From Streptomyces sp. SLBN-31 (lineage in GTDB: Bacteria; Actinomycetota; Actinomycetes; Streptomycetales; Streptomycetaceae), in the NCBI RefSeq assembly GCF_006715395.1, contig NZ_VFNC01000001.1, positions 1,178,001 to 1,242,000 on the forward strand: a stretch of 64,000 bases of DNA, read 5' to 3'. The notes beneath the pieces were generated by a model. The model saw only the letters and a list, made by a program, of their open reading frames with translations. It had not been told where the DNA came from and did not search any database. A program made the translations under genes and the position numbers. Below are positions 1 to 64,000 of the stretch, one piece after another; position 1 is the first letter of the stretch; every line of letters begins with the position of its first letter.

Positions 1-16
1 ACAGGGAGGTCTTCTC

Positions 17-466
17 ATGAGCGGGGCGAAGACGGCGGTCGAATGGCTGGCATCGGTGGCGCCCGATCCCCGGGCCTGCCGCTGGGCGTGGGAGCGCAAT
101 CCCCTCGGGGTCACGCTGCTGCCCGCGGGCAAGGCGTGGGACGTGCTGATCCTGCCGGGCGAGCTCGGTTATCCCACGCTCGACGTACTGACCCGGGTAC
201 TGGACCGGCCCGGCCCGGTCCTCGTCGACTTCGGCGACAACCGGATGGGGTTCTTCGTGCCGGCCGGCACGGCCGCCCGCTGGCTGGGCACCGGCATCCG
301 CACGGCCGGGGCCGGCACCTGGATCGTGGTGCCGTACCCGGGCCGCGCCACCGGGGGCGTGCGCTGGCTGGTGCCGCCGGACGGTTCGGCGACCCTCACC
401 GACCCGGCCCTGCTCGAACTGGCGATGCACGAGGCGGCGGCGGGCCTGGCCCAGGACGACGGCTGA
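17..466 (+). CDS. hypothetical protein, possibly primase/polymerase N-terminal-like
   Basis: A 149-residue soluble protein starting at ATG 17 behind an AGGGAGG-type ribosome site at 4-10. No signal peptide or membrane segment is visible. The middle (LLPAGKAWDVLILP, then VLVDFGDNRMGFFVPAGTA) resembles the short Streptomyces proteins annotated as bifunctional DNA primase/polymerase N-terminal domains, but I see no complete catalytic motif, so the call is tentative. It ends 12 bases before the -35 box of the chitinase promoter and is probably independent of it. The function is unknown. Confidence 0.6.
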   Translation: MSGAKTAVEWLASVAPDPRACRWAWERNPLGVTLLPAGKAWDVLILPGELGYPTLDVLTRVLDRPGPVLVDFGDNRMGFFVPAGTAARWLGTGIRTAGAGTWIVVPYPGRATGGVRWLVPPDGSATLTDPALLELAMHEAAAGLAQDDG

Positions 467-478
467 CGACGGGAGGTC

Positions 479-507
479 TTGACAACCGGATTGGTCTGGA
501 CCAAGTT
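479..507 (+). promoter_or_regulatory. chitinase promoter with DasR-responsive element (dre)
   Basis: A perfect -35 hexamer TTGACA (479-484) is followed by the near-palindrome TTGGTCTGGACCAA (491-504), which lies between the -35 box and a weak -10 (CAAGTT, 502-507). The Streptomyces dre consensus for DasR, the GlcNAc regulator, centres on TGGTCTAGACCA, and this copy differs by one base. Operators or direct repeats inside chitinase promoters are a known Streptomyces arrangement. The site implies repression by DasR and induction by chitin breakdown products. Confidence 0.75.
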
Positions 508-550
508 GGGCGCGCTCCACCCTCCAATTCCCCCCTGCCCGGAGGCCCTT

Positions 551-2356
551 GTGGATCGCCCCAGACGCACCAGGCCCGTCCTCGCCGCGCTCACGGCCGC
601 CCTGCTGGCCGTACCCGGCATCACCGCGCTCTCGTCGGCCGCCCGTGCGGCCGACGCGGACCTCGCACGGAACGGAGGCTTCGAGTCCGGACTGGACGGC
701 TGGAGCTGCACGGCGGGCACCACGGTCGGCTCACCCGTGCACAGCGGCGGCTCGGCACTGCAGGCGACCCCGGCCGGCAGTGACAACGCGCAGTGCGCGC
801 AGACGGTGACCGTGCAGCCGGACGCGCAGTACACGCTGTCCGGTTACTTCCGCGGCTCCTACGTCTACCTCGGCGCGTCCGGCACCGGCACCACCGACGT
901 CTCCACCTGGACCCAGTCCGCACCCGACTGGCAGCGGCTGACGACGAGCTTCCGGACCGGCCCGGCCACCACCAAGGTCACGATCCACACCCACGGCTGG
1001 TACGGCACCGGCGCCTACTACGCCGACGACATCTCCCTCGTCGGCCCGGGCGCGAGCACCGGACAGCCGCCGGCCGCCCCCACCGGTCTCACGGTCGGCG
1101 CCGTCACCTCCTCCTCCGCCACCCTGTCCTGGTCGGCGGTCACGGGTGCGACGAGTTACGCCGTCTACCGCGACGGCACCAAGGTCCGGACGGCGAGCGG
1201 CACTTCGGCGACCGTGACCGGCCTGTCCCCGTCCACCGCGTACGGCTTCCAGGTCGCCGCCGTGAACGCCGCGGGGGAGTCCGCGAGGTCGGCCACCGTC
1301 ACCGCCACCACCACGGCCGGGCCCTCGGGCGGCACCTCGGACCTGCCCGCCCACGCCCTGGTCGGCTACCTGCACGCGAGCTTCGCCAACGGCTCCGGCT
1401 ACACGCGCCTGGCCGACGTCCCCGACAGCTGGGACGTCATCGACCTGGCCTTCGGCGAGCCGACCTCCGCCACCTCCGGCGACATCCGCTTCACCCGCTG
1501 CCCGGTCACCGATTGCCCGAACGCCGAGTCCGACGCCGACTTCAAGGCGGCGATCAAGGCCAAGCAGGCAACGGGCAAGAAGGTGCTGATCTCGATCGGC
1601 GGCCAGAACGGCCAGGTCCAGCTCACCACGACCGCGGCCCGCGACGCCTTCGTCTCCTCCGTCTCGAACATCATCGACACCTACGGCCTCGACGGCCTGG
1701 ACATCGACTTCGAGGGCCACTCCCTGTCCCTGAACGCCGACGACACCGACTTCAGGAACCCCAAGACCCCGGTGATCGTGAATCTGATCTCGGCGCTGAA
1801 GACGCTCAAGGCCAGGTACGGCTCGAAGTTCGTCCTGACCATGGCCCCGGAGACCTTCTTCGTGCAGATGGGCTACCAGTACTACGGCACCGGCAAGTGG
1901 GGCGGCCAGGACCCCAGGTGCGGGGCCTACCTCCCGGTCATCCACGCCCTGCGCGACGACCTGACCCTGCTGCACGTCCAGGACTACAACTCCGGTCCGA
2001 TCATGGGCCTGGACAACCAGTACCACTCCATGGGCGGCGCCGACTTCCACATCGCCATGACCGACATGCTGCTCACCGGCTTCCCCGTCGCCGGCGACGC
2101 GAACAACGTCTTCCCGCCCCTGCGCCCCGACCAGGTGGCCATCGGCATGCCGGCGTCCACGAACGCGGGCAACGGCTACGTGGCGCCGGCCGAGGTCGTG
2201 AAGACCCTCGACTGTCTGACGAAGAGGTCCGGCTGCGGTTCGTACCCCACCCACGGCAGCTGGCCCGCCCTGCGCGGCCTGATGACCTGGTCGGTCAACT
2301 GGGACCGGTACTCGAACTGGGAGTTCCAGAAGACGTTCGACGGCTACTTCGGCTGA
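551..2356 (+). CDS. secreted chitinase, GH18, with carbohydrate-binding and fibronectin III domains
   Basis: A predicted endo-acting chitinase of 601 residues. The GTG at 551 is chosen because GGAGG (541-545) sits five bases upstream and because the possible upstream start at 479 lies inside the promoter. The order is a signal peptide (about 1-34, ending near AARA/ADA), an N-terminal carbohydrate-binding-like beta domain (about 35-170, GGFESGLDGW), an FN3 module (about 174-260), and a GH18 barrel (about 265-600). The family motif DGLDIDFE is complete and the general acid is Glu388. Chitinases of this layout are exported and regulated by GlcNAc. The last 13 bases overlap the stop of the convergent PAP2 gene. 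Confidence 0.93.
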   Translation: MDRPRRTRPVLAALTAALLAVPGITALSSAARAADADLARNGGFESGLDGWSCTAGTTVGSPVHSGGSALQATPAGSDNAQCAQTVTVQPDAQYTLSGYFRGSYVYLGASGTGTTDVSTWTQSAPDWQRLTTSFRTGPATTKVTIHTHGWYGTGAYYADDISLVGPGASTGQPPAAPTGLTVGAVTSSSATLSWSAVTGATSYAVYRDGTKVRTASGTSATVTGLSPSTAYGFQVAAVNAAGESARSATVTATTTAGPSGGTSDLPAHALVGYLHASFANGSGYTRLADVPDSWDVIDLAFGEPTSATSGDIRFTRCPVTDCPNAESDADFKAAIKAKQATGKKVLISIGGQNGQVQLTTTAARDAFVSSVSNIIDTYGLDGLDIDFEGHSLSLNADDTDFRNPKTPVIVNLISALKTLKARYGSKFVLTMAPETFFVQMGYQYYGTGKWGGQDPRCGAYLPVIHALRDDLTLLHVQDYNSGPIMGLDNQYHSMGGADFHIAMTDMLLTGFPVAGDANNVFPPLRPDQVAIGMPASTNAGNGYVAPAEVVKTLDCLTKRSGCGSYPTHGSWPALRGLMTWSVNWDRYSNWEFQKTFDGYFG

Positions 2357-3183
2357 CGGCCGCCGCGGCCGCTCCGGCCGAGGAACACCCACAGGCCCGT
2401 CAGCAGCACCGCGCACAGGCACCAGCTGGCCACGACGTCCAGTGGCCAGTGGTAGCCGCGCAGGACCAGGCCGAAACCGACGGCCAGATTGAGGACGGCG
2501 CAGGCGGCGACGGCTGCGCGGCGGACGTGGACGCCGCGCAGCCAGGGGAGGAGGAGCAGGGTCGCCGCGCCGTAGGCGACGGAGGCGGTGGCCGTGTGGC
2601 CGGAGGGGTAGTAGCCGGTGCCGGGGCCCGTGACCGGCGGGCCCGGCCGGTCCACCAGCACCTTGAGCGGCACCACCAGCGCCGGGACCAGGGTCATCAG
2701 CACCGCCGCCGCGAGGGGCGGCAGCCACCACCGGTACACACCGGCGGTACGGCCCTGCCGGGCGACGTACGCGATGACGACGGCGAGCGCGGGGACCGCG
2801 ACGGTGACGTTGCCCAGGTCGGCGAGGGCGCCGTAGAAGCGCCGCGGATCGACGAGTGCGTGGCTGACCCGCTCGTCCACGCGCAAAAGCAGGCCGCCGG
2901 AGACGACCTGCCAGGTGATGAGCGCGAAGCACAGGGCCGGAAGCCCGAGAAGGAGGAAGAGGAGGGTCGGCCGCCCCGGAACAGGGGGGGTGGTTCCGAG
3001 GCGGCCGTCCAGACCGGATCGACGCCCACCCCGGGGGGTTTGGGGCGGGCGACTGTCCGATCGGTGAGGAGATCCGGAGCCGGAAGCTCCGGGAGTGTGC
3101 GCGAGGGCACGACCAGGTCGTAGCTGGGGAGGCCACGGCCTGAGTTCGCCCACAGTCCCCTGTGGGCGGGGTGTATCTCTCAT
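2344..3183 (-). CDS. PAP2-family membrane phosphatase
   Basis: An integral membrane phosphatase-like protein with about five or six hydrophobic segments. The PAP2 motifs are KVLVDRP, PSGH (in YYPSGHTATA) and RGYHWPLD, so the catalytic His residues and Asp are present. The first motif has a shorter Lys-to-RP spacing than the textbook form. The start is uncertain. ATG at 3183 gives 279 residues with a long Pro-rich leader. It has no Shine-Dalgarno, but a TAGGTT -10 lies eight bases upstream, which would suit leaderless transcription. GTG at 3153 is the alternative. The natural substrate (a lipid phosphate or undecaprenyl diphosphate) cannot be told. It is convergent with the chitinase. Confidence 0.8.
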   Translation of the reverse strand: MRDTPRPQGTVGELRPWPPQLRPGRALAHTPGASGSGSPHRSDSRPPQTPRGGRRSGLDGRLGTTPPVPGRPTLLFLLLGLPALCFALITWQVVSGGLLLRVDERVSHALVDPRRFYGALADLGNVTVAVPALAVVIAYVARQGRTAGVYRWWLPPLAAAVLMTLVPALVVPLKVLVDRPGPPVTGPGTGYYPSGHTATASVAYGAATLLLLPWLRGVHVRRAAVAACAVLNLAVGFGLVLRGYHWPLDVVASWCLCAVLLTGLWVFLGRSGRGGRQPK

Positions 3184-3329
3184 CTGGGTAGAACCTACGG
3201 CAGCTCGGTGGCCGAAGACAGGCGGAAACCCGTCCCGCCATCCACCCCGCACACGTTCTTCACACGGCCTGCCGCTCACCGGAAGCCGGAGGGCGCGCAC
3301 GCGGTGCATGAGCTGCGGATTCCGTTTGC

Positions 3330-4664
3330 TCAGATGCGCGCGAACGCCTGCTCGATGATGTCGAGGCCCTCGCTGAGGAGGTCCTCGCCGATGACCAGCG
3401 GGGGCAGGAAGCGGAGCACGTTGCCGTAGGTGCCACAGGTCAGGACCAGCAGGCCCTCCTGGTGGCAGGCCTTCGCCAGCGCGGCGGTCGCCTCCGGGTT
3501 CGGCTCCTTGGTCGCGCGGTCCTTGACCAGCTCGATGGCGATCATCGCGCCACGGCCGCGCACGTCGCCGATGACGTCGAACTTCTCGGCCATGGCGGTC
3601 AGGCGCGCCTTCATGACCGCCTCGATGTCCTTCGCCCGGGCGTTGAGGTCGAGCTCCTTCATCGTCTCGATGGCGCCGAGCGCACCGGCGCAGGCGACCG
3701 GGTTGCCGCCGTAGGTGCCGCCCAGGCCGCCCGCGTGCGCGGCGTCCATGATCTCGGCGCGGCCCGTGACGGCGGCGAGCGGCAGACCGCCCGCGATGCC
3801 CTTGGCGGTGGTGATCAGGTCCGGGACGATGCCCTCGTCCTCGCAGGCGAACCACTGACCGGTCCGGCAGAAGCCGCTCTGGATCTCGTCCGCGACGAAG
3901 ACGATGCCGTTGTCCGAGGCGAACTTGCTGATCGCGGGCAGGAAGCCCTTGGCGGGCTCGATGAAGCCGCCCTCGCCGAGCACCGGCTCGATGATGATCG
4001 CGGCCACGTTCTCCGGGCCGACCTGCTTGGTGATCTGGTCGATGGCCTGCGCGGCGGCCTCCGGGCCGGCGTTCTCCGGGCCGGTCGGCCAGCGGTAGCC
4101 GTACGCCACGGGGACGCGGTACACCTCGGGCGCGAACGGACCGAAGCCGTGCTTGTACGGCATGTTCTTCGCCGTCAGCGCCATCGTGAGGTTGGTGCGG
4201 CCGTGGTAGCCGTGATCGAACACGACGACGGCCTGGCGCTTGGTGTACGCACGGGCGATCTTGACGGCGTTCTCGACGGCCTCGGCGCCGGAGTTGAACA
4301 GCGCCGACTTCTTCGCGTGGTCACCCGGGGTGAGCTCGGCGAGCGCCTCGGCGACCGCCACGTAGCCCTCGTACGGGGTGACCATGAAACAGGTGTGGGT
4401 GAAGTCCGCGAGCTGCGCGGACGCCCGGCGTACGACGGCCTCGGCGGAGGCGCCGACGCTCGTCACCGCGATGCCGGAACCGAAGTCGATCAGCCGGTTG
4501 CCGTCGACGTCCTCGATGATCCCGCCGCCCGCGCGCGCGGTGAACACGGGCAGCACGGAGCCCACGCCCTGCGCGACCGCGGCGGTGCGGCGGGCCTGCA
4601 GCTCCTGCGACTTCGGGCCGGGGATGGCGGTGACGACGCGGCGCTCCTGCGGAAGTGCGCTCAT
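3330..4664 (-). CDS. gabT: 4-aminobutyrate aminotransferase (class III, PLP-dependent)
   Basis: A 444-residue class III aminotransferase predicted to convert 4-aminobutyrate and 2-oxoglutarate into succinate semialdehyde and glutamate. The ATG at 4664 follows AGGAG with a seven-base gap. Visible features are the PLP-binding region (SGAEAVENAVKIAR, then HGYHGRT), the VADEIQSGFCRTG segment with the PLP-contacting Asp, and the Schiff-base lysine in TTAKGIAGGLP (Lys288). The length is normal. It is divergent from the 704-residue ATPase gene and lies near a PucR regulator and an aldehyde dehydrogenase, which fits a GABA route. Substrate specificity among omega-aminotransferases is inferred. Confidence 0.88.
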   Translation of the reverse strand: MSALPQERRVVTAIPGPKSQELQARRTAAVAQGVGSVLPVFTARAGGGIIEDVDGNRLIDFGSGIAVTSVGASAEAVVRRASAQLADFTHTCFMVTPYEGYVAVAEALAELTPGDHAKKSALFNSGAEAVENAVKIARAYTKRQAVVVFDHGYHGRTNLTMALTAKNMPYKHGFGPFAPEVYRVPVAYGYRWPTGPENAGPEAAAQAIDQITKQVGPENVAAIIIEPVLGEGGFIEPAKGFLPAISKFASDNGIVFVADEIQSGFCRTGQWFACEDEGIVPDLITTAKGIAGGLPLAAVTGRAEIMDAAHAGGLGGTYGGNPVACAGALGAIETMKELDLNARAKDIEAVMKARLTAMAEKFDVIGDVRGRGAMIAIELVKDRATKEPNPEATAALAKACHQEGLLVLTCGTYGNVLRFLPPLVIGEDLLSEGLDIIEQAFARI

Positions 4665-4963
4665 GAGGGGCTCCTGGGGGGAATTGCGGTTTCTTGCCTT
4701 CTTTTCTTCTCGCAGGCTAGGGCGGGGGGAGGGGAGTGGGCATGCTCCATGTGGGCGGTGTCGGCGATTCGCGTTGTCCGCGGTGGACATAGCGCGCCGA
4801 CGGGGAGGCCTCCACCGGGCCGGGGCGGCGGCGCGGCACCGGCGCCGGACCCCGTCCGGACCGTCCCGCGCCGCCCGGCCCCGTAATCGGTGAACTCCCT
4901 TGCCGGGGGCGTTAGATTGACCGCTGAAGGTCGACGGAAGCGGCTGGTCAGGGAGCGAGGGCG

Positions 4964-7078
4964 ATGGACAGCGACGGGACGCAGGACGCGCGGGGTACGC
5001 ATGCGAATCCTGTGCCACGGGCACGCTCCGCCGTACCACCGAGGCCTACGGAGGCGCCGGGCGTGCCGCCGCGGCCCGACAGCTCGGCGTTCCTGGCCTG
5101 GCTGCGCACGCCGCGGCCCGAGGCACTGCCCGGTGTGTGGCGGTTCGGGCACCGGCCCCGGGCGGCGGAGGAACCGGAGCTCATCCCCGCCCGCCAGCTG
5201 ATCGGCGGTGCGCTGATCGCCTTCCTCGTCGGCTGGCTGATCTGGTCGCTGCTGTGGAACGGCTACCTCGGCGGCTGGTGGCTGCTCCCGCTCTACGCGA
5301 TGATCCCCGACTCCTGGGCCTCGCCGCACAGCTTCGCCTCCGTCGTGGTCGTCTACGCCTACTACGTGCTCATCGCCCTGGTCATCATGATCGGCGTGGG
5401 CCGGCTCGGCCGCTGGTCGGAGATCTGGCGCCGCTACGGCCCGCCGGCCTGGAGCGGCAAGTCGTCCGAGTCGGGTGCCGAACGGCCGCCCACCCCCGAA
5501 CAGGATCCCGCCGAGTGGCCGCAGCTGCGCGCCGTCGGTGCCGTCGACGCGGCCGAGCGGCTCGCCGCCGAGGCCCGCGCCGGTCTGATGCGGGACGTCG
5601 ACCACGCCCGCATCTCCCGCGCCTGGCAGGGCGTGCGCAACGGCCGTCACGACCTCGCCGCCTTCACCGGCGCCGTGCTCGAGAACGGCTCCGCCGCCTG
5701 TCTGCACCCCTCCGGCGAACGCGACCTGCCCGCCCGCATCGCCCGCCACGACCTCCTCACCGGTCAGGTGCGGCTCGGCATCGCCGCCGACGACCCCCGC
5801 AACCCCTACGCCTACCGCGGGGCCGGGCTCGCCCTCGGTCCCGATCTGCTCGGCACCTCCCTGCTGGCGGTCGGCCCGGCCGGCTCCGGCAAGACCGGCA
5901 CGGTGATCCGGCCGCTCGCCGAGTCGCTGTGCCTGCACGCCCTCGCCGGACGGGCCGCGGTCGTCGTGGTCGGCGCGGCGGGCGCCGGGCTCGGCCCGGC
6001 CGACGCCTACGACGTGGTCGTACGCGTCGGGAACCCGGATTCGGTGTACGACCTGGACCTGTACGGCGGGACGAGCGACCCCGACGAGGCCGCCGCCGTG
6101 CTCGCCGAGGCGCTCGTCGGGGATCTCGCCGATCCGCACCCCGGCAGCGACAGCCGGCGTTCCACGACCGTGCTCGCCCAGCTCCTCGGGCCGTTCCGGG
6201 CGGTCCACGGCCGCTTCCCCTCCGTACCGGAGCTGCGGCAGCTGCTGGACGGGGCGCCCGGTCCGCTGGCCGAGCTGCGGACGGCGCTCGAGGGCTCCGG
6301 GCAGGAGTCGCTGGTGCGCGAACTGGACGCCCGACAGCGGCAGTCGGCGCACCCCGGCGATGTCGCGGCGGTCCTCGCGGACCGGGTGGCGCTGCTCGAC
6401 CGGCCCGCCTTCGCCGGGTTCTTCGACACCTCGGGGCAGACGAAGCCGTTCTCGCTCAAGGCGCTCGACCACCCGGTGCGGGTCCGTGTCGACCTGCCCG
6501 AGCGCGGGCACGCGGACGCCTCGCGGATGCTGGCCCGGCTGGTGCTCGCGCAGTTCACGGCGAGCGTGGCCGTGCGCGAGGACCGCTCGCTGTTCGCCTG
6601 TCTGGTGCTGGACGACGCGACCGGGGTCGTCACCCCGGAGGCGGTTCGCGGCATCCAGCGGCTGCGGTCGGCGAACGCGGGCGCCGTGCTCACGCTGCGC
6701 ACGCTGGACGACGTACCGAGGCCCTTGCGCGGTCCGCTGCTCGGCGCCGCCGGGTGCCGCATGGCGCTGTCCGGGCTGACCCCGTGGGACGGGCAGGACT
6801 TCGCCGAGGTGTGGGGCAAGGAGTGGATCGAGGCACGGGACGTCACCGACCGGCAGATCATCGCCGAGACGCCCGCCGGGAAGGCCCTGCACATGCTGCG
6901 CCGCGTGATCACCGGCAAGGCGCCGACCCAGCGCGCCGTCACCGTCCGCCAGGTCGAACGCGAGCGTTGGTCGGCGTCCGAACTGGCGCACGGGGTGCCA
7001 CCGGGCCACGCCGTACTGTCCCTGACCGACGTCAAGGGCGAGCACGCGCCTCCGCTGCTGGTGGATCTGCGGGGCTAG
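4964..7078 (+). CDS. membrane-anchored P-loop ATPase related to conjugation/FtsK-type ATPases
   Basis: A 704-residue protein. After a Pro-rich N-terminus there are two hydrophobic segments (about 78-105 and 122-145), then a cytoplasmic part with a Walker A motif GPAGSGKT (Gly304-Thr311) and a Walker B LVLDDATG (Asp550-Asp551). This layout resembles TraD/VirD4-type coupling ATPases, and Streptomyces genomes carry such genes away from plasmids as conserved 'ATP/GTP-binding proteins'. ATG 4964 follows GGGAG. No relaxase, replication or attachment genes lie nearby, so a role in conjugation is not supported. The cargo is unknown. Confidence 0.75.
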   Translation: MDSDGTQDARGTHANPVPRARSAVPPRPTEAPGVPPRPDSSAFLAWLRTPRPEALPGVWRFGHRPRAAEEPELIPARQLIGGALIAFLVGWLIWSLLWNGYLGGWWLLPLYAMIPDSWASPHSFASVVVVYAYYVLIALVIMIGVGRLGRWSEIWRRYGPPAWSGKSSESGAERPPTPEQDPAEWPQLRAVGAVDAAERLAAEARAGLMRDVDHARISRAWQGVRNGRHDLAAFTGAVLENGSAACLHPSGERDLPARIARHDLLTGQVRLGIAADDPRNPYAYRGAGLALGPDLLGTSLLAVGPAGSGKTGTVIRPLAESLCLHALAGRAAVVVVGAAGAGLGPADAYDVVVRVGNPDSVYDLDLYGGTSDPDEAAAVLAEALVGDLADPHPGSDSRRSTTVLAQLLGPFRAVHGRFPSVPELRQLLDGAPGPLAELRTALEGSGQESLVRELDARQRQSAHPGDVAAVLADRVALLDRPAFAGFFDTSGQTKPFSLKALDHPVRVRVDLPERGHADASRMLARLVLAQFTASVAVREDRSLFACLVLDDATGVVTPEAVRGIQRLRSANAGAVLTLRTLDDVPRPLRGPLLGAAGCRMALSGLTPWDGQDFAEVWGKEWIEARDVTDRQIIAETPAGKALHMLRRVITGKAPTQRAVTVRQVERERWSASELAHGVPPGHAVLSLTDVKGEHAPPLLVDLRG

Positions 7079-7225
7079 GGCGGCTCCGGGTCCGGGCTTT
7101 CGGGTGACCGGGTGACCGTACGGTGAGGCAGAATCGCCATAGGGTGTTCATACGTGACGGCCAAATGATCACCACGTTCGCCCGATCCCCACAGCCCGCC
7201 CGAGCCTCGCAGACCTGAAGGCCTC

Positions 7226-8887
7226 ATGCCCCTGACCCTCGCCGCGCTCGTCCACCACTCCGCGCTCAAGCTGACCGTGCGGGCGGGTGAGGACCGGCTG
7301 GACGTGCCCGTCCGCTGGGCCCACGTCAGCGAGCTCGCCGACCCGGTGCCCTACATGGAGGGCGGGGAGCTGCTGCTGATCACCGCGCTCAAGCTGGACG
7401 CGGAGGACCCGGAGGCGATGCGCCGGTATGTGAAGCGGCTGGTGGGGGCCGGGGTCGTCGGGCTCGGCTTCGCCGTCGGCGTCAACTACGACGAGACACC
7501 CAAGGCGCTCGTCGACGCGGCCGAGGAGGAGGGGCTGCCGCTCCTCGAAGTGCCGCGCCGCACCCCCTTCCTGGCCATCAGCAAGGCGGTGTCCGCGGCC
7601 AACGCGGCGGACCAGTACCGGGCGGTGACGGCAGGCTTCGCCGCCCAGCGCGAGCTGACCAAACAGGCCATCGCCGAGGGCCCGGAGGGCCTGCTGTCCG
7701 CGCTCGCCTCACAGGTCGACGGCTGGGCGGCGCTCTACGACGCCTCGGGCACCGTCGTCGCCACCGCGCCGGAGTGGGCGGGCCGGCGGGCCGCCCGGCT
7801 GACGGCGGACGTGGAGCGGCTGCGCGAGCGGCCGGCGCCGGCGTCGTCGGTGGTGGGCGGCCCGGAGAACGAGGACCGCGTCGAACTGCACTCGCTGGGC
7901 ACCGGCCGGCGGCCGCGCGCCGCGCTGGCCGTCGGAACGGCCGCGGCACCCGGCACCGCCGAGCGCTACGCCGTCCACTCGGCGATCGCGCTGCTCACCC
8001 TCACGACGGAGCGCTCGCGCTCCCTGCAGGCGGCCGAGCAGCGGCTCGGGGCGGCGGTGCTCAGGATGCTGCTCGCCGGGGAACCGGACCACGCGCGAGC
8101 GGTGGCCGGCGGTCTGTACGGCGGGCTGCTCGACGCGCCCTTCCGGATGATCGTCGCCGAGGCGGCCCCGTCGGCGCCGCGCATGTCCGTCGACTCGCAC
8201 GCCCCCGCGGGGGTGGCCGCCCACGCCGCGCACGGCGATCCGCTCGCCGCGCTCGCCGAGGCCGTGGAGTCGGCCGCCGCGCGGGCCGGGGAGGCGGTGC
8301 TGGTGGTGCCCGAGGGGGAGGGCGAAGGGCTGCGGCTCGTCGTGCTCGCGGCGGACGGGGGCGCGGCGGTCGCCGCCTGCGCGGAGTACGCGGCGGGCCT
8401 GGAGGCCGCGCGGACCGGAACGGTGGTGCGCGAGCAGACGGGCGGCGCGGACGAGGGCGAGCTGGTCGTGGGGGTGTCCGCGCCCGTGGGGCCGGTCGCC
8501 GCTGCCGCCGCCTACAAGCAGGCCGAGCAGGCACTGTCGGTGGCCCGCCGACGCGGCCGGGCGTACGTGGAGCACGAGCAGCTGGCGGCGGGGTCGGTGG
8601 TGCCGCTGCTGGCCGACGACGCGGTCAAGGCGTTCGCCGACGGGCTGCTGCGGCCGCTGTACGAACACGACGCGACCGGACGGGGCGACCTGGTGGCCTC
8701 GCTGCGGGCCTGGCTGTCGCGGCACGGGCAGTGGGACGCGGCCGCCGCGGACCTGGGGGTTCACCGGCACACGCTGCGCTACCGGATGCGGCGGGTGGAG
8801 GAGATCCTGGGGCGCTCGCTGGACGATCCGGACGTGCGGATGGAGCTGTGGCTGGCCCTGAAGGCGGTGGCGGCGGAACACGGCTGA
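7226..8887 (+). CDS. PucR-family transcriptional regulator
   Basis: A 553-residue regulator with the standard PucR layout: a purine-catabolism N-terminal domain (about 1-125, starting LTLAALVHHSALKLTVRAG), a central GGDEF-like region (about 300-400), and a C-terminal helix-turn-helix (about 490-540, AAADLGVHRHTLRYRMRRVEEILG). PucR proteins usually activate catabolic operons in response to a nitrogenous substrate. It lies just upstream of the aldehyde dehydrogenase and close to the divergent aminotransferase, so a 4-aminobutyrate or related amine regulon is the likely target. ATG 7226 has GAAGG at 7217-7221. Confidence 0.88.
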   Translation: MPLTLAALVHHSALKLTVRAGEDRLDVPVRWAHVSELADPVPYMEGGELLLITALKLDAEDPEAMRRYVKRLVGAGVVGLGFAVGVNYDETPKALVDAAEEEGLPLLEVPRRTPFLAISKAVSAANAADQYRAVTAGFAAQRELTKQAIAEGPEGLLSALASQVDGWAALYDASGTVVATAPEWAGRRAARLTADVERLRERPAPASSVVGGPENEDRVELHSLGTGRRPRAALAVGTAAAPGTAERYAVHSAIALLTLTTERSRSLQAAEQRLGAAVLRMLLAGEPDHARAVAGGLYGGLLDAPFRMIVAEAAPSAPRMSVDSHAPAGVAAHAAHGDPLAALAEAVESAAARAGEAVLVVPEGEGEGLRLVVLAADGGAAVAACAEYAAGLEAARTGTVVREQTGGADEGELVVGVSAPVGPVAAAAAYKQAEQALSVARRRGRAYVEHEQLAAGSVVPLLADDAVKAFADGLLRPLYEHDATGRGDLVASLRAWLSRHGQWDAAAADLGVHRHTLRYRMRRVEEILGRSLDDPDVRMELWLALKAVAAEHG

Positions 8888-9017
8888 GGCGCCAAACCGT
8901 AGCGTCGGCGGCGGTCACTGCTCCACCCTGGACAAACACCTCCCCGGACGGCCCGCCCTACCGTGGACCCGAACGCCACGAACAGCACCCCCAACGGGAA
9001 GGGCCGGGACTCGCACA

Positions 9018-10463
9018 ATGACTTCCACCACCGCCTTCTGGCTCGCCGGCCGCCAGGTCACCGGCGAGGACACCTTCGACGTCACCTCCCCCTGGGACGG
9101 CCACCTGGTCGGACAGGTGAGCGTGCCGACGGACGCGCAGGTCGAGGAGGCCGTCGCCGCCGCGTACGCCGTACGCGACGAGTTCGCCGCCACCCCCGCG
9201 CATGTGCGCGCCGCCGCCCTGGACCACGTGAGCCGGCGTCTGGCCGAGCGCACCGAGGAGATCGCCCGGCTGATCTCCGCCGAGAACGGCAAGCCGATCA
9301 AGTGGGCGCGCGGCGAGGTCGGCCGTGCCGTGTCCGTCTTCCGGTTCGCGGCCGAGGAGGCCCGGCGCTTCAACGGCGGTGAGGCCCAGCGACTCGACAC
9401 CGACCTCGGCGGCCAGGGGCGGCTCGCGCTGACCCGCCGCTTCCCGAAGGGCGTCGTCCTCGGTATCGCGCCCTTCAACTTCCCGCTCAACCTGTGCGCC
9501 CACAAGGTCGCACCCGCGATCGCCGCCGGCGCGCCCATCATCCTCAAGCCGGCGCCCGCCACCCCGCTCTCCGGCCTGATCATCGGCGACCTGCTCGCCG
9601 AGACCGAGCTGCCGGCCGGCTCCTGGAGCATCCTGCCGGTCGCCAACGACAAGATGGCCGCCCTCGTCCAGGACGAGCGCCTGCCGGTCATCTCCTTCAC
9701 CGGTTCCGAGAAGGTCGGCTACGCGATCATGGACTCGGTGCCGCGCAAGCACTGCACGCTGGAGCTGGGCGGCAACGGCGCCGCGGTCGTCCTCGGCGAC
9801 TACGCCTCCGACGCCGACCTGGACTGGGCCGCCGGCCGCATCGCGACCTTCTCCAACTACCAGGGCGGCCAGTCCTGCATCTCCGTGCAGCGCGTCATCG
9901 CCGACGCCTCGGTGTACGACCGGCTGCTGCCGCGGATCGTCGCCGCCGTCGAGGCACAGGTCACCGGCGACCCGTCCGACGACAAGACCGACGTCGGCCC
10001 GCTGGTCAGCGAGGACGCGGCCAAGCGCGTCGAGGCGTGGGTGAAGGAGGCCGTGGAGGCGGGCGCGACCCTGCTCACCGGCGGCGACCGCGACGGCGCC
10101 TCCTACGCGCCCACCGTCCTCACCGACGTGCCGGCCGATGTGACGATCTCCTGCGAGGAGGTCTTCGGGCCCGTGCTGACCGTGCAGAAGGTCGACGGCG
10201 AGGACGCGGCCTTCGCCGCCGTCAACTCCTCCAAGTACGGCCTCCAGGCAGGGGTGTTCACGCATGACCTGCAGGCCGCCTTCCGTGCCCACCGGGCGCT
10301 GGAGGTCGGCGGTGTCGTCATCGGCGACGTGCCCTCCTACCGCGCCGACCAGATGCCGTACGGCGGCGCCAAGCAGTCCGGCGTCGGCCGCGAGGGTGTG
10401 AGGTTCGCGATGGACGACTACACCTACGAGCGGGTGCTGGTGCTGACCGGGCTCGCGCTCTGA
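9018..10463 (+). CDS. NAD(P)-dependent aldehyde dehydrogenase, possibly succinate-semialdehyde dehydrogenase
   Basis: A 481-residue ALDH-superfamily enzyme. The general base lies in LELGGNG (Glu249) and the catalytic cysteine in GGQSCISVQR (Cys287). The cofactor-binding segment IAPFNFPLN and the closing EVFGPVLTV are intact. Such enzymes oxidise an aldehyde to an acid. Proximity to a GABA-type aminotransferase and PucR suggests succinate semialdehyde, but this is inference and other short or aromatic aldehydes remain possible. ATG 9018 follows a GGGAAGGG stretch at 8996-9003, a little further upstream than usual. The gene ends just before the operator-like palindrome and terminator that border the sugar locus. 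Confidence 0.88.
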   Translation: MTSTTAFWLAGRQVTGEDTFDVTSPWDGHLVGQVSVPTDAQVEEAVAAAYAVRDEFAATPAHVRAAALDHVSRRLAERTEEIARLISAENGKPIKWARGEVGRAVSVFRFAAEEARRFNGGEAQRLDTDLGGQGRLALTRRFPKGVVLGIAPFNFPLNLCAHKVAPAIAAGAPIILKPAPATPLSGLIIGDLLAETELPAGSWSILPVANDKMAALVQDERLPVISFTGSEKVGYAIMDSVPRKHCTLELGGNGAAVVLGDYASDADLDWAAGRIATFSNYQGGQSCISVQRVIADASVYDRLLPRIVAAVEAQVTGDPSDDKTDVGPLVSEDAAKRVEAWVKEAVEAGATLLTGGDRDGASYAPTVLTDVPADVTISCEEVFGPVLTVQKVDGEDAAFAAVNSSKYGLQAGVFTHDLQAAFRAHRALEVGGVVIGDVPSYRADQMPYGGAKQSGVGREGVRFAMDDYTYERVLVLTGLAL

Positions 10464-10477
10464 CCCACCCCTGGTTG

Positions 10478-10494
10478 ATGGGAACCGTTTCCAT
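10478..10494. promoter_or_regulatory. LacI-type operator-like palindrome in a convergent gap
   Basis: The 17-base sequence ATGGGAACCGTTTCCAT is a palindrome around C10486 with one mismatched pair. It resembles the general LacI/GalR family operator form with a central CG flanked by AA and TT. It lies after the aldehyde dehydrogenase stop and downstream of the GH3 stop, so it controls no obvious promoter here. It differs from the GAAGCGCTTC operators of the sugar locus. It may be a relict regulatory site or a chance palindrome. Confidence 0.4.
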
Positions 10495-10510
10495 ATAGGC
10501 TCCCCGAAGA

Positions 10511-10542
10511 GGCCCGGCACCGCTGCCTTCCGGTGCCGGGCC
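10511..10542. terminator. bidirectional stem-loop terminator
   Basis: A 12-bp perfect stem (10511-10522 paired with 10531-10542, core CCCGGCACCG) with an eight-base loop lies between the convergent aldehyde dehydrogenase and GH3 genes. No long U tract follows, which is usual for Streptomyces terminators. Confidence 0.8.
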
Positions 10543-10571
10543 CCCTCATGTCGTCGGCCTGCTCCGGACCC

Positions 10572-13430
10572 TCAACCGGAGAAGCCGACATGCGCGAGCC
10601 GCAGCGGGCCGCGCAGCCTCAGGTGCACGTCGTGCACGCCCTGGACGGCGACATCGGCGCCGAGCGAGGTGTAGTCGTACGGCGTCGTGGTGGCGGTGTC
10701 GAGGGTGAGTACGGCGAGCGGCGCGCCCCCGTTCAGGGACAGCTCCACGACGCCCGCGCCGGCCACCGTCGCGACGACCCGCGTGACACCGTCCCCGAAG
10801 TCGCAGTCCCGGTACACCAGTTGGGCCGTCCGGCCCTCCTCGGGCATCACCGCGTCACCGGCCGTTCTCGTGCGGTCGACGATCGCGACCCCGCTCTGCT
10901 CGTCGAAGTCGGCTCCCTCCAGGCCCGGTTGCGACACCGGGCGCGGGGTGCCGGGCTCGCCGTCGAGCCGCAGGGTCGTCCGCAGGCGGACGTCCTCGCT
11001 GGAGGCGCCGACCAGGAGGCCGTAGGGGCCCGGCTCAAGACGTGGGCCGCCCCGTGCCACGTCCCAGAACTCCAGTGCGGACAGCGGGACTTCGAAGGCT
11101 AGCTCCCTCTTCTCGCCCGGGTCGAGGGTGACGCGCTCGTGGGCGAGCAGCTCGCGGCGCGGCCGGGGCACGGAGGGTTCCACGGCACGGGTGTACAGCT
11201 GGGGCACCTCGTCCGCGGTCACGTCCCCGGTGTTGGTGACGGTGAAGCCCACGTGCAGCGAGCCGCCGTCCACCCGGGCCGTCAGGTCGCCGTAGGAGAA
11301 CGAGGCGTACGACAGGCCGTGTCCGAACGGGAACAGCGGCGTGCCCTCGAAGTACAGGTACGTCTGGCGGCCGCCGATCACGTCGTAGTCGAGCAGCCCG
11401 GGCAGGTCGGCGTCGTCCGCGTACCAGGTCTGCGGCAGGCGGCCGGCGGGGGAGACGTCGCCGGACAGGACGCGGGCGAGCGCGGTCCCCGCCGCCTGGC
11501 CGCCGTGCGCCGTCCAGAGCACCGCGGGCACGGCGGTCGTGTCCACCGCGTACGGATACGCCGAGACCAGTGCCAGGGCCGTGCGCGGGTTCACCGAGCG
11601 GGCCGCGCGCAGCAGCCGCTCCTGCTGGGCCGGCAGGCGCAACGTCGTACGGTCCTCGGTCTCCCGGCCGTTGATGTGCGGATCGTTCCCGGCGAAGACC
11701 AGGACCGCGTCCGCCCGCTCGGCCACCCTGCGCACCGCCTCCTCACCGCGCTCGGCGACCACCAGCTCCCACACCTCCGGCTGCGGCCCGGCGGGTCCCG
11801 CAGCCGCGTCGGCAACCTTCACACCGTCGGCGGCGACGCAGACGTGACGACCCGTGCCCACATGCCTGAGGAGGTGACCGTGTTCGTGGGGTTCCAGCCG
11901 GAACGTCTCCTGGACGACCCAGCCGCCGGGCTGGTCGGCGGAGGCCCGCAGGTACCCGTCGTCGGCCACCGAGAGGTAGCGGCCGTCGGGTGCGCGAAGG
12001 GTCAGTACGCCCTCGCCCCAGTCGGCCAGGGCGAGTTCGGTGCCGGTGACGTCCGTGGTCAGCGGCGGCAGGTCGGTGCGGCCGGCCAGCAGCGCCGGGT
12101 CCAGGGCGCCCTCGGCGCCGCGCACCCCGTCCGCCGCCTCGGGCGCCTCGGGCACGTGCAGGAAGGTCCCGGCGGAGGTCTTCAGACGGATGCGGTCCAC
12201 GCCCTCCGCGAACTGAACCCGCTCGGCGCCGAACCGCTCGTACAGGCCCTCCAACGGGGTGGAGCGGTGCATCAACGTGCCGCTGTACCAGTCGAGTTTG
12301 CACTCGTCGGCGAGCAGGCCGACGACCGCGATCCGGGTGTCCGGGGCGAGCGGCAGCAGGCCGTCGTTGCGCAGCAGCACGATCGCCTGTTCCGCGGCCT
12401 CCCGGGCCAGGGCGCGGTGGGCCGGGGTGTCGAACTCCCCGGTGCCGGCGTGCGGGTCGTCGTGCGGGTCGAACTCGCCGAGCCGGAAGCGCACGGAGAG
12501 CTGGCGGCGGACGGCCGTGTCGACGTCGGCCTCCGTCAACAGGCCCCGCTCGTACGCCTTCCTGGCCCTATCCACGATCCGGGAGCTGTCCGTGCCGTGG
12601 TCGGTGAAGCTGTCCACGCCGGCGATCAGCGCGGCCGCAGTCGCCTCCTCGTGCGTGTCGAAGTAGTGCTCCTGGTCGACCAGGTTGGAGGGCGCGCCCG
12701 CGTCCGAGCAGACCAGCAGTTCCTCGTCCGTCCAGGTGCGCAGGTGCTCGCGCAGGTACGGGGAGACGTGGTTGGGGCGGCCGTTGACCAGGTTGTACGC
12801 CGGCATCACCCCGGCGACCGCGCCCGCCTCGACCGTCTCGCGGAAGGCCCGCAGGTCGTACTCGTGCAGCACGCGCGGGCGCACCGAGCTGGACGAGGTC
12901 GCCCGGTCCGTCTCGTTGTTGTGGGCCAGCCAGTGCTTGAGGACCGGGGCCGTGCGCCAGTACGTCGGGTGGTCGCCGCGCAGGCCACGGGTGTAGGCCG
13001 TGGCGATGGCGGAGGTCAGTCTCGGGTCCTCCGAGTAGCCCTCCTCGTTGCGGCCCCACAGGGGGTGGCGCAACAGGTTCACCGTCGGGGACCAGACGTT
13101 GAGGCCGACGCGGTCGTCGTGGGCGCGCATCGCGCGGACCTCCTTGGAGACCGCCTCGCCGACCCGGCGCACCAGGTCCGGGTTCCAGGTGGCGCCGAGG
13201 CCGACCGCCTGCGGGAAGACCGTCGCCGGCCCCATCCAGGCGACACCGTGCAGGGCCTCCTGTCCGGTGCGCCAGGCGGCGACGCCGAGGCGCTCCACGG
13301 CGGGCGTGAACTGGTGCAGGAAAGAGATCTTCTCATCGAGCGTCAGCCGTTGCAGCAGGTCGTCGATGCGCTTCGCGAACGGCAGGTGCGGATCGCGGAA
13401 CGGCGGCGTGGACGGCGTCTGTTCGGTCAC
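10572..13430 (-). CDS. GH3 beta-glucosidase-type enzyme with beta-trefoil-like insert
   Basis: A 952-residue cytosolic GH3 enzyme with no signal peptide. GTG 13430 is preceded by AAGGGGA with an eight-base gap. The nucleophile lies in CSDAGAP (Asp243), and NGRETEDRTTLRLP carries the probable acid/base region in the second domain. An insert of about 110 residues (LTLRAPDGRYLSVADDG onward) looks like a fascin-type beta-trefoil, and the C-terminal 110 residues after the FnIII-like domain look like a CBM6/jelly-roll fold. In the locus it would remove glucose from backbone oligosaccharides after side chains are cleared. It is divergent from the transporter, with two operators in between. Beta-xylosidase specificity cannot be excluded. 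Confidence 0.87.
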   Translation of the reverse strand: MTEQTPSTPPFRDPHLPFAKRIDDLLQRLTLDEKISFLHQFTPAVERLGVAAWRTGQEALHGVAWMGPATVFPQAVGLGATWNPDLVRRVGEAVSKEVRAMRAHDDRVGLNVWSPTVNLLRHPLWGRNEEGYSEDPRLTSAIATAYTRGLRGDHPTYWRTAPVLKHWLAHNNETDRATSSSSVRPRVLHEYDLRAFRETVEAGAVAGVMPAYNLVNGRPNHVSPYLREHLRTWTDEELLVCSDAGAPSNLVDQEHYFDTHEEATAAALIAGVDSFTDHGTDSSRIVDRARKAYERGLLTEADVDTAVRRQLSVRFRLGEFDPHDDPHAGTGEFDTPAHRALAREAAEQAIVLLRNDGLLPLAPDTRIAVVGLLADECKLDWYSGTLMHRSTPLEGLYERFGAERVQFAEGVDRIRLKTSAGTFLHVPEAPEAADGVRGAEGALDPALLAGRTDLPPLTTDVTGTELALADWGEGVLTLRAPDGRYLSVADDGYLRASADQPGGWVVQETFRLEPHEHGHLLRHVGTGRHVCVAADGVKVADAAAGPAGPQPEVWELVVAERGEEAVRRVAERADAVLVFAGNDPHINGRETEDRTTLRLPAQQERLLRAARSVNPRTALALVSAYPYAVDTTAVPAVLWTAHGGQAAGTALARVLSGDVSPAGRLPQTWYADDADLPGLLDYDVIGGRQTYLYFEGTPLFPFGHGLSYASFSYGDLTARVDGGSLHVGFTVTNTGDVTADEVPQLYTRAVEPSVPRPRRELLAHERVTLDPGEKRELAFEVPLSALEFWDVARGGPRLEPGPYGLLVGASSEDVRLRTTLRLDGEPGTPRPVSQPGLEGADFDEQSGVAIVDRTRTAGDAVMPEEGRTAQLVYRDCDFGDGVTRVVATVAGAGVVELSLNGGAPLAVLTLDTATTTPYDYTSLGADVAVQGVHDVHLRLRGPLRLAHVGFSG

Positions 13431-13466
13431 GTGGGGATCCCCTTGCGATGGAGCGGCCGGGCGCTT

Positions 13467-13480
13467 TCGAAGCGCTTCGA
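13467..13480. promoter_or_regulatory. LacI-family operator copy 1
   Basis: A perfect palindrome TCGAAGCGCTTCGA, 37 bases upstream of the GH3 start, at a position to block its promoter. The same 14-mer occurs at 13628 and 25789, and a shorter version at 25699. Confidence 0.8.
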
Positions 13481-13627
13481 TGCTCATTCGACGGACCGCC
13501 GGGTGTCAAGGGTCGCTCACCGACACTTCAAGCGTTGCATGAAGAAAAGGTCGACTGTGACAGCTCCGAGGAATGTTGGGAGCGACCCTTGTGCACCCAT
13601 GGGTGTTCACTTAACCTCACACCAACA

Positions 13628-13641
13628 TCGAAGCGCTTCGA
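13628..13641. promoter_or_regulatory. LacI-family operator copy 2
   Basis: A perfect palindrome TCGAAGCGCTTCGA, 117 bases upstream of the solute-binding protein start and on the transporter side of the divergent region. It is identical to the copies at 13467 and 25789. Confidence 0.8.
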
Positions 13642-13758
13642 CTGACATCGCGAGCCGCAGTCGTCGGAGGATCGCTTCGGCTCAGGCCAGTTCCACTCGA
13701 GACACCGCTGCCGACGGCCACCGCCGGGTGTCCTGGTGCGCCATGAAGGGTTGACGCA

Positions 13759-15462
13759 ATGACGCCGAACGCCGCTTCCGGTTCTTCCGGCTCCTCCGGG
13801 ACCAGCCGGAGAAGCTTCCTCGCCTCCACCGCGGTCGCCACCGCAGCGGTGGCGGGCGGGATGCCACTGCTCGCCGCCTGCGGCAGTTCGGACGGCGGGT
13901 CGCGCGGAGGGACCACCTCGGGCAAGAACGCCAAGAAGATCCTGCCGGCCTACGTGGCCAGCAACGTGGTGAGCCCGGACATCCCGTCCAAGAACGGCTC
14001 GTCCATGGGCTTCACCGGCAAGCTCGACGTCGACACCCTCAAGACGTCGGTGCCCAAGAAGCTCGGCAAGGGCGGCAAGGTCACCATCATGTCGCCGTTC
14101 TGGGGCTCGCCGCCGAAGGGGAACTGCGCCTACTACACGGCCGCGAACTCCATGATCGGCGTCGACGTCCAGTGGCAGAACCAGGACGGCAACACCTACG
14201 ACCAGAAGCTGGGCGCGGTCCTCGCCTCCAGCGACATCCCGGACGTGGTGGTCATACCGGGCTGGAACATGACCGCCAAGATACCCAGCGCCATCATCGG
14301 CAAGTTCGCCGACCTCGGCCCGTACCTCTCCGGGGACAAGGTCAAGGAGTACCCCAACCTCGCGGCGATCCCGTCCGACGCCTGGCAGCGCTCCATCTTC
14401 GGCGGCAAGCTGATGGGCCTGCCGATGCCGGCGTCGTACGTGCAGAACATCGTGCCGCTCTACCGGCAGGACGTCTTCGAGAAGCAGGGCTACCAAGTAC
14501 CCAAGTCCGCCGACGAGTTCATGTCCCTGGCCAAGGAGATCACCAGTCCGAGGACCAAGCGGTGGGCCTGCGGTGACATGAAGTGGACCGCGTTCAACAC
14601 CTTCGGTGTGATCAGTGGCGGCGAGAAGTCGCTCAGCTGGACCATGGTCGACGGCAAGATGACCCACCGCATGGAGACCCCGGAGTACCTCGAGGCGCTG
14701 GAGTGGACGCGCAAGCTGTTCGCCGCCGGGTACGTCCACCCCGACTTCAAGCTGGGCAAGAGCCAGGCCACCGACCCCAGCGCCAAGTTCGCCGCCGGTG
14801 AGTTCCTGATCTGGAACAACGACATCTCCAACTGGTACGCGCAGCAGGCCGTCCAGGCCGCGCAGAACCCCGGCTTCAAGATCTGGGGCATGGACCTGTG
14901 GGGCCACGACGGCGGCAACCCCGTCCTGTGGGCCGCGAACCCGGCGAGCATCTTCGCCTTCGTCAACAAGAAGGCCTCCGAGTCCGTCGTCCGCGACGTG
15001 CTGGCCGTCGCCAACGTCACCGCGGCGCCGTACGGCACCAAGGAGTGGATGATGACCAACTACGGCGTCGAGGGCACCCACTACACCCTCAAGAACGGCG
15101 TGCCCGTCAAGACCGACAAGGGCAACAACGAGGTCATCAACGCGTTCGTCATGGTCGCGAGCCCCGCCTCGACCATCGCCCACCCCGACCTCCCGGAGTA
15201 CACGAAGGGCATGGTCGGCTGGCAGCAGCGGATGGGCGCCTTCACCAAGAAGTCGTCCTTCTGGGGCATGCAGGTCGTCGAGCCCAACCGCTACACCAAC
15301 CTCACCAACGACATGGAGCAGTTGGAGGACGACATCGTCCGGGGCCACAAGAAGATGAGCGACATGCAGCAGTTCATCTCCGACTGGAAGAGCAAGGGCG
15401 GCGACAGGCTGCGCGACTGGTACAAGAAGCTGCTCGACGAGAACGGCTCGGCGGCGAACTGA
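13759..15462 (+). CDS. ABC transporter solute-binding lipoprotein (oligosaccharide)
   Basis: A 567-residue extracellular binding protein. The N-terminus has a twin-arginine-like SRRSFLASTAVA followed by a hydrophobic stretch and a lipobox LLAAC (Cys38), so export as a membrane-anchored lipoprotein is expected. The size and permease partners match the large LplA-type binding proteins that bind long oligosaccharides. Aromatic residues are frequent, as in sugar sites. ATG 13759 has AAGGG at 13746-13750. It is the first gene of an operon with two permeases and several glycoside hydrolases. Xyloglucan fragments are the inferred ligand. Confidence 0.9.
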   Translation: MTPNAASGSSGSSGTSRRSFLASTAVATAAVAGGMPLLAACGSSDGGSRGGTTSGKNAKKILPAYVASNVVSPDIPSKNGSSMGFTGKLDVDTLKTSVPKKLGKGGKVTIMSPFWGSPPKGNCAYYTAANSMIGVDVQWQNQDGNTYDQKLGAVLASSDIPDVVVIPGWNMTAKIPSAIIGKFADLGPYLSGDKVKEYPNLAAIPSDAWQRSIFGGKLMGLPMPASYVQNIVPLYRQDVFEKQGYQVPKSADEFMSLAKEITSPRTKRWACGDMKWTAFNTFGVISGGEKSLSWTMVDGKMTHRMETPEYLEALEWTRKLFAAGYVHPDFKLGKSQATDPSAKFAAGEFLIWNNDISNWYAQQAVQAAQNPGFKIWGMDLWGHDGGNPVLWAANPASIFAFVNKKASESVVRDVLAVANVTAAPYGTKEWMMTNYGVEGTHYTLKNGVPVKTDKGNNEVINAFVMVASPASTIAHPDLPEYTKGMVGWQQRMGAFTKKSSFWGMQVVEPNRYTNLTNDMEQLEDDIVRGHKKMSDMQQFISDWKSKGGDRLRDWYKKLLDENGSAAN

Positions 15463-15489
15463 CCCGGTACCGAGGCAAGGAGATCCGCC

Positions 15490-16521
15490 GTGTCCCACAG
15501 CACGGTGCCTCGGAGGGCCGAGGCCAGCACACCGGTCCAGACCCCGGTGGCGTCCGGCGGCGCCACCGGTTCCCGGGAGAAGACCCAGCCGGGCAGGCTG
15601 AGCCCACGGCTCAGGTTCCGGCGCGACCGCACTCTGCTCCTGATGACGGTGCCGGCGATCGTGCTGGTCCTGGTCTTCAACTACCTGCCGATCCTGGGCA
15701 ACGTGGTCGCCTTCCAGGACTACGACCCCTATGTCAGCGACAACGGCATCGTCTCGATCCTGCACAGCCCCTGGGTGGGCCTGGAGAACTTCCAGCAGAT
15801 CTTCCAGGACTCGGCCTTCTGGAACGCGGTGAAGAACACACTGGTGCTGTTCTTCGTCCAGCTCGTGCTCTTCTTCCCGATCCCGATCGTGCTCGCGCTG
15901 CTCATCAACAGCGTCGTCAGGCCCCGAGTCCGGGCGATCTCCCAGGCCATCCTCTATCTGCCGCACTTCTTCTCCTGGGTCCTGGTCATCGCCGTCTTCC
16001 AGCAACTCTTCGGCGGCGCGGGCCTGTTGTCACAGTTGCTGCGGCAACACGGCTTCGACGAGCTGGACATCATGACCGACCCCTCGACCTTCAAGTTCCT
16101 CGTCACCGCGCAGAGCGTGTGGAAGGACGCCGGCTGGGGGATCATCGTCTTCCTCGCCGCCCTGGCCTCCGTCCCACCGGACCTCTACGAGGCCGCCGCG
16201 ATGGACGGTGCCGGACGGTGGCGGCGGATGTGGCACGTCACCCTGCCCGCGCTGCGGCCGGTGATCGCCCTGCTGCTGGTGCTGCGCGTCGGTGACGCGC
16301 TGACCGTCGGCTTCGAGCAGATCCTGCTGCAGCGCGACGCCGTCGGCCCCGGGGCGGGCGAGGTCCTCGACACCTTCGTGTGGTGGAACGGCGTCCGCAA
16401 CCAGGACTTCGGCTACGCGGCCGCCGCCGGCCTGGTCAAGGGCGTCGTCAGCATCGGACTGGTCCTCGCCGCGAACAAGGTGGCCCATCTCATGGGCGAG
16501 CAGGGGGTGTACGAGAAGTGA
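15490..16521 (+). CDS. carbohydrate ABC transporter permease (LplB-type)
   Basis: A 343-residue inner-membrane permease with about six hydrophobic segments after a 40-residue polar N-terminus. The EAA loop that docks the ATPase is visible as YEAAAMDGAGRWRRMWHVTLP (about 237-256). GTG 15490 follows AAGGAG. It pairs with the second permease, whose start overlaps its stop by four bases (GTGA), which indicates translational coupling. No ATP-binding subunit gene occurs in the locus. Confidence 0.9.
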   Translation: MSHSTVPRRAEASTPVQTPVASGGATGSREKTQPGRLSPRLRFRRDRTLLLMTVPAIVLVLVFNYLPILGNVVAFQDYDPYVSDNGIVSILHSPWVGLENFQQIFQDSAFWNAVKNTLVLFFVQLVLFFPIPIVLALLINSVVRPRVRAISQAILYLPHFFSWVLVIAVFQQLFGGAGLLSQLLRQHGFDELDIMTDPSTFKFLVTAQSVWKDAGWGIIVFLAALASVPPDLYEAAAMDGAGRWRRMWHVTLPALRPVIALLLVLRVGDALTVGFEQILLQRDAVGPGAGEVLDTFVWWNGVRNQDFGYAAAAGLVKGVVSIGLVLAANKVAHLMGEQGVYEK

Positions 16522-17453
16522 CCGCCGTGATGACGAAACCGGCACACGAGGAGTCCCGTTGGGCCGCTCCGCCCCGGCCCGCCTGGGAGGAGGAGCCGAG
16601 CAGGGCGGGAGTGGCGGGCAAGGGGCTCGTCCTCGGCCTGGCCTGCCTGGGAATCCTCTTCCCGCTGTGGATCGTCGTGGTCACCAGCCTGTCGTCGCGC
16701 AGGACCATCAACGAGGCCGGGGGGCTGGTGATGGTGCCCAAGGGGATCACCTTCATCGCCTACAAGGAGCTCCTCAGCGGAGGACAGGTCACCCGGGCCG
16801 CGATCATCAGCGTCCTCATCACGCTCGTCGGCACGCTGTTCTCCATGGCCGTGTCCGTGCTGTGCGCGTACGGACTGTCGCGGACCGGCTCGCTGGGGCA
16901 CCGCTGGATCCTGATGATCCTGCTGGCGACCATGTTCTTCAGCGCCGGTCTGATCCCGACGTACCTGCTCGTGCAGTCCATCGGGCTGACGGACAGCTAT
17001 CTGGCGCTCATCCTGCCCAGCGCGATCAGCGTGTTCAACATCCTCGTGCTGCGCGGGTTCTTCATGGGCATCTCGCAGGAGCTCATCGACAGCGCGCGGA
17101 TCGACGGGGCCGGCGACTTCCGGATCCTGTGGCAGATCGTGATGCCGCTGTCCCGCGCGGTGCTGGCGGTGATCACGCTGTTCTACGCCGTCGGCTACTG
17201 GAGTGCCTGGTTCAACGCGTCGCTGTACCTGAACGACCAGGACATGATGCCGTTGCAGAACGTGATGATCCAGCTGGTGCAGAAGCAGCAGGCGCCGGTG
17301 GGGCTGGGGCAGGCCATCAGGACCGGGCAGTTGTCGGGACTGGCCGTGCAGATGGCCGTGATGGTGATGGCGCTGCTACCGGTGGCCGTGCTGTCGCCCT
17401 TCGTGCAACGGCACTTCAAGAAGGGCATGTTGACCGGCGCGATCAAGGGCTGA
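16518..17453 (+). CDS. carbohydrate ABC transporter permease (LplC/YtcP-type)
   Basis: A 311-residue permease with six hydrophobic segments and the EAA-like loop ELIDSARIDGAGDFRILWQIV. GTG 16518 overlaps the previous stop as GTGA. ATG 16530 is a possible alternative start. It forms a heterodimeric channel with the upstream permease. A 97-base gap separates it from GH42. Confidence 0.9.
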   Translation: MTAVMTKPAHEESRWAAPPRPAWEEEPSRAGVAGKGLVLGLACLGILFPLWIVVVTSLSSRRTINEAGGLVMVPKGITFIAYKELLSGGQVTRAAIISVLITLVGTLFSMAVSVLCAYGLSRTGSLGHRWILMILLATMFFSAGLIPTYLLVQSIGLTDSYLALILPSAISVFNILVLRGFFMGISQELIDSARIDGAGDFRILWQIVMPLSRAVLAVITLFYAVGYWSAWFNASLYLNDQDMMPLQNVMIQLVQKQQAPVGLGQAIRTGQLSGLAVQMAVMVMALLPVAVLSPFVQRHFKKGMLTGAIKG

Positions 17454-17550
17454 AGCCTTCGGGCGCCGCAGCCCCCAGGGCTCGTCGGACCGGTTCGAAA
17501 GCTGCCCTCGGGGCGTCGCAGTCCCCTCTTTTCACAGATCGAGGTATGTC

Positions 17551-19545
17551 ATGCTCGCGTCCCGTCCCGGCCGTGGGGCCGTCCTGGCCGACGCCACCCG
17601 AGGCCGCATCCTCTTCGGCGGCGACTACAACCCGGAGCAGTGGCCCGAGGAGACCTGGCACGAGGACGTCCGGCTGATGAGGGACGCCGGCGTCAACTCC
17701 GTCACCCTGGGCGTCTTCTCCTGGGCGAAGCTCGAACCCAGGCCGGGGGAGCGGGACTTCGGGTGGCTGGACACGCTGATGGACCTGATGCACGACAACG
17801 GCATCGGCGTCGTCCTCGCCACCCCCACCTCCTCGCCCCCGCCCTGGCTCGGCCGCCTGCACCCCGAGACCCTGCCCCGCGACGAGGACGGCCGGACCGA
17901 GTGGTGGGGAGGCCGCCAGCACTTCTCGCACTCCAGCGCCGTCTACCGCCGGCACGCCGCCGCCATCACCGAGGACCTCGCCGCCCGCTACGGCCGGCAC
18001 CCCGCCCTCACGATGTGGCACATCAACAACGAGTACTGCACCTACGACTACGGCGACGAGGCCGCCGCCCGCTTCCGCAGCTGGCTACGGGACCGCCACG
18101 GCAGCCTCGACGCCCTCAACTCGGCCTGGGGAACGGCCTTCTGGAGCCAGGGCTACGGCGACTGGGAGGAGATACTGCCACCCCGGCACGCCCACTACCT
18201 GAAGAACCCCGGCCAGGTGCTGGACTTCAAGCGGTTCACCTCCGACATGCTCCTGGAGTGCTACGTCGCCGAACGCGAGATCGTCCGCCGGCACACCCAG
18301 CCCCACATCCCGGTCACCACCAACTTCATGCCGCTGTGGTCCGGGCAGGACGCCTGGCGGTGGTCCGAGGAGGAGGACGTCGTCTCCGTCGACCTCTACC
18401 CCGACCCACGCGATCCGTTCGGCGCCCAGCACGGGGCCCTCGTGCAGGACCTGACCCGCTCCCAGGCCCGCGGCCCCTGGATGCTGATGGAGCAGGCGGC
18501 CGGACCGGTCAACTGGCGCGGTGTGAACCACCCCAAGCCCCGCGGCCTCAACCGCCTGTGGTCCCTGCAGGCCGTCGCCCGCGGCGCCGACGCCGTCTGC
18601 TACTTCCAGTGGCGCCAGTCCCGGCAGGGCGCCGAGAAGTTCCACTCCGGCATGGTCAATCACGCGGGGGAGCAGGGGCGCACGTACCAGGAGATCAAGC
18701 GGCTGGGCGCCGAACTCGCGCTGATCAGCGCTGAGGTGACGGGCACTCACACCCGTAACGACATCGCGATCCTGCACGACTGGGACTCCTGGTGGGCCGG
18801 CGCCCACGAGGGCCGCCTGTCCACGCACGTCGACCACACCCGGATCCTCACCGCCTGGCACCGCGCGCTCTGGCAGGCCCACCTCGCCACCGACTTCGCC
18901 CGTCCGGAGGACGACCTGAGCGCCTACAGGCTCGTCGTCGTCCCACAGGCGTACGCCCTCACGGACACGTCGATCGACAACCTCCTCGCCTACGTCCGTG
19001 ACGGCGGCACCCTCGTCAGCGGCTTCCTGACCGGCATCGCCGACGAGCACGACCGGGTACGGACCGGCGGCATGGACGTCCGGCTGCGCGAACTGTTCGG
19101 CATCCGCACACTGCACGAATGGTGGCCCCTGGACGAGGACGAGAGCGTCGAGACCGACGTGTTCCCCGGCACCCTGTGGTCGGAGGAGATCGAGAAGGGC
19201 GAGGACGCCTCGGCGGAGGTCACGTACCAGGGCGGCGAGCTCGACGGGATGCCCGCCGTGCTGCGCAAGGGGCGGGCGCGCTACATGTCCACGCTGCCCG
19301 AGCCCCACGCCCTGCGCGAGCTGCTCGCCGGGATCGCGGCCGAGGCCGGCGTCCACCCGGTCCTGCCCGGGCTGCCCGACCAGGTCGAGGCGGTACGCCG
19401 GGGTGACCTGCTGTTCCTGCTGAACCACGGCCGTGACGCGGTGACCGTCGACCTGCCCGGCAGCCATCGTGACCTGCTCACCGGGGCGACTTTCGAGGGC
19501 CCGTGCACGCTGGACCGCTACGGCGTGGTGGTGTTGCGCCCATGA
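17551..19545 (+). CDS. GH42 beta-galactosidase
   Basis: A 664-residue GH42 enzyme without a signal peptide, so probably cytosolic. The N-terminus has the family signature GGDYNPEQWPEETWHED. The acid/base is Glu161 in HINNEYC and the nucleophile Glu314 in LMEQAAGPVNW, at the usual GH42 spacing. The C-terminal part carries the trimerisation domain. In this locus it would remove beta-galactosyl residues from imported side chains. The stop overlaps the GH95 start as ATGA, so the two are translationally coupled. GH42 members can also act on arabinosides, so specificity is inferred from context. Confidence 0.92.
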   Translation: MLASRPGRGAVLADATRGRILFGGDYNPEQWPEETWHEDVRLMRDAGVNSVTLGVFSWAKLEPRPGERDFGWLDTLMDLMHDNGIGVVLATPTSSPPPWLGRLHPETLPRDEDGRTEWWGGRQHFSHSSAVYRRHAAAITEDLAARYGRHPALTMWHINNEYCTYDYGDEAAARFRSWLRDRHGSLDALNSAWGTAFWSQGYGDWEEILPPRHAHYLKNPGQVLDFKRFTSDMLLECYVAEREIVRRHTQPHIPVTTNFMPLWSGQDAWRWSEEEDVVSVDLYPDPRDPFGAQHGALVQDLTRSQARGPWMLMEQAAGPVNWRGVNHPKPRGLNRLWSLQAVARGADAVCYFQWRQSRQGAEKFHSGMVNHAGEQGRTYQEIKRLGAELALISAEVTGTHTRNDIAILHDWDSWWAGAHEGRLSTHVDHTRILTAWHRALWQAHLATDFARPEDDLSAYRLVVVPQAYALTDTSIDNLLAYVRDGGTLVSGFLTGIADEHDRVRTGGMDVRLRELFGIRTLHEWWPLDEDESVETDVFPGTLWSEEIEKGEDASAEVTYQGGELDGMPAVLRKGRARYMSTLPEPHALRELLAGIAAEAGVHPVLPGLPDQVEAVRRGDLLFLLNHGRDAVTVDLPGSHRDLLTGATFEGPCTLDRYGVVVLRP

Positions 19546-21740
19546 ACATCATGCACGGCACCTGGGAAGCACGACCCGCCGCGCGCTGGGAGGACGGCTT
19601 CCTCAGCGGCAACGGCCGACACGGCGCACTCGTGTTCGGTGACCCGAACGACGAGCGTGTGGTCGTCACCCAGCACACCCTGGTCCGCCCCAACGGCGGC
19701 GAGAGCGCCCGCCCGCCCCGGCTCGCCGACCGGCTCCCGGCGCTGCGGGACCGCTTGCTCGCGGGTGAGGCGCACGTCGCCGAGACCTTCACCGACGGAC
19801 GCGACCTGCAGTGGGTGCAGCCCTTCCATCCCGCCTTCCAGGTACGGCTGCGCAGGACGCCCGGCGACCCGCCGCACCGCTACCGCCGCGCCGTCGACTT
19901 CCCCACCGGCGTCGTGGAGGAGACCTGCGACGACTGGCGCAGCCGCGTCTTCGTCTCCCGCGCCGACGACGTCGTCGTCCAACAGGTAACCGCCGACGAC
20001 GACCTGCACATCGCCCTGGACCACCGCCTGCCGAACGCCCCCACGCGGCTCGCCGTCGGCGACGGCGCCGTCCTCACCGCGGACGGCGCCCTGCTCACCC
20101 TGCGCGTCCGCTACCCCGGCAGCGACACGGCGTACACCGGGCTGACGCTCGTCGTGGTCACCGCGGGAGACACGACGCTCACGCCGCCCGGCGTCCGGGT
20201 CACCGGCGCGGCATCCGTCCTGCTGCTCACCCGGGTGCTGCGCCACACCGGCGAGCTGGACACCACGCCGCATGCCCACGCCCTGCGGGACCTGCTGCCG
20301 GCCGGCGAGGACCCCTACACCAACCTGCTGTCCCGCCACACCGCCCTGCACCGCACCGCCTACGAGCGCGTCACCCTCGACCTGGGCGCCGACCCCGCCG
20401 AACGCGCGCTGCCCGGCTCGGAGCTGCTGACCCGCCCGGAGAGCCCCGCCCTGCTGGAACGCCTCTTCGCCGCCGGGCGCTACCACCTGCTCTCCGCGAG
20501 CGGTCTGAACCCGCCGCGCCTCACGGGCCTGTGGACCGGCGACTGGGACACCGCCTGGTCCGGTGCCTTCACCAACGACGCCAACCTCAACCTCCAGACC
20601 GCCTCGGCCGCGTCCACCGCGCTCCCGGAAGTCACCGCCGCCCTCGCCGATCTGATCGGCCGTCAGCAGGAGGACTGGGCCGAGAACGCCCGTACCGTCC
20701 TCGGCTGCCGGGGGGTCGTCGCCCCCGCCCACACCGACGGCGAGTCCGGGCTGTCGTACCACTTCAGCCGCGAGTACCCGCTGCACCTGTGGACCGCCGG
20801 CGCCGACTGGCTGCTCAAGCCGCTCGTCGACCACGACGAGACCCGCGGTGAACGCGATCCCCGCACAGCCGCCGTCCTCGCCGAGATCGCCGTGTTCTAC
20901 GAGGACTTCCTCAGCCGGGTGGACCAGGACGGCCGGCTGGTCGTCGTCCCCTCCTACTCGCCCGAGAACCGTCCGGCCAACGCCGGCTGGGGCACGATCA
21001 ACGCGGCCATGGACCTCTCGGCCGCCCGGCACGCCCTCACCACCGCCGCCGCGTACCACCCCGGAACCCCCGAGGCAGACCGCTGGCGCGCGCTCGCCGA
21101 ACGGCTGCCCCCGCACCGGGTCAACGCCGACGGTGCCCTCGCCGAATGGGCCTGGCCCGGCCTCGACGACAGCTACGACCACCGTCACCTCAGCCACCTC
21201 TACGGCGTCTGGCCCCTCGACGAGATCAACCCCTACGACACCCCGGACCTCGCGGCCGCCGCCCACCGCGCCCTCGAACTGCGCGGCGCCGAGAACGACT
21301 CCGCCCACGGGCACCTCCACCACGCCCTCGTGGCCGCCCGCCTGCGCGACGGCGAACGGGTCGCGCACGCCCTCGGCCAGCTGCTCGAGGGGGACTTCTT
21401 CCACGCCTCCCTGATGAGCGCGCACTACCCGCACCGCGACGTCTACAACGCGGACGCCGCCCACACCCTGCCCGCCCTGCTCGTCGAGACGCTCGTGCAG
21501 TCCACGCCCGACCGGCTGGTCCTGCTGCCCGCGCTCCCGGCGGCCTGCCCGACCGGCCGGCTCACCGGCATCCGCACCAGGTTCGGGGCCGAACTCGACC
21601 TCACCTGGAACCCGCGGAAAGCGACCGCGGTGATCCGCCCCACCCGGACCCACCGCGTCGAACTCCGGACTTCCTCCGGCGCGACCCCGCTCGACCTCGT
21701 CGCCGGAGAAGACCACGTCCTCACCCTGAAGGCGTGGTGA
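19542..21740 (+). CDS. GH95-family enzyme, probable alpha-L-fucosidase
   Basis: A 732-residue protein with the GH95 layout: an N-terminal beta domain starting ARWEDGFLSGNGRHGALVFGD, a central alpha/alpha barrel with GLWTGDWDTAWSGAFTNDANLN and VVVPSYSPENRP (the Glu of SPE fits the general acid position), then YDHRHLSHLYGVWP and a C-terminal LLPALPAACPTGRL. No signal peptide is visible. GH95 enzymes are mostly 1,2-alpha-L-fucosidases, and some act on L-galactose. Fucose caps the galactose of xyloglucan side chains, so this gene fits just before the coupled GH42. ATG 19542 overlaps the GH42 stop. Confidence 0.82.
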   Translation: MNIMHGTWEARPAARWEDGFLSGNGRHGALVFGDPNDERVVVTQHTLVRPNGGESARPPRLADRLPALRDRLLAGEAHVAETFTDGRDLQWVQPFHPAFQVRLRRTPGDPPHRYRRAVDFPTGVVEETCDDWRSRVFVSRADDVVVQQVTADDDLHIALDHRLPNAPTRLAVGDGAVLTADGALLTLRVRYPGSDTAYTGLTLVVVTAGDTTLTPPGVRVTGAASVLLLTRVLRHTGELDTTPHAHALRDLLPAGEDPYTNLLSRHTALHRTAYERVTLDLGADPAERALPGSELLTRPESPALLERLFAAGRYHLLSASGLNPPRLTGLWTGDWDTAWSGAFTNDANLNLQTASAASTALPEVTAALADLIGRQQEDWAENARTVLGCRGVVAPAHTDGESGLSYHFSREYPLHLWTAGADWLLKPLVDHDETRGERDPRTAAVLAEIAVFYEDFLSRVDQDGRLVVVPSYSPENRPANAGWGTINAAMDLSAARHALTTAAAYHPGTPEADRWRALAERLPPHRVNADGALAEWAWPGLDDSYDHRHLSHLYGVWPLDEINPYDTPDLAAAAHRALELRGAENDSAHGHLHHALVAARLRDGERVAHALGQLLEGDFFHASLMSAHYPHRDVYNADAAHTLPALLVETLVQSTPDRLVLLPALPAACPTGRLTGIRTRFGAELDLTWNPRKATAVIRPTRTHRVELRTSSGATPLDLVAGEDHVLTLKAW

Positions 21741-21778
21741 CCACCCCCGCAACTCCCCCCACCCATGGAAGGGACACC

Positions 21779-22495
21779 ATGGCAGCAAACACCCTCCGCC
21801 GCCGGATCACGATGGCCGTGATCGCCCCCGCGCTGGCGTTCGGAGCCACCGTCGGCCTCGCCTCCGCCCCCGCCTCGGCCGCCGTCTGGAGCTCCTGCGA
21901 CCAGTGGGCCAGCACGACCCTGAACGGCTACACGCTCTACAACGACATCTGGGGTTCCGGCGCCGGCACTCAGTGCATCTGGGCCAACTCCGGCACCAAC
22001 TGGGGCGTCAACGCCAACCACCCCAACACCGGCGGCATCAAGTCCTACCCCAACGGCACGAAGGCGATCAACAAGTCGATCACCTCGCTCGGTTCGCTCT
22101 CCAGCGGCTACAACGTCACGGTCCCGTCGTCCGGCGCCTACGAGACCGCCTACGACATCTGGGACACCAACCACAAGTACGAGATCATGCTCTGGATGAA
22201 CAAGACCGGAGCCGTCGGTCCGCTCGGCACCTCGCAGGGCACCGTCACGCTGGGCGGTCACACCTGGACCGTCTACAAGGGCAACAACGGCTCCAACGAC
22301 GTGTTCTCGTTCGTCCGCACCTCCAACTCCAGCTCCGGCACCGTCAACATCCTGCCGATCCTGAAGTGGATCAAGGACACCAAGGGCTGGTTCGGCAACG
22401 TCACCATCGGTGACCTCCAGTTCGGCTTCGAGATCACGTCCTCGTCCGGTGGCCTGAACTTCACCGTCAACAGCGAGAGCGTCAGCAGCAGCTGA
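21779..22495 (+). CDS. secreted GH12 endoglucanase/xyloglucanase
   Basis: A 238-residue secreted GH12 enzyme. A signal peptide of about 37 residues ends in APASAA. ATG 21779 follows GGAAGGGA. The two catalytic glutamates are visible: Glu135 in HKYEIMLWMN (nucleophile) and Glu218 in LQFGFEIT (acid/base). No binding module is attached, and the mature enzyme (about 200 residues) is a minimal catalytic domain. GH12 covers endoglucanases and xyloglucanases. The neighbouring alpha-xylosidase and alpha-fucosidase-type genes favour xyloglucan. It is the only hydrolase in the locus with an export signal, so it would produce the oligosaccharides that are imported. Confidence 0.9.
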   Translation: MAANTLRRRITMAVIAPALAFGATVGLASAPASAAVWSSCDQWASTTLNGYTLYNDIWGSGAGTQCIWANSGTNWGVNANHPNTGGIKSYPNGTKAINKSITSLGSLSSGYNVTVPSSGAYETAYDIWDTNHKYEIMLWMNKTGAVGPLGTSQGTVTLGGHTWTVYKGNNGSNDVFSFVRTSNSSSGTVNILPILKWIKDTKGWFGNVTIGDLQFGFEITSSSGGLNFTVNSESVSSS

Positions 22496-22504
22496 GCAAG
22501 AAGA

Positions 22505-22540
22505 TGCGGCCGGCCCCTCCCTTCCGAGGGGCCGGCCGCA
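22505..22540. terminator. bidirectional stem-loop terminator
   Basis: A 15-bp perfect stem (22505-22519 with 22526-22540) and a CCTTCC loop between the convergent GH12 and GH31 genes. It ends both halves of the sugar locus. Confidence 0.88.
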
Positions 22541-22551
22541 CCGCCGTACAC

Positions 22552-24591
22552 CTACTCCGCCACCGGCAACCGCGCCCCGTCCCGCAGGAACAGCGGAATA
22601 CGGTCCAGCGGGGCGTCGACGGTGACGCGGGCACCGCCCTCGTACGTCTGCCCGGTCCACGCGTCCGTCCAGGTAGCGCCCGCGGGAAGGTAGGCCGTAC
22701 GGGCCGTCGCGCCCGCCGTCAGCACGGGGGCGACCAGCAGGTCCCGGCCCAAGAGATACGCGTCGTCGACCGACCAGGCCGCCTGGTCCTGCGGGAACTC
22801 CAGGAACAGCGGCCGCATCACCGGCAGCCCCTCCTCGTGCGCCTCCCGCATGACCCGGAGCACGTACGGCTTCAGCCGCTCGCGCAGGCGCAGGTACCGC
22901 TCCAGGACGGCGCCCGCCTCATCGCCGTAGGACCACACCTCGTTCGGACCGCCGGTCATCTCCGGGCCGAGCGGCATGCCCGGGTCGCGGAAGCCGTGCA
23001 GCCGCATCAGCGGGGACAGCGCCCCGAACTGGAACCAGCGGATCATCAACTCGCGGTACGCCGGGTCGTCCGGGTCGCCGCCGTGGAAGCCGCCGATGTC
23101 CGTGTTCCACCAGGGGATGCCGGACAGCGCGGTGTTGAGGCCCGCCGCGATCTGGCGGCGCAGCGTCGGGAAGTCGGTGCCGATGTCGCCGGACCACAGG
23201 GCGGCGCCGTAGCGCTGACTGCCCGCCCACGCCGAACGGTTGAGGGTGACGACCTCCTCGCCCGCCGCCCGCAGACCCTCGTGGAAGGTCCGGGAGTTCT
23301 CCGCCGGGTAGATGTTGCCGACCTCCAGCCCGGGACCCGCCCAGTACCGCAGGTTCTCCTGGAAGCCCGGCTTCAGCTCGGGCTCGCACGCGTCCAGCCA
23401 GAACGCCGTGATCCCGTACGGGATCAGATAGTTGTCCCGCACCCTCGACCACACGAACTCACGGGCTTCCGGGTTCGTCGCGTCGTAGAAGGCCACCTGG
23501 ACCGTCGAGGCGACCCCCTTGTCCGGCCAGTCGGCGTGCGCCGTCGGACCGTACTGGGTGCCGATGAAGTAGCCGCGCTGTTCCATCACCGGGTGGTTCT
23601 CGGAGAGCGGCGACACCGACGGCCACACGCTCACCACCAACTTGATCCCCAGCTCCTCCAGTTCGCGGACCATCGCCGCCGGGTCCGGCCACTCGGCCGG
23701 GTCGAACTTCCACTCGCCCAGGTGCGTCCAGTGGAAGAAGTCGCAGACGATCGCCGAGATCGGCAGGCCCCGGCGCTTGTACTCCCGTGCCACGGCGAGG
23801 AGTTCGTCCTGGGTGCGGTAGCGCAGCTTGCACTGCCAGAAGCCCGCCGCCCACTCCGGCAACATCGGCGTACGGCCGGTCACCGCGCTGTAGCGGCGCT
23901 GGCCGTCGGCCGGGGAGCCGGCCGTGATCCAGTAGTCGATCTGCCGGGCGGAGTCGGCCACCCACCGGGTGCCGTTGCCCGCCAGCTCCACCCGGCCGAT
24001 CGCCGGGTTGTTCCACAGAAGGGTGTAGCCGCGGCTGGAGGTCAGCACCGGGATGCCGACCTCGGCGTTGCGCTGGACCAGGTCCAGGACCAGGCCCTTC
24101 TGGTCCAGACGGCCGTGCTGGTGCTGGCCGAGGCCGAACAGTTTCTCGTCGTCGTAGGCGGCGAACCGCTGTTCCAGGCGGTGGTGGCCGTTGCCGACGG
24201 CCGTGTACAGCCGCGAGCCCGGCCACCAGAAGTGGGCGCGCTCCTCGGCCAGCAGTTCCCCGAGGTCGTCCGTGCGCAGGAAGCGGACCAGGCCTTCGGC
24301 GTCGACGTGCACGGTCAGCGCGCCGACCGTCAACTGCCCTTCCCCGTCACCGATCTTGACGCTGCTCTCGGTGGCCGGCGGCTCGTCGAGGAGGGCGCCC
24401 GGCAGACCGTGCAGGATCGGGCCGCCGAGTCGCGCCCGGACCCGGACCGCGTCCGGGCCCCAAGGCTCGATACGGAGGGTCTCCTGGCGGCCGCTCCACT
24501 CCAGCGCGCCGTCCCGCTCACGGAAGGTGCCGACGGTGGGGGACGACTGCGCGAGCGAGACCTGGGTCTGGTTTTCGGCAGGCTGATTCAC
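22552..24591 (-). CDS. GH31 alpha-xylosidase-type enzyme
   Basis: A 679-residue GH31 enzyme without a signal peptide. GTG 24591 has GGGAG upstream with an eight-base gap. The nucleophile lies in FWLDACEPE (Asp400) and the acid/base in WSGDIGTDF (Asp469). The segment CDFFHWTHLGEWKFDPAEWPDP is typical of YicI-type alpha-xylosidases, where an aromatic/Cys-rich loop near the -1 site favours xylose over glucose. In this locus it would remove alpha-1,6-xylose from xyloglucan oligosaccharides. It follows the LacI gene by about 70 bases on the same strand and is probably cotranscribed with it. Confidence 0.9.
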   Translation of the reverse strand: MNQPAENQTQVSLAQSSPTVGTFRERDGALEWSGRQETLRIEPWGPDAVRVRARLGGPILHGLPGALLDEPPATESSVKIGDGEGQLTVGALTVHVDAEGLVRFLRTDDLGELLAEERAHFWWPGSRLYTAVGNGHHRLEQRFAAYDDEKLFGLGQHQHGRLDQKGLVLDLVQRNAEVGIPVLTSSRGYTLLWNNPAIGRVELAGNGTRWVADSARQIDYWITAGSPADGQRRYSAVTGRTPMLPEWAAGFWQCKLRYRTQDELLAVAREYKRRGLPISAIVCDFFHWTHLGEWKFDPAEWPDPAAMVRELEELGIKLVVSVWPSVSPLSENHPVMEQRGYFIGTQYGPTAHADWPDKGVASTVQVAFYDATNPEAREFVWSRVRDNYLIPYGITAFWLDACEPELKPGFQENLRYWAGPGLEVGNIYPAENSRTFHEGLRAAGEEVVTLNRSAWAGSQRYGAALWSGDIGTDFPTLRRQIAAGLNTALSGIPWWNTDIGGFHGGDPDDPAYRELMIRWFQFGALSPLMRLHGFRDPGMPLGPEMTGGPNEVWSYGDEAGAVLERYLRLRERLKPYVLRVMREAHEEGLPVMRPLFLEFPQDQAAWSVDDAYLLGRDLLVAPVLTAGATARTAYLPAGATWTDAWTGQTYEGGARVTVDAPLDRIPLFLRDGARLPVAE

Positions 24592-24663
24592 GAAGGGTGC
24601 TCCCGAAAGGACATGTCCCGGCCGGGACACGGTGGTGCCCCGCAGGGCGATGGAAGGCGGGTC

Positions 24664-25680
24664 TCAGGAAGAGCCGGAGGGCGCCGGACCCGTGCTCGCC
24701 CGTACCGTCAGCTCCGGTGCGATCAGCACGACGTCGTCCGTGCCGCGGCCGTCCAGCTTGGCGACCAGGTACTCCACGGCGTACCGGCCCATCTCCTGCG
24801 CCGGGATGGCCACGGACGTCAGCCGCACCGAGGCCTGCACGGCCACCTGCTCCGGGCAGATCGCCACCACGGACACGTCCTCGGGGACGGCCCGGCCCTG
24901 CTGCCGCAGCAGGGCGAGCATCGGCTCGACCGCCGACTCGTTCTGCACGACGAACCCGGTCGTGCCCGGGCGCTCGTCCAGGATGCGGGCGAGAGTGACG
25001 GCCGTCGCGTCGTACCCGCCCTCGCACGGCCGGTGCAGCAGTCGTACGCCCAACTCCTGGGCGCGCGACCGCAGTCCGTCGAGGGTGCGCTCGGCGAAAC
25101 CGGTGTGCCGCTCGTAGACCGCGGGTGCCTCGCCGATGACAGCGATGTCGCGGTGCCCGAGCATCGCGAGATGCTCCACGCACAGGGCGCCCGTCGCCCT
25201 GAAGTCCAGGTCGACGCACGTGAGACCGGACGTGTCGGCGGGCAGTCCGATCAGGACCGACGGCTGGTCGGTGCCGCGCAGCAACGGCAGCCGCTCGTCG
25301 TCGAGTTCGACGTCCATCACGATCATCGCGTCCGCCAGCCCGCTGCCGGTCACCCGGCGCACGGCGTCCGGACCCTCCTCACCGGTCAGCAGCAGGACGT
25401 CGTAACCGTGCGTGCGGGCCGTGGTGGCCACCGCGATGGCGATCTCCATCATCACCGGCACGTACATGTCGGTGCGCAGCGGGACCATCAGCGCGATGAT
25501 GTTCGACCTGCTGCTGGCCAGCGCCCGCGCGCCCGCGTTCGGGTGGTAGCCCAGCTCCCGGATACTCTGCTCGACCCGCTGCCGGGTGGTCGTGGAGATG
25601 GACCGCTTGCCACTGAGGACATAGCTCACCGTGCTCGCCGAGACTCCGGCGTGCTGGGCGACCTCGGCGAGGGTGACCAT
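24664..25680 (-). CDS. LacI-family transcriptional repressor of the sugar locus
   Basis: A 338-residue LacI/GalR regulator. The N-terminal helix-turn-helix is complete (VTLAEVAQHAGVSASTVSYVLSGKRSIS, about 2-29) and is followed by the hinge helix and a periplasmic-binding-protein-like sensor domain. ATG 25680 is preceded by GGAGAG at five bases. Perfect GAAGCGCTTC-core palindromes lie upstream of this gene and in the GH3/transporter divergent region, which suggests autoregulation and control of the whole locus. The inducer is presumably a xyloglucan-derived oligosaccharide. It is transcribed towards GH31. Confidence 0.92.
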   Translation of the reverse strand: MVTLAEVAQHAGVSASTVSYVLSGKRSISTTTRQRVEQSIRELGYHPNAGARALASSRSNIIALMVPLRTDMYVPVMMEIAIAVATTARTHGYDVLLLTGEEGPDAVRRVTGSGLADAMIVMDVELDDERLPLLRGTDQPSVLIGLPADTSGLTCVDLDFRATGALCVEHLAMLGHRDIAVIGEAPAVYERHTGFAERTLDGLRSRAQELGVRLLHRPCEGGYDATAVTLARILDERPGTTGFVVQNESAVEPMLALLRQQGRAVPEDVSVVAICPEQVAVQASVRLTSVAIPAQEMGRYAVEYLVAKLDGRGTDDVVLIAPELTVRASTGPAPSGSS

Positions 25681-25698
25681 CCAGCTCTCCAAGCGGTG

Positions 25699-25711
25699 TG
25701 AAGCGCTTCGA
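25699..25711. promoter_or_regulatory. LacI-family operator copy 3 (partial)
   Basis: TGAAGCGCTTCGA keeps the ten-base core GAAGCGCTTC but loses one flanking position of the perfect copies. It lies only about 19 bases upstream of the lacI start, so binding would block lacI transcription or early elongation. Confidence 0.7.
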
Positions 25712-25785
25712 CAGTGCGCATGACGTACAAGGGCGGGTGTGAGGGTGGTTCGACACTAGCTCTAGCGAGAGTGGGTGTCCATAGT

Positions 25786-25805
25786 CTGTCGAAGCGCTTC
25801 GACAG
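25786..25805. promoter_or_regulatory. LacI-family operator copy 4 (20-bp perfect palindrome)
   Basis: CTGTCGAAGCGCTTCGACAG is a perfect 20-bp palindrome, the longest of the four copies, about 105 bases upstream of lacI. Together with the partial copy 75 bases nearer to lacI it suggests two-site autorepression. Confidence 0.85.
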
Positions 25806-26029
25806 CTTTTCTCGCGCAGACAGTGCCGGTGCCGTGGGGGTCAACACGAACGGTCTCCCGGTAAGGGCTTGTGACGCAACACCGCGGAGAGCGCCCGTTC
25901 ACGCGTCTCTTCGGCCGAACAGCTGCGCGCGGGGTGGTGGGGCCGCCCGGGATCGGGTACATACGATCGGGTAGCACCCGTCGGTAACCATAACGGCCCA
26001 AGATCCCGATTCGCGGCGAGGTGAGCCTC

Positions 26030-27973
26030 ATGTCCGCCAGTCCCTCCGAGTCCGCTGGACGCCCCACCGTCTCCGAACGTGAGGCCCGTCAGGTGGCCGA
26101 GGCCGCCCGGGAACAGGAATGGCGCAAGCCCAGCTTCGCCAAGGAACTGTTCCTCGGCCGCTTCCGGCTCGACCTGGTCCACCCCCACCCCACCCCCTCC
26201 ACCGAGGCAGCCCAGCGCGGCGAGGAGTTCCTCGCCAAACTCCGCGACTTCTGCGAGACGAAGGTCGACGGCGCGCTGATCGAACGCGAGGGCCGCATCC
26301 CCGACGAGGTCATCAACGGCCTCAAGGAACTCGGCGCCCTCGGCATGAAGATCGACACCAAGTACGGCGGCCTCGGCCTGACCCAGGTCTACTACAACAA
26401 GGCCCTGGCACTGGCCGGTTCCGCCAGCCCGGCGATCGGCGTCCTGCTGTCGGCCCACCAGTCGATCGGCGTACCCCAGCCGCTCAAGCTGTTCGGCACC
26501 GACGAGCAGCGGGAGCGGTTCCTGCCGCGGTGCGCCCGCACCGACATCAGCGCCTTCCTGCTCACCGAGCCCGACGTCGGCTCCGACCCGGCCCGGCTCG
26601 CCACCTCCGCCGTGCCCGATGGGGACGACTACGTCCTCGACGGGGTGAAACTGTGGACCACCAACGGCGTCGTCGCCGACCTGCTCGTCGTCATGGCCCG
26701 GGTGCCGAAGAGCGAGGGCCACAAGGGCGGCATCACCGCCTTCGTCGTCGAGACCAACTCGCCCGGCGTCACCGTCGAGAACCGCAACGCCTTCATGGGC
26801 CTGCGCGGCATCGAGAACGGCGTCACCCGCTTCCACCAGGTCCGCGTGCCCGCCGCCAACCGCATCGGTCCCGAGGGCGCCGGCCTCAAGATCGCGCTGA
26901 CCACCCTCAACACCGGCCGCCTCTCGCTGCCCGCCTCCTGCGTGGCCGCCGGCAAATGGTGCCTGAAGATCGCCCGCGAGTGGTCGGCGGCCCGCGAGCA
27001 GTGGGGCAAGCCGATCGCCCACCACGAGGCCGTCGGCGCGAAGATCTCCTTCATCGCGGCGACGACCTTCGCCCTGGAGGCCGTACTCGACCTCTCCTCG
27101 CAGATGGCCGACGAGAACCGCAACGACATCCGTATCGAGGGCGCCCTGGCCAAGCTGTACGCCTCCGAGATGGGCTGGCTGATCGCCGACGAACTGGTCC
27201 AGATCCGCGGCGGCCGCGGCTTCGAGACCGCCGAGTCCCTCGCCGCCCGCGGCGAACGGGCGGTCCCCGCCGAACAGGTCCTGCGCGACCTGCGCATCAA
27301 CCGCATCTTCGAGGGCTCGACGGAGATCATGCACCTCCTCATCGCCCGCGAGGCGGTCGACGCCCACCTCACCGTGGCAGGCGACCTGATCGACCCCGAG
27401 AAGTCCCTCCAGGACAAGGCGAAGGCGGGCGCCAACGCCGGCGTCTTCTACGCCAAGTGGCTCCCCAAACTCGTCGCCGGCCCCGGACAACTCCCCGTTT
27501 CCTACGGTGAGTTCAAGCACGAGGTCGACCTCTCGCCGCACCTGCGCCACGTCGAACGGCACGCCCGCAAGCTCGCCCGCTCCACCTTCTACGCCATGTC
27601 CCGCTGGCAGGGGAAGATGGAGACCAAGCAGGGCTTCCTCGGCCGGATCGTCGACATCGGCGCCGAACTGTTCGCGATGAGCGCCGCCTGCGTCCGCGCC
27701 GAGATGCTGCGCAGCCAGGGCGACCACGGCCGCGAGGCCTACCAGCTCGCCGACGTCTTCTGCCGCCAGGCCCGCATCCGCGTCGAGGAACTCTTCAACC
27801 GCCTGTGGACCAACACCGACGACCTGGACCGCACGCTGGTCAAGGGCGTCATGTCCGGCACCTACGCATGGCTGGAGGAGGGCATCGTCGACCCGTCCGG
27901 CGAGGGCCCGTGGATCGCCGAGACGGCCCCCGGAGCGTCGAAGAAGGACAACCTGCACCGGCCGATCCGCTGA
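26030..27973 (+). CDS. acyl-CoA dehydrogenase, long (VLCAD/ACAD9-like) form
   Basis: A 647-residue FAD-dependent acyl-CoA dehydrogenase, about 250 residues longer than the usual form. The core carries the family signatures AFLLTEPDVGSDPARL and the FAD region QIRGGRGFETAE, then RIFEGSTEIMHLLIAREAVD. The extra C-terminal helical domain (about 400-640) resembles that of VLCAD-type enzymes, which favour long chains or membrane association. ATG 26030 has GAGGTGA just upstream. It would perform the first step of fatty acid beta-oxidation or a related acyl oxidation. The preferred chain length cannot be read from sequence. Confidence 0.87.
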   Translation: MSASPSESAGRPTVSEREARQVAEAAREQEWRKPSFAKELFLGRFRLDLVHPHPTPSTEAAQRGEEFLAKLRDFCETKVDGALIEREGRIPDEVINGLKELGALGMKIDTKYGGLGLTQVYYNKALALAGSASPAIGVLLSAHQSIGVPQPLKLFGTDEQRERFLPRCARTDISAFLLTEPDVGSDPARLATSAVPDGDDYVLDGVKLWTTNGVVADLLVVMARVPKSEGHKGGITAFVVETNSPGVTVENRNAFMGLRGIENGVTRFHQVRVPAANRIGPEGAGLKIALTTLNTGRLSLPASCVAAGKWCLKIAREWSAAREQWGKPIAHHEAVGAKISFIAATTFALEAVLDLSSQMADENRNDIRIEGALAKLYASEMGWLIADELVQIRGGRGFETAESLAARGERAVPAEQVLRDLRINRIFEGSTEIMHLLIAREAVDAHLTVAGDLIDPEKSLQDKAKAGANAGVFYAKWLPKLVAGPGQLPVSYGEFKHEVDLSPHLRHVERHARKLARSTFYAMSRWQGKMETKQGFLGRIVDIGAELFAMSAACVRAEMLRSQGDHGREAYQLADVFCRQARIRVEELFNRLWTNTDDLDRTLVKGVMSGTYAWLEEGIVDPSGEGPWIAETAPGASKKDNLHRPIR

Positions 27974-27981
27974 CCGGTCAC

Positions 27982-28036
27982 GGACAGCGCGTCCCTCCCG
28001 ACCCCCCGTGCGGGGGACGAGGGGGGCGCGCTGTCC
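27982..28036. terminator. long stem-loop terminator
   Basis: GGACAGCGCG (27982-27991) pairs with CGCGCTGTCC (28027-28036), and C/G-rich runs inside extend the stem with small mismatches. It follows the acyl-CoA dehydrogenase stop and precedes dxr by 32 bases. Confidence 0.75.
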
Positions 28037-28068
28037 GCACACACCGTCCTTACGGCCACAATGGAGGG

Positions 28069-29382
28069 ATGAGCGACAGTCCAGCACTCCGAGGGCGCGG
28101 CCCGGAAACCCCGTCCGCCCCGCGACGCCCAGCACGCGCCCTCGCCGACCCGCACCTCGTCTACGACCCCGTGACCGGCAGCGGTCCCAAGGACGTGGTG
28201 ATCCTCGGCTCCACCGGATCGATCGGCACCCAGGCCATCGACCTCGTGCTGCGCAACCCCGACCGCTTCCGGGTCACCGGCCTCTCCGCGAACGGCGGCC
28301 GCGTCACCCTCCTCGCCGAGCAGGCGCACCGGCTCCGCGCACGGACCGTCGCGGTGGCCCGCGAGGACGTCGTACCGCAGTTGCGCGAGGCACTGACGAG
28401 CCGCTACGGCGCCGGGGAGCCGCTCCCCGAGATCCTCGCCGGCCCGGACGCGGCCACCCAGCTCGCGGGCTCCGACTGCCATACCGTGCTGAACGGCATC
28501 ACCGGCTCCATCGGTCTCGCGCCGACCCTCGCCGCCCTGAAGGCGGGCCGCACCCTCGCGCTCGCGAACAAGGAGTCGCTCATCGTCGGCGGCCCGCTGG
28601 TCAAGGCGCTCGCCGAGCCCGGTCAGATCATCCCGGTCGACTCCGAGCACGCGGCCCTGTTCCAGGCGCTCGCGGCCGGCACCCGGGCCGACGTGCGCAA
28701 GCTCGTGGTGACCGCCTCCGGCGGCCCGTTCCGCGGCCGTACGAAGGCCCAGCTGGCGGACGTCACGGTCGAGGACGCCCTCGCGCACCCCACCTGGGCC
28801 ATGGGCCCGGTGATCACGATCAACTCCGCGACCCTCGTCAACAAGGGACTGGAAGTCATCGAGGCCCACCTCCTCTACGACATTCCCTTCAGTCGCATTG
28901 AGGTGGTCGTGCACCCTCAGTCGTATGTCCACTCGATGATTGAGTTCACGGACGGATCTACGATCGCCCAGGCGACGCCCCCTGACATGCGCGGGCCCAT
29001 CGCCATCGGGCTCGGCTGGCCCGAGCGCGTCCCGGACGCGGCGCCGGCCTTCGACTGGAGCAAGGCCTCGACGTGGGAGTTCTTCCCGCTCGACAACGAC
29101 GCGTTCCCCTCGGTGAACCTCGCCCGGCACGTGGGTGAGCTCGCGGGCACCGCCCCGGCGGTGTTCAATGCGGCCAACGAGGAGTGCGTGGAGGCGTTCC
29201 GCACCGGCGAGCTGCCCTTCAACGGGATCATGGAGACCGTGACACGGGTCGTGGAGGAGCACGGCACACCGGTCACGGGAACCTCGCTCACCGTGTCGGA
29301 CGTCCTCGAAGCGGAGACCTGGGCCCGGGCCCGGGCCCGGGAACTGACAGCGCAGACGGCGACCGCGGAGGCGCGTGCATGA
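28069..29382 (+). CDS. dxr: 1-deoxy-D-xylulose 5-phosphate reductoisomerase
   Basis: A 437-residue enzyme of the MEP isoprenoid pathway that converts DXP to 2-C-methyl-D-erythritol 4-phosphate with NADPH. The NADPH-binding start [30 protein letters not shown], and the metal/substrate motif [10 protein letters not shown] are visible. The N-terminus has an extra stretch of about 35 residues before the Rossmann fold. ATG 28069 is chosen because GGAGGG precedes it immediately. Its stop overlaps the start of the site-2 protease gene as ATGA, so the two are coupled. ispG follows further on. Confidence 0.96.
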
Positions 29383-30683
29383 CGAGCTTGATGATGATCC
29401 TCGGCATAGTCGTCTTCGCGTTCGGCCTGCTGGTCTCGATCGCGTGGCACGAGCTGGGGCACCTGTCCACGGCCAAGCTCTTCGGCATCCGCGTGCCCCA
29501 GTACATGGTCGGCTTCGGCCCGACCATCTGGTCGCGCAAGAAGGGCGAGACCGAGTACGGGGTCAAGGCCGTCCCGTTCGGCGGCTACATCCGCATGATC
29601 GGCATGTTCCCGCCCGGCCCGGACGGACAGCTGACCGCCCGCTCCACCTCGCCCTGGCGCGGCATGATCGAGGACGCCCGCTCCGCCGCCTTCGAGGAGC
29701 TCAAGCCCGGCGACGAGACCCGCCTCTTCTACACCCGCGCCCCCTGGAAACGCGTCATCGTGATGTTCGCGGGCCCGTTCATGAACCTCATCCTGGCGGT
29801 CGCGCTGTTCCTGACCGTCCTGATGGGCTTCGGCATCTCGCAGCAGACCACCACGGTCAGCTCGGTGTCCCAGTGCGTGATCGCGCAGAGCGAGAACCGC
29901 GACACCTGCAAGAAGGGCGACGCGGCCTCCCCGGCCGCCGCCGCGGGCCTCAAGCCCGGCGACAAGATCGTCTCCTTCGCCGGGGTGCGCACCACCGACT
30001 GGAACAGGCTCTCCGACCTCATCCGGCAGAGCCCCGGCAAGAACGTGCCGATCGTCGTCGACCGCAAGGGCCAGGAGGTCACCCTCCACGCCACCATCGC
30101 CACCAACCAGGTCGCCAAGAAGGACTCCAGCGGCCAGATCGTCCAGGGCAAGTACGTCAGCGCCGGCTTCCTCGGCTTCAGCGCCGCCACCGGCATCGTC
30201 AAGCAGGACTTCGGCGAGTCGCTGACCTGGATGGGCGACCGCGTCGGCGAGGCCGTCGACTCCATCGCGGCCCTGCCCGCCAAGATCCCCGGCCTGTGGG
30301 ACGCCGCCTTCGGCGACGGCAAGCGCGCCCCCGACTCCCCGATGGGCGTGGTCGGCGCGGCCCGCGTCGGCGGCGAGATCTTCACCCTGGACATCCCGGC
30401 CACCCAGCAGCTGGCGATGTTCGTCATGCTGGTGGCGGGCTTCAACCTCTCGCTGTTCCTGTTCAACATGCTGCCGCTGCTGCCCCTGGACGGCGGCCAC
30501 ATCGCGGGTGCCCTGTGGGAGTCGTTGCGGCGGAACGTGGCCCGCGTCCTCAAGCGCCCGGACCCGGGCCCCTTCGACGTGGCGAAGCTGATGCCGGTGG
30601 CCTACGTGGTCGCGGGGATCTTCGTCTGCTTCACCCTTCTGGTCCTGGTCGCGGACGTCGTCAACCCGGTGAAGATCACCTAG
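29379..30683 (+). CDS. site-2 (RseP/Rip1-type) intramembrane metalloprotease
   Basis: A 434-residue zinc intramembrane protease. The HExxH motif is HELGH in the first membrane segment (about 25-29), a PDZ domain follows ([19 protein letters not shown]), and the second metal-ligand motif is [11 protein letters not shown] in a C-terminal membrane segment. Such enzymes cleave anti-sigma factors or signal peptides within the membrane. The close coupling to dxr (ATGA overlap) is common in bacteria, where dxr and rseP are neighbours. The substrate in this organism is unknown. Confidence 0.93.
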
Positions 30684-30694
30684 TCACGCGTCGT

Positions 30695-30733
30695 TCACGG
30701 CGGCCCGGGACCCTCGGTTCCGGGCCGCCCCCC
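30695..30733. terminator. stem-loop terminator after the protease gene
   Basis: GGCGGCCCGG (30699-30708) pairs with CCGGGCCGCC (30720-30729), with four further pairs inside (one G-T), and a short CTC loop. It separates dxr-protease transcription from ispG. Confidence 0.8.
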
Positions 30734-30850
30734 GTTGGGCGGGTCGAGGTGGGGGAGTGCTCGGGGCCCGCGCCGGTGCCGTAATCTCGAAGCCTGGAGC
30801 CCGTTGTTCCGGGACCGGATCCTGATCCACGACTTGGGGTTGCACAGCAG

Positions 30851-32008
<1,158 letters not shown>

Positions 32009-32034
32009 CGCGCGCGGCCTTCTCGGCGCCGCCC

Positions 32035-32135
32035 CGCACCACCCAGCCCGTCCGGCGTTCGAGGACGAGGCCGTTCAGGCCGAAGCGGGGGCGCGGGGGC
32101 GGCGGCCCCCGCACCCGGCGCCCCCAACACCGCAC
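32035..32135. repeat. recurrent Streptomyces extragenic repeat with terminator hairpin
   Basis: CCGTCCGGCGTTCGAGGACG, a following GAGGCCGTTCAGGCCGAAGC and a G-rich hairpin (GCGGGGGC 32093-32100 with GCCCCCGC 32105-32112) match, from memory, an abundant intergenic element of Streptomyces genomes that often ends operons. Here it follows ispG. I cannot count genome copies. Confidence 0.65.
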
Positions 32136-32231
32136 GCCCCAAGGCCAACGGCCACCACCGCAGGGCGGCACCGCCAAGCTTCCGCAGGTACAGTGCGGAA
32201 ATCAGCAGAACCTCAGGGTGAGGGCCCGCAC

Positions 32232-33080
32232 GTGTTGACGCAGACCACCTCACGGGTGCTCGAACCGAGCGACCTGGACGCCGCGCTCGCCGTCCTCGAC
32301 CGCGAGCCGGTCACGAACGCCTTCGTGACCTCCCGCGTCCAGGTGGCGGGCCTCGACCCGTGGCGGCTCGGCGGCGAGATGTGGGGCTTCTACGAGGAGG
32401 GCATGCTGACGTCCCTCTGCTACGCCGGAGCCAACCTGGTCCCCATCTGCGCGACCCCGCGGGCCGTACGCGCCTTCGCCGACCGGGCCCGGCGCGCGGG
32501 CCGCCGCTGCTCCTCCATCGTCGGCCCCGCCGACGCCACCACCCAGCTCTGGCGCCTGCTGGAACCCAGTTGGGGCCCGGCCCGCGAGGTCCGCTCCCAC
32601 CAGCCGCTCATGGTCACCGACCGCATGCCCGACGACATCGCCCCGGACCCGTACGTGCGTCGCATCCGCAAGGACGAGATGGAGACGATCATGCCGGCGT
32701 GCGTGGCGATGTTCACCGAGGAGGTCGGCGTCTCCCCGCTGGCCGGCGACGGCGGCCTGCTCTACCAGGCCCGGGTCGCCGAACTCGTCGGCTCCGGCCG
32801 CTCCTTCGCCCGCCTCGACGAACACGGCAAGGTCGTCTTCAAGGCGGAGATCGGGGCGGCGACGCCCCAGGCCTGCCAGATCCAGGGCGTGTGGGTGGCC
32901 CCCGAGTACCGGGGGAGGGGCATCGCCGCACCGGGCATGGCGGCGGTCCTGCGCTACGCGCTGGCGGACGTGGCACCGGTGGTCAGCCTGTACGTGAACG
33001 ACTTCAACACACCGGCCAGGAGGACCTACCGGAGGGTGGGCTTCCAGGAGGTCGGCGCCTTCATGAGCATTCTCTTCTGA
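32232..33080 (+). CDS. GNAT-family N-acetyltransferase (DUF4081-type)
   Basis: A 282-residue protein with an N-terminal DUF4081-like half (about 1-135, ending RSHQPLMVTDRMPDD) and a C-terminal GNAT fold (about 140-282) with the acetyl-CoA loop GVWVAPEYRGRGIAAPGMAAVL. GTG 32232 follows AGGGTGAGGG. The next codon, TTG 32235, is possible. The acceptor is unknown. Proteins with this pair of domains are widespread in actinobacteria near ispG, but no function follows from position alone. Confidence 0.85.
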   Translation: MLTQTTSRVLEPSDLDAALAVLDREPVTNAFVTSRVQVAGLDPWRLGGEMWGFYEEGMLTSLCYAGANLVPICATPRAVRAFADRARRAGRRCSSIVGPADATTQLWRLLEPSWGPAREVRSHQPLMVTDRMPDDIAPDPYVRRIRKDEMETIMPACVAMFTEEVGVSPLAGDGGLLYQARVAELVGSGRSFARLDEHGKVVFKAEIGAATPQACQIQGVWVAPEYRGRGIAAPGMAAVLRYALADVAPVVSLYVNDFNTPARRTYRRVGFQEVGAFMSILF

Positions 33081-33134
33081 TGGCTGTTCACAGCGCTGGT
33101 CCGACCCCCGTACGAGACCTGTAGTCTCCCCGGC

Positions 33135-33707
33135 ATGCTGCACTTTCCCGGTCACGGTCATCGCCACCGGCCCGACGACGTCGTGATCGGCCCCGTCGAT
33201 CTGTCCGCCCGGGTCGACGAGGCGCTCGCCGTGCAGGCCGTGGCCTTCGGACTGGGCGCCGACGAGGTCGCCGTGCGCCGGCAGATCGTGCTGCGGCACA
33301 TGACCTACCCGGGCGCCCGCGCGCTCGGCGCCACCCTGCCCGACGGCACGCTGGTCGGCTTCGTCTACGGCATGCCCAACGACCGCGCCCACTGGTGGTC
33401 GACGGTCGTCGAGCCGTACCTGCGCGCGCACGGTCACGAGGGGTGGCTCGACGACTCCTTCGTGATCACCGAGCTGCACGTCCACCCCCGCCACCAGAAC
33501 CGCGGCGTCGGCCGCTCGCTCATCACGACCATCACCGACGGCGCCGCCGAACCCCGCTCGATCCTCTCCGCGATCGACACCGACAGCCCGGCCCGCGGCC
33601 TCTACCACTCCCTCGGCTACCAGGACCTGGCCCGCCAGGTCCTCTTCCCGAGCGCCCCCAAGCCGTACGCCGTGATGGGAGCCCCCCTTCCCCTGCGCCA
33701 CCGATAA
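33135..33707 (+). CDS. GNAT-family N-acetyltransferase
   Basis: A 190-residue single-domain acetyltransferase. The acetyl-CoA site reads ELHVHPRHQNRGVGRSLITTI (about 114-134), and the C-terminal YHSLGYQDLARQ is typical of the fold. ATG 33135 has no strong ribosome site. A TAGTCT -10 lies at 33121-33126, so the message may be nearly leaderless. It is followed by the long inverted repeat that precedes proS. The substrate is unknown. Confidence 0.85.
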   Translation: MLHFPGHGHRHRPDDVVIGPVDLSARVDEALAVQAVAFGLGADEVAVRRQIVLRHMTYPGARALGATLPDGTLVGFVYGMPNDRAHWWSTVVEPYLRAHGHEGWLDDSFVITELHVHPRHQNRGVGRSLITTITDGAAEPRSILSAIDTDSPARGLYHSLGYQDLARQVLFPSAPKPYAVMGAPLPLRHR

Positions 33708-33744
33708 CGGATTTCCACCGGCACAGCAAGCCCGGCTAACCTCC

Positions 33745-33922
33745 TAGGGGGTGCCCGACGCATTCCAGCCTGCCGCGCGGCGTCTGGCACGCACGCTCGC
33801 GGCGTTGCCGAACCGTCCACGTGGCTCCGCCACGCGGGCGCTCCGGCGCCTTGCGATCGCACGCACCGGACGCCGCGCGGCCCGCCCTCCGGGCGGACGA
33901 CGGGAATGTGTCGGGCACCCCC
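33745..33922. repeat. long imperfect inverted repeat (about 180 bp) before proS
   Basis: The outer arms TAGGGGGTGCCCGACGCATTCC (first 20 bases: TAGGGGGTGCCCGACGCATT) at 33745 onward pair with the complement ending at 33922 with few mismatches. Middle arms GCCGCGCGGCGTC (33772-33784) pair with 33869-33881, and two small hairpins sit at the tip (CGTGGCTCCGCCACG, GGCGCTCCGGCGCC). It codes for nothing and lies 36 bases from the proS start. It may be a small palindromic mobile element (MITE-like), a terminator, or a 5' UTR structure. Confidence 0.75.
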
Positions 33923-33958
33923 AGCCATCACCCTTTCCCCGGCAGGAGTACGAGAACC

Positions 33959-35662
33959 ATGGCCAACGCACCGGTCCAGCGCATGTCCCAGTTGATGGCG
34001 AAGACGCTGCGCGACGACCCGGCGGACGCCGAGGTCCTCAGCCACAAGCTGCTCGTCCGCGCCGGCTACGTCCGCCGGACGGCGGCCGGCATCTGGTCGT
34101 GGCTGCCCCTCGGCAAGAAGGTCCTCGCCAACGTCGAGCGGATCGTCCGTGAGGAGATGGACGCGATCGGTGCCCAGGAGGTGCTGCTGCCCGCCCTCCT
34201 GCCGCGGGAGCCGTACGACGCCACGGGCCGCTGGGACGAGTACGGCCAGGAGCTGTTCCGGCTCAAGGACCGCAAGGGCGGCGACTACCTGCTCGGCCCG
34301 ACCCACGAGGAGATCTTCACCCTGCTGGTGAAGGACCAGGCGTCCTCCTACAAGGACCTGCCGGTCATCCTCTACCAGATCCAGCACAAGTACCGTGACG
34401 AGGCCCGTCCGCGGGCCGGCATCCTGCGCGGCCGCGAGTTCCTGATGAAGGACTCCTACTCCTTCGACCTGGACGACGAGGGCCTCGGCCGGTCCTACGC
34501 CCTGCACCGCGAGGCCTACCGGCGGGTCTTCGAGCGCCTCGGCCTCGACTACCGCATCGTCGCCGCCACCGCCGGCGCGATGGGCGGCTCGAAGTCGGAG
34601 GAGTTCCTCGCCCCGGCCGGCGCCGGCGAGGACACCTTCGCCGACTGCCCCAACTGCGACTTCGCGGCCAACACCGAGGCGATCACGTACGAGCTCAAGC
34701 CGGTGGACGCCGCCGGTGTGCCCGCGCTCGAGGAGATCCCGACCCCGGACACCCCGACCATCGAGACCCTCGCCGCGCACCTCGGCGTCGAGGCCTCCGC
34801 CACCCTCAAGAACCTGCTGGTGAAGGTCGACGGCGAGATCGTGGCCGTGGGCGTGCCGGGCGACCGCGAGGTCGACATGGGCAAGGTCGAGGCGCACTTC
34901 GCCCCGGCCGTCGTCGAGATGGTCACCGAGGCGGACTTCGCGGGCCGCCCCGACCTGGTGCGCGGCTACGTCGGGCCGCAGGGGCTGGGCGAGAAGGTCA
35001 AGTACGTCGCCGACCCGCGCGTCGCCCCCGGCACCGCCTGGATCACCGGCGCCAACAAGGAGCACACGCACGCGAAGAACGTCGTCGCGGGCCGTGACTT
35101 CGAGGTCGACGAGTACGTCGACGTCGTGGTCGTGCAGGAGGGCGACCCGTGCCCGAAGTGCGGCACCGGCCTCAAGCTGGACCGTGCCATCGAGATCGGC
35201 CACATCTTCCAGCTCGGCCGCAAGTACGCCGACGCCCTCAAGCTCGACGTCCTCGGCCAGCACGGCAAGCCGGTCCGCGTCACCATGGGCTCCTACGGCA
35301 TCGGCGTCTCCCGCGCCGTCGCCGCGCTCGCCGAGCAGACCGCCGACGAGCAGGGCCTGTGCTGGCCGGCCGAGGTCGCCCCGGCCGACGTGCACGTGGT
35401 CGCGGCCGGCAAGGCGCTGCAGACCGAGCTGGCGCTGGAGGTCTCCGAGAAGCTGCGGGCCGCGGGCCTGCGCGTCCTGGTCGACGACCGGGCCGGGGTC
35501 TCGCCGGGCGTGAAGTTCACCGACTCCGAGCTGATCGGCGTACCGAAGATCCTGGTCGCCGGCCGTCGCGCCGCCGACGGTGTGCTGGAGCTGAAGGACC
35601 GCAGGACCGGTGAGCGCGAGGAGCTGACGGTGGACGAGGCGATCGCCCGCCTCACCGCGTAA
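33959..35662 (+). CDS. proS: prolyl-tRNA synthetase
   Basis: A 567-residue class II aminoacyl-tRNA synthetase of the bacterial type, with an editing insertion between motifs 2 and 3. Motif 1 lies near [16 protein letters not shown], motif 2 in [21 protein letters not shown], the YbaK-like editing domain at about 225-400, and motif 3 in [19 protein letters not shown]. The C-terminal anticodon-binding domain starts near [12 protein letters not shown] 33959 follows GGCAGGAG. It is preceded by the long inverted repeat and followed by two hairpins. Confidence 0.96.
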
Positions 35663-35686
35663 AGGAGCTGCTCAGGAACGCTTCGG

Positions 35687-35739
35687 GGCGCCTGGATGCA
35701 GGCGCCGACAGCGACGGCCGTCACACTGACGGCCGTCGC
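35687..35739. terminator. two tandem hairpins after proS
   Basis: GGCGCCTG (35687-35694) pairs with 35699-35706 across a GATG loop. GCGACGGCCGTCA (35711-35723) pairs perfectly with 35727-35739 across a CAC loop. They lie between proS and the convergent kinase-like gene and can end transcription from both sides. Confidence 0.85.
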
Positions 35740-35793
35740 CGGAGCGTTCGCGCCGATCGGCAGCGGACAAGCGGCCCTGCGAGCCGGTCCGCG

Positions 35794-36687
35794 CTACAGC
35801 CACCCGGCGAACTCGAGCAACAGCTCCGCGTCCTTCGGGCGTCCCACCCGAAGGGCCCGCACCCCCGACTCCACGGCCCGGAACAACGTCCACCCCCGCA
35901 ACCGCTCCTGGTCCACGTCCAGCGACTCCGCGAGCCGCTTCACCCGCCGCCGGGTCGTCGCCGCCCCCGACGGCGAGGCGATCAGGTCCTCCACCCGGTC
36001 CCGCACGAGCCGCGCCAGATCGAACGCGCACTCGCCGACCACCGGATCGGGTCCCACGGCCAGCCAGGGCATCCGCTCACCCGCGAGGACCTTGCTCTGC
36101 CGGAACGTGCCGTGCAGCAGCCGCCGCTCGGGCGAGGAGTCCAGCAGCTCCGCACGCGCCGTGAGCGCCGCGTCCACGAGCGGTACGACCTCCGCGCCCG
36201 CACTCGCCCGCATGGCCGCCGCCTGCCGCTCGGTCCGCTCGGCGACGCTTTCGAAGGCGTGGCCGTCCGGCGGCTCCACCCACAGCCGTCGCAAGGTGCC
36301 CGCCGCCTCCAGCAGCGCCTTCGCCTCGGGCAGCGACCGCACCGACACATCGGGGTGCAGCCGTTCCAGCAGCAGCACACCCTCCTGCGGGGACTCCTCG
36401 ACGAGCTGCACGGCACCCGCCCCGCCCCAGCGCGCCAACGCCGCCCGCTCCGCCTCCGGCCGGAACCGCGGCGGAGCCAGCTTGAGCACGGCCGGGCTGC
36501 CGTCGGAGTGCCGGACCAGCACCACCAGGCTGCTGCGCCCGCCGGGCACCTGCACCCGCTCCACGGTCAACTCGCGTAGCGCGACGGCCCGCTGTGCCGC
36601 CTCGGGCAGCCTCTCCAGCCAGTCGTCACCGTCCGGTGCCGTCTCGCCGAGCGCCCTCACCAGACGCTGCGGCGGTTCGAATGCCAT
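35794..36687 (-). CDS. aminoglycoside phosphotransferase-like (kinase-fold) protein
   Basis: A 297-residue protein with a kinase-like fold. The N-terminal lobe has the SSLVVLVRHSDGSPAVLKLAPP segment with the probable ATP-contacting Lys. The catalytic loop reads LLHGTFRQSKVL, where the usual HGDxxxxN Asp is replaced by Thr and the Asn by Lys, so catalysis is doubtful. The expected metal-ligand Asp of the family follows as VGPDPVVGECAFDLAR. ATG 36687 has GAAGGGA about ten bases upstream. It follows the ferritin-like gene by 26 bases and is probably in one operon. It is not a recognisable resistance gene. Confidence 0.75.
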   Translation of the reverse strand: MAFEPPQRLVRALGETAPDGDDWLERLPEAAQRAVALRELTVERVQVPGGRSSLVVLVRHSDGSPAVLKLAPPRFRPEAERAALARWGGAGAVQLVEESPQEGVLLLERLHPDVSVRSLPEAKALLEAAGTLRRLWVEPPDGHAFESVAERTERQAAAMRASAGAEVVPLVDAALTARAELLDSSPERRLLHGTFRQSKVLAGERMPWLAVGPDPVVGECAFDLARLVRDRVEDLIASPSGAATTRRRVKRLAESLDVDQERLRGWTLFRAVESGVRALRVGRPKDAELLLEFAGWL

Positions 36688-36713
36688 GCGCGAGTCGTTC
36701 CCTTCGCTGCCGG

Positions 36714-37172
36714 TCAAGCCGAGGGCGTCGGTGAGGCGGACGTGGTGGCCGCCCGCTCCGCGAGCCCAGGGAAGGCTACGCTCTCCCCGCTCCAGCGCAC
36801 GGCCCGCACCGCCGCCTCCCGCAGGGCCCGCGCGGCCGCGTCGCGCCGCGTGCCGCCGGTGGCCCGCACCACGTCGGAGTACACGTCGGCCACCCGGTCC
36901 TCCAGCTCGGCGGCCAGCCGCACGGCCGCGGCCGAGTCCGGCACCGGGAACGGCAGCGCGTACCCGGCCGCCGCGGCCACCGGCGTGCCGCCGAGGGCCC
37001 GGATGTCGCGGACCAGCGCGTCGCGCCGGGCACGGTGGGCGTCGTACGCCGCCCTGGCCTCCGTACGACGGCTCTCGCCGATCCGGCCGCCGACCACGCC
37101 GTAGCCGTACACGGCGGCGTGCTCGGCGGACAGCGCCGCCTGCAGGGCCTTCAGGGTCTGCTGCTCGCTCAC
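36714..37172 (-). CDS. ferritin-like domain protein (DUF4439 type)
   Basis: A 152-residue helical protein. LKALQAALSAEHAAVYGYGVVGG gives the ExxxxxxH-type start of the DUF4439 ferritin-like bundle, and a second helix pair has LAAELEDRVADVYSDVVRAT. Metal binding is possible but the full set of four carboxylates and two His is not clear. Its start overlaps the stop of the upstream lipoprotein gene (ATGA), so they are coupled. The function is unknown. Confidence 0.85.
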   Translation of the reverse strand: MSEQQTLKALQAALSAEHAAVYGYGVVGGRIGESRRTEARAAYDAHRARRDALVRDIRALGGTPVAAAAGYALPFPVPDSAAAVRLAAELEDRVADVYSDVVRATGGTRRDAAARALREAAVRAVRWSGESVAFPGLAERAATTSASPTPSA

Positions 37173-37699
37173 CGGGCACCCTCCGCCAGCAGATAGGCGT
37201 GCACCGCGCCGGCCGCCGCGACCGAGGCCATCAGCCGCGCCAGCTCACCGGGTACCTCCAGCAGGGCGGCCGTCCGCCTGTCGGCGAGGGCCCGTTCGGC
37301 GGCGGCGAGGCCGGTGAGGGCGTCCTTCTCGTCCGCCGGCGGGGAAGCCGAGGCGGAGACGGAAGCCGAAGGGGGCGCCGTGGGGGAAGCCTTTTCCCCG
37401 GCCTTGCGCACCCCGCCGAACGCCTCCGTGTGCCGGACCACCTCCGCCCGCAACGGCGCCAGGTGCTCCGCCAGCCCCGGGAACGCGGCGATCGCGGCGT
37501 CGTAGCGCTCCACCAGCCCGGCGCTGTCCCGCGCCGCACGCGCGCGTGCCTTCTCGGCGACCGACGGGCTGCCGCCGGTGCTCCCGGAGTCCCCGGGGCC
37601 GCTCGAGCAGCCCGCCAGCAGGGCGGCACCGGCGGCCGAGGCGAGCAGGGATCTTCTGCGTGTCCCCGAGGGGATGCGCGACGGTGGGGGGTACGGCAC
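37169..37699 (-). CDS. lipoprotein of unknown function, ferritin-like companion
   Basis: A 176-residue lipoprotein. The leader has RRRSLLASAAGAALLAGC, with twin-arginine-like basic residues and the lipobox LLAGC (Cys about 32). The mature part is helical with many Ala/Glu (a low-complexity TAPPSASVSASASPP linker in the middle), and the C-terminal VPGELARLMASVAAAGAVHAYLL resembles the ferritin-like bundle of the next gene. GTG 37699 follows GAGG at nine bases. It is first in a three-gene minus-strand group that ends at 35794. Its role is not known. Confidence 0.8.
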   Translation of the reverse strand: MPYPPPSRIPSGTRRRSLLASAAGAALLAGCSSGPGDSGSTGGSPSVAEKARARAARDSAGLVERYDAAIAAFPGLAEHLAPLRAEVVRHTEAFGGVRKAGEKASPTAPPSASVSASASPPADEKDALTGLAAAERALADRRTAALLEVPGELARLMASVAAAGAVHAYLLAEGAR

Positions 37700-37900
37700 G
37701 GCTGACGTCCTCGGGGGGCTCGTACGAACACACGGGCGGGAGACCGGCCCGCCGTGATCACCGTACCCGCGTCCCCGTCCGGTGCCGCTCATCGGCACCG
37801 CCCGTGCGCACTGGACGGCAACACCCCTTGCGACCGGATACCCTTTGACCAGACACGCGACCCATCCCACAACAGCACACGCGGCCGAGGAGTCACCCGG

Positions 37901-38413
37901 ATGAGCACCACCCAGAGCGAGAGGCTGCGAGAGCTCCTGGAACCGCTCGTCACCTCCCAGGGCCTGGATCTCGAAGAGATCGCGGTGGACTCCGTCGGAC
38001 GCAAGCGGGTGCTGCGCGTCGTCGTCGACTCCGACACCGGGGCGGACCTGGACCAGATCGCCGATGTGAGCCGCGCGCTCTCGGCGAAGCTCGACGAGAC
38101 CGACGCGATGGGCGAGGGAGAGTACACCCTCGAGGTCGGCACCCCCGGCGCGGAGCGCCTGCTCAGGGAGCACCGCCACTACGTGCGTGCCGTGGGCCGC
38201 CTGGTGAAGTTCCAGCCCGCCGAGGGCGGGGAACTGGTCGCCAGGATCCTGAAGGTGGACGACGAGGGCCTCGACCTCGAAGTGCCCGGCGTCAAGGGCC
38301 GCAAGGCCACCAGCCGCAGACTCGCCTTCTCCGAAATCGACCGGGCGCGCGTGCAGGTCGAGTTCAACCGCAAGGAAGACGACAAGAACACCGAGAAGGA
38401 AGAGGAGGCGTAG
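37901..38413 (+). CDS. rimP: ribosome maturation factor RimP
   Basis: A 170-residue protein for 30S subunit maturation. The N-terminal alpha/beta domain (about 1-85, [26 protein letters not shown] and [15 protein letters not shown]) and the C-terminal Sm-like domain (about 90-160) are both present, and the tail is rich in Lys/Glu. It starts the conserved rimP-nusA-rnpM-infB-DUF503-rbfA-truB cluster and is two bases from nusA. ATG 37901 has GAGGAG upstream. Confidence 0.95.
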
Positions 38414-38415
38414 CC

Positions 38416-39402
38416 GTGGACATCGACATGAGTGCCCTGCGGGGCTTGGTACGGGAGAAGGAGATCTCCTTCGACCTGTTGGTCGAGGCGATCGAGTCGG
38501 CCCTCCTCATCGCCTACCACCGCACGGAGGGAAGCCACCGCCACGCGCGCGTGAAGCTCGACCGTGAGTCCGGTCACGTGGTCGTGTGGGCGAAGGAAGA
38601 CCCCGAGGACCTCGAGGAGGGCCAGGAGCCCCGCGAGTTCGACGACACCCCGTCCGACTTCGGCCGTATCGCCGCCACCACCGCCAAGCAGGTCATCCTG
38701 CAGCGGCTGCGCGACGCCGAGGACGACGCGACGCTCGGCGAGTACGCCGGCCGCGAGGGCGACATCGTCACCGGCGTGGTCCAGCAGGGCCGCGACCCGA
38801 AGAACGTGCTCGTGGACATCGGCAAGCTCGAGGCCATCCTGCCGGTGCAGGAGCAGGTGCCGGGCGAGACCTACCCGCACGGCATGCGGCTGCGCTCGTA
38901 CGTCGTACGGGTGGCCAAGGGCGTCCGCGGTCCGTCCGTGACCCTTTCGCGCACGCACCCCAACCTGGTGAAGAAGCTCTTCGCCCTGGAGGTGCCGGAG
39001 ATCGCCGACGGGTCGGTCGAGATCGCCGCGATCGCCCGTGAGGCGGGTCACCGCACCAAGATCGCCGTACGGTCCACCCGTTCGGGCCTGAACGCCAAGG
39101 GCGCCTGCATCGGTCCCATGGGCGGACGTGTGCGCAATGTCATGGGCGAGCTGAACGGTGAGAAGATCGATATCGTCGACTGGTCGGACGACCCGGCCGA
39201 GATGGTCGCGAACGCGCTCTCGCCGGCCCGGGTCTCCAAGGTGGAGGTCGTCGACCTCGCCGCCCGCTCCGCGCGCGTGACGGTGCCGGACTACCAGCTG
39301 TCGCTGGCGATCGGCAAGGAGGGCCAGAACGCCCGCCTCGCCGCCCGTCTGACCGGCTGGCGGATCGACATCCGCCCCGACACGGAGCAGACCGGGGAAT
39401 AG
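38416..39402 (+). CDS. nusA: transcription termination/antitermination factor NusA
   Basis: A 328-residue NusA. An N-terminal RNA polymerase-binding domain (about 1-105), an S1 domain (about 110-180, [29 protein letters not shown]), and two KH domains ([14 protein letters not shown] and [19 protein letters not shown]) are visible. It lacks the acidic repeats of enterobacterial NusA, as is normal for actinobacteria. GTG 38416 follows the rimP stop by two bases. Two hairpins lie between its stop and rnpM. Confidence 0.96.
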
Positions 39403-39467
39403 ATCCAAGCCGCACGTCGCTTGGATCACGACAACAACCGTTCGATTCCTCACCCAGAGGGGTGAGG
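39402..39467 (+). promoter_or_regulatory. two hairpins between nusA and rnpM (possible attenuator)
   Basis: GATCCAAGC (39402-39410) pairs perfectly with GCTTGGATC (39419-39427), starting within the nusA stop codon. CCTCACCC (39448-39455) pairs with GGGTGAGG (39460-39467) across AGAG. Neither has a U tract. Inside a conserved nusA-infB operon they could act as attenuators or processing signals. Confidence 0.6.
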
Positions 39468-39492
39468 TCGGTACGGGGAGGTAGACTTAGCA

Positions 39493-39774
39493 GTGTCTGG
39501 CCGGACGCACGCCCGAGTATGCCCTGAACGCACCTGTGTGGGCTGCCGGGAACGAGCGGCCAAGCCGGACCTGTTGCGGATCGTGGCGATCAAGGACGAG
39601 TGTGTCCCTGATCCTCGCGGTACGCTGCCCGGCCGGGGTGCGTATGTACACCCCGCGCTGGTCTGTCTCGACCAGGCGGTACGCCGCCGGGCGTTCACGC
39701 GGGCGTTGCGCGCCCCGGGAGCGCTCGACACAAAGGCGTTGCGCCACTACGTCGAACAGTCAGAGAGTTGCTGA
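39493..39774 (+). CDS. rnpM: YlxR-family RNA-binding protein (RnpM)
   Basis: A 93-residue protein of the YlxR family, which in Bacillus binds RNase P RNA. The signature CVGCRERAAKPDLLRIV with PGRGAYVHP and Cys near AALVCL is present. GTG 39493 is chosen because the family start falls here. A GGGGAGGTAG stretch lies about 10 bases upstream. It precedes infB by 162 bases, and a promoter could lie in that gap. Confidence 0.92.
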   Translation: MSGRTHARVCPERTCVGCRERAAKPDLLRIVAIKDECVPDPRGTLPGRGAYVHPALVCLDQAVRRRAFTRALRAPGALDTKALRHYVEQSESC

Positions 39775-39936
39775 GCAGGCAACACCGCAAGGAGAGTCGT
39801 ACGGAACCCCCGTGCGGCCCTGGTACCCCGCGAGTTGGAAGTAGGTCGAGATTGCGATGAGCACTCGATGAGCACGCGATGAGTACGCCCATGAAGTAGC
39901 GACGGTCCGGACGCACCCGGACCTAAAAGGAGCGAA

Positions 39937-43044
<3,108 letters not shown>

Positions 43045-43057
43045 TCCAGCACGCGGT

Positions 43058-43110
43058 CGGGGCCGGTCGGCGGGGAAGTTCCCTCAAGGAATTTCCGTCG
43101 ATCGGCCCCG
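43058..43110. terminator. stem-loop after infB
   Basis: CGGGGCCG (43058-43065) pairs with CGGCCCCG (43103-43110), with further partly paired inner segments (GGAA/TTCC). It probably reduces read-through into the DUF503 gene. Confidence 0.65.
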
Positions 43111-43188
43111 GCCGTTGCGTGTACGGTTCCCGTATCGGCGTCGAAGCGTGGCGCCCGTACCCCGAACCGGCGGGACATCCGGACACAC

Positions 43189-43482
43189 ATGTATGTGGGG
43201 ACTCTGTCCTTCGACCTGCTCCTCGGTGACGTCCGCTCGCTGAAGGAGAAACGCTCTCTCGTCCGTCCGATCGTGGCCGAGCTCCAGCGCAAGTACGCGG
43301 TGAGCGCGGCGGAGACGGGCAACCAGAACCTCCACCGCAGGGCCGAGATCGGGCTGGCGGTGGTCTCCGGGGACACGGGACACCTCAGCGACGTACTCGA
43401 CCGCTGCGAGCGGCTGGTCGCGGCGCGGCCCGAGGTGGAACTGCTCTCGGTTCGACGCAGGCTCCACAGCGACGAAGACTGA
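43189..43482 (+). CDS. DUF503 (YlxP-like) small protein
   Basis: A 97-residue DUF503 protein, the family that sits between infB and rbfA in many Gram-positive genomes. The start MYVGTLSFDLLLGDVRSLKEKRSLVRPIV and the VSAAETGNQNLHRRAEIGLAVVS segment match it. It is presumed to assist ribosome or RNA function, without direct proof. ATG 43189 has no clear ribosome site. rbfA follows after 35 bases. Confidence 0.9.
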   Translation: MYVGTLSFDLLLGDVRSLKEKRSLVRPIVAELQRKYAVSAAETGNQNLHRRAEIGLAVVSGDTGHLSDVLDRCERLVAARPEVELLSVRRRLHSDED

Positions 43483-43517
43483 AGCAAGCAGCAAGAAGTT
43501 ACTAAGGAGACGGACCA

Positions 43518-43964
43518 GTGGCCGACAACGCGCGTGCCAAGAGGCTGGCGGACCTCATCCGAGAGGTGGTGGCCCAGAAGCTGCAGCGCGGGATCAAGGA
43601 CCCGCGGCTCGGCTCCCACGTCACCATCACGGACACCCGTGTCACCGGGGACCTGCGGGAGGCGACCGTCTTCTACACCGTCTACGGCGACGACGAGGAG
43701 CGGGCCGCCGCGGCCGCCGGTCTGGAGAGCGCCAAGGGCGTGCTCCGCTCCGCGGTCGGCGCGGCGGCCGGCGTGAAGTTCACGCCGACGCTGGCCTTCG
43801 TGGCCGACGCCCTGCCGGACAACGCCCGCACCATCGAGGACCTCCTCGACAAGGCGCGCCAGTCCGACGCGAAGGTGCGCGAGGTCTCGGCGGGTGCCGC
43901 CTACGCCGGTGAGGCGGACCCGTACAAGAAGCCGGGTGAGGACGAGGACGACACCGCCGAATGA
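43518..43964 (+). CDS. rbfA: ribosome-binding factor A
   Basis: A 148-residue RbfA, needed for maturation of the 16S rRNA 5' end. A KH-type fold is visible with LADLIREVVAQKLQRGIKDPRLG and VTITDTRVTGDLREATVFYTV. The tail is acidic (DEDDTAE). GTG 43518 follows AAGGAGA. It is coupled to truB by an ATGA overlap. Confidence 0.95.
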   Translation: MADNARAKRLADLIREVVAQKLQRGIKDPRLGSHVTITDTRVTGDLREATVFYTVYGDDEERAAAAAGLESAKGVLRSAVGAAAGVKFTPTLAFVADALPDNARTIEDLLDKARQSDAKVREVSAGAAYAGEADPYKKPGEDEDDTAE

Positions 43965-44866
43965 CGCAGAAGACCATCACGCCCGACGGGCTTGTCATCG
44001 TCGACAAGCCGTCGGGCTTCACTTCGCACGACGTCGTCGCCAAGATGCGCGGCATCGCGAAGACGCGCCGCGTCGGACACGCGGGCACCCTCGACCCCAT
44101 GGCGACGGGCGTGCTCGTGCTGGGCGTGGAGAAGGCGACCAAGCTGCTGGGCCATCTGGCGCTCACCGAGAAGGAGTACCTGGGCACGATCCGCCTCGGG
44201 CAGACGACGGTCACCGACGACGCGGAGGGCGGGATCACGGGGTCGCAAGACGCCTCGAAGGTCGCCCGGGACGCGATCGACGCCGGGATCGCCAAGCTCA
44301 CCGGCGAGATCATGCAGGTGCCGTCCAAGGTCAGCGCCATCAAGATCGACGGCGTGCGGTCGTACAAGCGGGCCCGTGAGGGCGAGGAGTTCGAGATTCC
44401 CGCCCGCCCGGTCACCGTCTCCTCCTTCGCGGTGTACGACGTCCGGGACGCGGTCGCCGAGGACGGCACCCCCGTCGTCGACCTGGTCGTCTCGGTCGTC
44501 TGCTCCTCCGGCACCTACATCCGGGCGCTCGCCCGCGACCTGGGTGCCGACCTCGGCGTCGGCGGCCACCTGACCGCCCTGCGCCGCACCCGTGTCGGCC
44601 CGTACAAGCTGGACGCGGCGAGGACGCTGGAGCAGCTCCAGCAGGAGCTCACCGTCATGCCCATCGCCGAGGCGGCCGCGGCCGCCTTCCCCCGCTGGGA
44701 CGTCGACGCCAAGCGGGCCCGCCTGCTGACGAACGGCGTACGCCTCGACATGCCCGACGAGTACGCGTCGGCGGGAACGGTCGCCGTCTTCGACCCCGAG
44801 GGCCGCTTCCTCGCGCTCGTGGAGGCGCACAGGGGCAAGGCCAAGAGCCTGGCCGTCTTCGGCTGA
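43961..44866 (+). CDS. truB: tRNA pseudouridine synthase B
   Basis: A 301-residue TruB, which makes pseudouridine 55 in tRNA. The catalytic motif GHAGTLDPMATGVLV contains the active Asp, and the family starts with VDKPSGFTSHDVVAKM. A C-terminal PUA-like extension (about 240-300) is present, as in actinobacterial TruB. The ATG overlaps the rbfA stop (ATGA). The end of the gene is followed by an 8-bp tandem repeat. Confidence 0.96.
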   Translation: MTQKTITPDGLVIVDKPSGFTSHDVVAKMRGIAKTRRVGHAGTLDPMATGVLVLGVEKATKLLGHLALTEKEYLGTIRLGQTTVTDDAEGGITGSQDASKVARDAIDAGIAKLTGEIMQVPSKVSAIKIDGVRSYKRAREGEEFEIPARPVTVSSFAVYDVRDAVAEDGTPVVDLVVSVVCSSGTYIRALARDLGADLGVGGHLTALRRTRVGPYKLDAARTLEQLQQELTVMPIAEAAAAAFPRWDVDAKRARLLTNGVRLDMPDEYASAGTVAVFDPEGRFLALVEAHRGKAKSLAVFG

Positions 44867-44872
44867 CCGGGG

Positions 44873-44920
44873 AGACCGGGAGACCGGGAGACCGGGAGAC
44901 CGGGAGACCGGGAGTCTGCC
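44873..44920. repeat. six perfect tandem copies of an 8-bp unit
   Basis: AGACCGGG is repeated six times without error just after the truB stop, and a degenerate GACCGGGG copy precedes it. The unit is not codon-sized. It is a microsatellite likely to vary in copy number between strains. Confidence 0.9.
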
Positions 44921-45157
44921 CGTGGAGCGGCGATCACGGGGTTGTGCCGCCGCTCCACGGTCCCCCCTCGGTTCCCCCACCCCTAGGGTGTATCCACCGA
45001 CCCGCCACTGTTCACCCGTGCGGGCGGGCGCTCGGAGTGAAGCGGGGGAGCGGAAGGGGGCGCGTTCACCACGCCATCTGTCCCGCCGATCACCGCACGC
45101 CTACCGTCGAAGTCAGGGCACGGATGTACGGCGCAGGTGTACGGCGGGAGGTTCGCC

Positions 45158-48100
45158 ATGGCGGCAGGGGGCCCGCGGGGCGGAGGCGTAGGCCGGGCGA
45201 CGGCGAACGGGCCGACGGCTCCCGGAACACCGCGGGACGAGCCCGCCGAGGACGTTCTCGTCCGCATCCACGACCTCGCCGGGCGCCCCCGCGGCATCGG
45301 CTTCGTGGCCGACCACCACGGCACGGTGATCACAAGCCACGAGGCGGTCGACGGACTGCCCAGGCTGGTGCTGCGCGCCGACGGCGACCGCAGCTGCCTG
45401 GTCACCGCGGAGGCCGTGACGGCGCTGCCGGACCTGGACCTGGCCCTCGTACGCACCGAGGGTCTCGGCGTGGAGCCGCTGCCGGTCACCACCCGCGACC
45501 GCGTCGAGACCGGCACCTACGTGCGGCTGGCGGCCGGCTGCTGGCGCGAGGCGCGCGTCCTGGCCGCGACCTCCGTCACCTACGCGGCGACAGACCGCTT
45601 CCGCGCCCTCGGCGACGCCCTGGAACTCGCCATCGGCACGGCAGGGCAGGACGCGCTGCGGCTCGGCGGCGGCGCGGCCGGCGGCCCGGTGCTCGACGCC
45701 GGCACCGGCGCGGTCGTCGGCGTCCTCGGCACGGCCCTGCAGAACGGCCACCGCGCCACCGGCTTCGCCGTCCCCCTGCGCCCGGCACCGCCCGGGCCCC
45801 TGGCCGACCTCCTCGCCGCGAACACGGCCACGGTCCCCGCCTACGGAGCCGACCTCAACCTCGCCGGGGTCCTGGAACTGACGGCCACCTCGGTGGCGCA
45901 GGACGGGCCGCCGGGGACGCTCGGCCACGTCCGGGAGACGGCGGTGGTGTCGCCGGTCGAACGCGTCGAGACGGTACGGCAGTTCACCCGCTTCACCCGG
46001 GCGGACGCCCCGACCGCCGTACTGGGCCTGGTCGGCGCACCGGGCAGCGGCCGTACGACGGAACTCGCCGCCCTCGCCGCCCGGCGCAACCGCGGCACCG
46101 AACCGGCCCCCACGCTGTGGCTGCGCGGCGCCGACCTGCGGGACGACGACACATCGGTCGCGGACGCCGCACGCCGGGCGCTGACCCGCGCCGCACGCAT
46201 CGTCGCCGCATCCCGGTCCGCCGCCGTGCCGGACCTCGGCGACCTCGGCCCGGAACGCCTGGCCCGCATCGCCGACGCCGCCGGCCGCCCCCTGCTGCTC
46301 CTCCTCGACGGCCCCGAGGAAATGCCCCCGATCCTGGCCCACCGCCTGCCGCAGTGGACGGAGGGCACGGCAGCCTGGCTGCGGACCACGGGCGCACGCC
46401 TGGTGGTGGCATGCCGACAGGAGTACTGGGAACGGGCCGGCGCGGACTTCCCACGGGAGCTGCTGTACGACCCGAGTGGGTGGGCGGACCCGGCTGCGGG
46501 CGGCGCAGGGTCCCGGGGAGCGACGGGTCCGGCCGGGTCTTCGGGAGTGGCCGGTTCGGCTGTTGGGGGCGGCGCTTCGGGAGTGGCCGGTTCGGCTGTT
46601 GGGGGCGGCGGGCGTTCGGACGTGGGCGGTGCGGGGCGTGGTGGCGTCGAGTCCTGGGACGCGGGGGAGCCGCCCTGTGTGCGGCTCGGGGATCTTCGGG
46701 AGGGCGAGGCCCGTACGGCCCGCGGACTCTATCGCGTGCCCGAGGGCACCCTCGTGGGGGCGGACGCCCGGCATCCCCTCGCCCTCCGGCTGCTCTCCGA
46801 GGTTCTCGCCGCCCTGCCCGACGGCCCCGGCGCCCGCGTGGACCGCGACGACGTCTTCTCCGCCCACCTCGACCTCATGTGCCTGCGCATCGCCGTCCGG
46901 CTGGCCGCCGGAAACGGCCTGCGCGGCACGGCCGTACGCCGTCTCGCGGCCAAGGTCTGCGGACAGGTCCACGAGGCCGCCCGGCGCAGCCTGGGCCCCG
47001 GCCAGGGCGAGCTGGACCGGGCGGCGTTCGAGGAGACCTTCCCCTGGGGCCAGGCCCCGGCACGGCTCGGCGGCGGCACCGGCTGGGCCTCCGCCGTCCT
47101 CACCGAAGGCCTCCTCGTCCCCGCCGGCACCGGCTACCGCTTCGCCCACGAGGAGTTCGCCGACTGGATCCAGGGCATGCACCTCGACCTGGACGAGGCC
47201 CTGCGCGCGCTGGTCCACCGCCCGGCCACCCCCGCCCACCCCGTCCCCGTGCCGCACCACCGCATCGGCCCCGTCGTACAGGCCCTGCTCATGCTGGCCC
47301 GGGACCACGGCACCCGCCGACTCGCCCTCCGCCTCGAGGAGTTGGCCCGCGCCCTGCGCGACGATCCGGACTCCTGGTGGGCCGCCCGTCTGCTCACCGA
47401 GACCCTGCTGCGGGTACCGGACGCGACGCCGTATCTCGGCGTACTGCGACAACTGGCCGACAATCCCATGGCATCGACGAGCACCGGGCGGGGTGCCCTC
47501 GGCCCCGCCTTCTGGACCGACCTGCCCCTCCCCGCGCCCGAACGCCTCGACCTCCTGCGCCGGCTCCTGCCCGCCGACGGCCCCCCGCAGGACCCGGCGG
47601 CGGCCCCCGCACCCCGCTTCCTCGACGCCGCCTCCCGTCTCCTCGCCGCCGGCCCCACCGTCGTACAACCGCTCCTCACCCGCTGGTTCGACGACGACCG
47701 GCCGCTCCCGGCGACCCCGCACGCGACCGTCGCGAAGGCCGCGCAGGCGCTGCTGCACACCCATCGGCACCTCGCCCTGGACGACCTGACCGAGGTGCTC
47801 GTCGACTGCGCGCACCGGCGGGCCGACGAACTGCTCGCGGTGCTCGCCGAGGACGAGCCGTCGGCCGTCTGCCGGGCCGTCGGCCGTTGGACACACGACG
47901 AGCGGCCGGCCCGGCGGGTGGCGGCGGTCGCGTACGGGCTGCGGGCCGCGCCCCACGTCCGTACGGAGGCCGATCGCGAACTGCTGCGCCACGCGGCCCT
48001 CGCCCTGCTCGCCCGCCCCACCGACGCCACCCTGCACGGCGGCGCGCTCGCCCTTCTCGTACGCGACCCCCGCACGCGCGCCCGCCATCTCCCGCAGGCG

Positions 48101-48808
48101 CTGGGGCACTTCGCGGCCGGTGACCCGCACTTCCCGCCGAGCGCCCTGGTCGCCGCCCTGACCACGCATCCGGAACAGGTCCTGGACGCCTTCCGCCGGC
48201 GGCTGCGCGGGCGTGGTGACGCCGCAGACGCGCTGCGCACGCTCGCCGACGTCACCACGCCCCCGCTGGCCCGCCGCGTCGCCGTCCTGGTCCGCGAGGC
48301 CGTCGAGCGGCGTCCGGAGACCGCGGACGACGTCGCCGCGTACGTCGACCGGCGCCTGGACCAGGGGCCCGAGGCGCGCGCCGTACTGCTGCCGCTGGTC
48401 ACCGGCCTCCTCGACGGCGGCCCGGAGGAGGTACGGGCCGCGCTCGCCGCCGTACTCGTCGCGCCGGGCACCCCCGCCTCCCGCCCGCTGCGCCGCGAGC
48501 TCCTCGACTTCCTCCTCGCCCACGAACACGCCCCGGCCGTCCTGGACGCCCTGCTGCGCGCCACCGCCCGCTCCGACGGCGAAGAGGTCCGCGAGCTCGT
48601 CCACCGCACCGGCCTGCTGCTCGTCCGCACCCCGGACGGCGCGGCCCGCTTCGACCGCGGCCTGGTGGACCTGGGCCGCCAGGTGCCCGGCTTCGCGGCC
48701 CGGATGGCCGGGTGGCTCAACGACACCCCGCAGGCCTGGGCGGCGGTGGTGGGCCCCAGCACCCGCCGGATGATCGAGAACCTGGCGGGCGTCCGCGTCC
48801 CCGCCTGA
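45158..48808 (+). CDS. trypsin-fold pseudoprotease / STAND-like NTPase / helical-repeat protein
   Basis: A 1216-residue protein. Residues about 20-215 have a trypsin-like fold: His61 (VITSHEAV) and Asp94 (DLDLALV) fit the triad, but the GDSGGPVLD motif reads GAAGGPVLD, so the nucleophile is Ala174. A P-loop domain follows with GAPGSGRTT (Gly293-Thr301, Arg in the usual Lys place), a Walker B-like LLLLLDG (Asp384) and a VVACRQEYWERAG sensor. A Gly-rich linker (about 448-500) with a duplicated 12-residue unit precedes a winged-helix-like part. From about 700 to the end there are Ala/Arg/Leu-rich helical repeats (HEAT-like). ATG 45158 follows GGGAGG. It lies between truB and ribF. Trypsin-STAND fusions are known in actinobacteria and have been proposed as signalling or conflict proteins. 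I infer an NTP-driven sensor, not a protease. Confidence 0.75.
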   Translation: MAAGGPRGGGVGRATANGPTAPGTPRDEPAEDVLVRIHDLAGRPRGIGFVADHHGTVITSHEAVDGLPRLVLRADGDRSCLVTAEAVTALPDLDLALVRTEGLGVEPLPVTTRDRVETGTYVRLAAGCWREARVLAATSVTYAATDRFRALGDALELAIGTAGQDALRLGGGAAGGPVLDAGTGAVVGVLGTALQNGHRATGFAVPLRPAPPGPLADLLAANTATVPAYGADLNLAGVLELTATSVAQDGPPGTLGHVRETAVVSPVERVETVRQFTRFTRADAPTAVLGLVGAPGSGRTTELAALAARRNRGTEPAPTLWLRGADLRDDDTSVADAARRALTRAARIVAASRSAAVPDLGDLGPERLARIADAAGRPLLLLLDGPEEMPPILAHRLPQWTEGTAAWLRTTGARLVVACRQEYWERAGADFPRELLYDPSGWADPAAGGAGSRGATGPAGSSGVAGSAVGGGASGVAGSAVGGGGRSDVGGAGRGGVESWDAGEPPCVRLGDLREGEARTARGLYRVPEGTLVGADARHPLALRLLSEVLAALPDGPGARVDRDDVFSAHLDLMCLRIAVRLAAGNGLRGTAVRRLAAKVCGQVHEAARRSLGPGQGELDRAAFEETFPWGQAPARLGGGTGWASAVLTEGLLVPAGTGYRFAHEEFADWIQGMHLDLDEALRALVHRPATPAHPVPVPHHRIGPVVQALLMLARDHGTRRLALRLEELARALRDDPDSWWAARLLTETLLRVPDATPYLGVLRQLADNPMASTSTGRGALGPAFWTDLPLPAPERLDLLRRLLPADGPPQDPAAAPAPRFLDAASRLLAAGPTVVQPLLTRWFDDDRPLPATPHATVAKAAQALLHTHRHLALDDLTEVLVDCAHRRADELLAVLAEDEPSAVCRAVGRWTHDERPARRVAAVAYGLRAAPHVRTEADRELLRHAALALLARPTDATLHGGALALLVRDPRTRARHLPQALGHFAAGDPHFPPSALVAALTTHPEQVLDAFRRRLRGRGDAADALRTLADVTTPPLARRVAVLVREAVERRPETADDVAAYVDRRLDQGPEARAVLLPLVTGLLDGGPEEVRAALAAVLVAPGTPASRPLRRELLDFLLAHEHAPAVLDALLRATARSDGEEVRELVHRTGLLLVRTPDGAARFDRGLVDLGRQVPGFAARMAGWLNDTPQAWAAVVGPSTRRMIENLAGVRVPA
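46539..46610 (+). repeat. perfect 36-bp tandem duplication inside the STAND-like gene
   Basis: Positions 46539-46574 and 46575-46610 are identical. The unit is 12 codons and keeps the frame, giving (S/A)SGVAGSAVGGG twice in the Gly-rich linker. It looks like a recent slippage event. Confidence 0.9.
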
Positions 48809-48935
48809 ACCGCTCCCACCACGTGCGTCGGGTCACAGCCCCCATGCCGATGCAGGCGAGGTCGGCCCGGCATGGCACCCTTAGACCTGCGTAAGAGGTC
48901 GGTACACACGGACACGGGTTCGAGGAGCGGTCACA

Positions 48936-49889
48936 GTGCAGCGCTGGCGTGGCTTGGAGGACATCCCCGAGGACTGGGGGCGCAGCGTCGTCACCATCGG
49001 TTCCTACGACGGGGTGCACCGCGGGCACCAGCTGATCATCCGGCATGCCGTGGACCGCGCCCGCGAGCTGGGCGTCCCCTCCGTCGTCGTCACCTTCGAC
49101 CCGCACCCCAGCGAGGTCGTCCGACCCGGCAGCCACCCGCCCCTGCTCGCAGCCCACCACCGCCGCGCGGAGCTGATGGCGGACCTGGGCGTGGACGCGG
49201 TCCTGATCCTGCCCTTCACCAAGGAGTTCTCGAAGCTGTCGCCGGCCGACTTCGTCGTCAAGGTCCTGGTCGACAAGCTGCACGCCAAGGCGGTCGTCGA
49301 GGGCCCCAACTTCCGCTTCGGCCACAAGGCCGCCGGAAACGTCGAGTTCCTCGTCGAGCAGGGCCGGGTGTACGACTTCGAGGTCGAGGTCGTCGACCTG
49401 TACGTCACCGGCGAGGCGGGCGGCGGCGAGCCGTTCTCCTCCACCCTCACCCGGCGGCTGATCGCCGAGGGCGACGTCCAGGGCGCCGCCGAGATCCTCG
49501 GCCGGCCGCACCGCGTGGAGGGCGTCGTCGTCCGCGGCGCGCAGCGGGGCCGGGAACTCGGCTTCCCGACCGCCAACGTCGAGACGCTGCCCCACACCGC
49601 CGTACCCGCCGACGGCGTCTACGCCGGCTGGCTGCACGTGAACGGCGAGGCGATGCCGGCCGCGATCTCCGTCGGCACGAACCCGCAGTTCGACGGCACG
49701 GAGCGCACGGTGGAGGCGTACGCGATCGACCGCGTCGGGCTCGACCTGTACGGGCTGCACGTGGCGGTGGACTTCCTGGCCTTCGTGCGCGGGCAGGCGA
49801 AGTTCGAGTCCCTCGAGGGTCTGCTGGAGCAGATGGCCGAGGACGTGAAGCGCTGCCGCGAGCTGGTGGCCGCCGCCGAGCAGCCGTAG
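48936..49889 (+). CDS. ribF: bifunctional riboflavin kinase / FAD synthetase
   Basis: A 317-residue RibF that phosphorylates riboflavin to FMN and adenylates FMN to FAD. The N-terminal nucleotidyltransferase half has VVTIGSYDGVHRGHQ (HxGH-like) and VVTFDPHPSEV, then GPNFRFGHKAAGN. The C-terminal kinase half has GRELGFPTANVE with VGTNPQFDG. GTG 48936 follows GAGGAG. It closes the truB-ribF cluster. A long hairpin follows its stop. Confidence 0.96.
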   Translation: MQRWRGLEDIPEDWGRSVVTIGSYDGVHRGHQLIIRHAVDRARELGVPSVVVTFDPHPSEVVRPGSHPPLLAAHHRRAELMADLGVDAVLILPFTKEFSKLSPADFVVKVLVDKLHAKAVVEGPNFRFGHKAAGNVEFLVEQGRVYDFEVEVVDLYVTGEAGGGEPFSSTLTRRLIAEGDVQGAAEILGRPHRVEGVVVRGAQRGRELGFPTANVETLPHTAVPADGVYAGWLHVNGEAMPAAISVGTNPQFDGTERTVEAYAIDRVGLDLYGLHVAVDFLAFVRGQAKFESLEGLLEQMAEDVKRCRELVAAAEQP

Positions 49890-49932
49890 CCGCGGCCCTT
49901 GTTACGACGGCCCTTGTCAAGACGGCCCCTGT

Positions 49933-49988
49933 TACGACGACGAAGGGCGGCCGGTGCCTCAAGGCACCGGCCGCCCTTCGTCGTCGTA
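49933..49988. terminator. 26-bp perfect stem-loop terminator
   Basis: A perfect 26-bp stem (49933-49958 with 49963-49988) and a TCAA tetraloop separate ribF from the convergent ESX minus-strand arm. It is symmetrical and would serve both strands. Confidence 0.92.
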
Positions 49989-49992
49989 GGGA

Positions 49993-52900
49993 CTACTGCT
50001 GCGTCCAGCCCGGCGGTACGGCACCGGGCTGACCCTGCTGCGGGTCCTGCGGCGGCGGCGCCGGCTGCTGCTGCTGCCAGCCCTGGCCCGGTGCGGGTTG
50101 CTGCGGGGGCTGACCCCAGCCCTGACCCGGCTGGGGCTGCCCGGGCTGTCCGTAGAGCTCCTGCTGGGGGTGCTGGGGGTGCTGCTGCGGGGCCGGGTAG
50201 CCCTGCTGCGGCTGCTGGTACTGCATGTTGGGGTTGCCGAAGCCCTGCTGCGTACGGGCGATGTCCTCGGCGATCAGCGCCGCGAGGTCGAAGTAGGCCT
50301 CGCGGGTCTTGGGCCGCATCATGTCGAGGTCGACCTCGGCGCCCGCCGCGAGGTGCTCGTCGAAGGGGATCACGACGACACCGCGGCAGCGTGTCTCGAA
50401 GTGCGCGACGATGTCCTCCACCTTGATCATCTTGCCGGTCTCGCGGACACCGGAGATGACGGTGACCGACCGCTGGACGAGGTCGGCGAAGCCGTTCGCC
50501 GACAGCCAGTCGAGCGTGGTCGAGGCGCTGCTCGCGCCGTCCACCGACGGGGTGGAGATGATGATCAGCTGGTCGGCCAGGTCGAGGACCCCGCGCATCG
50601 CGCTGTAGAGCAGACCGGTACCCGAGTCGGTGAGGATGATCGGGTACTGCTTGCCCAGCACGTCCAGCGCGGACCGGTAGTCCTGGTCGTTGAACGTCGT
50701 GGAGACCGCGGGGTCCACGTCGTTGGCGATGATCTCCAGACCCGAGGGCGCCTGCGAGGTGAAGCGGCGGATGTCCATGTAGCTGTTGAGCTGCGGGATC
50801 GCCTGCACCAGGTCACGGATGGTGGCTCCCGTCTCGCGCCGCACCCGGCGGCCGAGGGTGCCGGCGTCCGGGTTGGCGTCGATCGCCAGGATCTTGTCCT
50901 GCCGCTCGGTGGCGAGCGTCGCGCCCAACGACATGGTCGTCGTGGTCTTGCCGACACCGCCCTTGAGGCTGATGACCGCGATCCGGTAGCAGGACATCAC
51001 CGGCGTACGGATCAGCCCGAGCTTCCGCTCCCGCTCGGCCTGCTCCTTCTTGGCACCGAGCTTGAAGCGCGACGGGCCCTGATTGTTCTTGCGGGCCTTC
51101 GGCTGGTTGCGCAGCAGCCGGTCCGAGGAGAGCTCGACGGCGGCGTTGTAGCCGAGCGGCGTGCCGGGCGCGGCCTGCTGCTGCGGGGGCGCACCGGGAC
51201 CGGCCTGCGGACCCGGAGGAGCGGTCCAGCCGCCCTGGGCGGCCGGGGCGCCCTGGTTGCCGTAGGGGGTGGGGGGCTGCTGCTGGGCCTGCGGCTGGGG
51301 TTGGGGTTGGGCGGGGGGCTGCGGCGCGGGCGGCTGCGGGTGCTGGGCCTGGTCGGGCTGGGGGTATCCGTAGCCGGCGGGGGGCTGGGGCTGTGTGGGG
51401 GGTTGCGGCTGAGGCTGAGGCTGCGGCTGCTGGTGGGGCGGGTAGCCGTAGCCGGGCTGCGGAGGCTGGACGGGCTGGCCCGGCTGGCCGGGGGTTTGGG
51501 GGTAGCCGTATCCGGCGGCCGGGGGCGGCCCGGGGTGGGGCTGCGGCTGGGCCGGGTGGGGCTGGGGGGACTGGGGCGCCTGCGGTGCGTGGGGTGCCTG
51601 GGGTGTCTGGGGATAGCCGTAGCCGGCCTGCTGCGGGTGCGGGGGCTGCGGGGGCTGGGGCGCCTGCCGGGGGTCGACCGGTGCGGGCTGGCCGGGGTGC
51701 GCGGCCACCGGGCCGAAACCGCCCTGCGCGGGCGGCTGTTGGGCGGGCTGGCCGAACTGGCCGGGCTGGCCGGGGGCCTGGGGGTAGCCGTATCCGGCCG
51801 GGGGCTGGGGCCGGCCCGGCGGCTGGCCCTGCTGGGGCTGGGCGTGCTGGACGGGCGGCTGTCCCGGATGCGGCTGTCCCGGCTGGGGTGCCTGCTGCGG
51901 ATAGCCGTAGGGGCCCGCCTGCGGGTCCGGGTGGCCGGGCTGCTGCGCGGCGGCGGCCTGGGCCGGGTCCGCGGGGACGAAGCCCTGTGGCAGCGGCGGC
52001 AGTCCGGGGGCACCCTGCGGCGGTACGGGGGGCTGCCCGGCCGGGTGGGTGGCCTGCGGCGGCTCGGCCGGCACCTGGGCGGAGGGCGCGGGGGGCGCGG
52101 ACGCCGGCTCCGGCTCGGCGTCCGGCTGCGCGGGGGAGCCGGCGCCGGAAGTGTCCTGGGCGGACTCGTCGTCCTGGGCGGTGGTCGGGGAGTGCGGCTC
52201 GCTCTCGTCTACGGAGGTCTCCTCCGGCTCCTCGTCGTCGCCCCCGCCGAAGAGGCGGGCCGCCTCTTCGGCGGCGGCGACGTGGTTGAGCTCCGGCTCC
52301 TCGGGCTCCTCGGGCTGCTCGGGGTGCTCGGGGGTGGCCGTCGGGACGCCGGCCGCCGGGGTGGCCGTGGTGGGCGCGCTCGACGGGGTCTCCTCGTCGA
52401 CCGGGCGCAGCACGGGGAAGCCGGGCGCGGCGGAGGGCTGGGCGGGCGCCTGCTGCGGGGTCGCGGGCGGGGCGGCGGCCGCCTGCTGCTGGGGTGCGGC
52501 GGGCTGCTGGGCCGGGGCCTGCTGCTGGGGAGCGGGTGTCGGCGCGGGCGCGGGCGCGGGGGCGGGCGGCGTGGCTGCCGGTGCGACGGGCTGGGCGGGC
52601 GGCTGCGCGGGGGGCTGCGCCTGGGGTGCGCCGAAGCCGCCGGACGTGTCCTGGCCCGGCTGCGGTGCGGCGGCCGTCGGCTGCTGCGGGTAGCCGTACC
52701 CGCCGGGCGCCGCGGGTGCGGTGCCCGGAGCTGCCTGCTGCGGGTAGCCGTAGCCCTCCGGAGCCGCGCCCTGCGCCGGTGCGGGCGGCGCCGGGGCCGG
52801 AGCCTGGGGCGCGGCGGGCGTCTGCGGCGCGGTGCCCGGAGGCCCGGTGGGCGATCCGATGGGCGGACCGGTCGGCGGTGGTGGTGAGTTCTGGCCGGAG

Positions 52901-53052
52901 TCCTGCTGTCCATCGCCCGTGCCACCGGTGCTCTGTGCGTACCAGGCGGGAGGCGTGTAGACGATTTCGAACTCGCCGGTGAGATCCACCTCGTGATCGT
53001 CCCCGTCCGAGGAAGGGCTCCCGCCGTTGTACTCGGACCGATCCCTGTTCAC
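49993..53052 (-). CDS. ESX-associated Pro/Gln-rich MinD/ParA-like ATPase (EspI-like)
   Basis: A 1019-residue protein. GTG 53052 follows GGAGG with six bases between. The first 640 residues or so are rich in Pro, Gln and Ala, with at least eight copies of a YGYP(Q/P) unit and an acidic stretch ([12 protein letters not shown]). The C-terminal third is a MinD/ParA ATPase with the deviant Walker [11 protein letters not shown] (about 697-706), [12 protein letters not shown] and [14 protein letters not shown] second Gln/Pro tail (70 residues) closes the protein. The mycobacterial ESX-1 protein EspI (Rv3876) has the same Pro-rich plus MinD layout. By analogy it may regulate or energise secretion. 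It is the last gene of the minus-strand arm. Confidence 0.85.
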
Positions 53053-53427
53053 TGCTTGCCTCCTGGTCAGCCACTGCTGCTGAGCTGGTCGTCGTCGCGG
53101 CCGGGCGGACCGAGTGGCGAGTCCCACGCGACTGCGATCGTCACCGCACCACCAGAAGCCTAATCACTCGCTTGGCGGGACGGAAAAGCCCCCATGGGCC
53201 CGGACGCCCAAGCACAGCAGGACCGGACGGCCGAGCCCCGCGGGCCCCGGACGGCCGAGCCCCGCGGGCTCGGACGGCCCCGGACGGCGAAGTTCCGCGT
53301 GCAGGGGCGGACGAGCCTCGCGGGCGCGGACGGAGGGTCCTGACGAACCGCTCCCGGGGACCGTACGAAATGCCCCGTGGGCGCGGCTCGTTCGAGCACC
53401 GCCCCCGCGCCCACGGACGACGACACG
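53053..53427. repeat. non-coding 375-bp gap with 24-bp tandem repeats
   Basis: CCGGACGGCCGAGCCCCGCG (first 20 bases of a 23-base unit) occurs at 53223-53245 and again at 53247-53269, with worn copies to about 53330 (CGGACGG, CGGACGAGCCTCGCGGGC). Nothing codes here: all long frames are unnatural in composition. It separates the 280-residue gene from the EspI-like gene, which may have its own promoter in the 53053-53200 part. Confidence 0.7.
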
Positions 53428-54270
53428 TCAGTCCATACGGCGGGCCACGCCGAGCAGCCCCGTCTCCGCGTCGGTGGGTTCGGTCATGACGAACTTCTGA
53501 TGCTTGCGAGTGCACCACATGGCGACGCCGTCGTGAAGGGTCGGCAGGTGCTGGAGTTGCTCCTCGGGAATGCCCAACGTGTCGCGCACGACCTCCGTCT
53601 CGAACGGCGAGATGCGCTGAACACCGACGAGATGGGCCTGGGCCAGCCAGCGCGGCGCGTGCTCGCTGACGAAGGGCAGCACCGTCACAACGGCCTGCCA
53701 CGGCACGGACGTCACCCGTCCGCGCGGCGGACGAATGCCGCAGTCCCGGATCAACACCACAGGACTGGACACCGACGGTCCCTGCGCGGGCACCCGGCCC
53801 ACCGGATACACCGTCACGCACTGCTGGCCGCCGCCCGCCGCCTGCGCCAACTGCTGCCAGGCCTGCGGGCGTCCGGTCTCGACACCCACGCGCGCGCCCG
53901 TCGCGGCGGCGCGCAGCGCCAGCACCTGGGCGAGCCACAGACCGCCCACGAGGACGACGTCGAACGGGGTCGGCCGGGACAGGCCGAGCACGGCCGGCTG
54001 CCCCTCCGCGTCGGCGCCGATGAGCACACCGTCGTCACCGATCGGCATGCTGATCGCCGCGAGCTCCTCGGCGGCGACGACATGACGGTTGCGGCGCGGC
54101 CCGCGCAGCCCAAACCCCGGGCTGGCGATGCGCCGTTGCTGCTGCGGGGGCTCGGGCTGCCGGATGATCGGGATCATGCCGGTGTCGGTGGGCGAGGCCA
54201 CGTGGGCGGGCGTACGGCCGGCGGCGCGGCCCTGCTGTCCCTGAGTCATCGCCGGAGTGGGCTGGGACAT
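53428..54270 (-). CDS. unknown ESX-locus protein
   Basis: A 280-residue protein that I do not recognise. The N-terminal 60 residues are Gln/Pro-rich and disordered (PEPPQQQRRIASPGF). The remainder looks like a soluble alpha/beta domain (TPFDVVLVGGLWLAQVLALRAAATGARVGVETGRP, then SSPVVLIRDCGIRPP), without a P-loop and without clear membrane segments. Its start is coupled to the EccE stop (TGATG overlap on the minus strand), so it belongs to the secretion locus. It may be a cytosolic partner of EccE or of the EspI-like ATPase. Confidence 0.7.
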   Translation of the reverse strand: MSQPTPAMTQGQQGRAAGRTPAHVASPTDTGMIPIIRQPEPPQQQRRIASPGFGLRGPRRNRHVVAAEELAAISMPIGDDGVLIGADAEGQPAVLGLSRPTPFDVVLVGGLWLAQVLALRAAATGARVGVETGRPQAWQQLAQAAGGGQQCVTVYPVGRVPAQGPSVSSPVVLIRDCGIRPPRGRVTSVPWQAVVTVLPFVSEHAPRWLAQAHLVGVQRISPFETEVVRDTLGIPEEQLQHLPTLHDGVAMWCTRKHQKFVMTEPTDAETGLLGVARRMD

Positions 54271-55586
54271 CAGTAGGTACCTCCGAGCGGCAGAGTCGCG
54301 AGGGCCCCGGGCACCTGCTCCCGGTCGAGACGGACGAGACCGACCTTGGCGGTGCTCGCGGCCCGCTCCAACTCCCGTCCCACCTGGCCGAGTTCGTCGT
54401 CGCCGCGGGCGGTCACCCGAATGTGTCCGGCGAGCGAGACACCGCGGTTGCCGGCCTTGCTCAGGGTCATGCTGAACGTCGTGGCGAGCACCGGCAGCGA
54501 GGTGAGCCGCGTGACCAGCTCGGGCAGCGACACCCCGCCGTTGCCCAACTGCGGCCAGCGGGACACCCAGTAGGTGGTGTGCCAGCGGTCGTCGACCCGC
54601 CAGGTCTTCACCGCCTCGACCGTACGGCGCTGGCTCCGCCCGTCCTGGGCGGCGTGCTGCTGGCTGGCGCGCGGGTTGAGGCAGCTGGACGTCGCCAACG
54701 CCTGCACCAGCTCGGTCTCGTCGAGGATGGTCGCCTTGAAGCCGGCGCCGGCCAGCCGGCTCGACAGCTGGTCGGCCACCCGCAGCAGCGCCCTCTGCGC
54801 CCCGGGAACACCGTCCCCGCGCGCCTGCACCGCCTCCGGGCACAGCTCGGGATCGAGCTTGAGGGCGACCCAGGTCAGGCGCAGTGCGGGCGAACCGACT
54901 TGGGCCTGCAGGGGGCCGTACGACCGTGCGGCGAGCGACTGTTGGGGCAGGTGCGGGGCGGGCGCCGGCTGGGTGTGCTGCACGACCTGCGCGGAGGCGA
55001 GCCGGATGCCGTCGACCTCCAGGGCGTCCTGGACGAGTTTCAGCGGCAGTTGACGGTGGGCCGCCGCGGGGCGCAGCGGTTCGTCGGCGGGCTGCACGAA
55101 CAGGACGGCCGTCAGGAAGGTCCCGTCGCCGATCATGCCGATCTGGCGGTTGTCACGGGAGACGAAGGCGTACGTCCGCAGGGCGGGGTCGCACTCCACG
55201 ACCGGGGCCAGCATCGCCTCCGTGCCGGGCGGCACGGGCAGCTTGGCGTCGCGGCGGCGCTGCCGGAGGGCGCGCGTGGTCTCGTACCACTCGGGCAGGG
55301 GCCGTCGGGCCCGGCGCAGGACCGCCAGGAGCAGCAGCAGGACGGCCACCACGCCGGCCGGCACCAGCAGCCAGGACACGTCGGCGGCCCATGCGGCGAG
55401 CAGGACGGCCGCCGCGAGTTCCACCAGGATGAGCTGTTGCAGTCGTACCGGCCCCAGGCCGCCCGGCCGGGGCAGCGTGCGCGGCGACGCGGCGGCGGGC
55501 GGGGCAGCCGTCGTACGTCTGTCGCCCGGGCCCCCTTGTGGCTGCTGTGCGCGGCGTCCGCGCCGAGTGCTCGTAGCGCTGCTCAT
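54270..55586 (-). CDS. eccE: type VII secretion membrane protein EccE
   Basis: A 438-residue protein. After about 45 disordered basic/Pro residues there are two adjacent membrane helices (about 55-95: LQQLILVELAAAVLLAAW and WLLVPAGVVAVLLLLLAVL), then a large cytosolic or periplasmic domain of about 330 residues. The double-helix start and the length match EccE, a core component of the ESX membrane complex. The start is uncertain between ATG 55586 and ATG 55598, and the first is placed better relative to AAAGGGA. It heads the minus arm and is divergent from EccB. Confidence 0.82.
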   Translation of the reverse strand: MSSATSTRRGRRAQQPQGGPGDRRTTAAPPAAASPRTLPRPGGLGPVRLQQLILVELAAAVLLAAWAADVSWLLVPAGVVAVLLLLLAVLRRARRPLPEWYETTRALRQRRRDAKLPVPPGTEAMLAPVVECDPALRTYAFVSRDNRQIGMIGDGTFLTAVLFVQPADEPLRPAAAHRQLPLKLVQDALEVDGIRLASAQVVQHTQPAPAPHLPQQSLAARSYGPLQAQVGSPALRLTWVALKLDPELCPEAVQARGDGVPGAQRALLRVADQLSSRLAGAGFKATILDETELVQALATSSCLNPRASQQHAAQDGRSQRRTVEAVKTWRVDDRWHTTYWVSRWPQLGNGGVSLPELVTRLTSLPVLATTFSMTLSKAGNRGVSLAGHIRVTARGDDELGQVGRELERAASTAKVGLVRLDREQVPGALATLPLGGTY

Positions 55587-56066
55587 CCCCCGGGACATCC
55601 CTTTCGCGAATTCAGTGGCCGCTCGCTGGGCCCACGACAACCATGTGGGCGGCTCACGGTACCCGTTGCGCGACGGCGGGCGACACACGGGACACCGAAA
55701 CCCCAGGTGGCCACCCTGTCACGGACCCGCCCCGCGTGGTGGAGCGCTGTGGTGAAGCTCTGTGAAGATGCGGGGTCGGCCGAACACCTGGTGAACCGTC
55801 CTCGCGCGGCGCAGGGCATAGTAGGTGCCTGCGCGGCCGAAGGTGCCCCAGCCGCTTCGCGTCGGCGATCGGACGTCACAGACGCGATCGAGCGGTCCGG
55901 GCACTGCGTACGCGGCTCGGGCACTGTGGTCACTGCGTGCAGTGCGGGTGCTGTGGGCACTGCGAACAGTGCTTGCGGCCCGGACACTGTTGGCACTGCG
56001 GACAGTGGGTGCAGTGCGGGCACTTCGGACGGGATCGAGCAGTACGAAACGGGAGAAACGGGGACC
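55587..56066. promoter_or_regulatory. divergent eccE/eccB control region with CACTG-type palindromes
   Basis: A gene-free 480-bp region. Between 55900 and 56025 it contains many CACTG and CAGTG elements. Three form palindromes: CACTGCGTGCAGTG (55931-55944), GCACTGCGAACAGTGC (55957-55972) and CACTGCGGACAGTG (55994-56007). The stretch also translates as a Cys/His-rich peptide, but it has no ribosome site and runs into eccB in another frame. The repeats resemble clustered binding sites for a dimeric regulator, close to the eccB start. Confidence 0.6.
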
Positions 56067-57641
56067 ATGGCAAAGCGTCAGGACGAGCTCGCCGCCTACA
56101 ACTTCGCTCGCAAGCGCACCGTCGCGGCCTTCCTCGCGCCGTCGCCGGGCGGCTCGGAGGAAGGCGCCCCGCGTCCGGTCCGCACGGTGACGCCCAGCCT
56201 GGCGCTCGGGATCGTCCTGGTGGTGGGGTTCATCGCCTGGGGCGTGATCAAGCCGACGGCACCGCAGGGCTGGGACACTCCCGGGCAGTACATCATCGTC
56301 GACAGCGACTCCACGACGCGCTACGTCGTCCTCAACGACGAGACGTCGAGCGGCAAGAAGGTCCCGACGCTGCACCCCGTCCTCAACTACGCTTCCGCCA
56401 AACTCCTGTTGGACAAGGGCAAGGGCAGCGTCCTGGAGGTCTCCGGCAAGGAGATCGACAAGAGCGACATCGCGCACGGTGCCACCCTCGGCATCCCGTA
56501 CGCCCCCGACCGGCTGCCCTCCGCGAGCGACGCGGAGAAGACGAAGACGTGGGCGGTGTGCGAGCGCCCCGCGCAGGGCTCGGGCAGTACCGAGGACGGC
56601 AACATCGACCGCGCCGTGTTCGTCATGGACGCCGCGGACGCCAAGTCCCTGAACGGCACGGGCAAGGTGGGCCCCGGCCAGGCCCTGTACGTCAAGGACC
56701 CCAGGACCGACCGGGAGTACCTGGTCGACGGCAAGGGCAACCTCTTCTGGCTCGGCGGCCCCGCGGTCGCCGACGCCGCCACCATGCAGCAGTTGCGCTC
56801 CGCCGTCATCGGCAGCACGGCCAAGGCGCAGCCGGTGAGCCAGGAATGGCTGCGCACCCTCAACCCGCGCGGCGTCATCTCCTTCCCGAAGGTCCCCGGC
56901 GCCGGCGCCACGACCTCCGTCAAGGGACTGCCCAGCGGGACGAGCACGGTGGGCCAGGTCCTGGAGGCGCCGGACGCGCAGGGCATGCAGTACTACGTCG
57001 TCCTCAAGGACAAGGTCGCCGTCGTCACGCCCTTCGTGGCGCAGTTGTTGATGCAGTCGCCGCAGGCCCAGAACACCAGCCCCACCAAGGTCTCCTCCGG
57101 CATGATCATCCAGGCCAACGGCGGCCCCGCGGACCCCTTCTACGGCGACCAGGGCTGGCCCCAGTCCGTCCCGCGGCAGGCCAACCCCGCGACCACGGCG
57201 ACGGGCGAGACCCGCACCACCTCGTGCAGCGTCTACGACGGCACCATCGGCGCGGACAAGAAGCCGCGGCTGGCGGCATGGGCCGGGACGACGTACCCGA
57301 AGAAGGTCATCGCCGACTCGCTGAGCGCCTACGTCTCCTCGGGCTCCGGCCTGCTGTTCCAGGAGGTCACCGGCGCGGCGGGCGGAGGCGGCGCCTGGTA
57401 CCTGCTGACCGACACGGGTCTGCGCTACTCGCTGCCGTCGAACAACGACAGTACGGCGAAGGGGACTTCGGCCTCCTCCACGTCCACGTCCGGACAGCCG
57501 AGCGAGACGGACAAGGCGCGTACCCGTCTCGGCTACGAGGACGTCTCCAGGCCGGCGATCGTGCCGCAGACCTGGGCGAAGTTCATCCCGAAGGGACCCA
57601 CGCTGGACACGGGCGGCGCGAAGCAGGAACAGAGCCAGTGA
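56067..57641 (+). CDS. eccB: type VII secretion membrane protein EccB
   Basis: A 524-residue EccB. It starts with RQDELAAYNFARKRTVAAFLAP, the conserved cytosolic tail, followed by a single membrane helix (about 48-67, SLALGIVLVVGFIAWGVI), and then a large extracytoplasmic domain with repeated beta units (YIIVDSDSTTRYVVLND) that matches mycobacterial EccB. ATG 56067 has a GGGAGA/GGGGA region upstream. It opens the plus arm of the locus, before the two WXG100 genes. Confidence 0.92.
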   Translation: MAKRQDELAAYNFARKRTVAAFLAPSPGGSEEGAPRPVRTVTPSLALGIVLVVGFIAWGVIKPTAPQGWDTPGQYIIVDSDSTTRYVVLNDETSSGKKVPTLHPVLNYASAKLLLDKGKGSVLEVSGKEIDKSDIAHGATLGIPYAPDRLPSASDAEKTKTWAVCERPAQGSGSTEDGNIDRAVFVMDAADAKSLNGTGKVGPGQALYVKDPRTDREYLVDGKGNLFWLGGPAVADAATMQQLRSAVIGSTAKAQPVSQEWLRTLNPRGVISFPKVPGAGATTSVKGLPSGTSTVGQVLEAPDAQGMQYYVVLKDKVAVVTPFVAQLLMQSPQAQNTSPTKVSSGMIIQANGGPADPFYGDQGWPQSVPRQANPATTATGETRTTSCSVYDGTIGADKKPRLAAWAGTTYPKKVIADSLSAYVSSGSGLLFQEVTGAAGGGGAWYLLTDTGLRYSLPSNNDSTAKGTSASSTSTSGQPSETDKARTRLGYEDVSRPAIVPQTWAKFIPKGPTLDTGGAKQEQSQ

Positions 57642-57909
57642 CCTGCGGGCCGCGGTCGGCGAGGCCCGAGCACGTTCCTCTCGGCGGCCAACGGACGTAT
57701 CAGGAAGCGCACTTGAGGGTAAGACGGCACATGGGTCACGAGTGCGTCGCTCAAGTGTGTGAGCCGTGTAACTGATTGGTCCTGTCAGTGGATGAGTGAC
57801 AGGCTGACGATAGAGTGTTTGCAGCGCTCAACGGTGCGAAGCTTCTCCGGGCACCTGGCAGGTTTCCCGGAGCCGACAACATGAACGACGACATGGGGGA
57901 AGGTTCATC

Positions 57910-58221
57910 ATGGCCGGCCAGTTCCGGGTAACAGAGGACGAACTCACCAAGCTCTCCGGTGACATCAACACCGTCAACGGCCAGCTGCAGGGCGAGATCC
58001 GCCGTCTCAACGGCGTCATCGAGCAGATCGCCGGCGGCTGGAAAGGCCAGGCGGCCACGTCCTACCACCAGCTGCAGGAGCGCTGGAACGCGGACGCGAA
58101 GAAGATGAGCGACATTCTCAACGACATCAAGGAAGCCGTGGACTCCACGCGGAGCAACTACTCCGCGTCCGAGGACCAGCAGAACTCCGAGATCAGCAAG
58201 ATCATGTCGGACTTCGGCTGA
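57910..58221 (+). CDS. esxB: WXG100-family ESX substrate (EsxB-like)
   Basis: A 103-residue helical-hairpin protein. The central turn motif is GGWKGQA (W-x-G), and helices flank it (TKLSGDINTVNGQLQGEIRRLNGVIEQI and WNADAKKMSDILNDIKEAVDSTRSNY). It ends with a flexible tail (SDFG). No signal peptide is present, as expected for type VII export. ATG 57910 follows GGGGGAAGG. It is followed by a second WXG100 gene with a stable hairpin between. Which of the two is EsxA and which EsxB is my assignment by the gene order published for S. coelicolor. Confidence 0.88.
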   Translation: MAGQFRVTEDELTKLSGDINTVNGQLQGEIRRLNGVIEQIAGGWKGQAATSYHQLQERWNADAKKMSDILNDIKEAVDSTRSNYSASEDQQNSEISKIMSDFG

Positions 58222-58272
58222 TCCAGCGGCCTTCGGAGGCCTGGGCCTCCGATCGGAATCTCCCCGGATCAG
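58218..58272 (+). promoter_or_regulatory. intercistronic hairpins between the two WXG100 genes
   Basis: CTGATCC (58218-58224, overlapping the first stop codon) pairs with GGATCAG (58266-58272), and CGGAGG (58234-58239) pairs with CCTCCG (58246-58251) inside. The fold could stabilise or partially terminate the message and so set the ratio of the two proteins. Confidence 0.6.
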
Positions 58273-58314
58273 AACTCCACGTCTTCCACCACTCTTCCTG
58301 AAAGGGAACTGACG

Positions 58315-58599
58315 ATGTCGATCCTCGTCAATTACGCAACGATCACCAACGCGTCCACCGACGTCCGCACCACGGCCGGCCGCATCAAGCAGCAGCTCGA
58401 GGACCTCGAGGCCTCGGTCAAGCGCGTCGCCGCCACCTGGGAGGGCGAGGCGCAGGAGGGCTACCAGCGCAAGCAGCGCGAGTGGGACCAGACCGCCCAG
58501 GACCTGCACTCCACCCTGCTGAAGATCTCCACCGCCCTGCAGAACGCGGCCGACAACTACCAGGCCACCGAGAAGAGCAACGCCGCGACCTGGGGCTGA
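58315..58599 (+). CDS. esxA: WXG100-family ESX substrate (EsxA-like)
   Basis: A 94-residue WXG100 protein. The turn motif is TWEGEAQ (W-x-G), between helices NASTDVRTTAGRIKQQLEDLEASVKRV and WDQTAQDLHSTLLKISTALQNAADNYQATE. It is probably the heterodimer partner of the preceding WXG100 protein. ATG 58315 follows GAAAGGGA. A hairpin follows its stop, so the two genes form a compact unit. Confidence 0.88.
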   Translation: MSILVNYATITNASTDVRTTAGRIKQQLEDLEASVKRVAATWEGEAQEGYQRKQREWDQTAQDLHSTLLKISTALQNAADNYQATEKSNAATWG

Positions 58600-58646
58600 G
58601 CCCGTCGGCGACCCGAGGGACCTGAGGGACCTGAGATGAAGAGAAT

Positions 58647-58680
58647 CGGCCCAGCCGACGCCACGGCGTCCGCTGGGCCG
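58647..58680 (+). terminator. stem-loop after the WXG100 pair
   Basis: CGGCCCAGC (58647-58655) pairs with GCTGGGCCG (58672-58680), and GACGC/GCGTC continues the stem around a CACG loop with one C/C bulge. It ends the esxB-esxA unit. Confidence 0.8.
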
Positions 58681-58797
58681 AGCTCTGCTCCGGGTCCGTG
58701 CCCGACATGTGCGGGGCGATACACAGCAAATCCCGCACATCTTCACACTCGTCAGCAGTACGTCTCGGACGTCGAGGAAGCCCTGGGGGCCTGGACA

Positions 58798-60114
58798 ATG
58801 AGGGGCCTGAACGTGAAGGGCCGCAGAGCCCGTTCGCGTAGCCACACCGGCCGTGACGGCCGCGGCACCGGAACCCGCGCGGCGCAGCGGGTCCTCGGCG
58901 TGCTCGCGGCCGCGGGGGTCTGCCTGGCGTCGACGCCGCCGGCGCTGGCTTCCGACGGTTCGCCGGGAGGCCGCCCCGCCCCCGCCCCCGGCCACGCGGA
59001 CTTCGGACTGGCGGCGAGCGGGGAGTGCGTCTTCGGGGGCGGCGTCATCAAGTCCACGCCGTGGTCGCTGCAGCGGGTGCTGCTGGACCAGCTGTGGGGC
59101 CAGGCGAAGGGCAAGGGCGTGACGGTCGCCGTGATCGACACCGGCGTCGACAGCTCCAACCGCCAGCTGACCGACGCGATGGCCTCCGGCAGCAAGTCCT
59201 TCGTCGGCGGCTCCGGCACCCAGGACCTGGAGGGTCACGGCACACGCGTGGCGGGCATCATCGCGGCCCGCCCGATGCAGGGCACCGGGTTCGAGGGGAT
59301 CGCGCCCGAGGCCAAGATCCTGTCCCTCCGCTACACCGGCGGAGAGAACAAGCAGGGCGACTCGGGAACCATGGCCGACGCGATCCGCGCAGCGGTCGCC
59401 AAGGGCGTGGACATCATCAACATCTCGTCGGACACCGCGAACAAGAAGGACGACCCGACGCTGCGCAGCGCCGTGACGGCCGCCGTGAACGCGGGCGCCC
59501 TCATCATCGCGGCCGCCGGCAACGACGGAGCCGACGGCAAGTCCGCGGACACGTACCCGGCTTCGTACGACGGCGTCCTGGCCGTCGCGGCCTCCGACCG
59601 CAACGACGAGCGCGCCTACTTCTCCCAGTCCGGCGACTTCGTGGACGTGGCGGCCCCCGGCGTCGACATGGTCTCGACGGTCCCGAAGGGCGGCCAGTGC
59701 ACGGCCGACGGCACGAGCTTCGCGGCGCCGTACGTGGCGGGCGTGGCGGCCCTGCTGAAGGAGAAGCACCCGACCTGGAAGGCGGCCCAGATCGCCACCC
59801 GGATCGAGCAGACGGCCCAACGGCCGGGCCGGGGACCCAACCAGTTCACCGGTTGGGGCGTCGTCGACCCGGTGGCCGCCCTGTCGGACACCTCCACCCC
59901 GGCCACGTCCCCGACCCCCGACCCGCCCGTGAAGGCCGGCACCGGCGGAGTCGTCCCCATGGCGGTGACCATGGGCGAGAGCGAGGCCGAAAAGGAACGG
60001 CGAACGGCCATCTACGTACTGGGAACGGGGTTCGCCCTGGTACTGGTGGTGGCGGGGAGCGGGGTGGCTGTGCGGGACTGGCGGAGCCGACGGACCGGAC
60101 GGGCCGGCCGATGA
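58798..60114 (+). CDS. mycP: mycosin 1, subtilisin-like membrane-anchored serine protease of the ESX system
   Basis: A 438-residue S8 protease. A signal peptide (about 25-52, hydrophobic VLGVLAAAGVCLASTPPALA) precedes the catalytic domain. The triad is intact: Asp114 (VIDTGVDSS), His147 (GHGTRVAG) and Ser307 (GTSFAAPYVAG), with the oxyanion Asn in AAAGNDGAD. A C-terminal membrane helix (about 403-425, IYVLGTGFALVLVVAGSGVAV) is followed by a basic tail. Mycosins process ESX substrates and stabilise the secretion complex. The start is uncertain. GTG 58813 has a good GAGGGG site and is a strong alternative. Confidence 0.9.
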   Translation: MRGLNVKGRRARSRSHTGRDGRGTGTRAAQRVLGVLAAAGVCLASTPPALASDGSPGGRPAPAPGHADFGLAASGECVFGGGVIKSTPWSLQRVLLDQLWGQAKGKGVTVAVIDTGVDSSNRQLTDAMASGSKSFVGGSGTQDLEGHGTRVAGIIAARPMQGTGFEGIAPEAKILSLRYTGGENKQGDSGTMADAIRAAVAKGVDIINISSDTANKKDDPTLRSAVTAAVNAGALIIAAAGNDGADGKSADTYPASYDGVLAVAASDRNDERAYFSQSGDFVDVAAPGVDMVSTVPKGGQCTADGTSFAAPYVAGVAALLKEKHPTWKAAQIATRIEQTAQRPGRGPNQFTGWGVVDPVAALSDTSTPATSPTPDPPVKAGTGGVVPMAVTMGESEAEKERRTAIYVLGTGFALVLVVAGSGVAVRDWRSRRTGRAGR

Positions 60115-60169
60115 GGTCGGCACCGAACGGTGCTGAGAACTTGAATAACAGGGGAGAGGACAACGGGGT

Positions 60170-60508
60170 ATGAGTAACGGAATGCGAGTCGATCTGAGCG
60201 CACTGGATGAGGTCATCCGGAAGCTCAACGGCCTCCTCTCGGACATGGACAAGGCCAACACCAAGGCCAAGTACGAGACGGACATCCCGAGCAGTGCGTT
60301 CGGCAGTGAGAAGTTCCTTGAGTCCAACGAACTTCACTCGGCCCACCAGAAGCAGAAGACCAGGATCGAGAACATGATCAGGGACCTGCACAAGCTGATC
60401 GATGACTTCGGCACCAGCACCTCGAAGGTCAGGGACAAGTACAGCAACCAGGAGCACGCGAACGCACAGGGCGTCAGCGCGACTCCCAAGGGTGGGTCCG
60501 CCTACTAG
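60170..60508 (+). CDS. small helical WXG100-like protein
   Basis: A 112-residue protein. It is rich in charged helices (VDLSALDEVIRKLNGLLSDMDKANTKAKY, then HQKQKTRIENMIRDLHKLIDDFGTSTSKVRDKYS) but has no W-x-G turn: the turn region reads SSAFGSEKFLESNEL. It has the size and gene position of an ESX substrate partner, perhaps for the following 511-residue protein. ATG 60170 has GGAGAGGA at 60153-60160. The assignment to the secretion locus is by position and fold type only. Confidence 0.7.
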   Translation: MSNGMRVDLSALDEVIRKLNGLLSDMDKANTKAKYETDIPSSAFGSEKFLESNELHSAHQKQKTRIENMIRDLHKLIDDFGTSTSKVRDKYSNQEHANAQGVSATPKGGSAY

Positions 60509-60549
60509 GCGGTTCGGCGACCGGTCACTGACGGAGGGGATGGACGAAA

Positions 60550-62085
60550 ATGTACGGCTACGGCTACACGCCTACCGAAGAGCAGATCAAGGCTCAGCAG
60601 GAAGCACAGAAGCAGCGGATCAAGGACAAGCACGACGAGAAGCTCGAGAAACTGCCCGACGGGGGTATGGGAGGGCCGGACCGCAGCAAGCTCGACACCC
60701 ACTTCATGAAAATGGGTATCCCCGAGCTGCGCTCCCTGATCCTGGACGCGGACCCCAACCGCATCTACGAGGTCAGCCAGCACTGGAAGTCCGTCCACAA
60801 CATCCTGTCCGGCGGCGACGGTGACGGCAAGACCGGCGGTGTGGACTCGGTCTCCTCCAAGGACAGCGTCGCGGGCATGATGCAGAGCGCCGTGGAGAAC
60901 GTCCTCGAGCACTGGGAGGGCGACGCGGCCGAGGCCTTCCGCAAGAAGGCCAACGAAATCATGGGGAACGTCCGCAACGCGGCCGCGTGGGCCAACCACT
61001 ACGGCGAAACCATGCACGCCGTCCAGAACGACCTGCGCAACTCCATGAGCAAGATGCGGGACGTCAACGAGCCCTCCGGCTGGGACCGGGCCTGGGACAA
61101 ACTCACGGACGACAACCGCAGCGACGAGCAGCTCCTCGCCGACATCAACAAGGGCGTAAGCACGGACGCCGCCCGCCAGGCCAACGCTGATTCCTTGTCC
61201 AAGGGGAAGGAGGAGCAGTTGAAGGGGGTGGCGATTATGGAGCAGTTGGGGGTTAATTACAAGGCGTACTCGGGAATCGGAATTCGGGACGATAATCCGA
61301 AGGATCCCTTCCAGCCCCCGAACCCTCAAACGCCGATGCCGACACCCATTTCTGTGCCCTCTGCTGGTGGGTCGGCGCCAAGCAGCGGACGAACCACAAC
61401 GAAACCGTGGAGTGCGGGCCCGACGACGAGTATCAAGCCGACACCGACGGTTCCGCGTGACCAGGGCATCGCTGGCGGTTCGCAGCTTCCGACGGTGCCG
61501 ACGGCCAAGACGAATGTGGACAGCATCTCGCCGGGCTTGAGTGGCCCTGGCCCCAGTACGGGCGTTGGTGGACCCAGCGTCGGAGGCACGGGCCTCGGCA
61601 ATCTCGGCACCGGTGGATCAGTGAGCCCCGGCATCCTGGCTGCTGGCGAAGCCAGCGGCCTCGCGGGCGGTGCTGCCCGCGGTGGCATCGGAGCCATGGG
61701 CGGTCGCGGTGGCCTTTCCGGCGGCGGCGCCGCAGCAGGCCGCGGTGTCGGTGGCCGAGCGGGTATGGGCGGCATGGGCGGTGGCGCCGGAGCCGGGGCG
61801 GCCGGTCGAGGCGGCGCTGGCGCCGGCGGCCGCGGAGCACTCGCGAGGGCCCGTGGCGGTGTCGTCGGCGGTGCAAAGGGCGTCGGTAAAGGTGCCGGCG
61901 GCGGTGCAGGCTTGCACGGAAGTCGAGGTGGAACGCAGGCAGGTGCCGGCGGAGCCGGTGGCAAGGGCCGCAAGTCCAAGAAGGAGAACAGCCAGGGCGA
62001 CCGTCCCGACTACCTGGTCGAGGACGAAGAGACCTGGATCTCAGAAGAGGACCGCAACCGCAACGTTCCGCGGACCATCGAGTAA
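60550..62085 (+). CDS. large WXG-containing protein with Gly/Pro-rich tail (PPE-like organisation)
   Basis: A 511-residue protein. The N-terminal 230 residues are helical and contain HWEGDAAEAFRKKANEIMGNVRN, a WXG-type turn in a longer domain. Residues about 250-330 are Pro/Ser/Thr-rich, and 330-480 are very Gly-rich (GGRGGLSGGGAAAGRG). The end has the acidic DYLVEDEETWISEEDR segment, which I recall from other Streptomyces WXG-domain proteins. This helical head plus low-complexity tail recalls mycobacterial PPE proteins without homology being shown. Codon use changes at about 61200. ATG 60550. It follows the 112-residue gene by 41 bases. Confidence 0.78.
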   Translation: MYGYGYTPTEEQIKAQQEAQKQRIKDKHDEKLEKLPDGGMGGPDRSKLDTHFMKMGIPELRSLILDADPNRIYEVSQHWKSVHNILSGGDGDGKTGGVDSVSSKDSVAGMMQSAVENVLEHWEGDAAEAFRKKANEIMGNVRNAAAWANHYGETMHAVQNDLRNSMSKMRDVNEPSGWDRAWDKLTDDNRSDEQLLADINKGVSTDAARQANADSLSKGKEEQLKGVAIMEQLGVNYKAYSGIGIRDDNPKDPFQPPNPQTPMPTPISVPSAGGSAPSSGRTTTKPWSAGPTTSIKPTPTVPRDQGIAGGSQLPTVPTAKTNVDSISPGLSGPGPSTGVGGPSVGGTGLGNLGTGGSVSPGILAAGEASGLAGGAARGGIGAMGGRGGLSGGGAAAGRGVGGRAGMGGMGGGAGAGAAGRGGAGAGGRGALARARGGVVGGAKGVGKGAGGGAGLHGSRGGTQAGAGGAGGKGRKSKKENSQGDRPDYLVEDEETWISEEDRNRNVPRTIE

Positions 62086-62130
62086 GCAGGAAGCGGGCCT
62101 GACGTAAGGTCGTCGTCGGCCCATTTGTCG

Positions 62131-62147
62131 GGCTGGTGACTCCAGCC
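62131..62147 (+). terminator. short stem-loop before mycosin 2
   Basis: GGCTGG (62131-62136) pairs with CCAGCC (62142-62147) across TGACT. The stem is only six pairs, so termination would be weak. Confidence 0.4.
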
Positions 62148-62170
62148 GCAGCTGAGTGAGGAGCAGGGAG

Positions 62171-63520
62171 TTGGGTTTCAAGGGAGTCTGGTCCACGACT
62201 GGTGTCGTGGCATTGACGGGAGCCTTGCTCCTCACTGCGGCCCCAATTGCGTCTGCGGATCAAGTCCGGGACGCTCAGTGGCCGTTGACCGTATACGGCG
62301 CAGAAAAGGTTTGGGAAACTTCCCAAGGTGCGGGTGTCACGGTTGCTGTAGTCGACACGGGAGTTGATTCCCGCCAGCCGGATCTGACGGGACAAGTGCT
62401 GGCGGGTAAGGACTTCACTGGATCAGGAGATCCTCACAAGGACAGTGTCGGACACGGAACTGCCATGGCTAGCCTCATCGCTGGTCACGGACACGGAGCA
62501 AATGCCTCTGCAGGCGTGATGGGTCTCGCTCCAAAAGCGAAAATTCTTCCAGTTCGCGTAGATATTGCCAAGAACACGGGTAATACGGCTAGTTGGGTCG
62601 CTGGAGTTCGCTATGCAGTGGACCAGGGCGCATCGGTCATCAATCTGTCGCTTGACGATTCTTCCGCCTACCCTGGCTCGAAGGCTGCCGAGGCGATCAA
62701 ATATGCGCAATCACACAATGCAGTAGTTGTCGCGGCCGCAGGAAACGACGGAGGGACGGTTAACTACCCGGCCGCTCTCCCAGGTGTGGTGGCAGTTTCC
62801 GCAGTGGATCAGAACCTCGCCGCCTGGTCCAAATCGAACACAGGTAACGTCACCGTTGCCGCGCCCGGAGTGGAAGTCGCCCAGGCTGACCCAACTACGA
62901 AAAGCGGTTACGCGGTGGCTAACGGAACCTCTGGTTCCACGGCCTACGTCTCCGCCATCGTCGCCCTCCTCCGCTCGAAGTACCCCGACCTCACCGCAGG
63001 CCAGATCATCAACCGTCTGGTGAAGTCGGCGTCGTTCCTGAACAACACCGGCAAGAAGGCCCCGGACAAGGAACTCGGCTACGGCATCGCTCGCCCCGGT
63101 TCGGCGCTGACGATGGACATCCCGAAGGGCCCCAAGGAGGGCCCCCTCGCCCAGGCCTCGCCGTCCACCTCCACGCAGTCCGGCTCGGCTTCCGGCAATG
63201 AAAGCCCGAACCAGGCGGCCAAGAAGGACAAGTCGTCCTCCAGCGGCATCCTCCTGATCGCCGGCATCGCAGCAGCCGTAATCATCCTCGGCGTCGTCTT
63301 CGCGGTGATCCGCAGCCGCCGAAACCGCGGCAGCGGCGGTCCCGGCTCCGGCCCAGGCGGCGGTATGCCCCCGCATGGCACCGGCTACCCGCCCCAGCCC
63401 CCCACGGGCTACCAGCAGTACCCCAACACGCCTCCCAACCAGGGCTACCCCGCCCCTCCGGGACAGTCCCCGCAATACCCCAACCCGTACGCCCAGCAGC
63501 CTCCGCACCAGGGGCAGTAG
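62171..63520 (+). CDS. mycosin 2, subtilisin-like membrane protease with mosaic gene
   Basis: A 449-residue S8 protease. TTG 62171 is chosen because AGGAG (62159-62163) lies seven bases upstream; GTG 62156 would extend it by five residues without a ribosome site. The signal peptide is about 1-29 (VALTGALLLTAAPIASA). The triad is Asp62 (VVDTGVDSR), His95 (GHGTAMAS) and Ser254 (NGTSGSTAYVSA); the usual Pro after the Ser is replaced. A C-terminal membrane helix (GILLIAGIAAAVIILGVVFAVI) is followed by a Tyr/Pro-rich cytosolic tail (NPYAQQPPHQ). The first 770 bases have frequent A/T third positions, and the rest is normal for the window. Confidence 0.88.
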   Translation: MGFKGVWSTTGVVALTGALLLTAAPIASADQVRDAQWPLTVYGAEKVWETSQGAGVTVAVVDTGVDSRQPDLTGQVLAGKDFTGSGDPHKDSVGHGTAMASLIAGHGHGANASAGVMGLAPKAKILPVRVDIAKNTGNTASWVAGVRYAVDQGASVINLSLDDSSAYPGSKAAEAIKYAQSHNAVVVAAAGNDGGTVNYPAALPGVVAVSAVDQNLAAWSKSNTGNVTVAAPGVEVAQADPTTKSGYAVANGTSGSTAYVSAIVALLRSKYPDLTAGQIINRLVKSASFLNNTGKKAPDKELGYGIARPGSALTMDIPKGPKEGPLAQASPSTSTQSGSASGNESPNQAAKKDKSSSSGILLIAGIAAAVIILGVVFAVIRSRRNRGSGGPGSGPGGGMPPHGTGYPPQPPTGYQQYPNTPPNQGYPAPPGQSPQYPNPYAQQPPHQGQ

Positions 63521-63711
63521 CGCCCTCGGCACCGGTTCGATGGGTACCCCTGGACCAACTCGGCTTGTTAAGGGAAGTGGCGTATCCATTGAAGCGCTCG
63601 CACCTGCTTCAGAGGGCGCCACTCCTCCGACATGTCGGCATGAAGCCAGGACGGTACGAGGTCTACGGCATCGAAAGTGCAGGGACTGAGAACACGAAGG
63701 AAGCTCTATCA

Positions 63712-63972
63712 ATGGGCGCAGTAGCTCTTCTCGTCGGCGTCATCGGCCTGCTAGCTGTGATCGCCGTCGTGACTGTCTTGGTTTTCACCCGCAGCCGTCG
63801 GAATACGCACCACGGTGCCCCCGTCAACGATGCCTATCCCAACAGTGCCTATCCGGCGCAACAACTCATGCCTCCCACCGCCAACCAGGCATACGGGTAC
63901 CCCGCTGCTCCGGTACCGGCTCCGCAGAACCCAAATCCCTATGCCCAGCAGCCCCAGTATCGGGATCAATAG
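63712..63972 (+). CDS. small membrane-anchored Tyr/Pro-rich protein resembling the mycosin 2 tail
   Basis: An 86-residue protein. ATG 63712 has GAAGGAA eight bases upstream. One membrane helix (about 3-26, AVALLVGVIGLLAVIAVVTVLVF) is followed by SRRN and a Tyr/Pro-rich tail (AYPNSAYPAQ, NPNPYAQQPQYRDQ). This matches the end of mycosin 2 (helix, SRRNR, NPYAQQP) but has no protease domain. It may be a duplicated anchor fragment or a small companion. Codon use is unlike most of the window. The next gene lies beyond the window edge. Confidence 0.7.
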   Translation: MGAVALLVGVIGLLAVIAVVTVLVFTRSRRNTHHGAPVNDAYPNSAYPAQQLMPPTANQAYGYPAAPVPAPQNPNPYAQQPQYRDQ

Positions 63973-64000
63973 TTTCGTACAGGGCGACTCTCCCTTATAC

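Follow-up and report, generated by a model that had tools for sequence, protein, structure and literature searches.

The locus between truB and ribF

We analyzed a window of 64,000 nucleotides from Streptomyces sp. SLBN-31, the whole stretch to which all positions below refer, and focused on one gene, here called X. Its open reading frame (ORF) runs from an ATG at 45158 to a stop ending at 48808, has a GC3 in frame of 0.91 and follows a Shine-Dalgarno-like GGGAGG; a first-pass annotation, made from the letters and their ORFs, had placed both the gene and its start correctly. The frame is conserved at the protein level in 2522 homologues (E ≤ 1e-3). The features of the locus are as follows.

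43961..44866, + strand: truB, upstream neighbor of X (Pfam TruB_N, TruB_C)
44922..44959, + strand: hairpin after truB, a possible transcript end before X (−41 kcal/mol, z −3.05, both computed on the 81-nt stretch 44905-44985)
45146..45151, + strand: GGGAGG, Shine-Dalgarno-like, ahead of the ATG at 45158 (direct sequence reading)
45158..48808, + strand: X, a predicted pseudo-trypsin/NACHT-like STAND/winged-helix/HEAT-like protein of 1216 aa (translation, homologues, AlphaFold2, fold matches)
45257..45823, + strand: pseudo-trypsin domain, residues 34-222, with Glu62 probably at the His position, a variable Asp94 and Ala174 at the Ser position
45677..45679, + strand: codon of Ala174, the catalytic Ser position
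45950..46447, + strand: NACHT-like nucleotide-binding domain, residues 265-430
46034..46060, + strand: P-loop GAPGSGRTT, with Arg299 for Lys
46292..46321, + strand: Walker B-like LLLLLDGPEE, residues 379-388
46454..46672, + strand: variable Gly/Ala/Ser linker, residues 433-505 (pLDDT <50 at model residues 414-466; tandem repeats)
46676..47227, + strand: winged-helix/helical part, residues 507-690, with Pro540 and His664
47228..48805, + strand: HEAT-like alpha-solenoid, residues 691-1216 (helical model; Foldseek)
48936..49889, + strand: ribF, downstream neighbor of X (Pfam FAD_syn, Flavokinase)

The place of X among translation genes, which had been flagged as unexpected, is real and fixed. Of 80 named loci, 75 have X between truB and ribF, and the remaining five stop at contig edges; X does not move with defense islands, a possibility that the first-pass annotation had put forward for checking. 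Judged by position between SCO5709, reported as truB (PMC6344877), and SCO5711, reported as ribF (PMC9282665), and by that only, SCO5710 is the probable orthologue in S. coelicolor. The main texts of the literature searched did not name SCO5710. Searches joining truB, ribF, Streptomyces, and serine protease found no paper, and matches to NLR, NACHT, or pseudoenzymes together with Streptomyces mostly concerned human NLRs.

With conserved neighbors on both sides and type VII secretion genes following ribF in the window, X could be an accessory of the type VII cluster or of ribosome or flavin maturation. We consider this quite improbable. Among 15 Streptomyces that lack X, truB and ribF are present in all 15 and are kept together, and EccB lies in the fetched stretch in 12, one of the other three being a 7.5-kb contig. 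As the truB-ribF adjacency persists without X, position alone does not show a role in translation. The hairpin also separates truB from X. Of the 21 predicted pairs in a larger element before X, three changed on both sides, and all three fall within this hairpin. A terminator scan that requires a T run found none near X, consensus promoters were likewise absent near X, and the conserved stretch before X, which may be an RNA, matched no known RNA in Rfam up to E 1. On the EccB count, obligate membership of X in the type VII cluster was rejected.

Domains and catalytic positions

The AlphaFold2 model of residues 34-1216 reached a pLDDT of 86.9 and a pTM of 0.75, and its first residue begins a strand of the trypsin fold. 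Together with fold matches, the model supports the trypsin fold, STAND-type NTPase fold, and C-terminal helical repeats that had been read from the sequence, and a NACHT-like STAND module is predicted. On the genome, the Pfam trypsin model scored 45.1 bits (E 1.1e-10) at X, and it matched 39 of 42 family members. Searching Pfam with hmmscan returned no family for X alone or for residues 34-1216, in conflict with these scores; we suspect that the HMMER filters lie behind this result. X has no long hydrophobic segment (top 19-residue mean hydropathy, 1.46).

Actinobacterial trypsin-NACHT-HEAT proteins (P0122-P0241; one is encoded at L120:3634-6951 in the same genome) have the same domain order as X. 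Their profile matches that of X in hhalign over the trypsin, NACHT, and winged-helix parts, and they give similar kinds of fold matches. These proteins, hereafter the active family, retain the catalytic Ser in 120 of 121 sequences and the Asp and the P-loop Lys in 121 of 121. In contrast, X has Ala and Arg at the Ser and Lys positions. Residue counts for X refer either to 121 sequences (X and the best 120 of its 2522 homologues) or to a loci set of 111 rows (110 loci and X), with gaps left out of the counts.

Ala174 lies in GAAGGPVLD in place of Ser, as first described, and is Ala in 121 of 121 sequences. In the loci set, this position is A in 100 rows, T in 5, S in 1, and G in 2 (misaligned), with 3 gaps. 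Thus, Ser is missing throughout the family, which lacks the catalytic GxSGxP of active S1 proteases. Since the loss is family-wide and selection on X is purifying (see below), the idea that X is one decayed copy among homologues that keep Ser fails and was rejected. Asp94 is present in X, as had been noted, but is not conserved: it is D in 101, N in 19, and G in 1 of the 121 sequences, and in the loci set 59 of 104 rows have Asp.

The first-pass annotation had also assigned His61 to the triad. His61 and Glu62 are both present in 121 of 121 sequences, but the triad role of His61 is probably wrong. HMMER alignment of X to HhoA and Deg1 places TSHEAVDG on TNAHVVDG or TNYHVIRG, with Glu62 at the catalytic His, and hhalign against the active family gives the same register. 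In the models, a strand-end Thr and one coil residue lead into a helix; the second position of that helix is occupied by Glu62 in X and by the catalytic His in P0123 of the active family. As each of four MAFFT modes, applied to both families, aligns His61 with the catalytic His instead, we regard Glu62 as the likely, not certain, occupant of the His place. Under the MAFFT register, one homologue, from Streptomyces griseoruber (L063), would have His, Asp, and Ser together.

The P-loop substitution also stood as described. Arg replaces the Lys of GxxxxGK(S/T) in 121 of 121 sequences and 110 of 110 non-gap rows, while the remaining loop is intact. The Walker B acidic residues (D384 and E387, each 110/110 non-gap rows) and the sensor Arg420 (103/110 rows) are retained, as is a predicted NACHT-winged-helix fold with its Pro and His motifs (P540 and H664, each 111/111); the lowest mean entropy in X is in block 641-680. 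The nearest solved structures to the NTPase module are NACHT modules. Pfam NACHT (PF05729) did not match X and gave weak matches for 5 of the 42 members (lowest E 0.003), and other matches among the 42 were to nSTAND_NTPase5 (11) and AAA_22 (16). The NTPase is STAND-type and, by its predicted fold, NACHT-like; with Pfam matches spread over several models, its exact STAND clade may be NACHT or another.

What had been called an Ala/Arg/Leu repeat tail proved to be two things: the helical repeats hold up as a predicted HEAT-like solenoid, but the low complexity belongs to a disordered linker (approximately residues 433-505), in which a 36-bp unit is duplicated exactly in tandem (46539-46610). Foldseek matches to transportin, the PP2A A subunit, and beta-catenin stem from a query with the whole X model, and VIA-align barely covered the solenoid (model residues >758). 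At NACHT identities of 0.45-0.75, the ratio of HEAT to NACHT identity is 0.99-1.06 in X versus 0.58-0.75 in the active family, whose HEAT part diverges faster; the contrast narrows among closely related active pairs, whose ratio is 0.87 at NACHT identity 0.75-0.90. Thus, the solenoid of X is conserved like its NACHT part and is neither fast-evolving nor diversifying.

Inheritance and selection

Most of the Streptomyces surveyed carry X. Of 147 genomes from the order, 117 have it, all in the genus Streptomyces, and among 394 genomes of the class it occurs in 1 of 137 genera. Five changes, for example one gain and four losses, account for its presence on the tree, and its inheritance is mainly vertical within Streptomyces. 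As X is absent in some lineages, it is dispensable. Median dN/dS over 2621 pairs is 0.37 for X and 0.29 for its trypsin part; X is under purifying selection, with a value about twofold higher than those of its neighbors (0.17 and 0.16).

These data bear on whether X is decaying as a pseudogene or is a functionless product of compositional drift. The loss of catalytic residues, a content of 46.5% Gly/Ala/Arg/Pro, several losses on the tree, and an internal stop in at least four of the listed matches (G138, G075, G128, and G086) could be read in this way. However, the dN/dS value, the confident fold, the retention in 117 genomes, and the many invariant columns (hundreds among 34 sequences, >100 among 42) largely refute this reading, which we find scarcely credible.

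X as an NLR-like protein

Bacterial NLR-like proteins described so far are mostly defense genes. Animal NLR immune receptors (NLRP3, NLRP9, and NOD2) and bacterial NACHT (bNACHT) proteins have, as X does, NACHT-like, winged-helix, and helical modules followed by a C-terminal solenoid, and X keeps their winged-helix His and Pro motif; for bNACHT, the likeness is one of architecture. Unlike these proteins, X has Arg for the P-loop Lys, a HEAT-like rather than LRR solenoid, an N-terminal pseudo-trypsin, and a fixed position.

The pseudo-protease MamO is not known to have NACHT or HEAT parts. Its role in magnetosome formation also differs from X (PMC4794232; structure 5hma). LypABC, a CARD-NLR system of Caulobacter, combines trypsin-like peptidase and STAND ATPase modules, and LypA, comparable to X, is described as a trypsin domain fused to an ATPase domain without Walker A/B residues (PMC13236601). 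Unlike X, LypA needs its catalytic Ser, as S262A fails to restore lysis, and LypABC is a three-gene system (PMC13236601). As for the N-terminal CARD-like helical domain of CARD-NLR systems, the model covers X from residue 34 on, where a strand of the trypsin fold starts. In the account of PMC7159879, iSTAND ternary systems resemble X in their inactive STAND domain, at times with an N-terminal trypsin-like domain, but come with MoxR and vWA genes, where X adjoins truB and ribF; they are described there as almost absent from actinobacteria.

Homology to the active family raises the possibility that X has remained an immune sensor, as a defense protein of the trypsin-NACHT-HEAT kind whose pseudo-trypsin recruits another effector. 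Foldseek matched X to Avs4 bound to a phage portal protein (8dgf; rank 22, E 1.3e-4), PADLOC gave a weak OloA match over a portion of the solenoid (E 0.027 with X; 0.0085 with locus L109), and inactive trypsin domains and STAND proteins are reported in predicted conflict systems (PMC7159879). We nevertheless judge this unlikely. The position of X is fixed, its solenoid is not diversifying, none of 50,697 phage records matched, and 72,556 plasmid records yielded one partial match, also in a truB-ribF gap. X thus has neither the variable position nor the mobile carriage of a mobile defense gene.

Alternatively, X could assemble with active trypsin-NACHT proteins in the same cell and act on them as a decoy or dominant-negative regulator. 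Inactive domains have been proposed as dominant-negative regulators (PMC7159879), and the SLBN-31 genome encodes an active trypsin-NACHT protein. In the survey of 147 genomes, the active-family profile (E ≤ 1e-20) matched 54, but the match reached the trypsin part in 2 (G000 and G128), versus 117 with X; as four candidates were scored per genome, these counts are weak evidence against a decoy. We hold a decoy role to be highly doubtful. X as an obligate partner of active trypsin-NACHT proteins was not supported by the same counts. The SLBN-31 genome contains no close paralogue of X at E ≤ 0.01, the sole other match scoring 13.6 bits (E 0.042). Two more trypsin frames in this genome seem to encode standard secreted S1 proteases that carry C-terminal extensions.

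The domain order and fold shared with the active family, the family-wide loss of Ser and the P-loop Lys, and the fixed truB-ribF position suggest that X is a former immune-type sensor turned stable, probably non-enzymatic cell component. We lean toward a domesticated NLR-like scaffold or switch, probably without catalysis, that serves a constant partner in the cell. Related to the actinobacterial trypsin-NACHT-HEAT proteins, which are NLR-like in build, X would be domesticated and act in the cytosol without proteolysis. The pseudo-trypsin groove, with the invariant His61-Glu62 and the conserved GGGAAGGP loop, may hold a peptide or protein partner; peptide binding or recruitment of another protease, as put forward in the first-pass annotation, may thus apply. 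Judging from its motifs, the NACHT-winged-helix module may bind nucleotide with poor or no hydrolysis; binding would still be expected, since the rest of the pocket motifs are intact and the charge is retained by Arg. The HEAT solenoid would recognize a constant self partner rather than variable invaders. X represents another state of an NLR-like protein: one copy, in one place, with a slow solenoid and without catalytic Ser or P-loop Lys. If X is a domesticated, silent NLR, the path from an immune-type switch to a standing cell part becomes testable.

A more specific version, which we offer tentatively, is that X is a bacterial NLR no longer engaged in the immune arms race. It would be a pseudo-NLR without protease center or P-loop Lys, inherited vertically across the genus, that serves as a non-enzymatic hub for a constant self signal, which might belong to mycelial development or to stress, and is shielded by its near-lack of Lys from Lys-directed tagging. 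X contains 2 Lys in 1216 aa (family median, 3), and its Ser content is 2.9% versus 5.3% in the active family. Composition is a confounder for both the Lys and the Ser loss, and the P-loop Arg may therefore reflect general Lys avoidance rather than selected loss of ATPase activity. The scarcity of Lys is strong but not unique: among other gene-like ORFs in 864 kb, called with a crude filter, 1 of 123 of at least 500 aa and 0 of 28 of at least 800 aa were as Lys-poor as X, as were 9 of 83 composition-matched ORFs.

Catalytic and nucleotide-pocket residues of X

The 1216-residue protein X (window 45158-48808, plus strand) joins a pseudo-trypsin domain to a NACHT-like STAND module, a winged helix, and HEAT-like repeats. 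Reading the sequence and comparing it with homologues upheld the frame, the start, and most of the motifs named in the first-pass annotation. We found 2522 homologues at E <= 1e-3; among the matches listed, the closest is from a Streptomyces and is 98% identical to X. X and the best 120 of these 2522 make up the set of 121 sequences. Residue 1 of the structural model corresponds to residue 34 of X. The X linker contains an exact 36-bp duplicate (window 46539-46610).

The loss of the catalytic Ser, first noted in X itself, proved to be family-wide. Position 174 is Ala in all 121 sequences; across 110 loci plus the query, it is Ala in 100, Thr in five, Ser in one, Gly in two that we read as misaligned, and a gap in three, with the query and its own locus (L010) being one gene counted twice. 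At the P-loop Lys position, 121/121 carry Arg, and at position 94, 101/121 carry Asp. In contrast, actinobacterial trypsin-NACHT-HEAT proteins, which we call the active family, keep Ser (120/121), Asp (121/121), and the P-loop Lys (121/121). Nucleotide-pocket positions retained in the X family are D384 and E387 (110/110), P540 and His664 (111/111), and Arg420 (103/110). The only copy with Ser174 among the 110 loci and query, L063 from Streptomyces griseoruber, also carries His61, Asp94, and the P-loop Arg, and is nested among Ala forms in the tree.

Which residue occupies the catalytic His position depends on the alignment. His61, the triad member proposed in the first-pass annotation, is itself invariant (121/121), but so is Glu62 (121/121). 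Profile alignment to HhoA and Deg1 places Glu62, not His61, at the catalytic position; HhoA has Ala-His where the X family has the invariant His-Glu. Hhalign against the active family gives the same register, and the secondary structure of two predicted models (X and an active-family member) is in line with it, although MAFFT alignments of both families place His61 there. We consider Glu62 the more likely occupant, and Glu has probably replaced the catalytic His in the X family. All three triad positions would then be degenerate, and even the Ser-bearing L063 would lack the triad His. The pseudo-trypsin domain of X also has a conserved His-His pair at 53-54 (H53, 116/121; H54, 100/121); the di-His metal motif of MamO is at most a possible parallel.

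Since X is almost free of Lys, the Lys-to-Arg change in its P loop, judged from composition, may be part of a protein-wide trend. X contains two Lys in 1216 residues, and the median is three across the 121 sequences versus 17 in 120 active-family proteins; Ile, Asn, and Ser are also depleted relative to the active family. In 864 kb of the SLBN-31 genome, 419 other gene-like ORFs have a median of 1.85% Lys. ORFs as Lys-poor as X numbered 1/123 of those with at least 500 residues, 0/28 of those with at least 800, and 9/83 of composition-matched ORFs. In Actinobacteria with pupylation, proteins poor in lysine are reportedly common (PMC10665810).

Genomic position, gain, and loss

Features of the window around X, and one distant small RNA, are as follows.

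44865-44914: tandem GACCGGGA repeats, directly after truB
44922-45110: strongly conserved noncoding stretch in the truB-X gap, a hairpin followed by about 110 conserved bases
within 49993-53127, minus strand: MinD/ParA-like gene
54423-63520: type VII secretion genes for EccB, two WXG100 proteins, and two subtilisin-type proteases, downstream of ribF
3056-3185, minus strand: small RNA Scr5676 (Rfam match, 140.4 bits)

The possibility that homologues move with defence islands was not borne out: truB precedes and ribF follows X in 75 of 80 named loci, and contig ends cut the other five. X is present in 117 of 147 genomes of the order, all in Streptomyces; the 30 without it include, among those listed, 15 Streptomyces and five from other genera, and at least five of the remaining ten are from other genera. 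Class-wide, 36 of 394 genomes carry X, every one of them Streptomyces, one of 137 genera. Of the 15 Streptomyces lacking X, 14 have 120 to 460 bases between truB and ribF and the other has 1734; 12 of the 15 still have EccB, from the type VII cluster, within the fetched stretch. No match to X was found in 50,697 phage records.

The noncoding stretch before X is single-copy in the SLBN-31 genome and has no Rfam match. BLAST detected it in 100/110 X-bearing loci, in 8/15 truB-ribF gaps from Streptomyces that lack X, and in 0/5 outgroup gaps.

On a FastTree phylogeny of RbfA, TruB, and RibF (100 X-bearing rows, 15 that lack X, and five outgroups), the distribution of X needs five changes, three of them forced by well-supported branches. 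One gain after the basal splits followed by four losses fits this pattern. The sample is non-random, most rows with X having been chosen because X is present, and X may already have stood at the base of the tree, with more losses since. Among 72,556 plasmid records, one gave a partial match: a 2.8-Mb record of Streptomyces sp. BHT-5-2 labelled plasmid p1 (L193, NZ_CP081497.1), which bears rbfA, truB, and ribF. Its truB-ribF gap contains two short fragments of the X solenoid (56-58% identical), a state that we interpret as decay.

Constraint and proposed mechanism

The median dN/dS of X is 0.37 (2621 pairs, 76 sequences), with 0.29 for the trypsin domain, 0.38 for NACHT, 0.31 for the winged helix, 0.38 for HEAT, and 0.80 for the linker; the neighbours truB and ribF have medians of 0.17 and 0.16. 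At NACHT identities of 0.45-0.75, the HEAT/NACHT conservation ratio is 0.99-1.06 in X and 0.58-0.75 in the active family (0.97 and 0.87 for closer pairs, at 0.75-0.90), a comparison that hinges on repeat-region alignments, which are difficult in the active family. An immune sensor facing changing invaders should resemble the active family in this ratio, and X does not.

Computation establishes the fold, kinship, residue losses, position, and constraint of X, and very probably X is a domesticated, doubly degenerate NLR-like protein. Mechanistically, the pseudo-trypsin groove would bind a partner, the NACHT-winged-helix part would hold a state that depends on nucleotide but hydrolyses little or none of it, and the solenoid would read a constant cellular ligand. 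Taking this mechanism and the domesticated, degenerate origin as one statement, we lean only slightly in its favor. Preferring Glu62 to His61 at the catalytic His position leaves both assessments as they were. Noncatalytic precedents include MamO, which is reported to activate proteolysis by MamE (PMC4794232), and some NLRs, which may act without biologically relevant ATP hydrolysis (PMC7583971). Predicted conflict systems contain trypsin domains and STAND proteins that are inactive (PMC7159879), and the Caulobacter CARD-NLR system has trypsin-STAND modules in which the catalytic Ser is required (PMC13236601). A search of literature with few subscription journals, which included SCO5710, the likely S. 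coelicolor orthologue, found no publication on the X gene, a weak sign of absence.

SLBN-31 also encodes an active-family protein (L120:3634-6951, plus strand) with Ser, Asp, and the P-loop Lys intact; among the matches listed, one homologue is 84% identical and the others are below 40%. Six active-family relatives (P0210, P0226, P0231, P0236, P0240, and P0241) combine trypsin with domains whose precomputed Pfam numbers we take to be RelA/SpoT-type and HD, some with NACHT as well, a domain content that suggests a protease plus (p)ppGpp-enzyme architecture.
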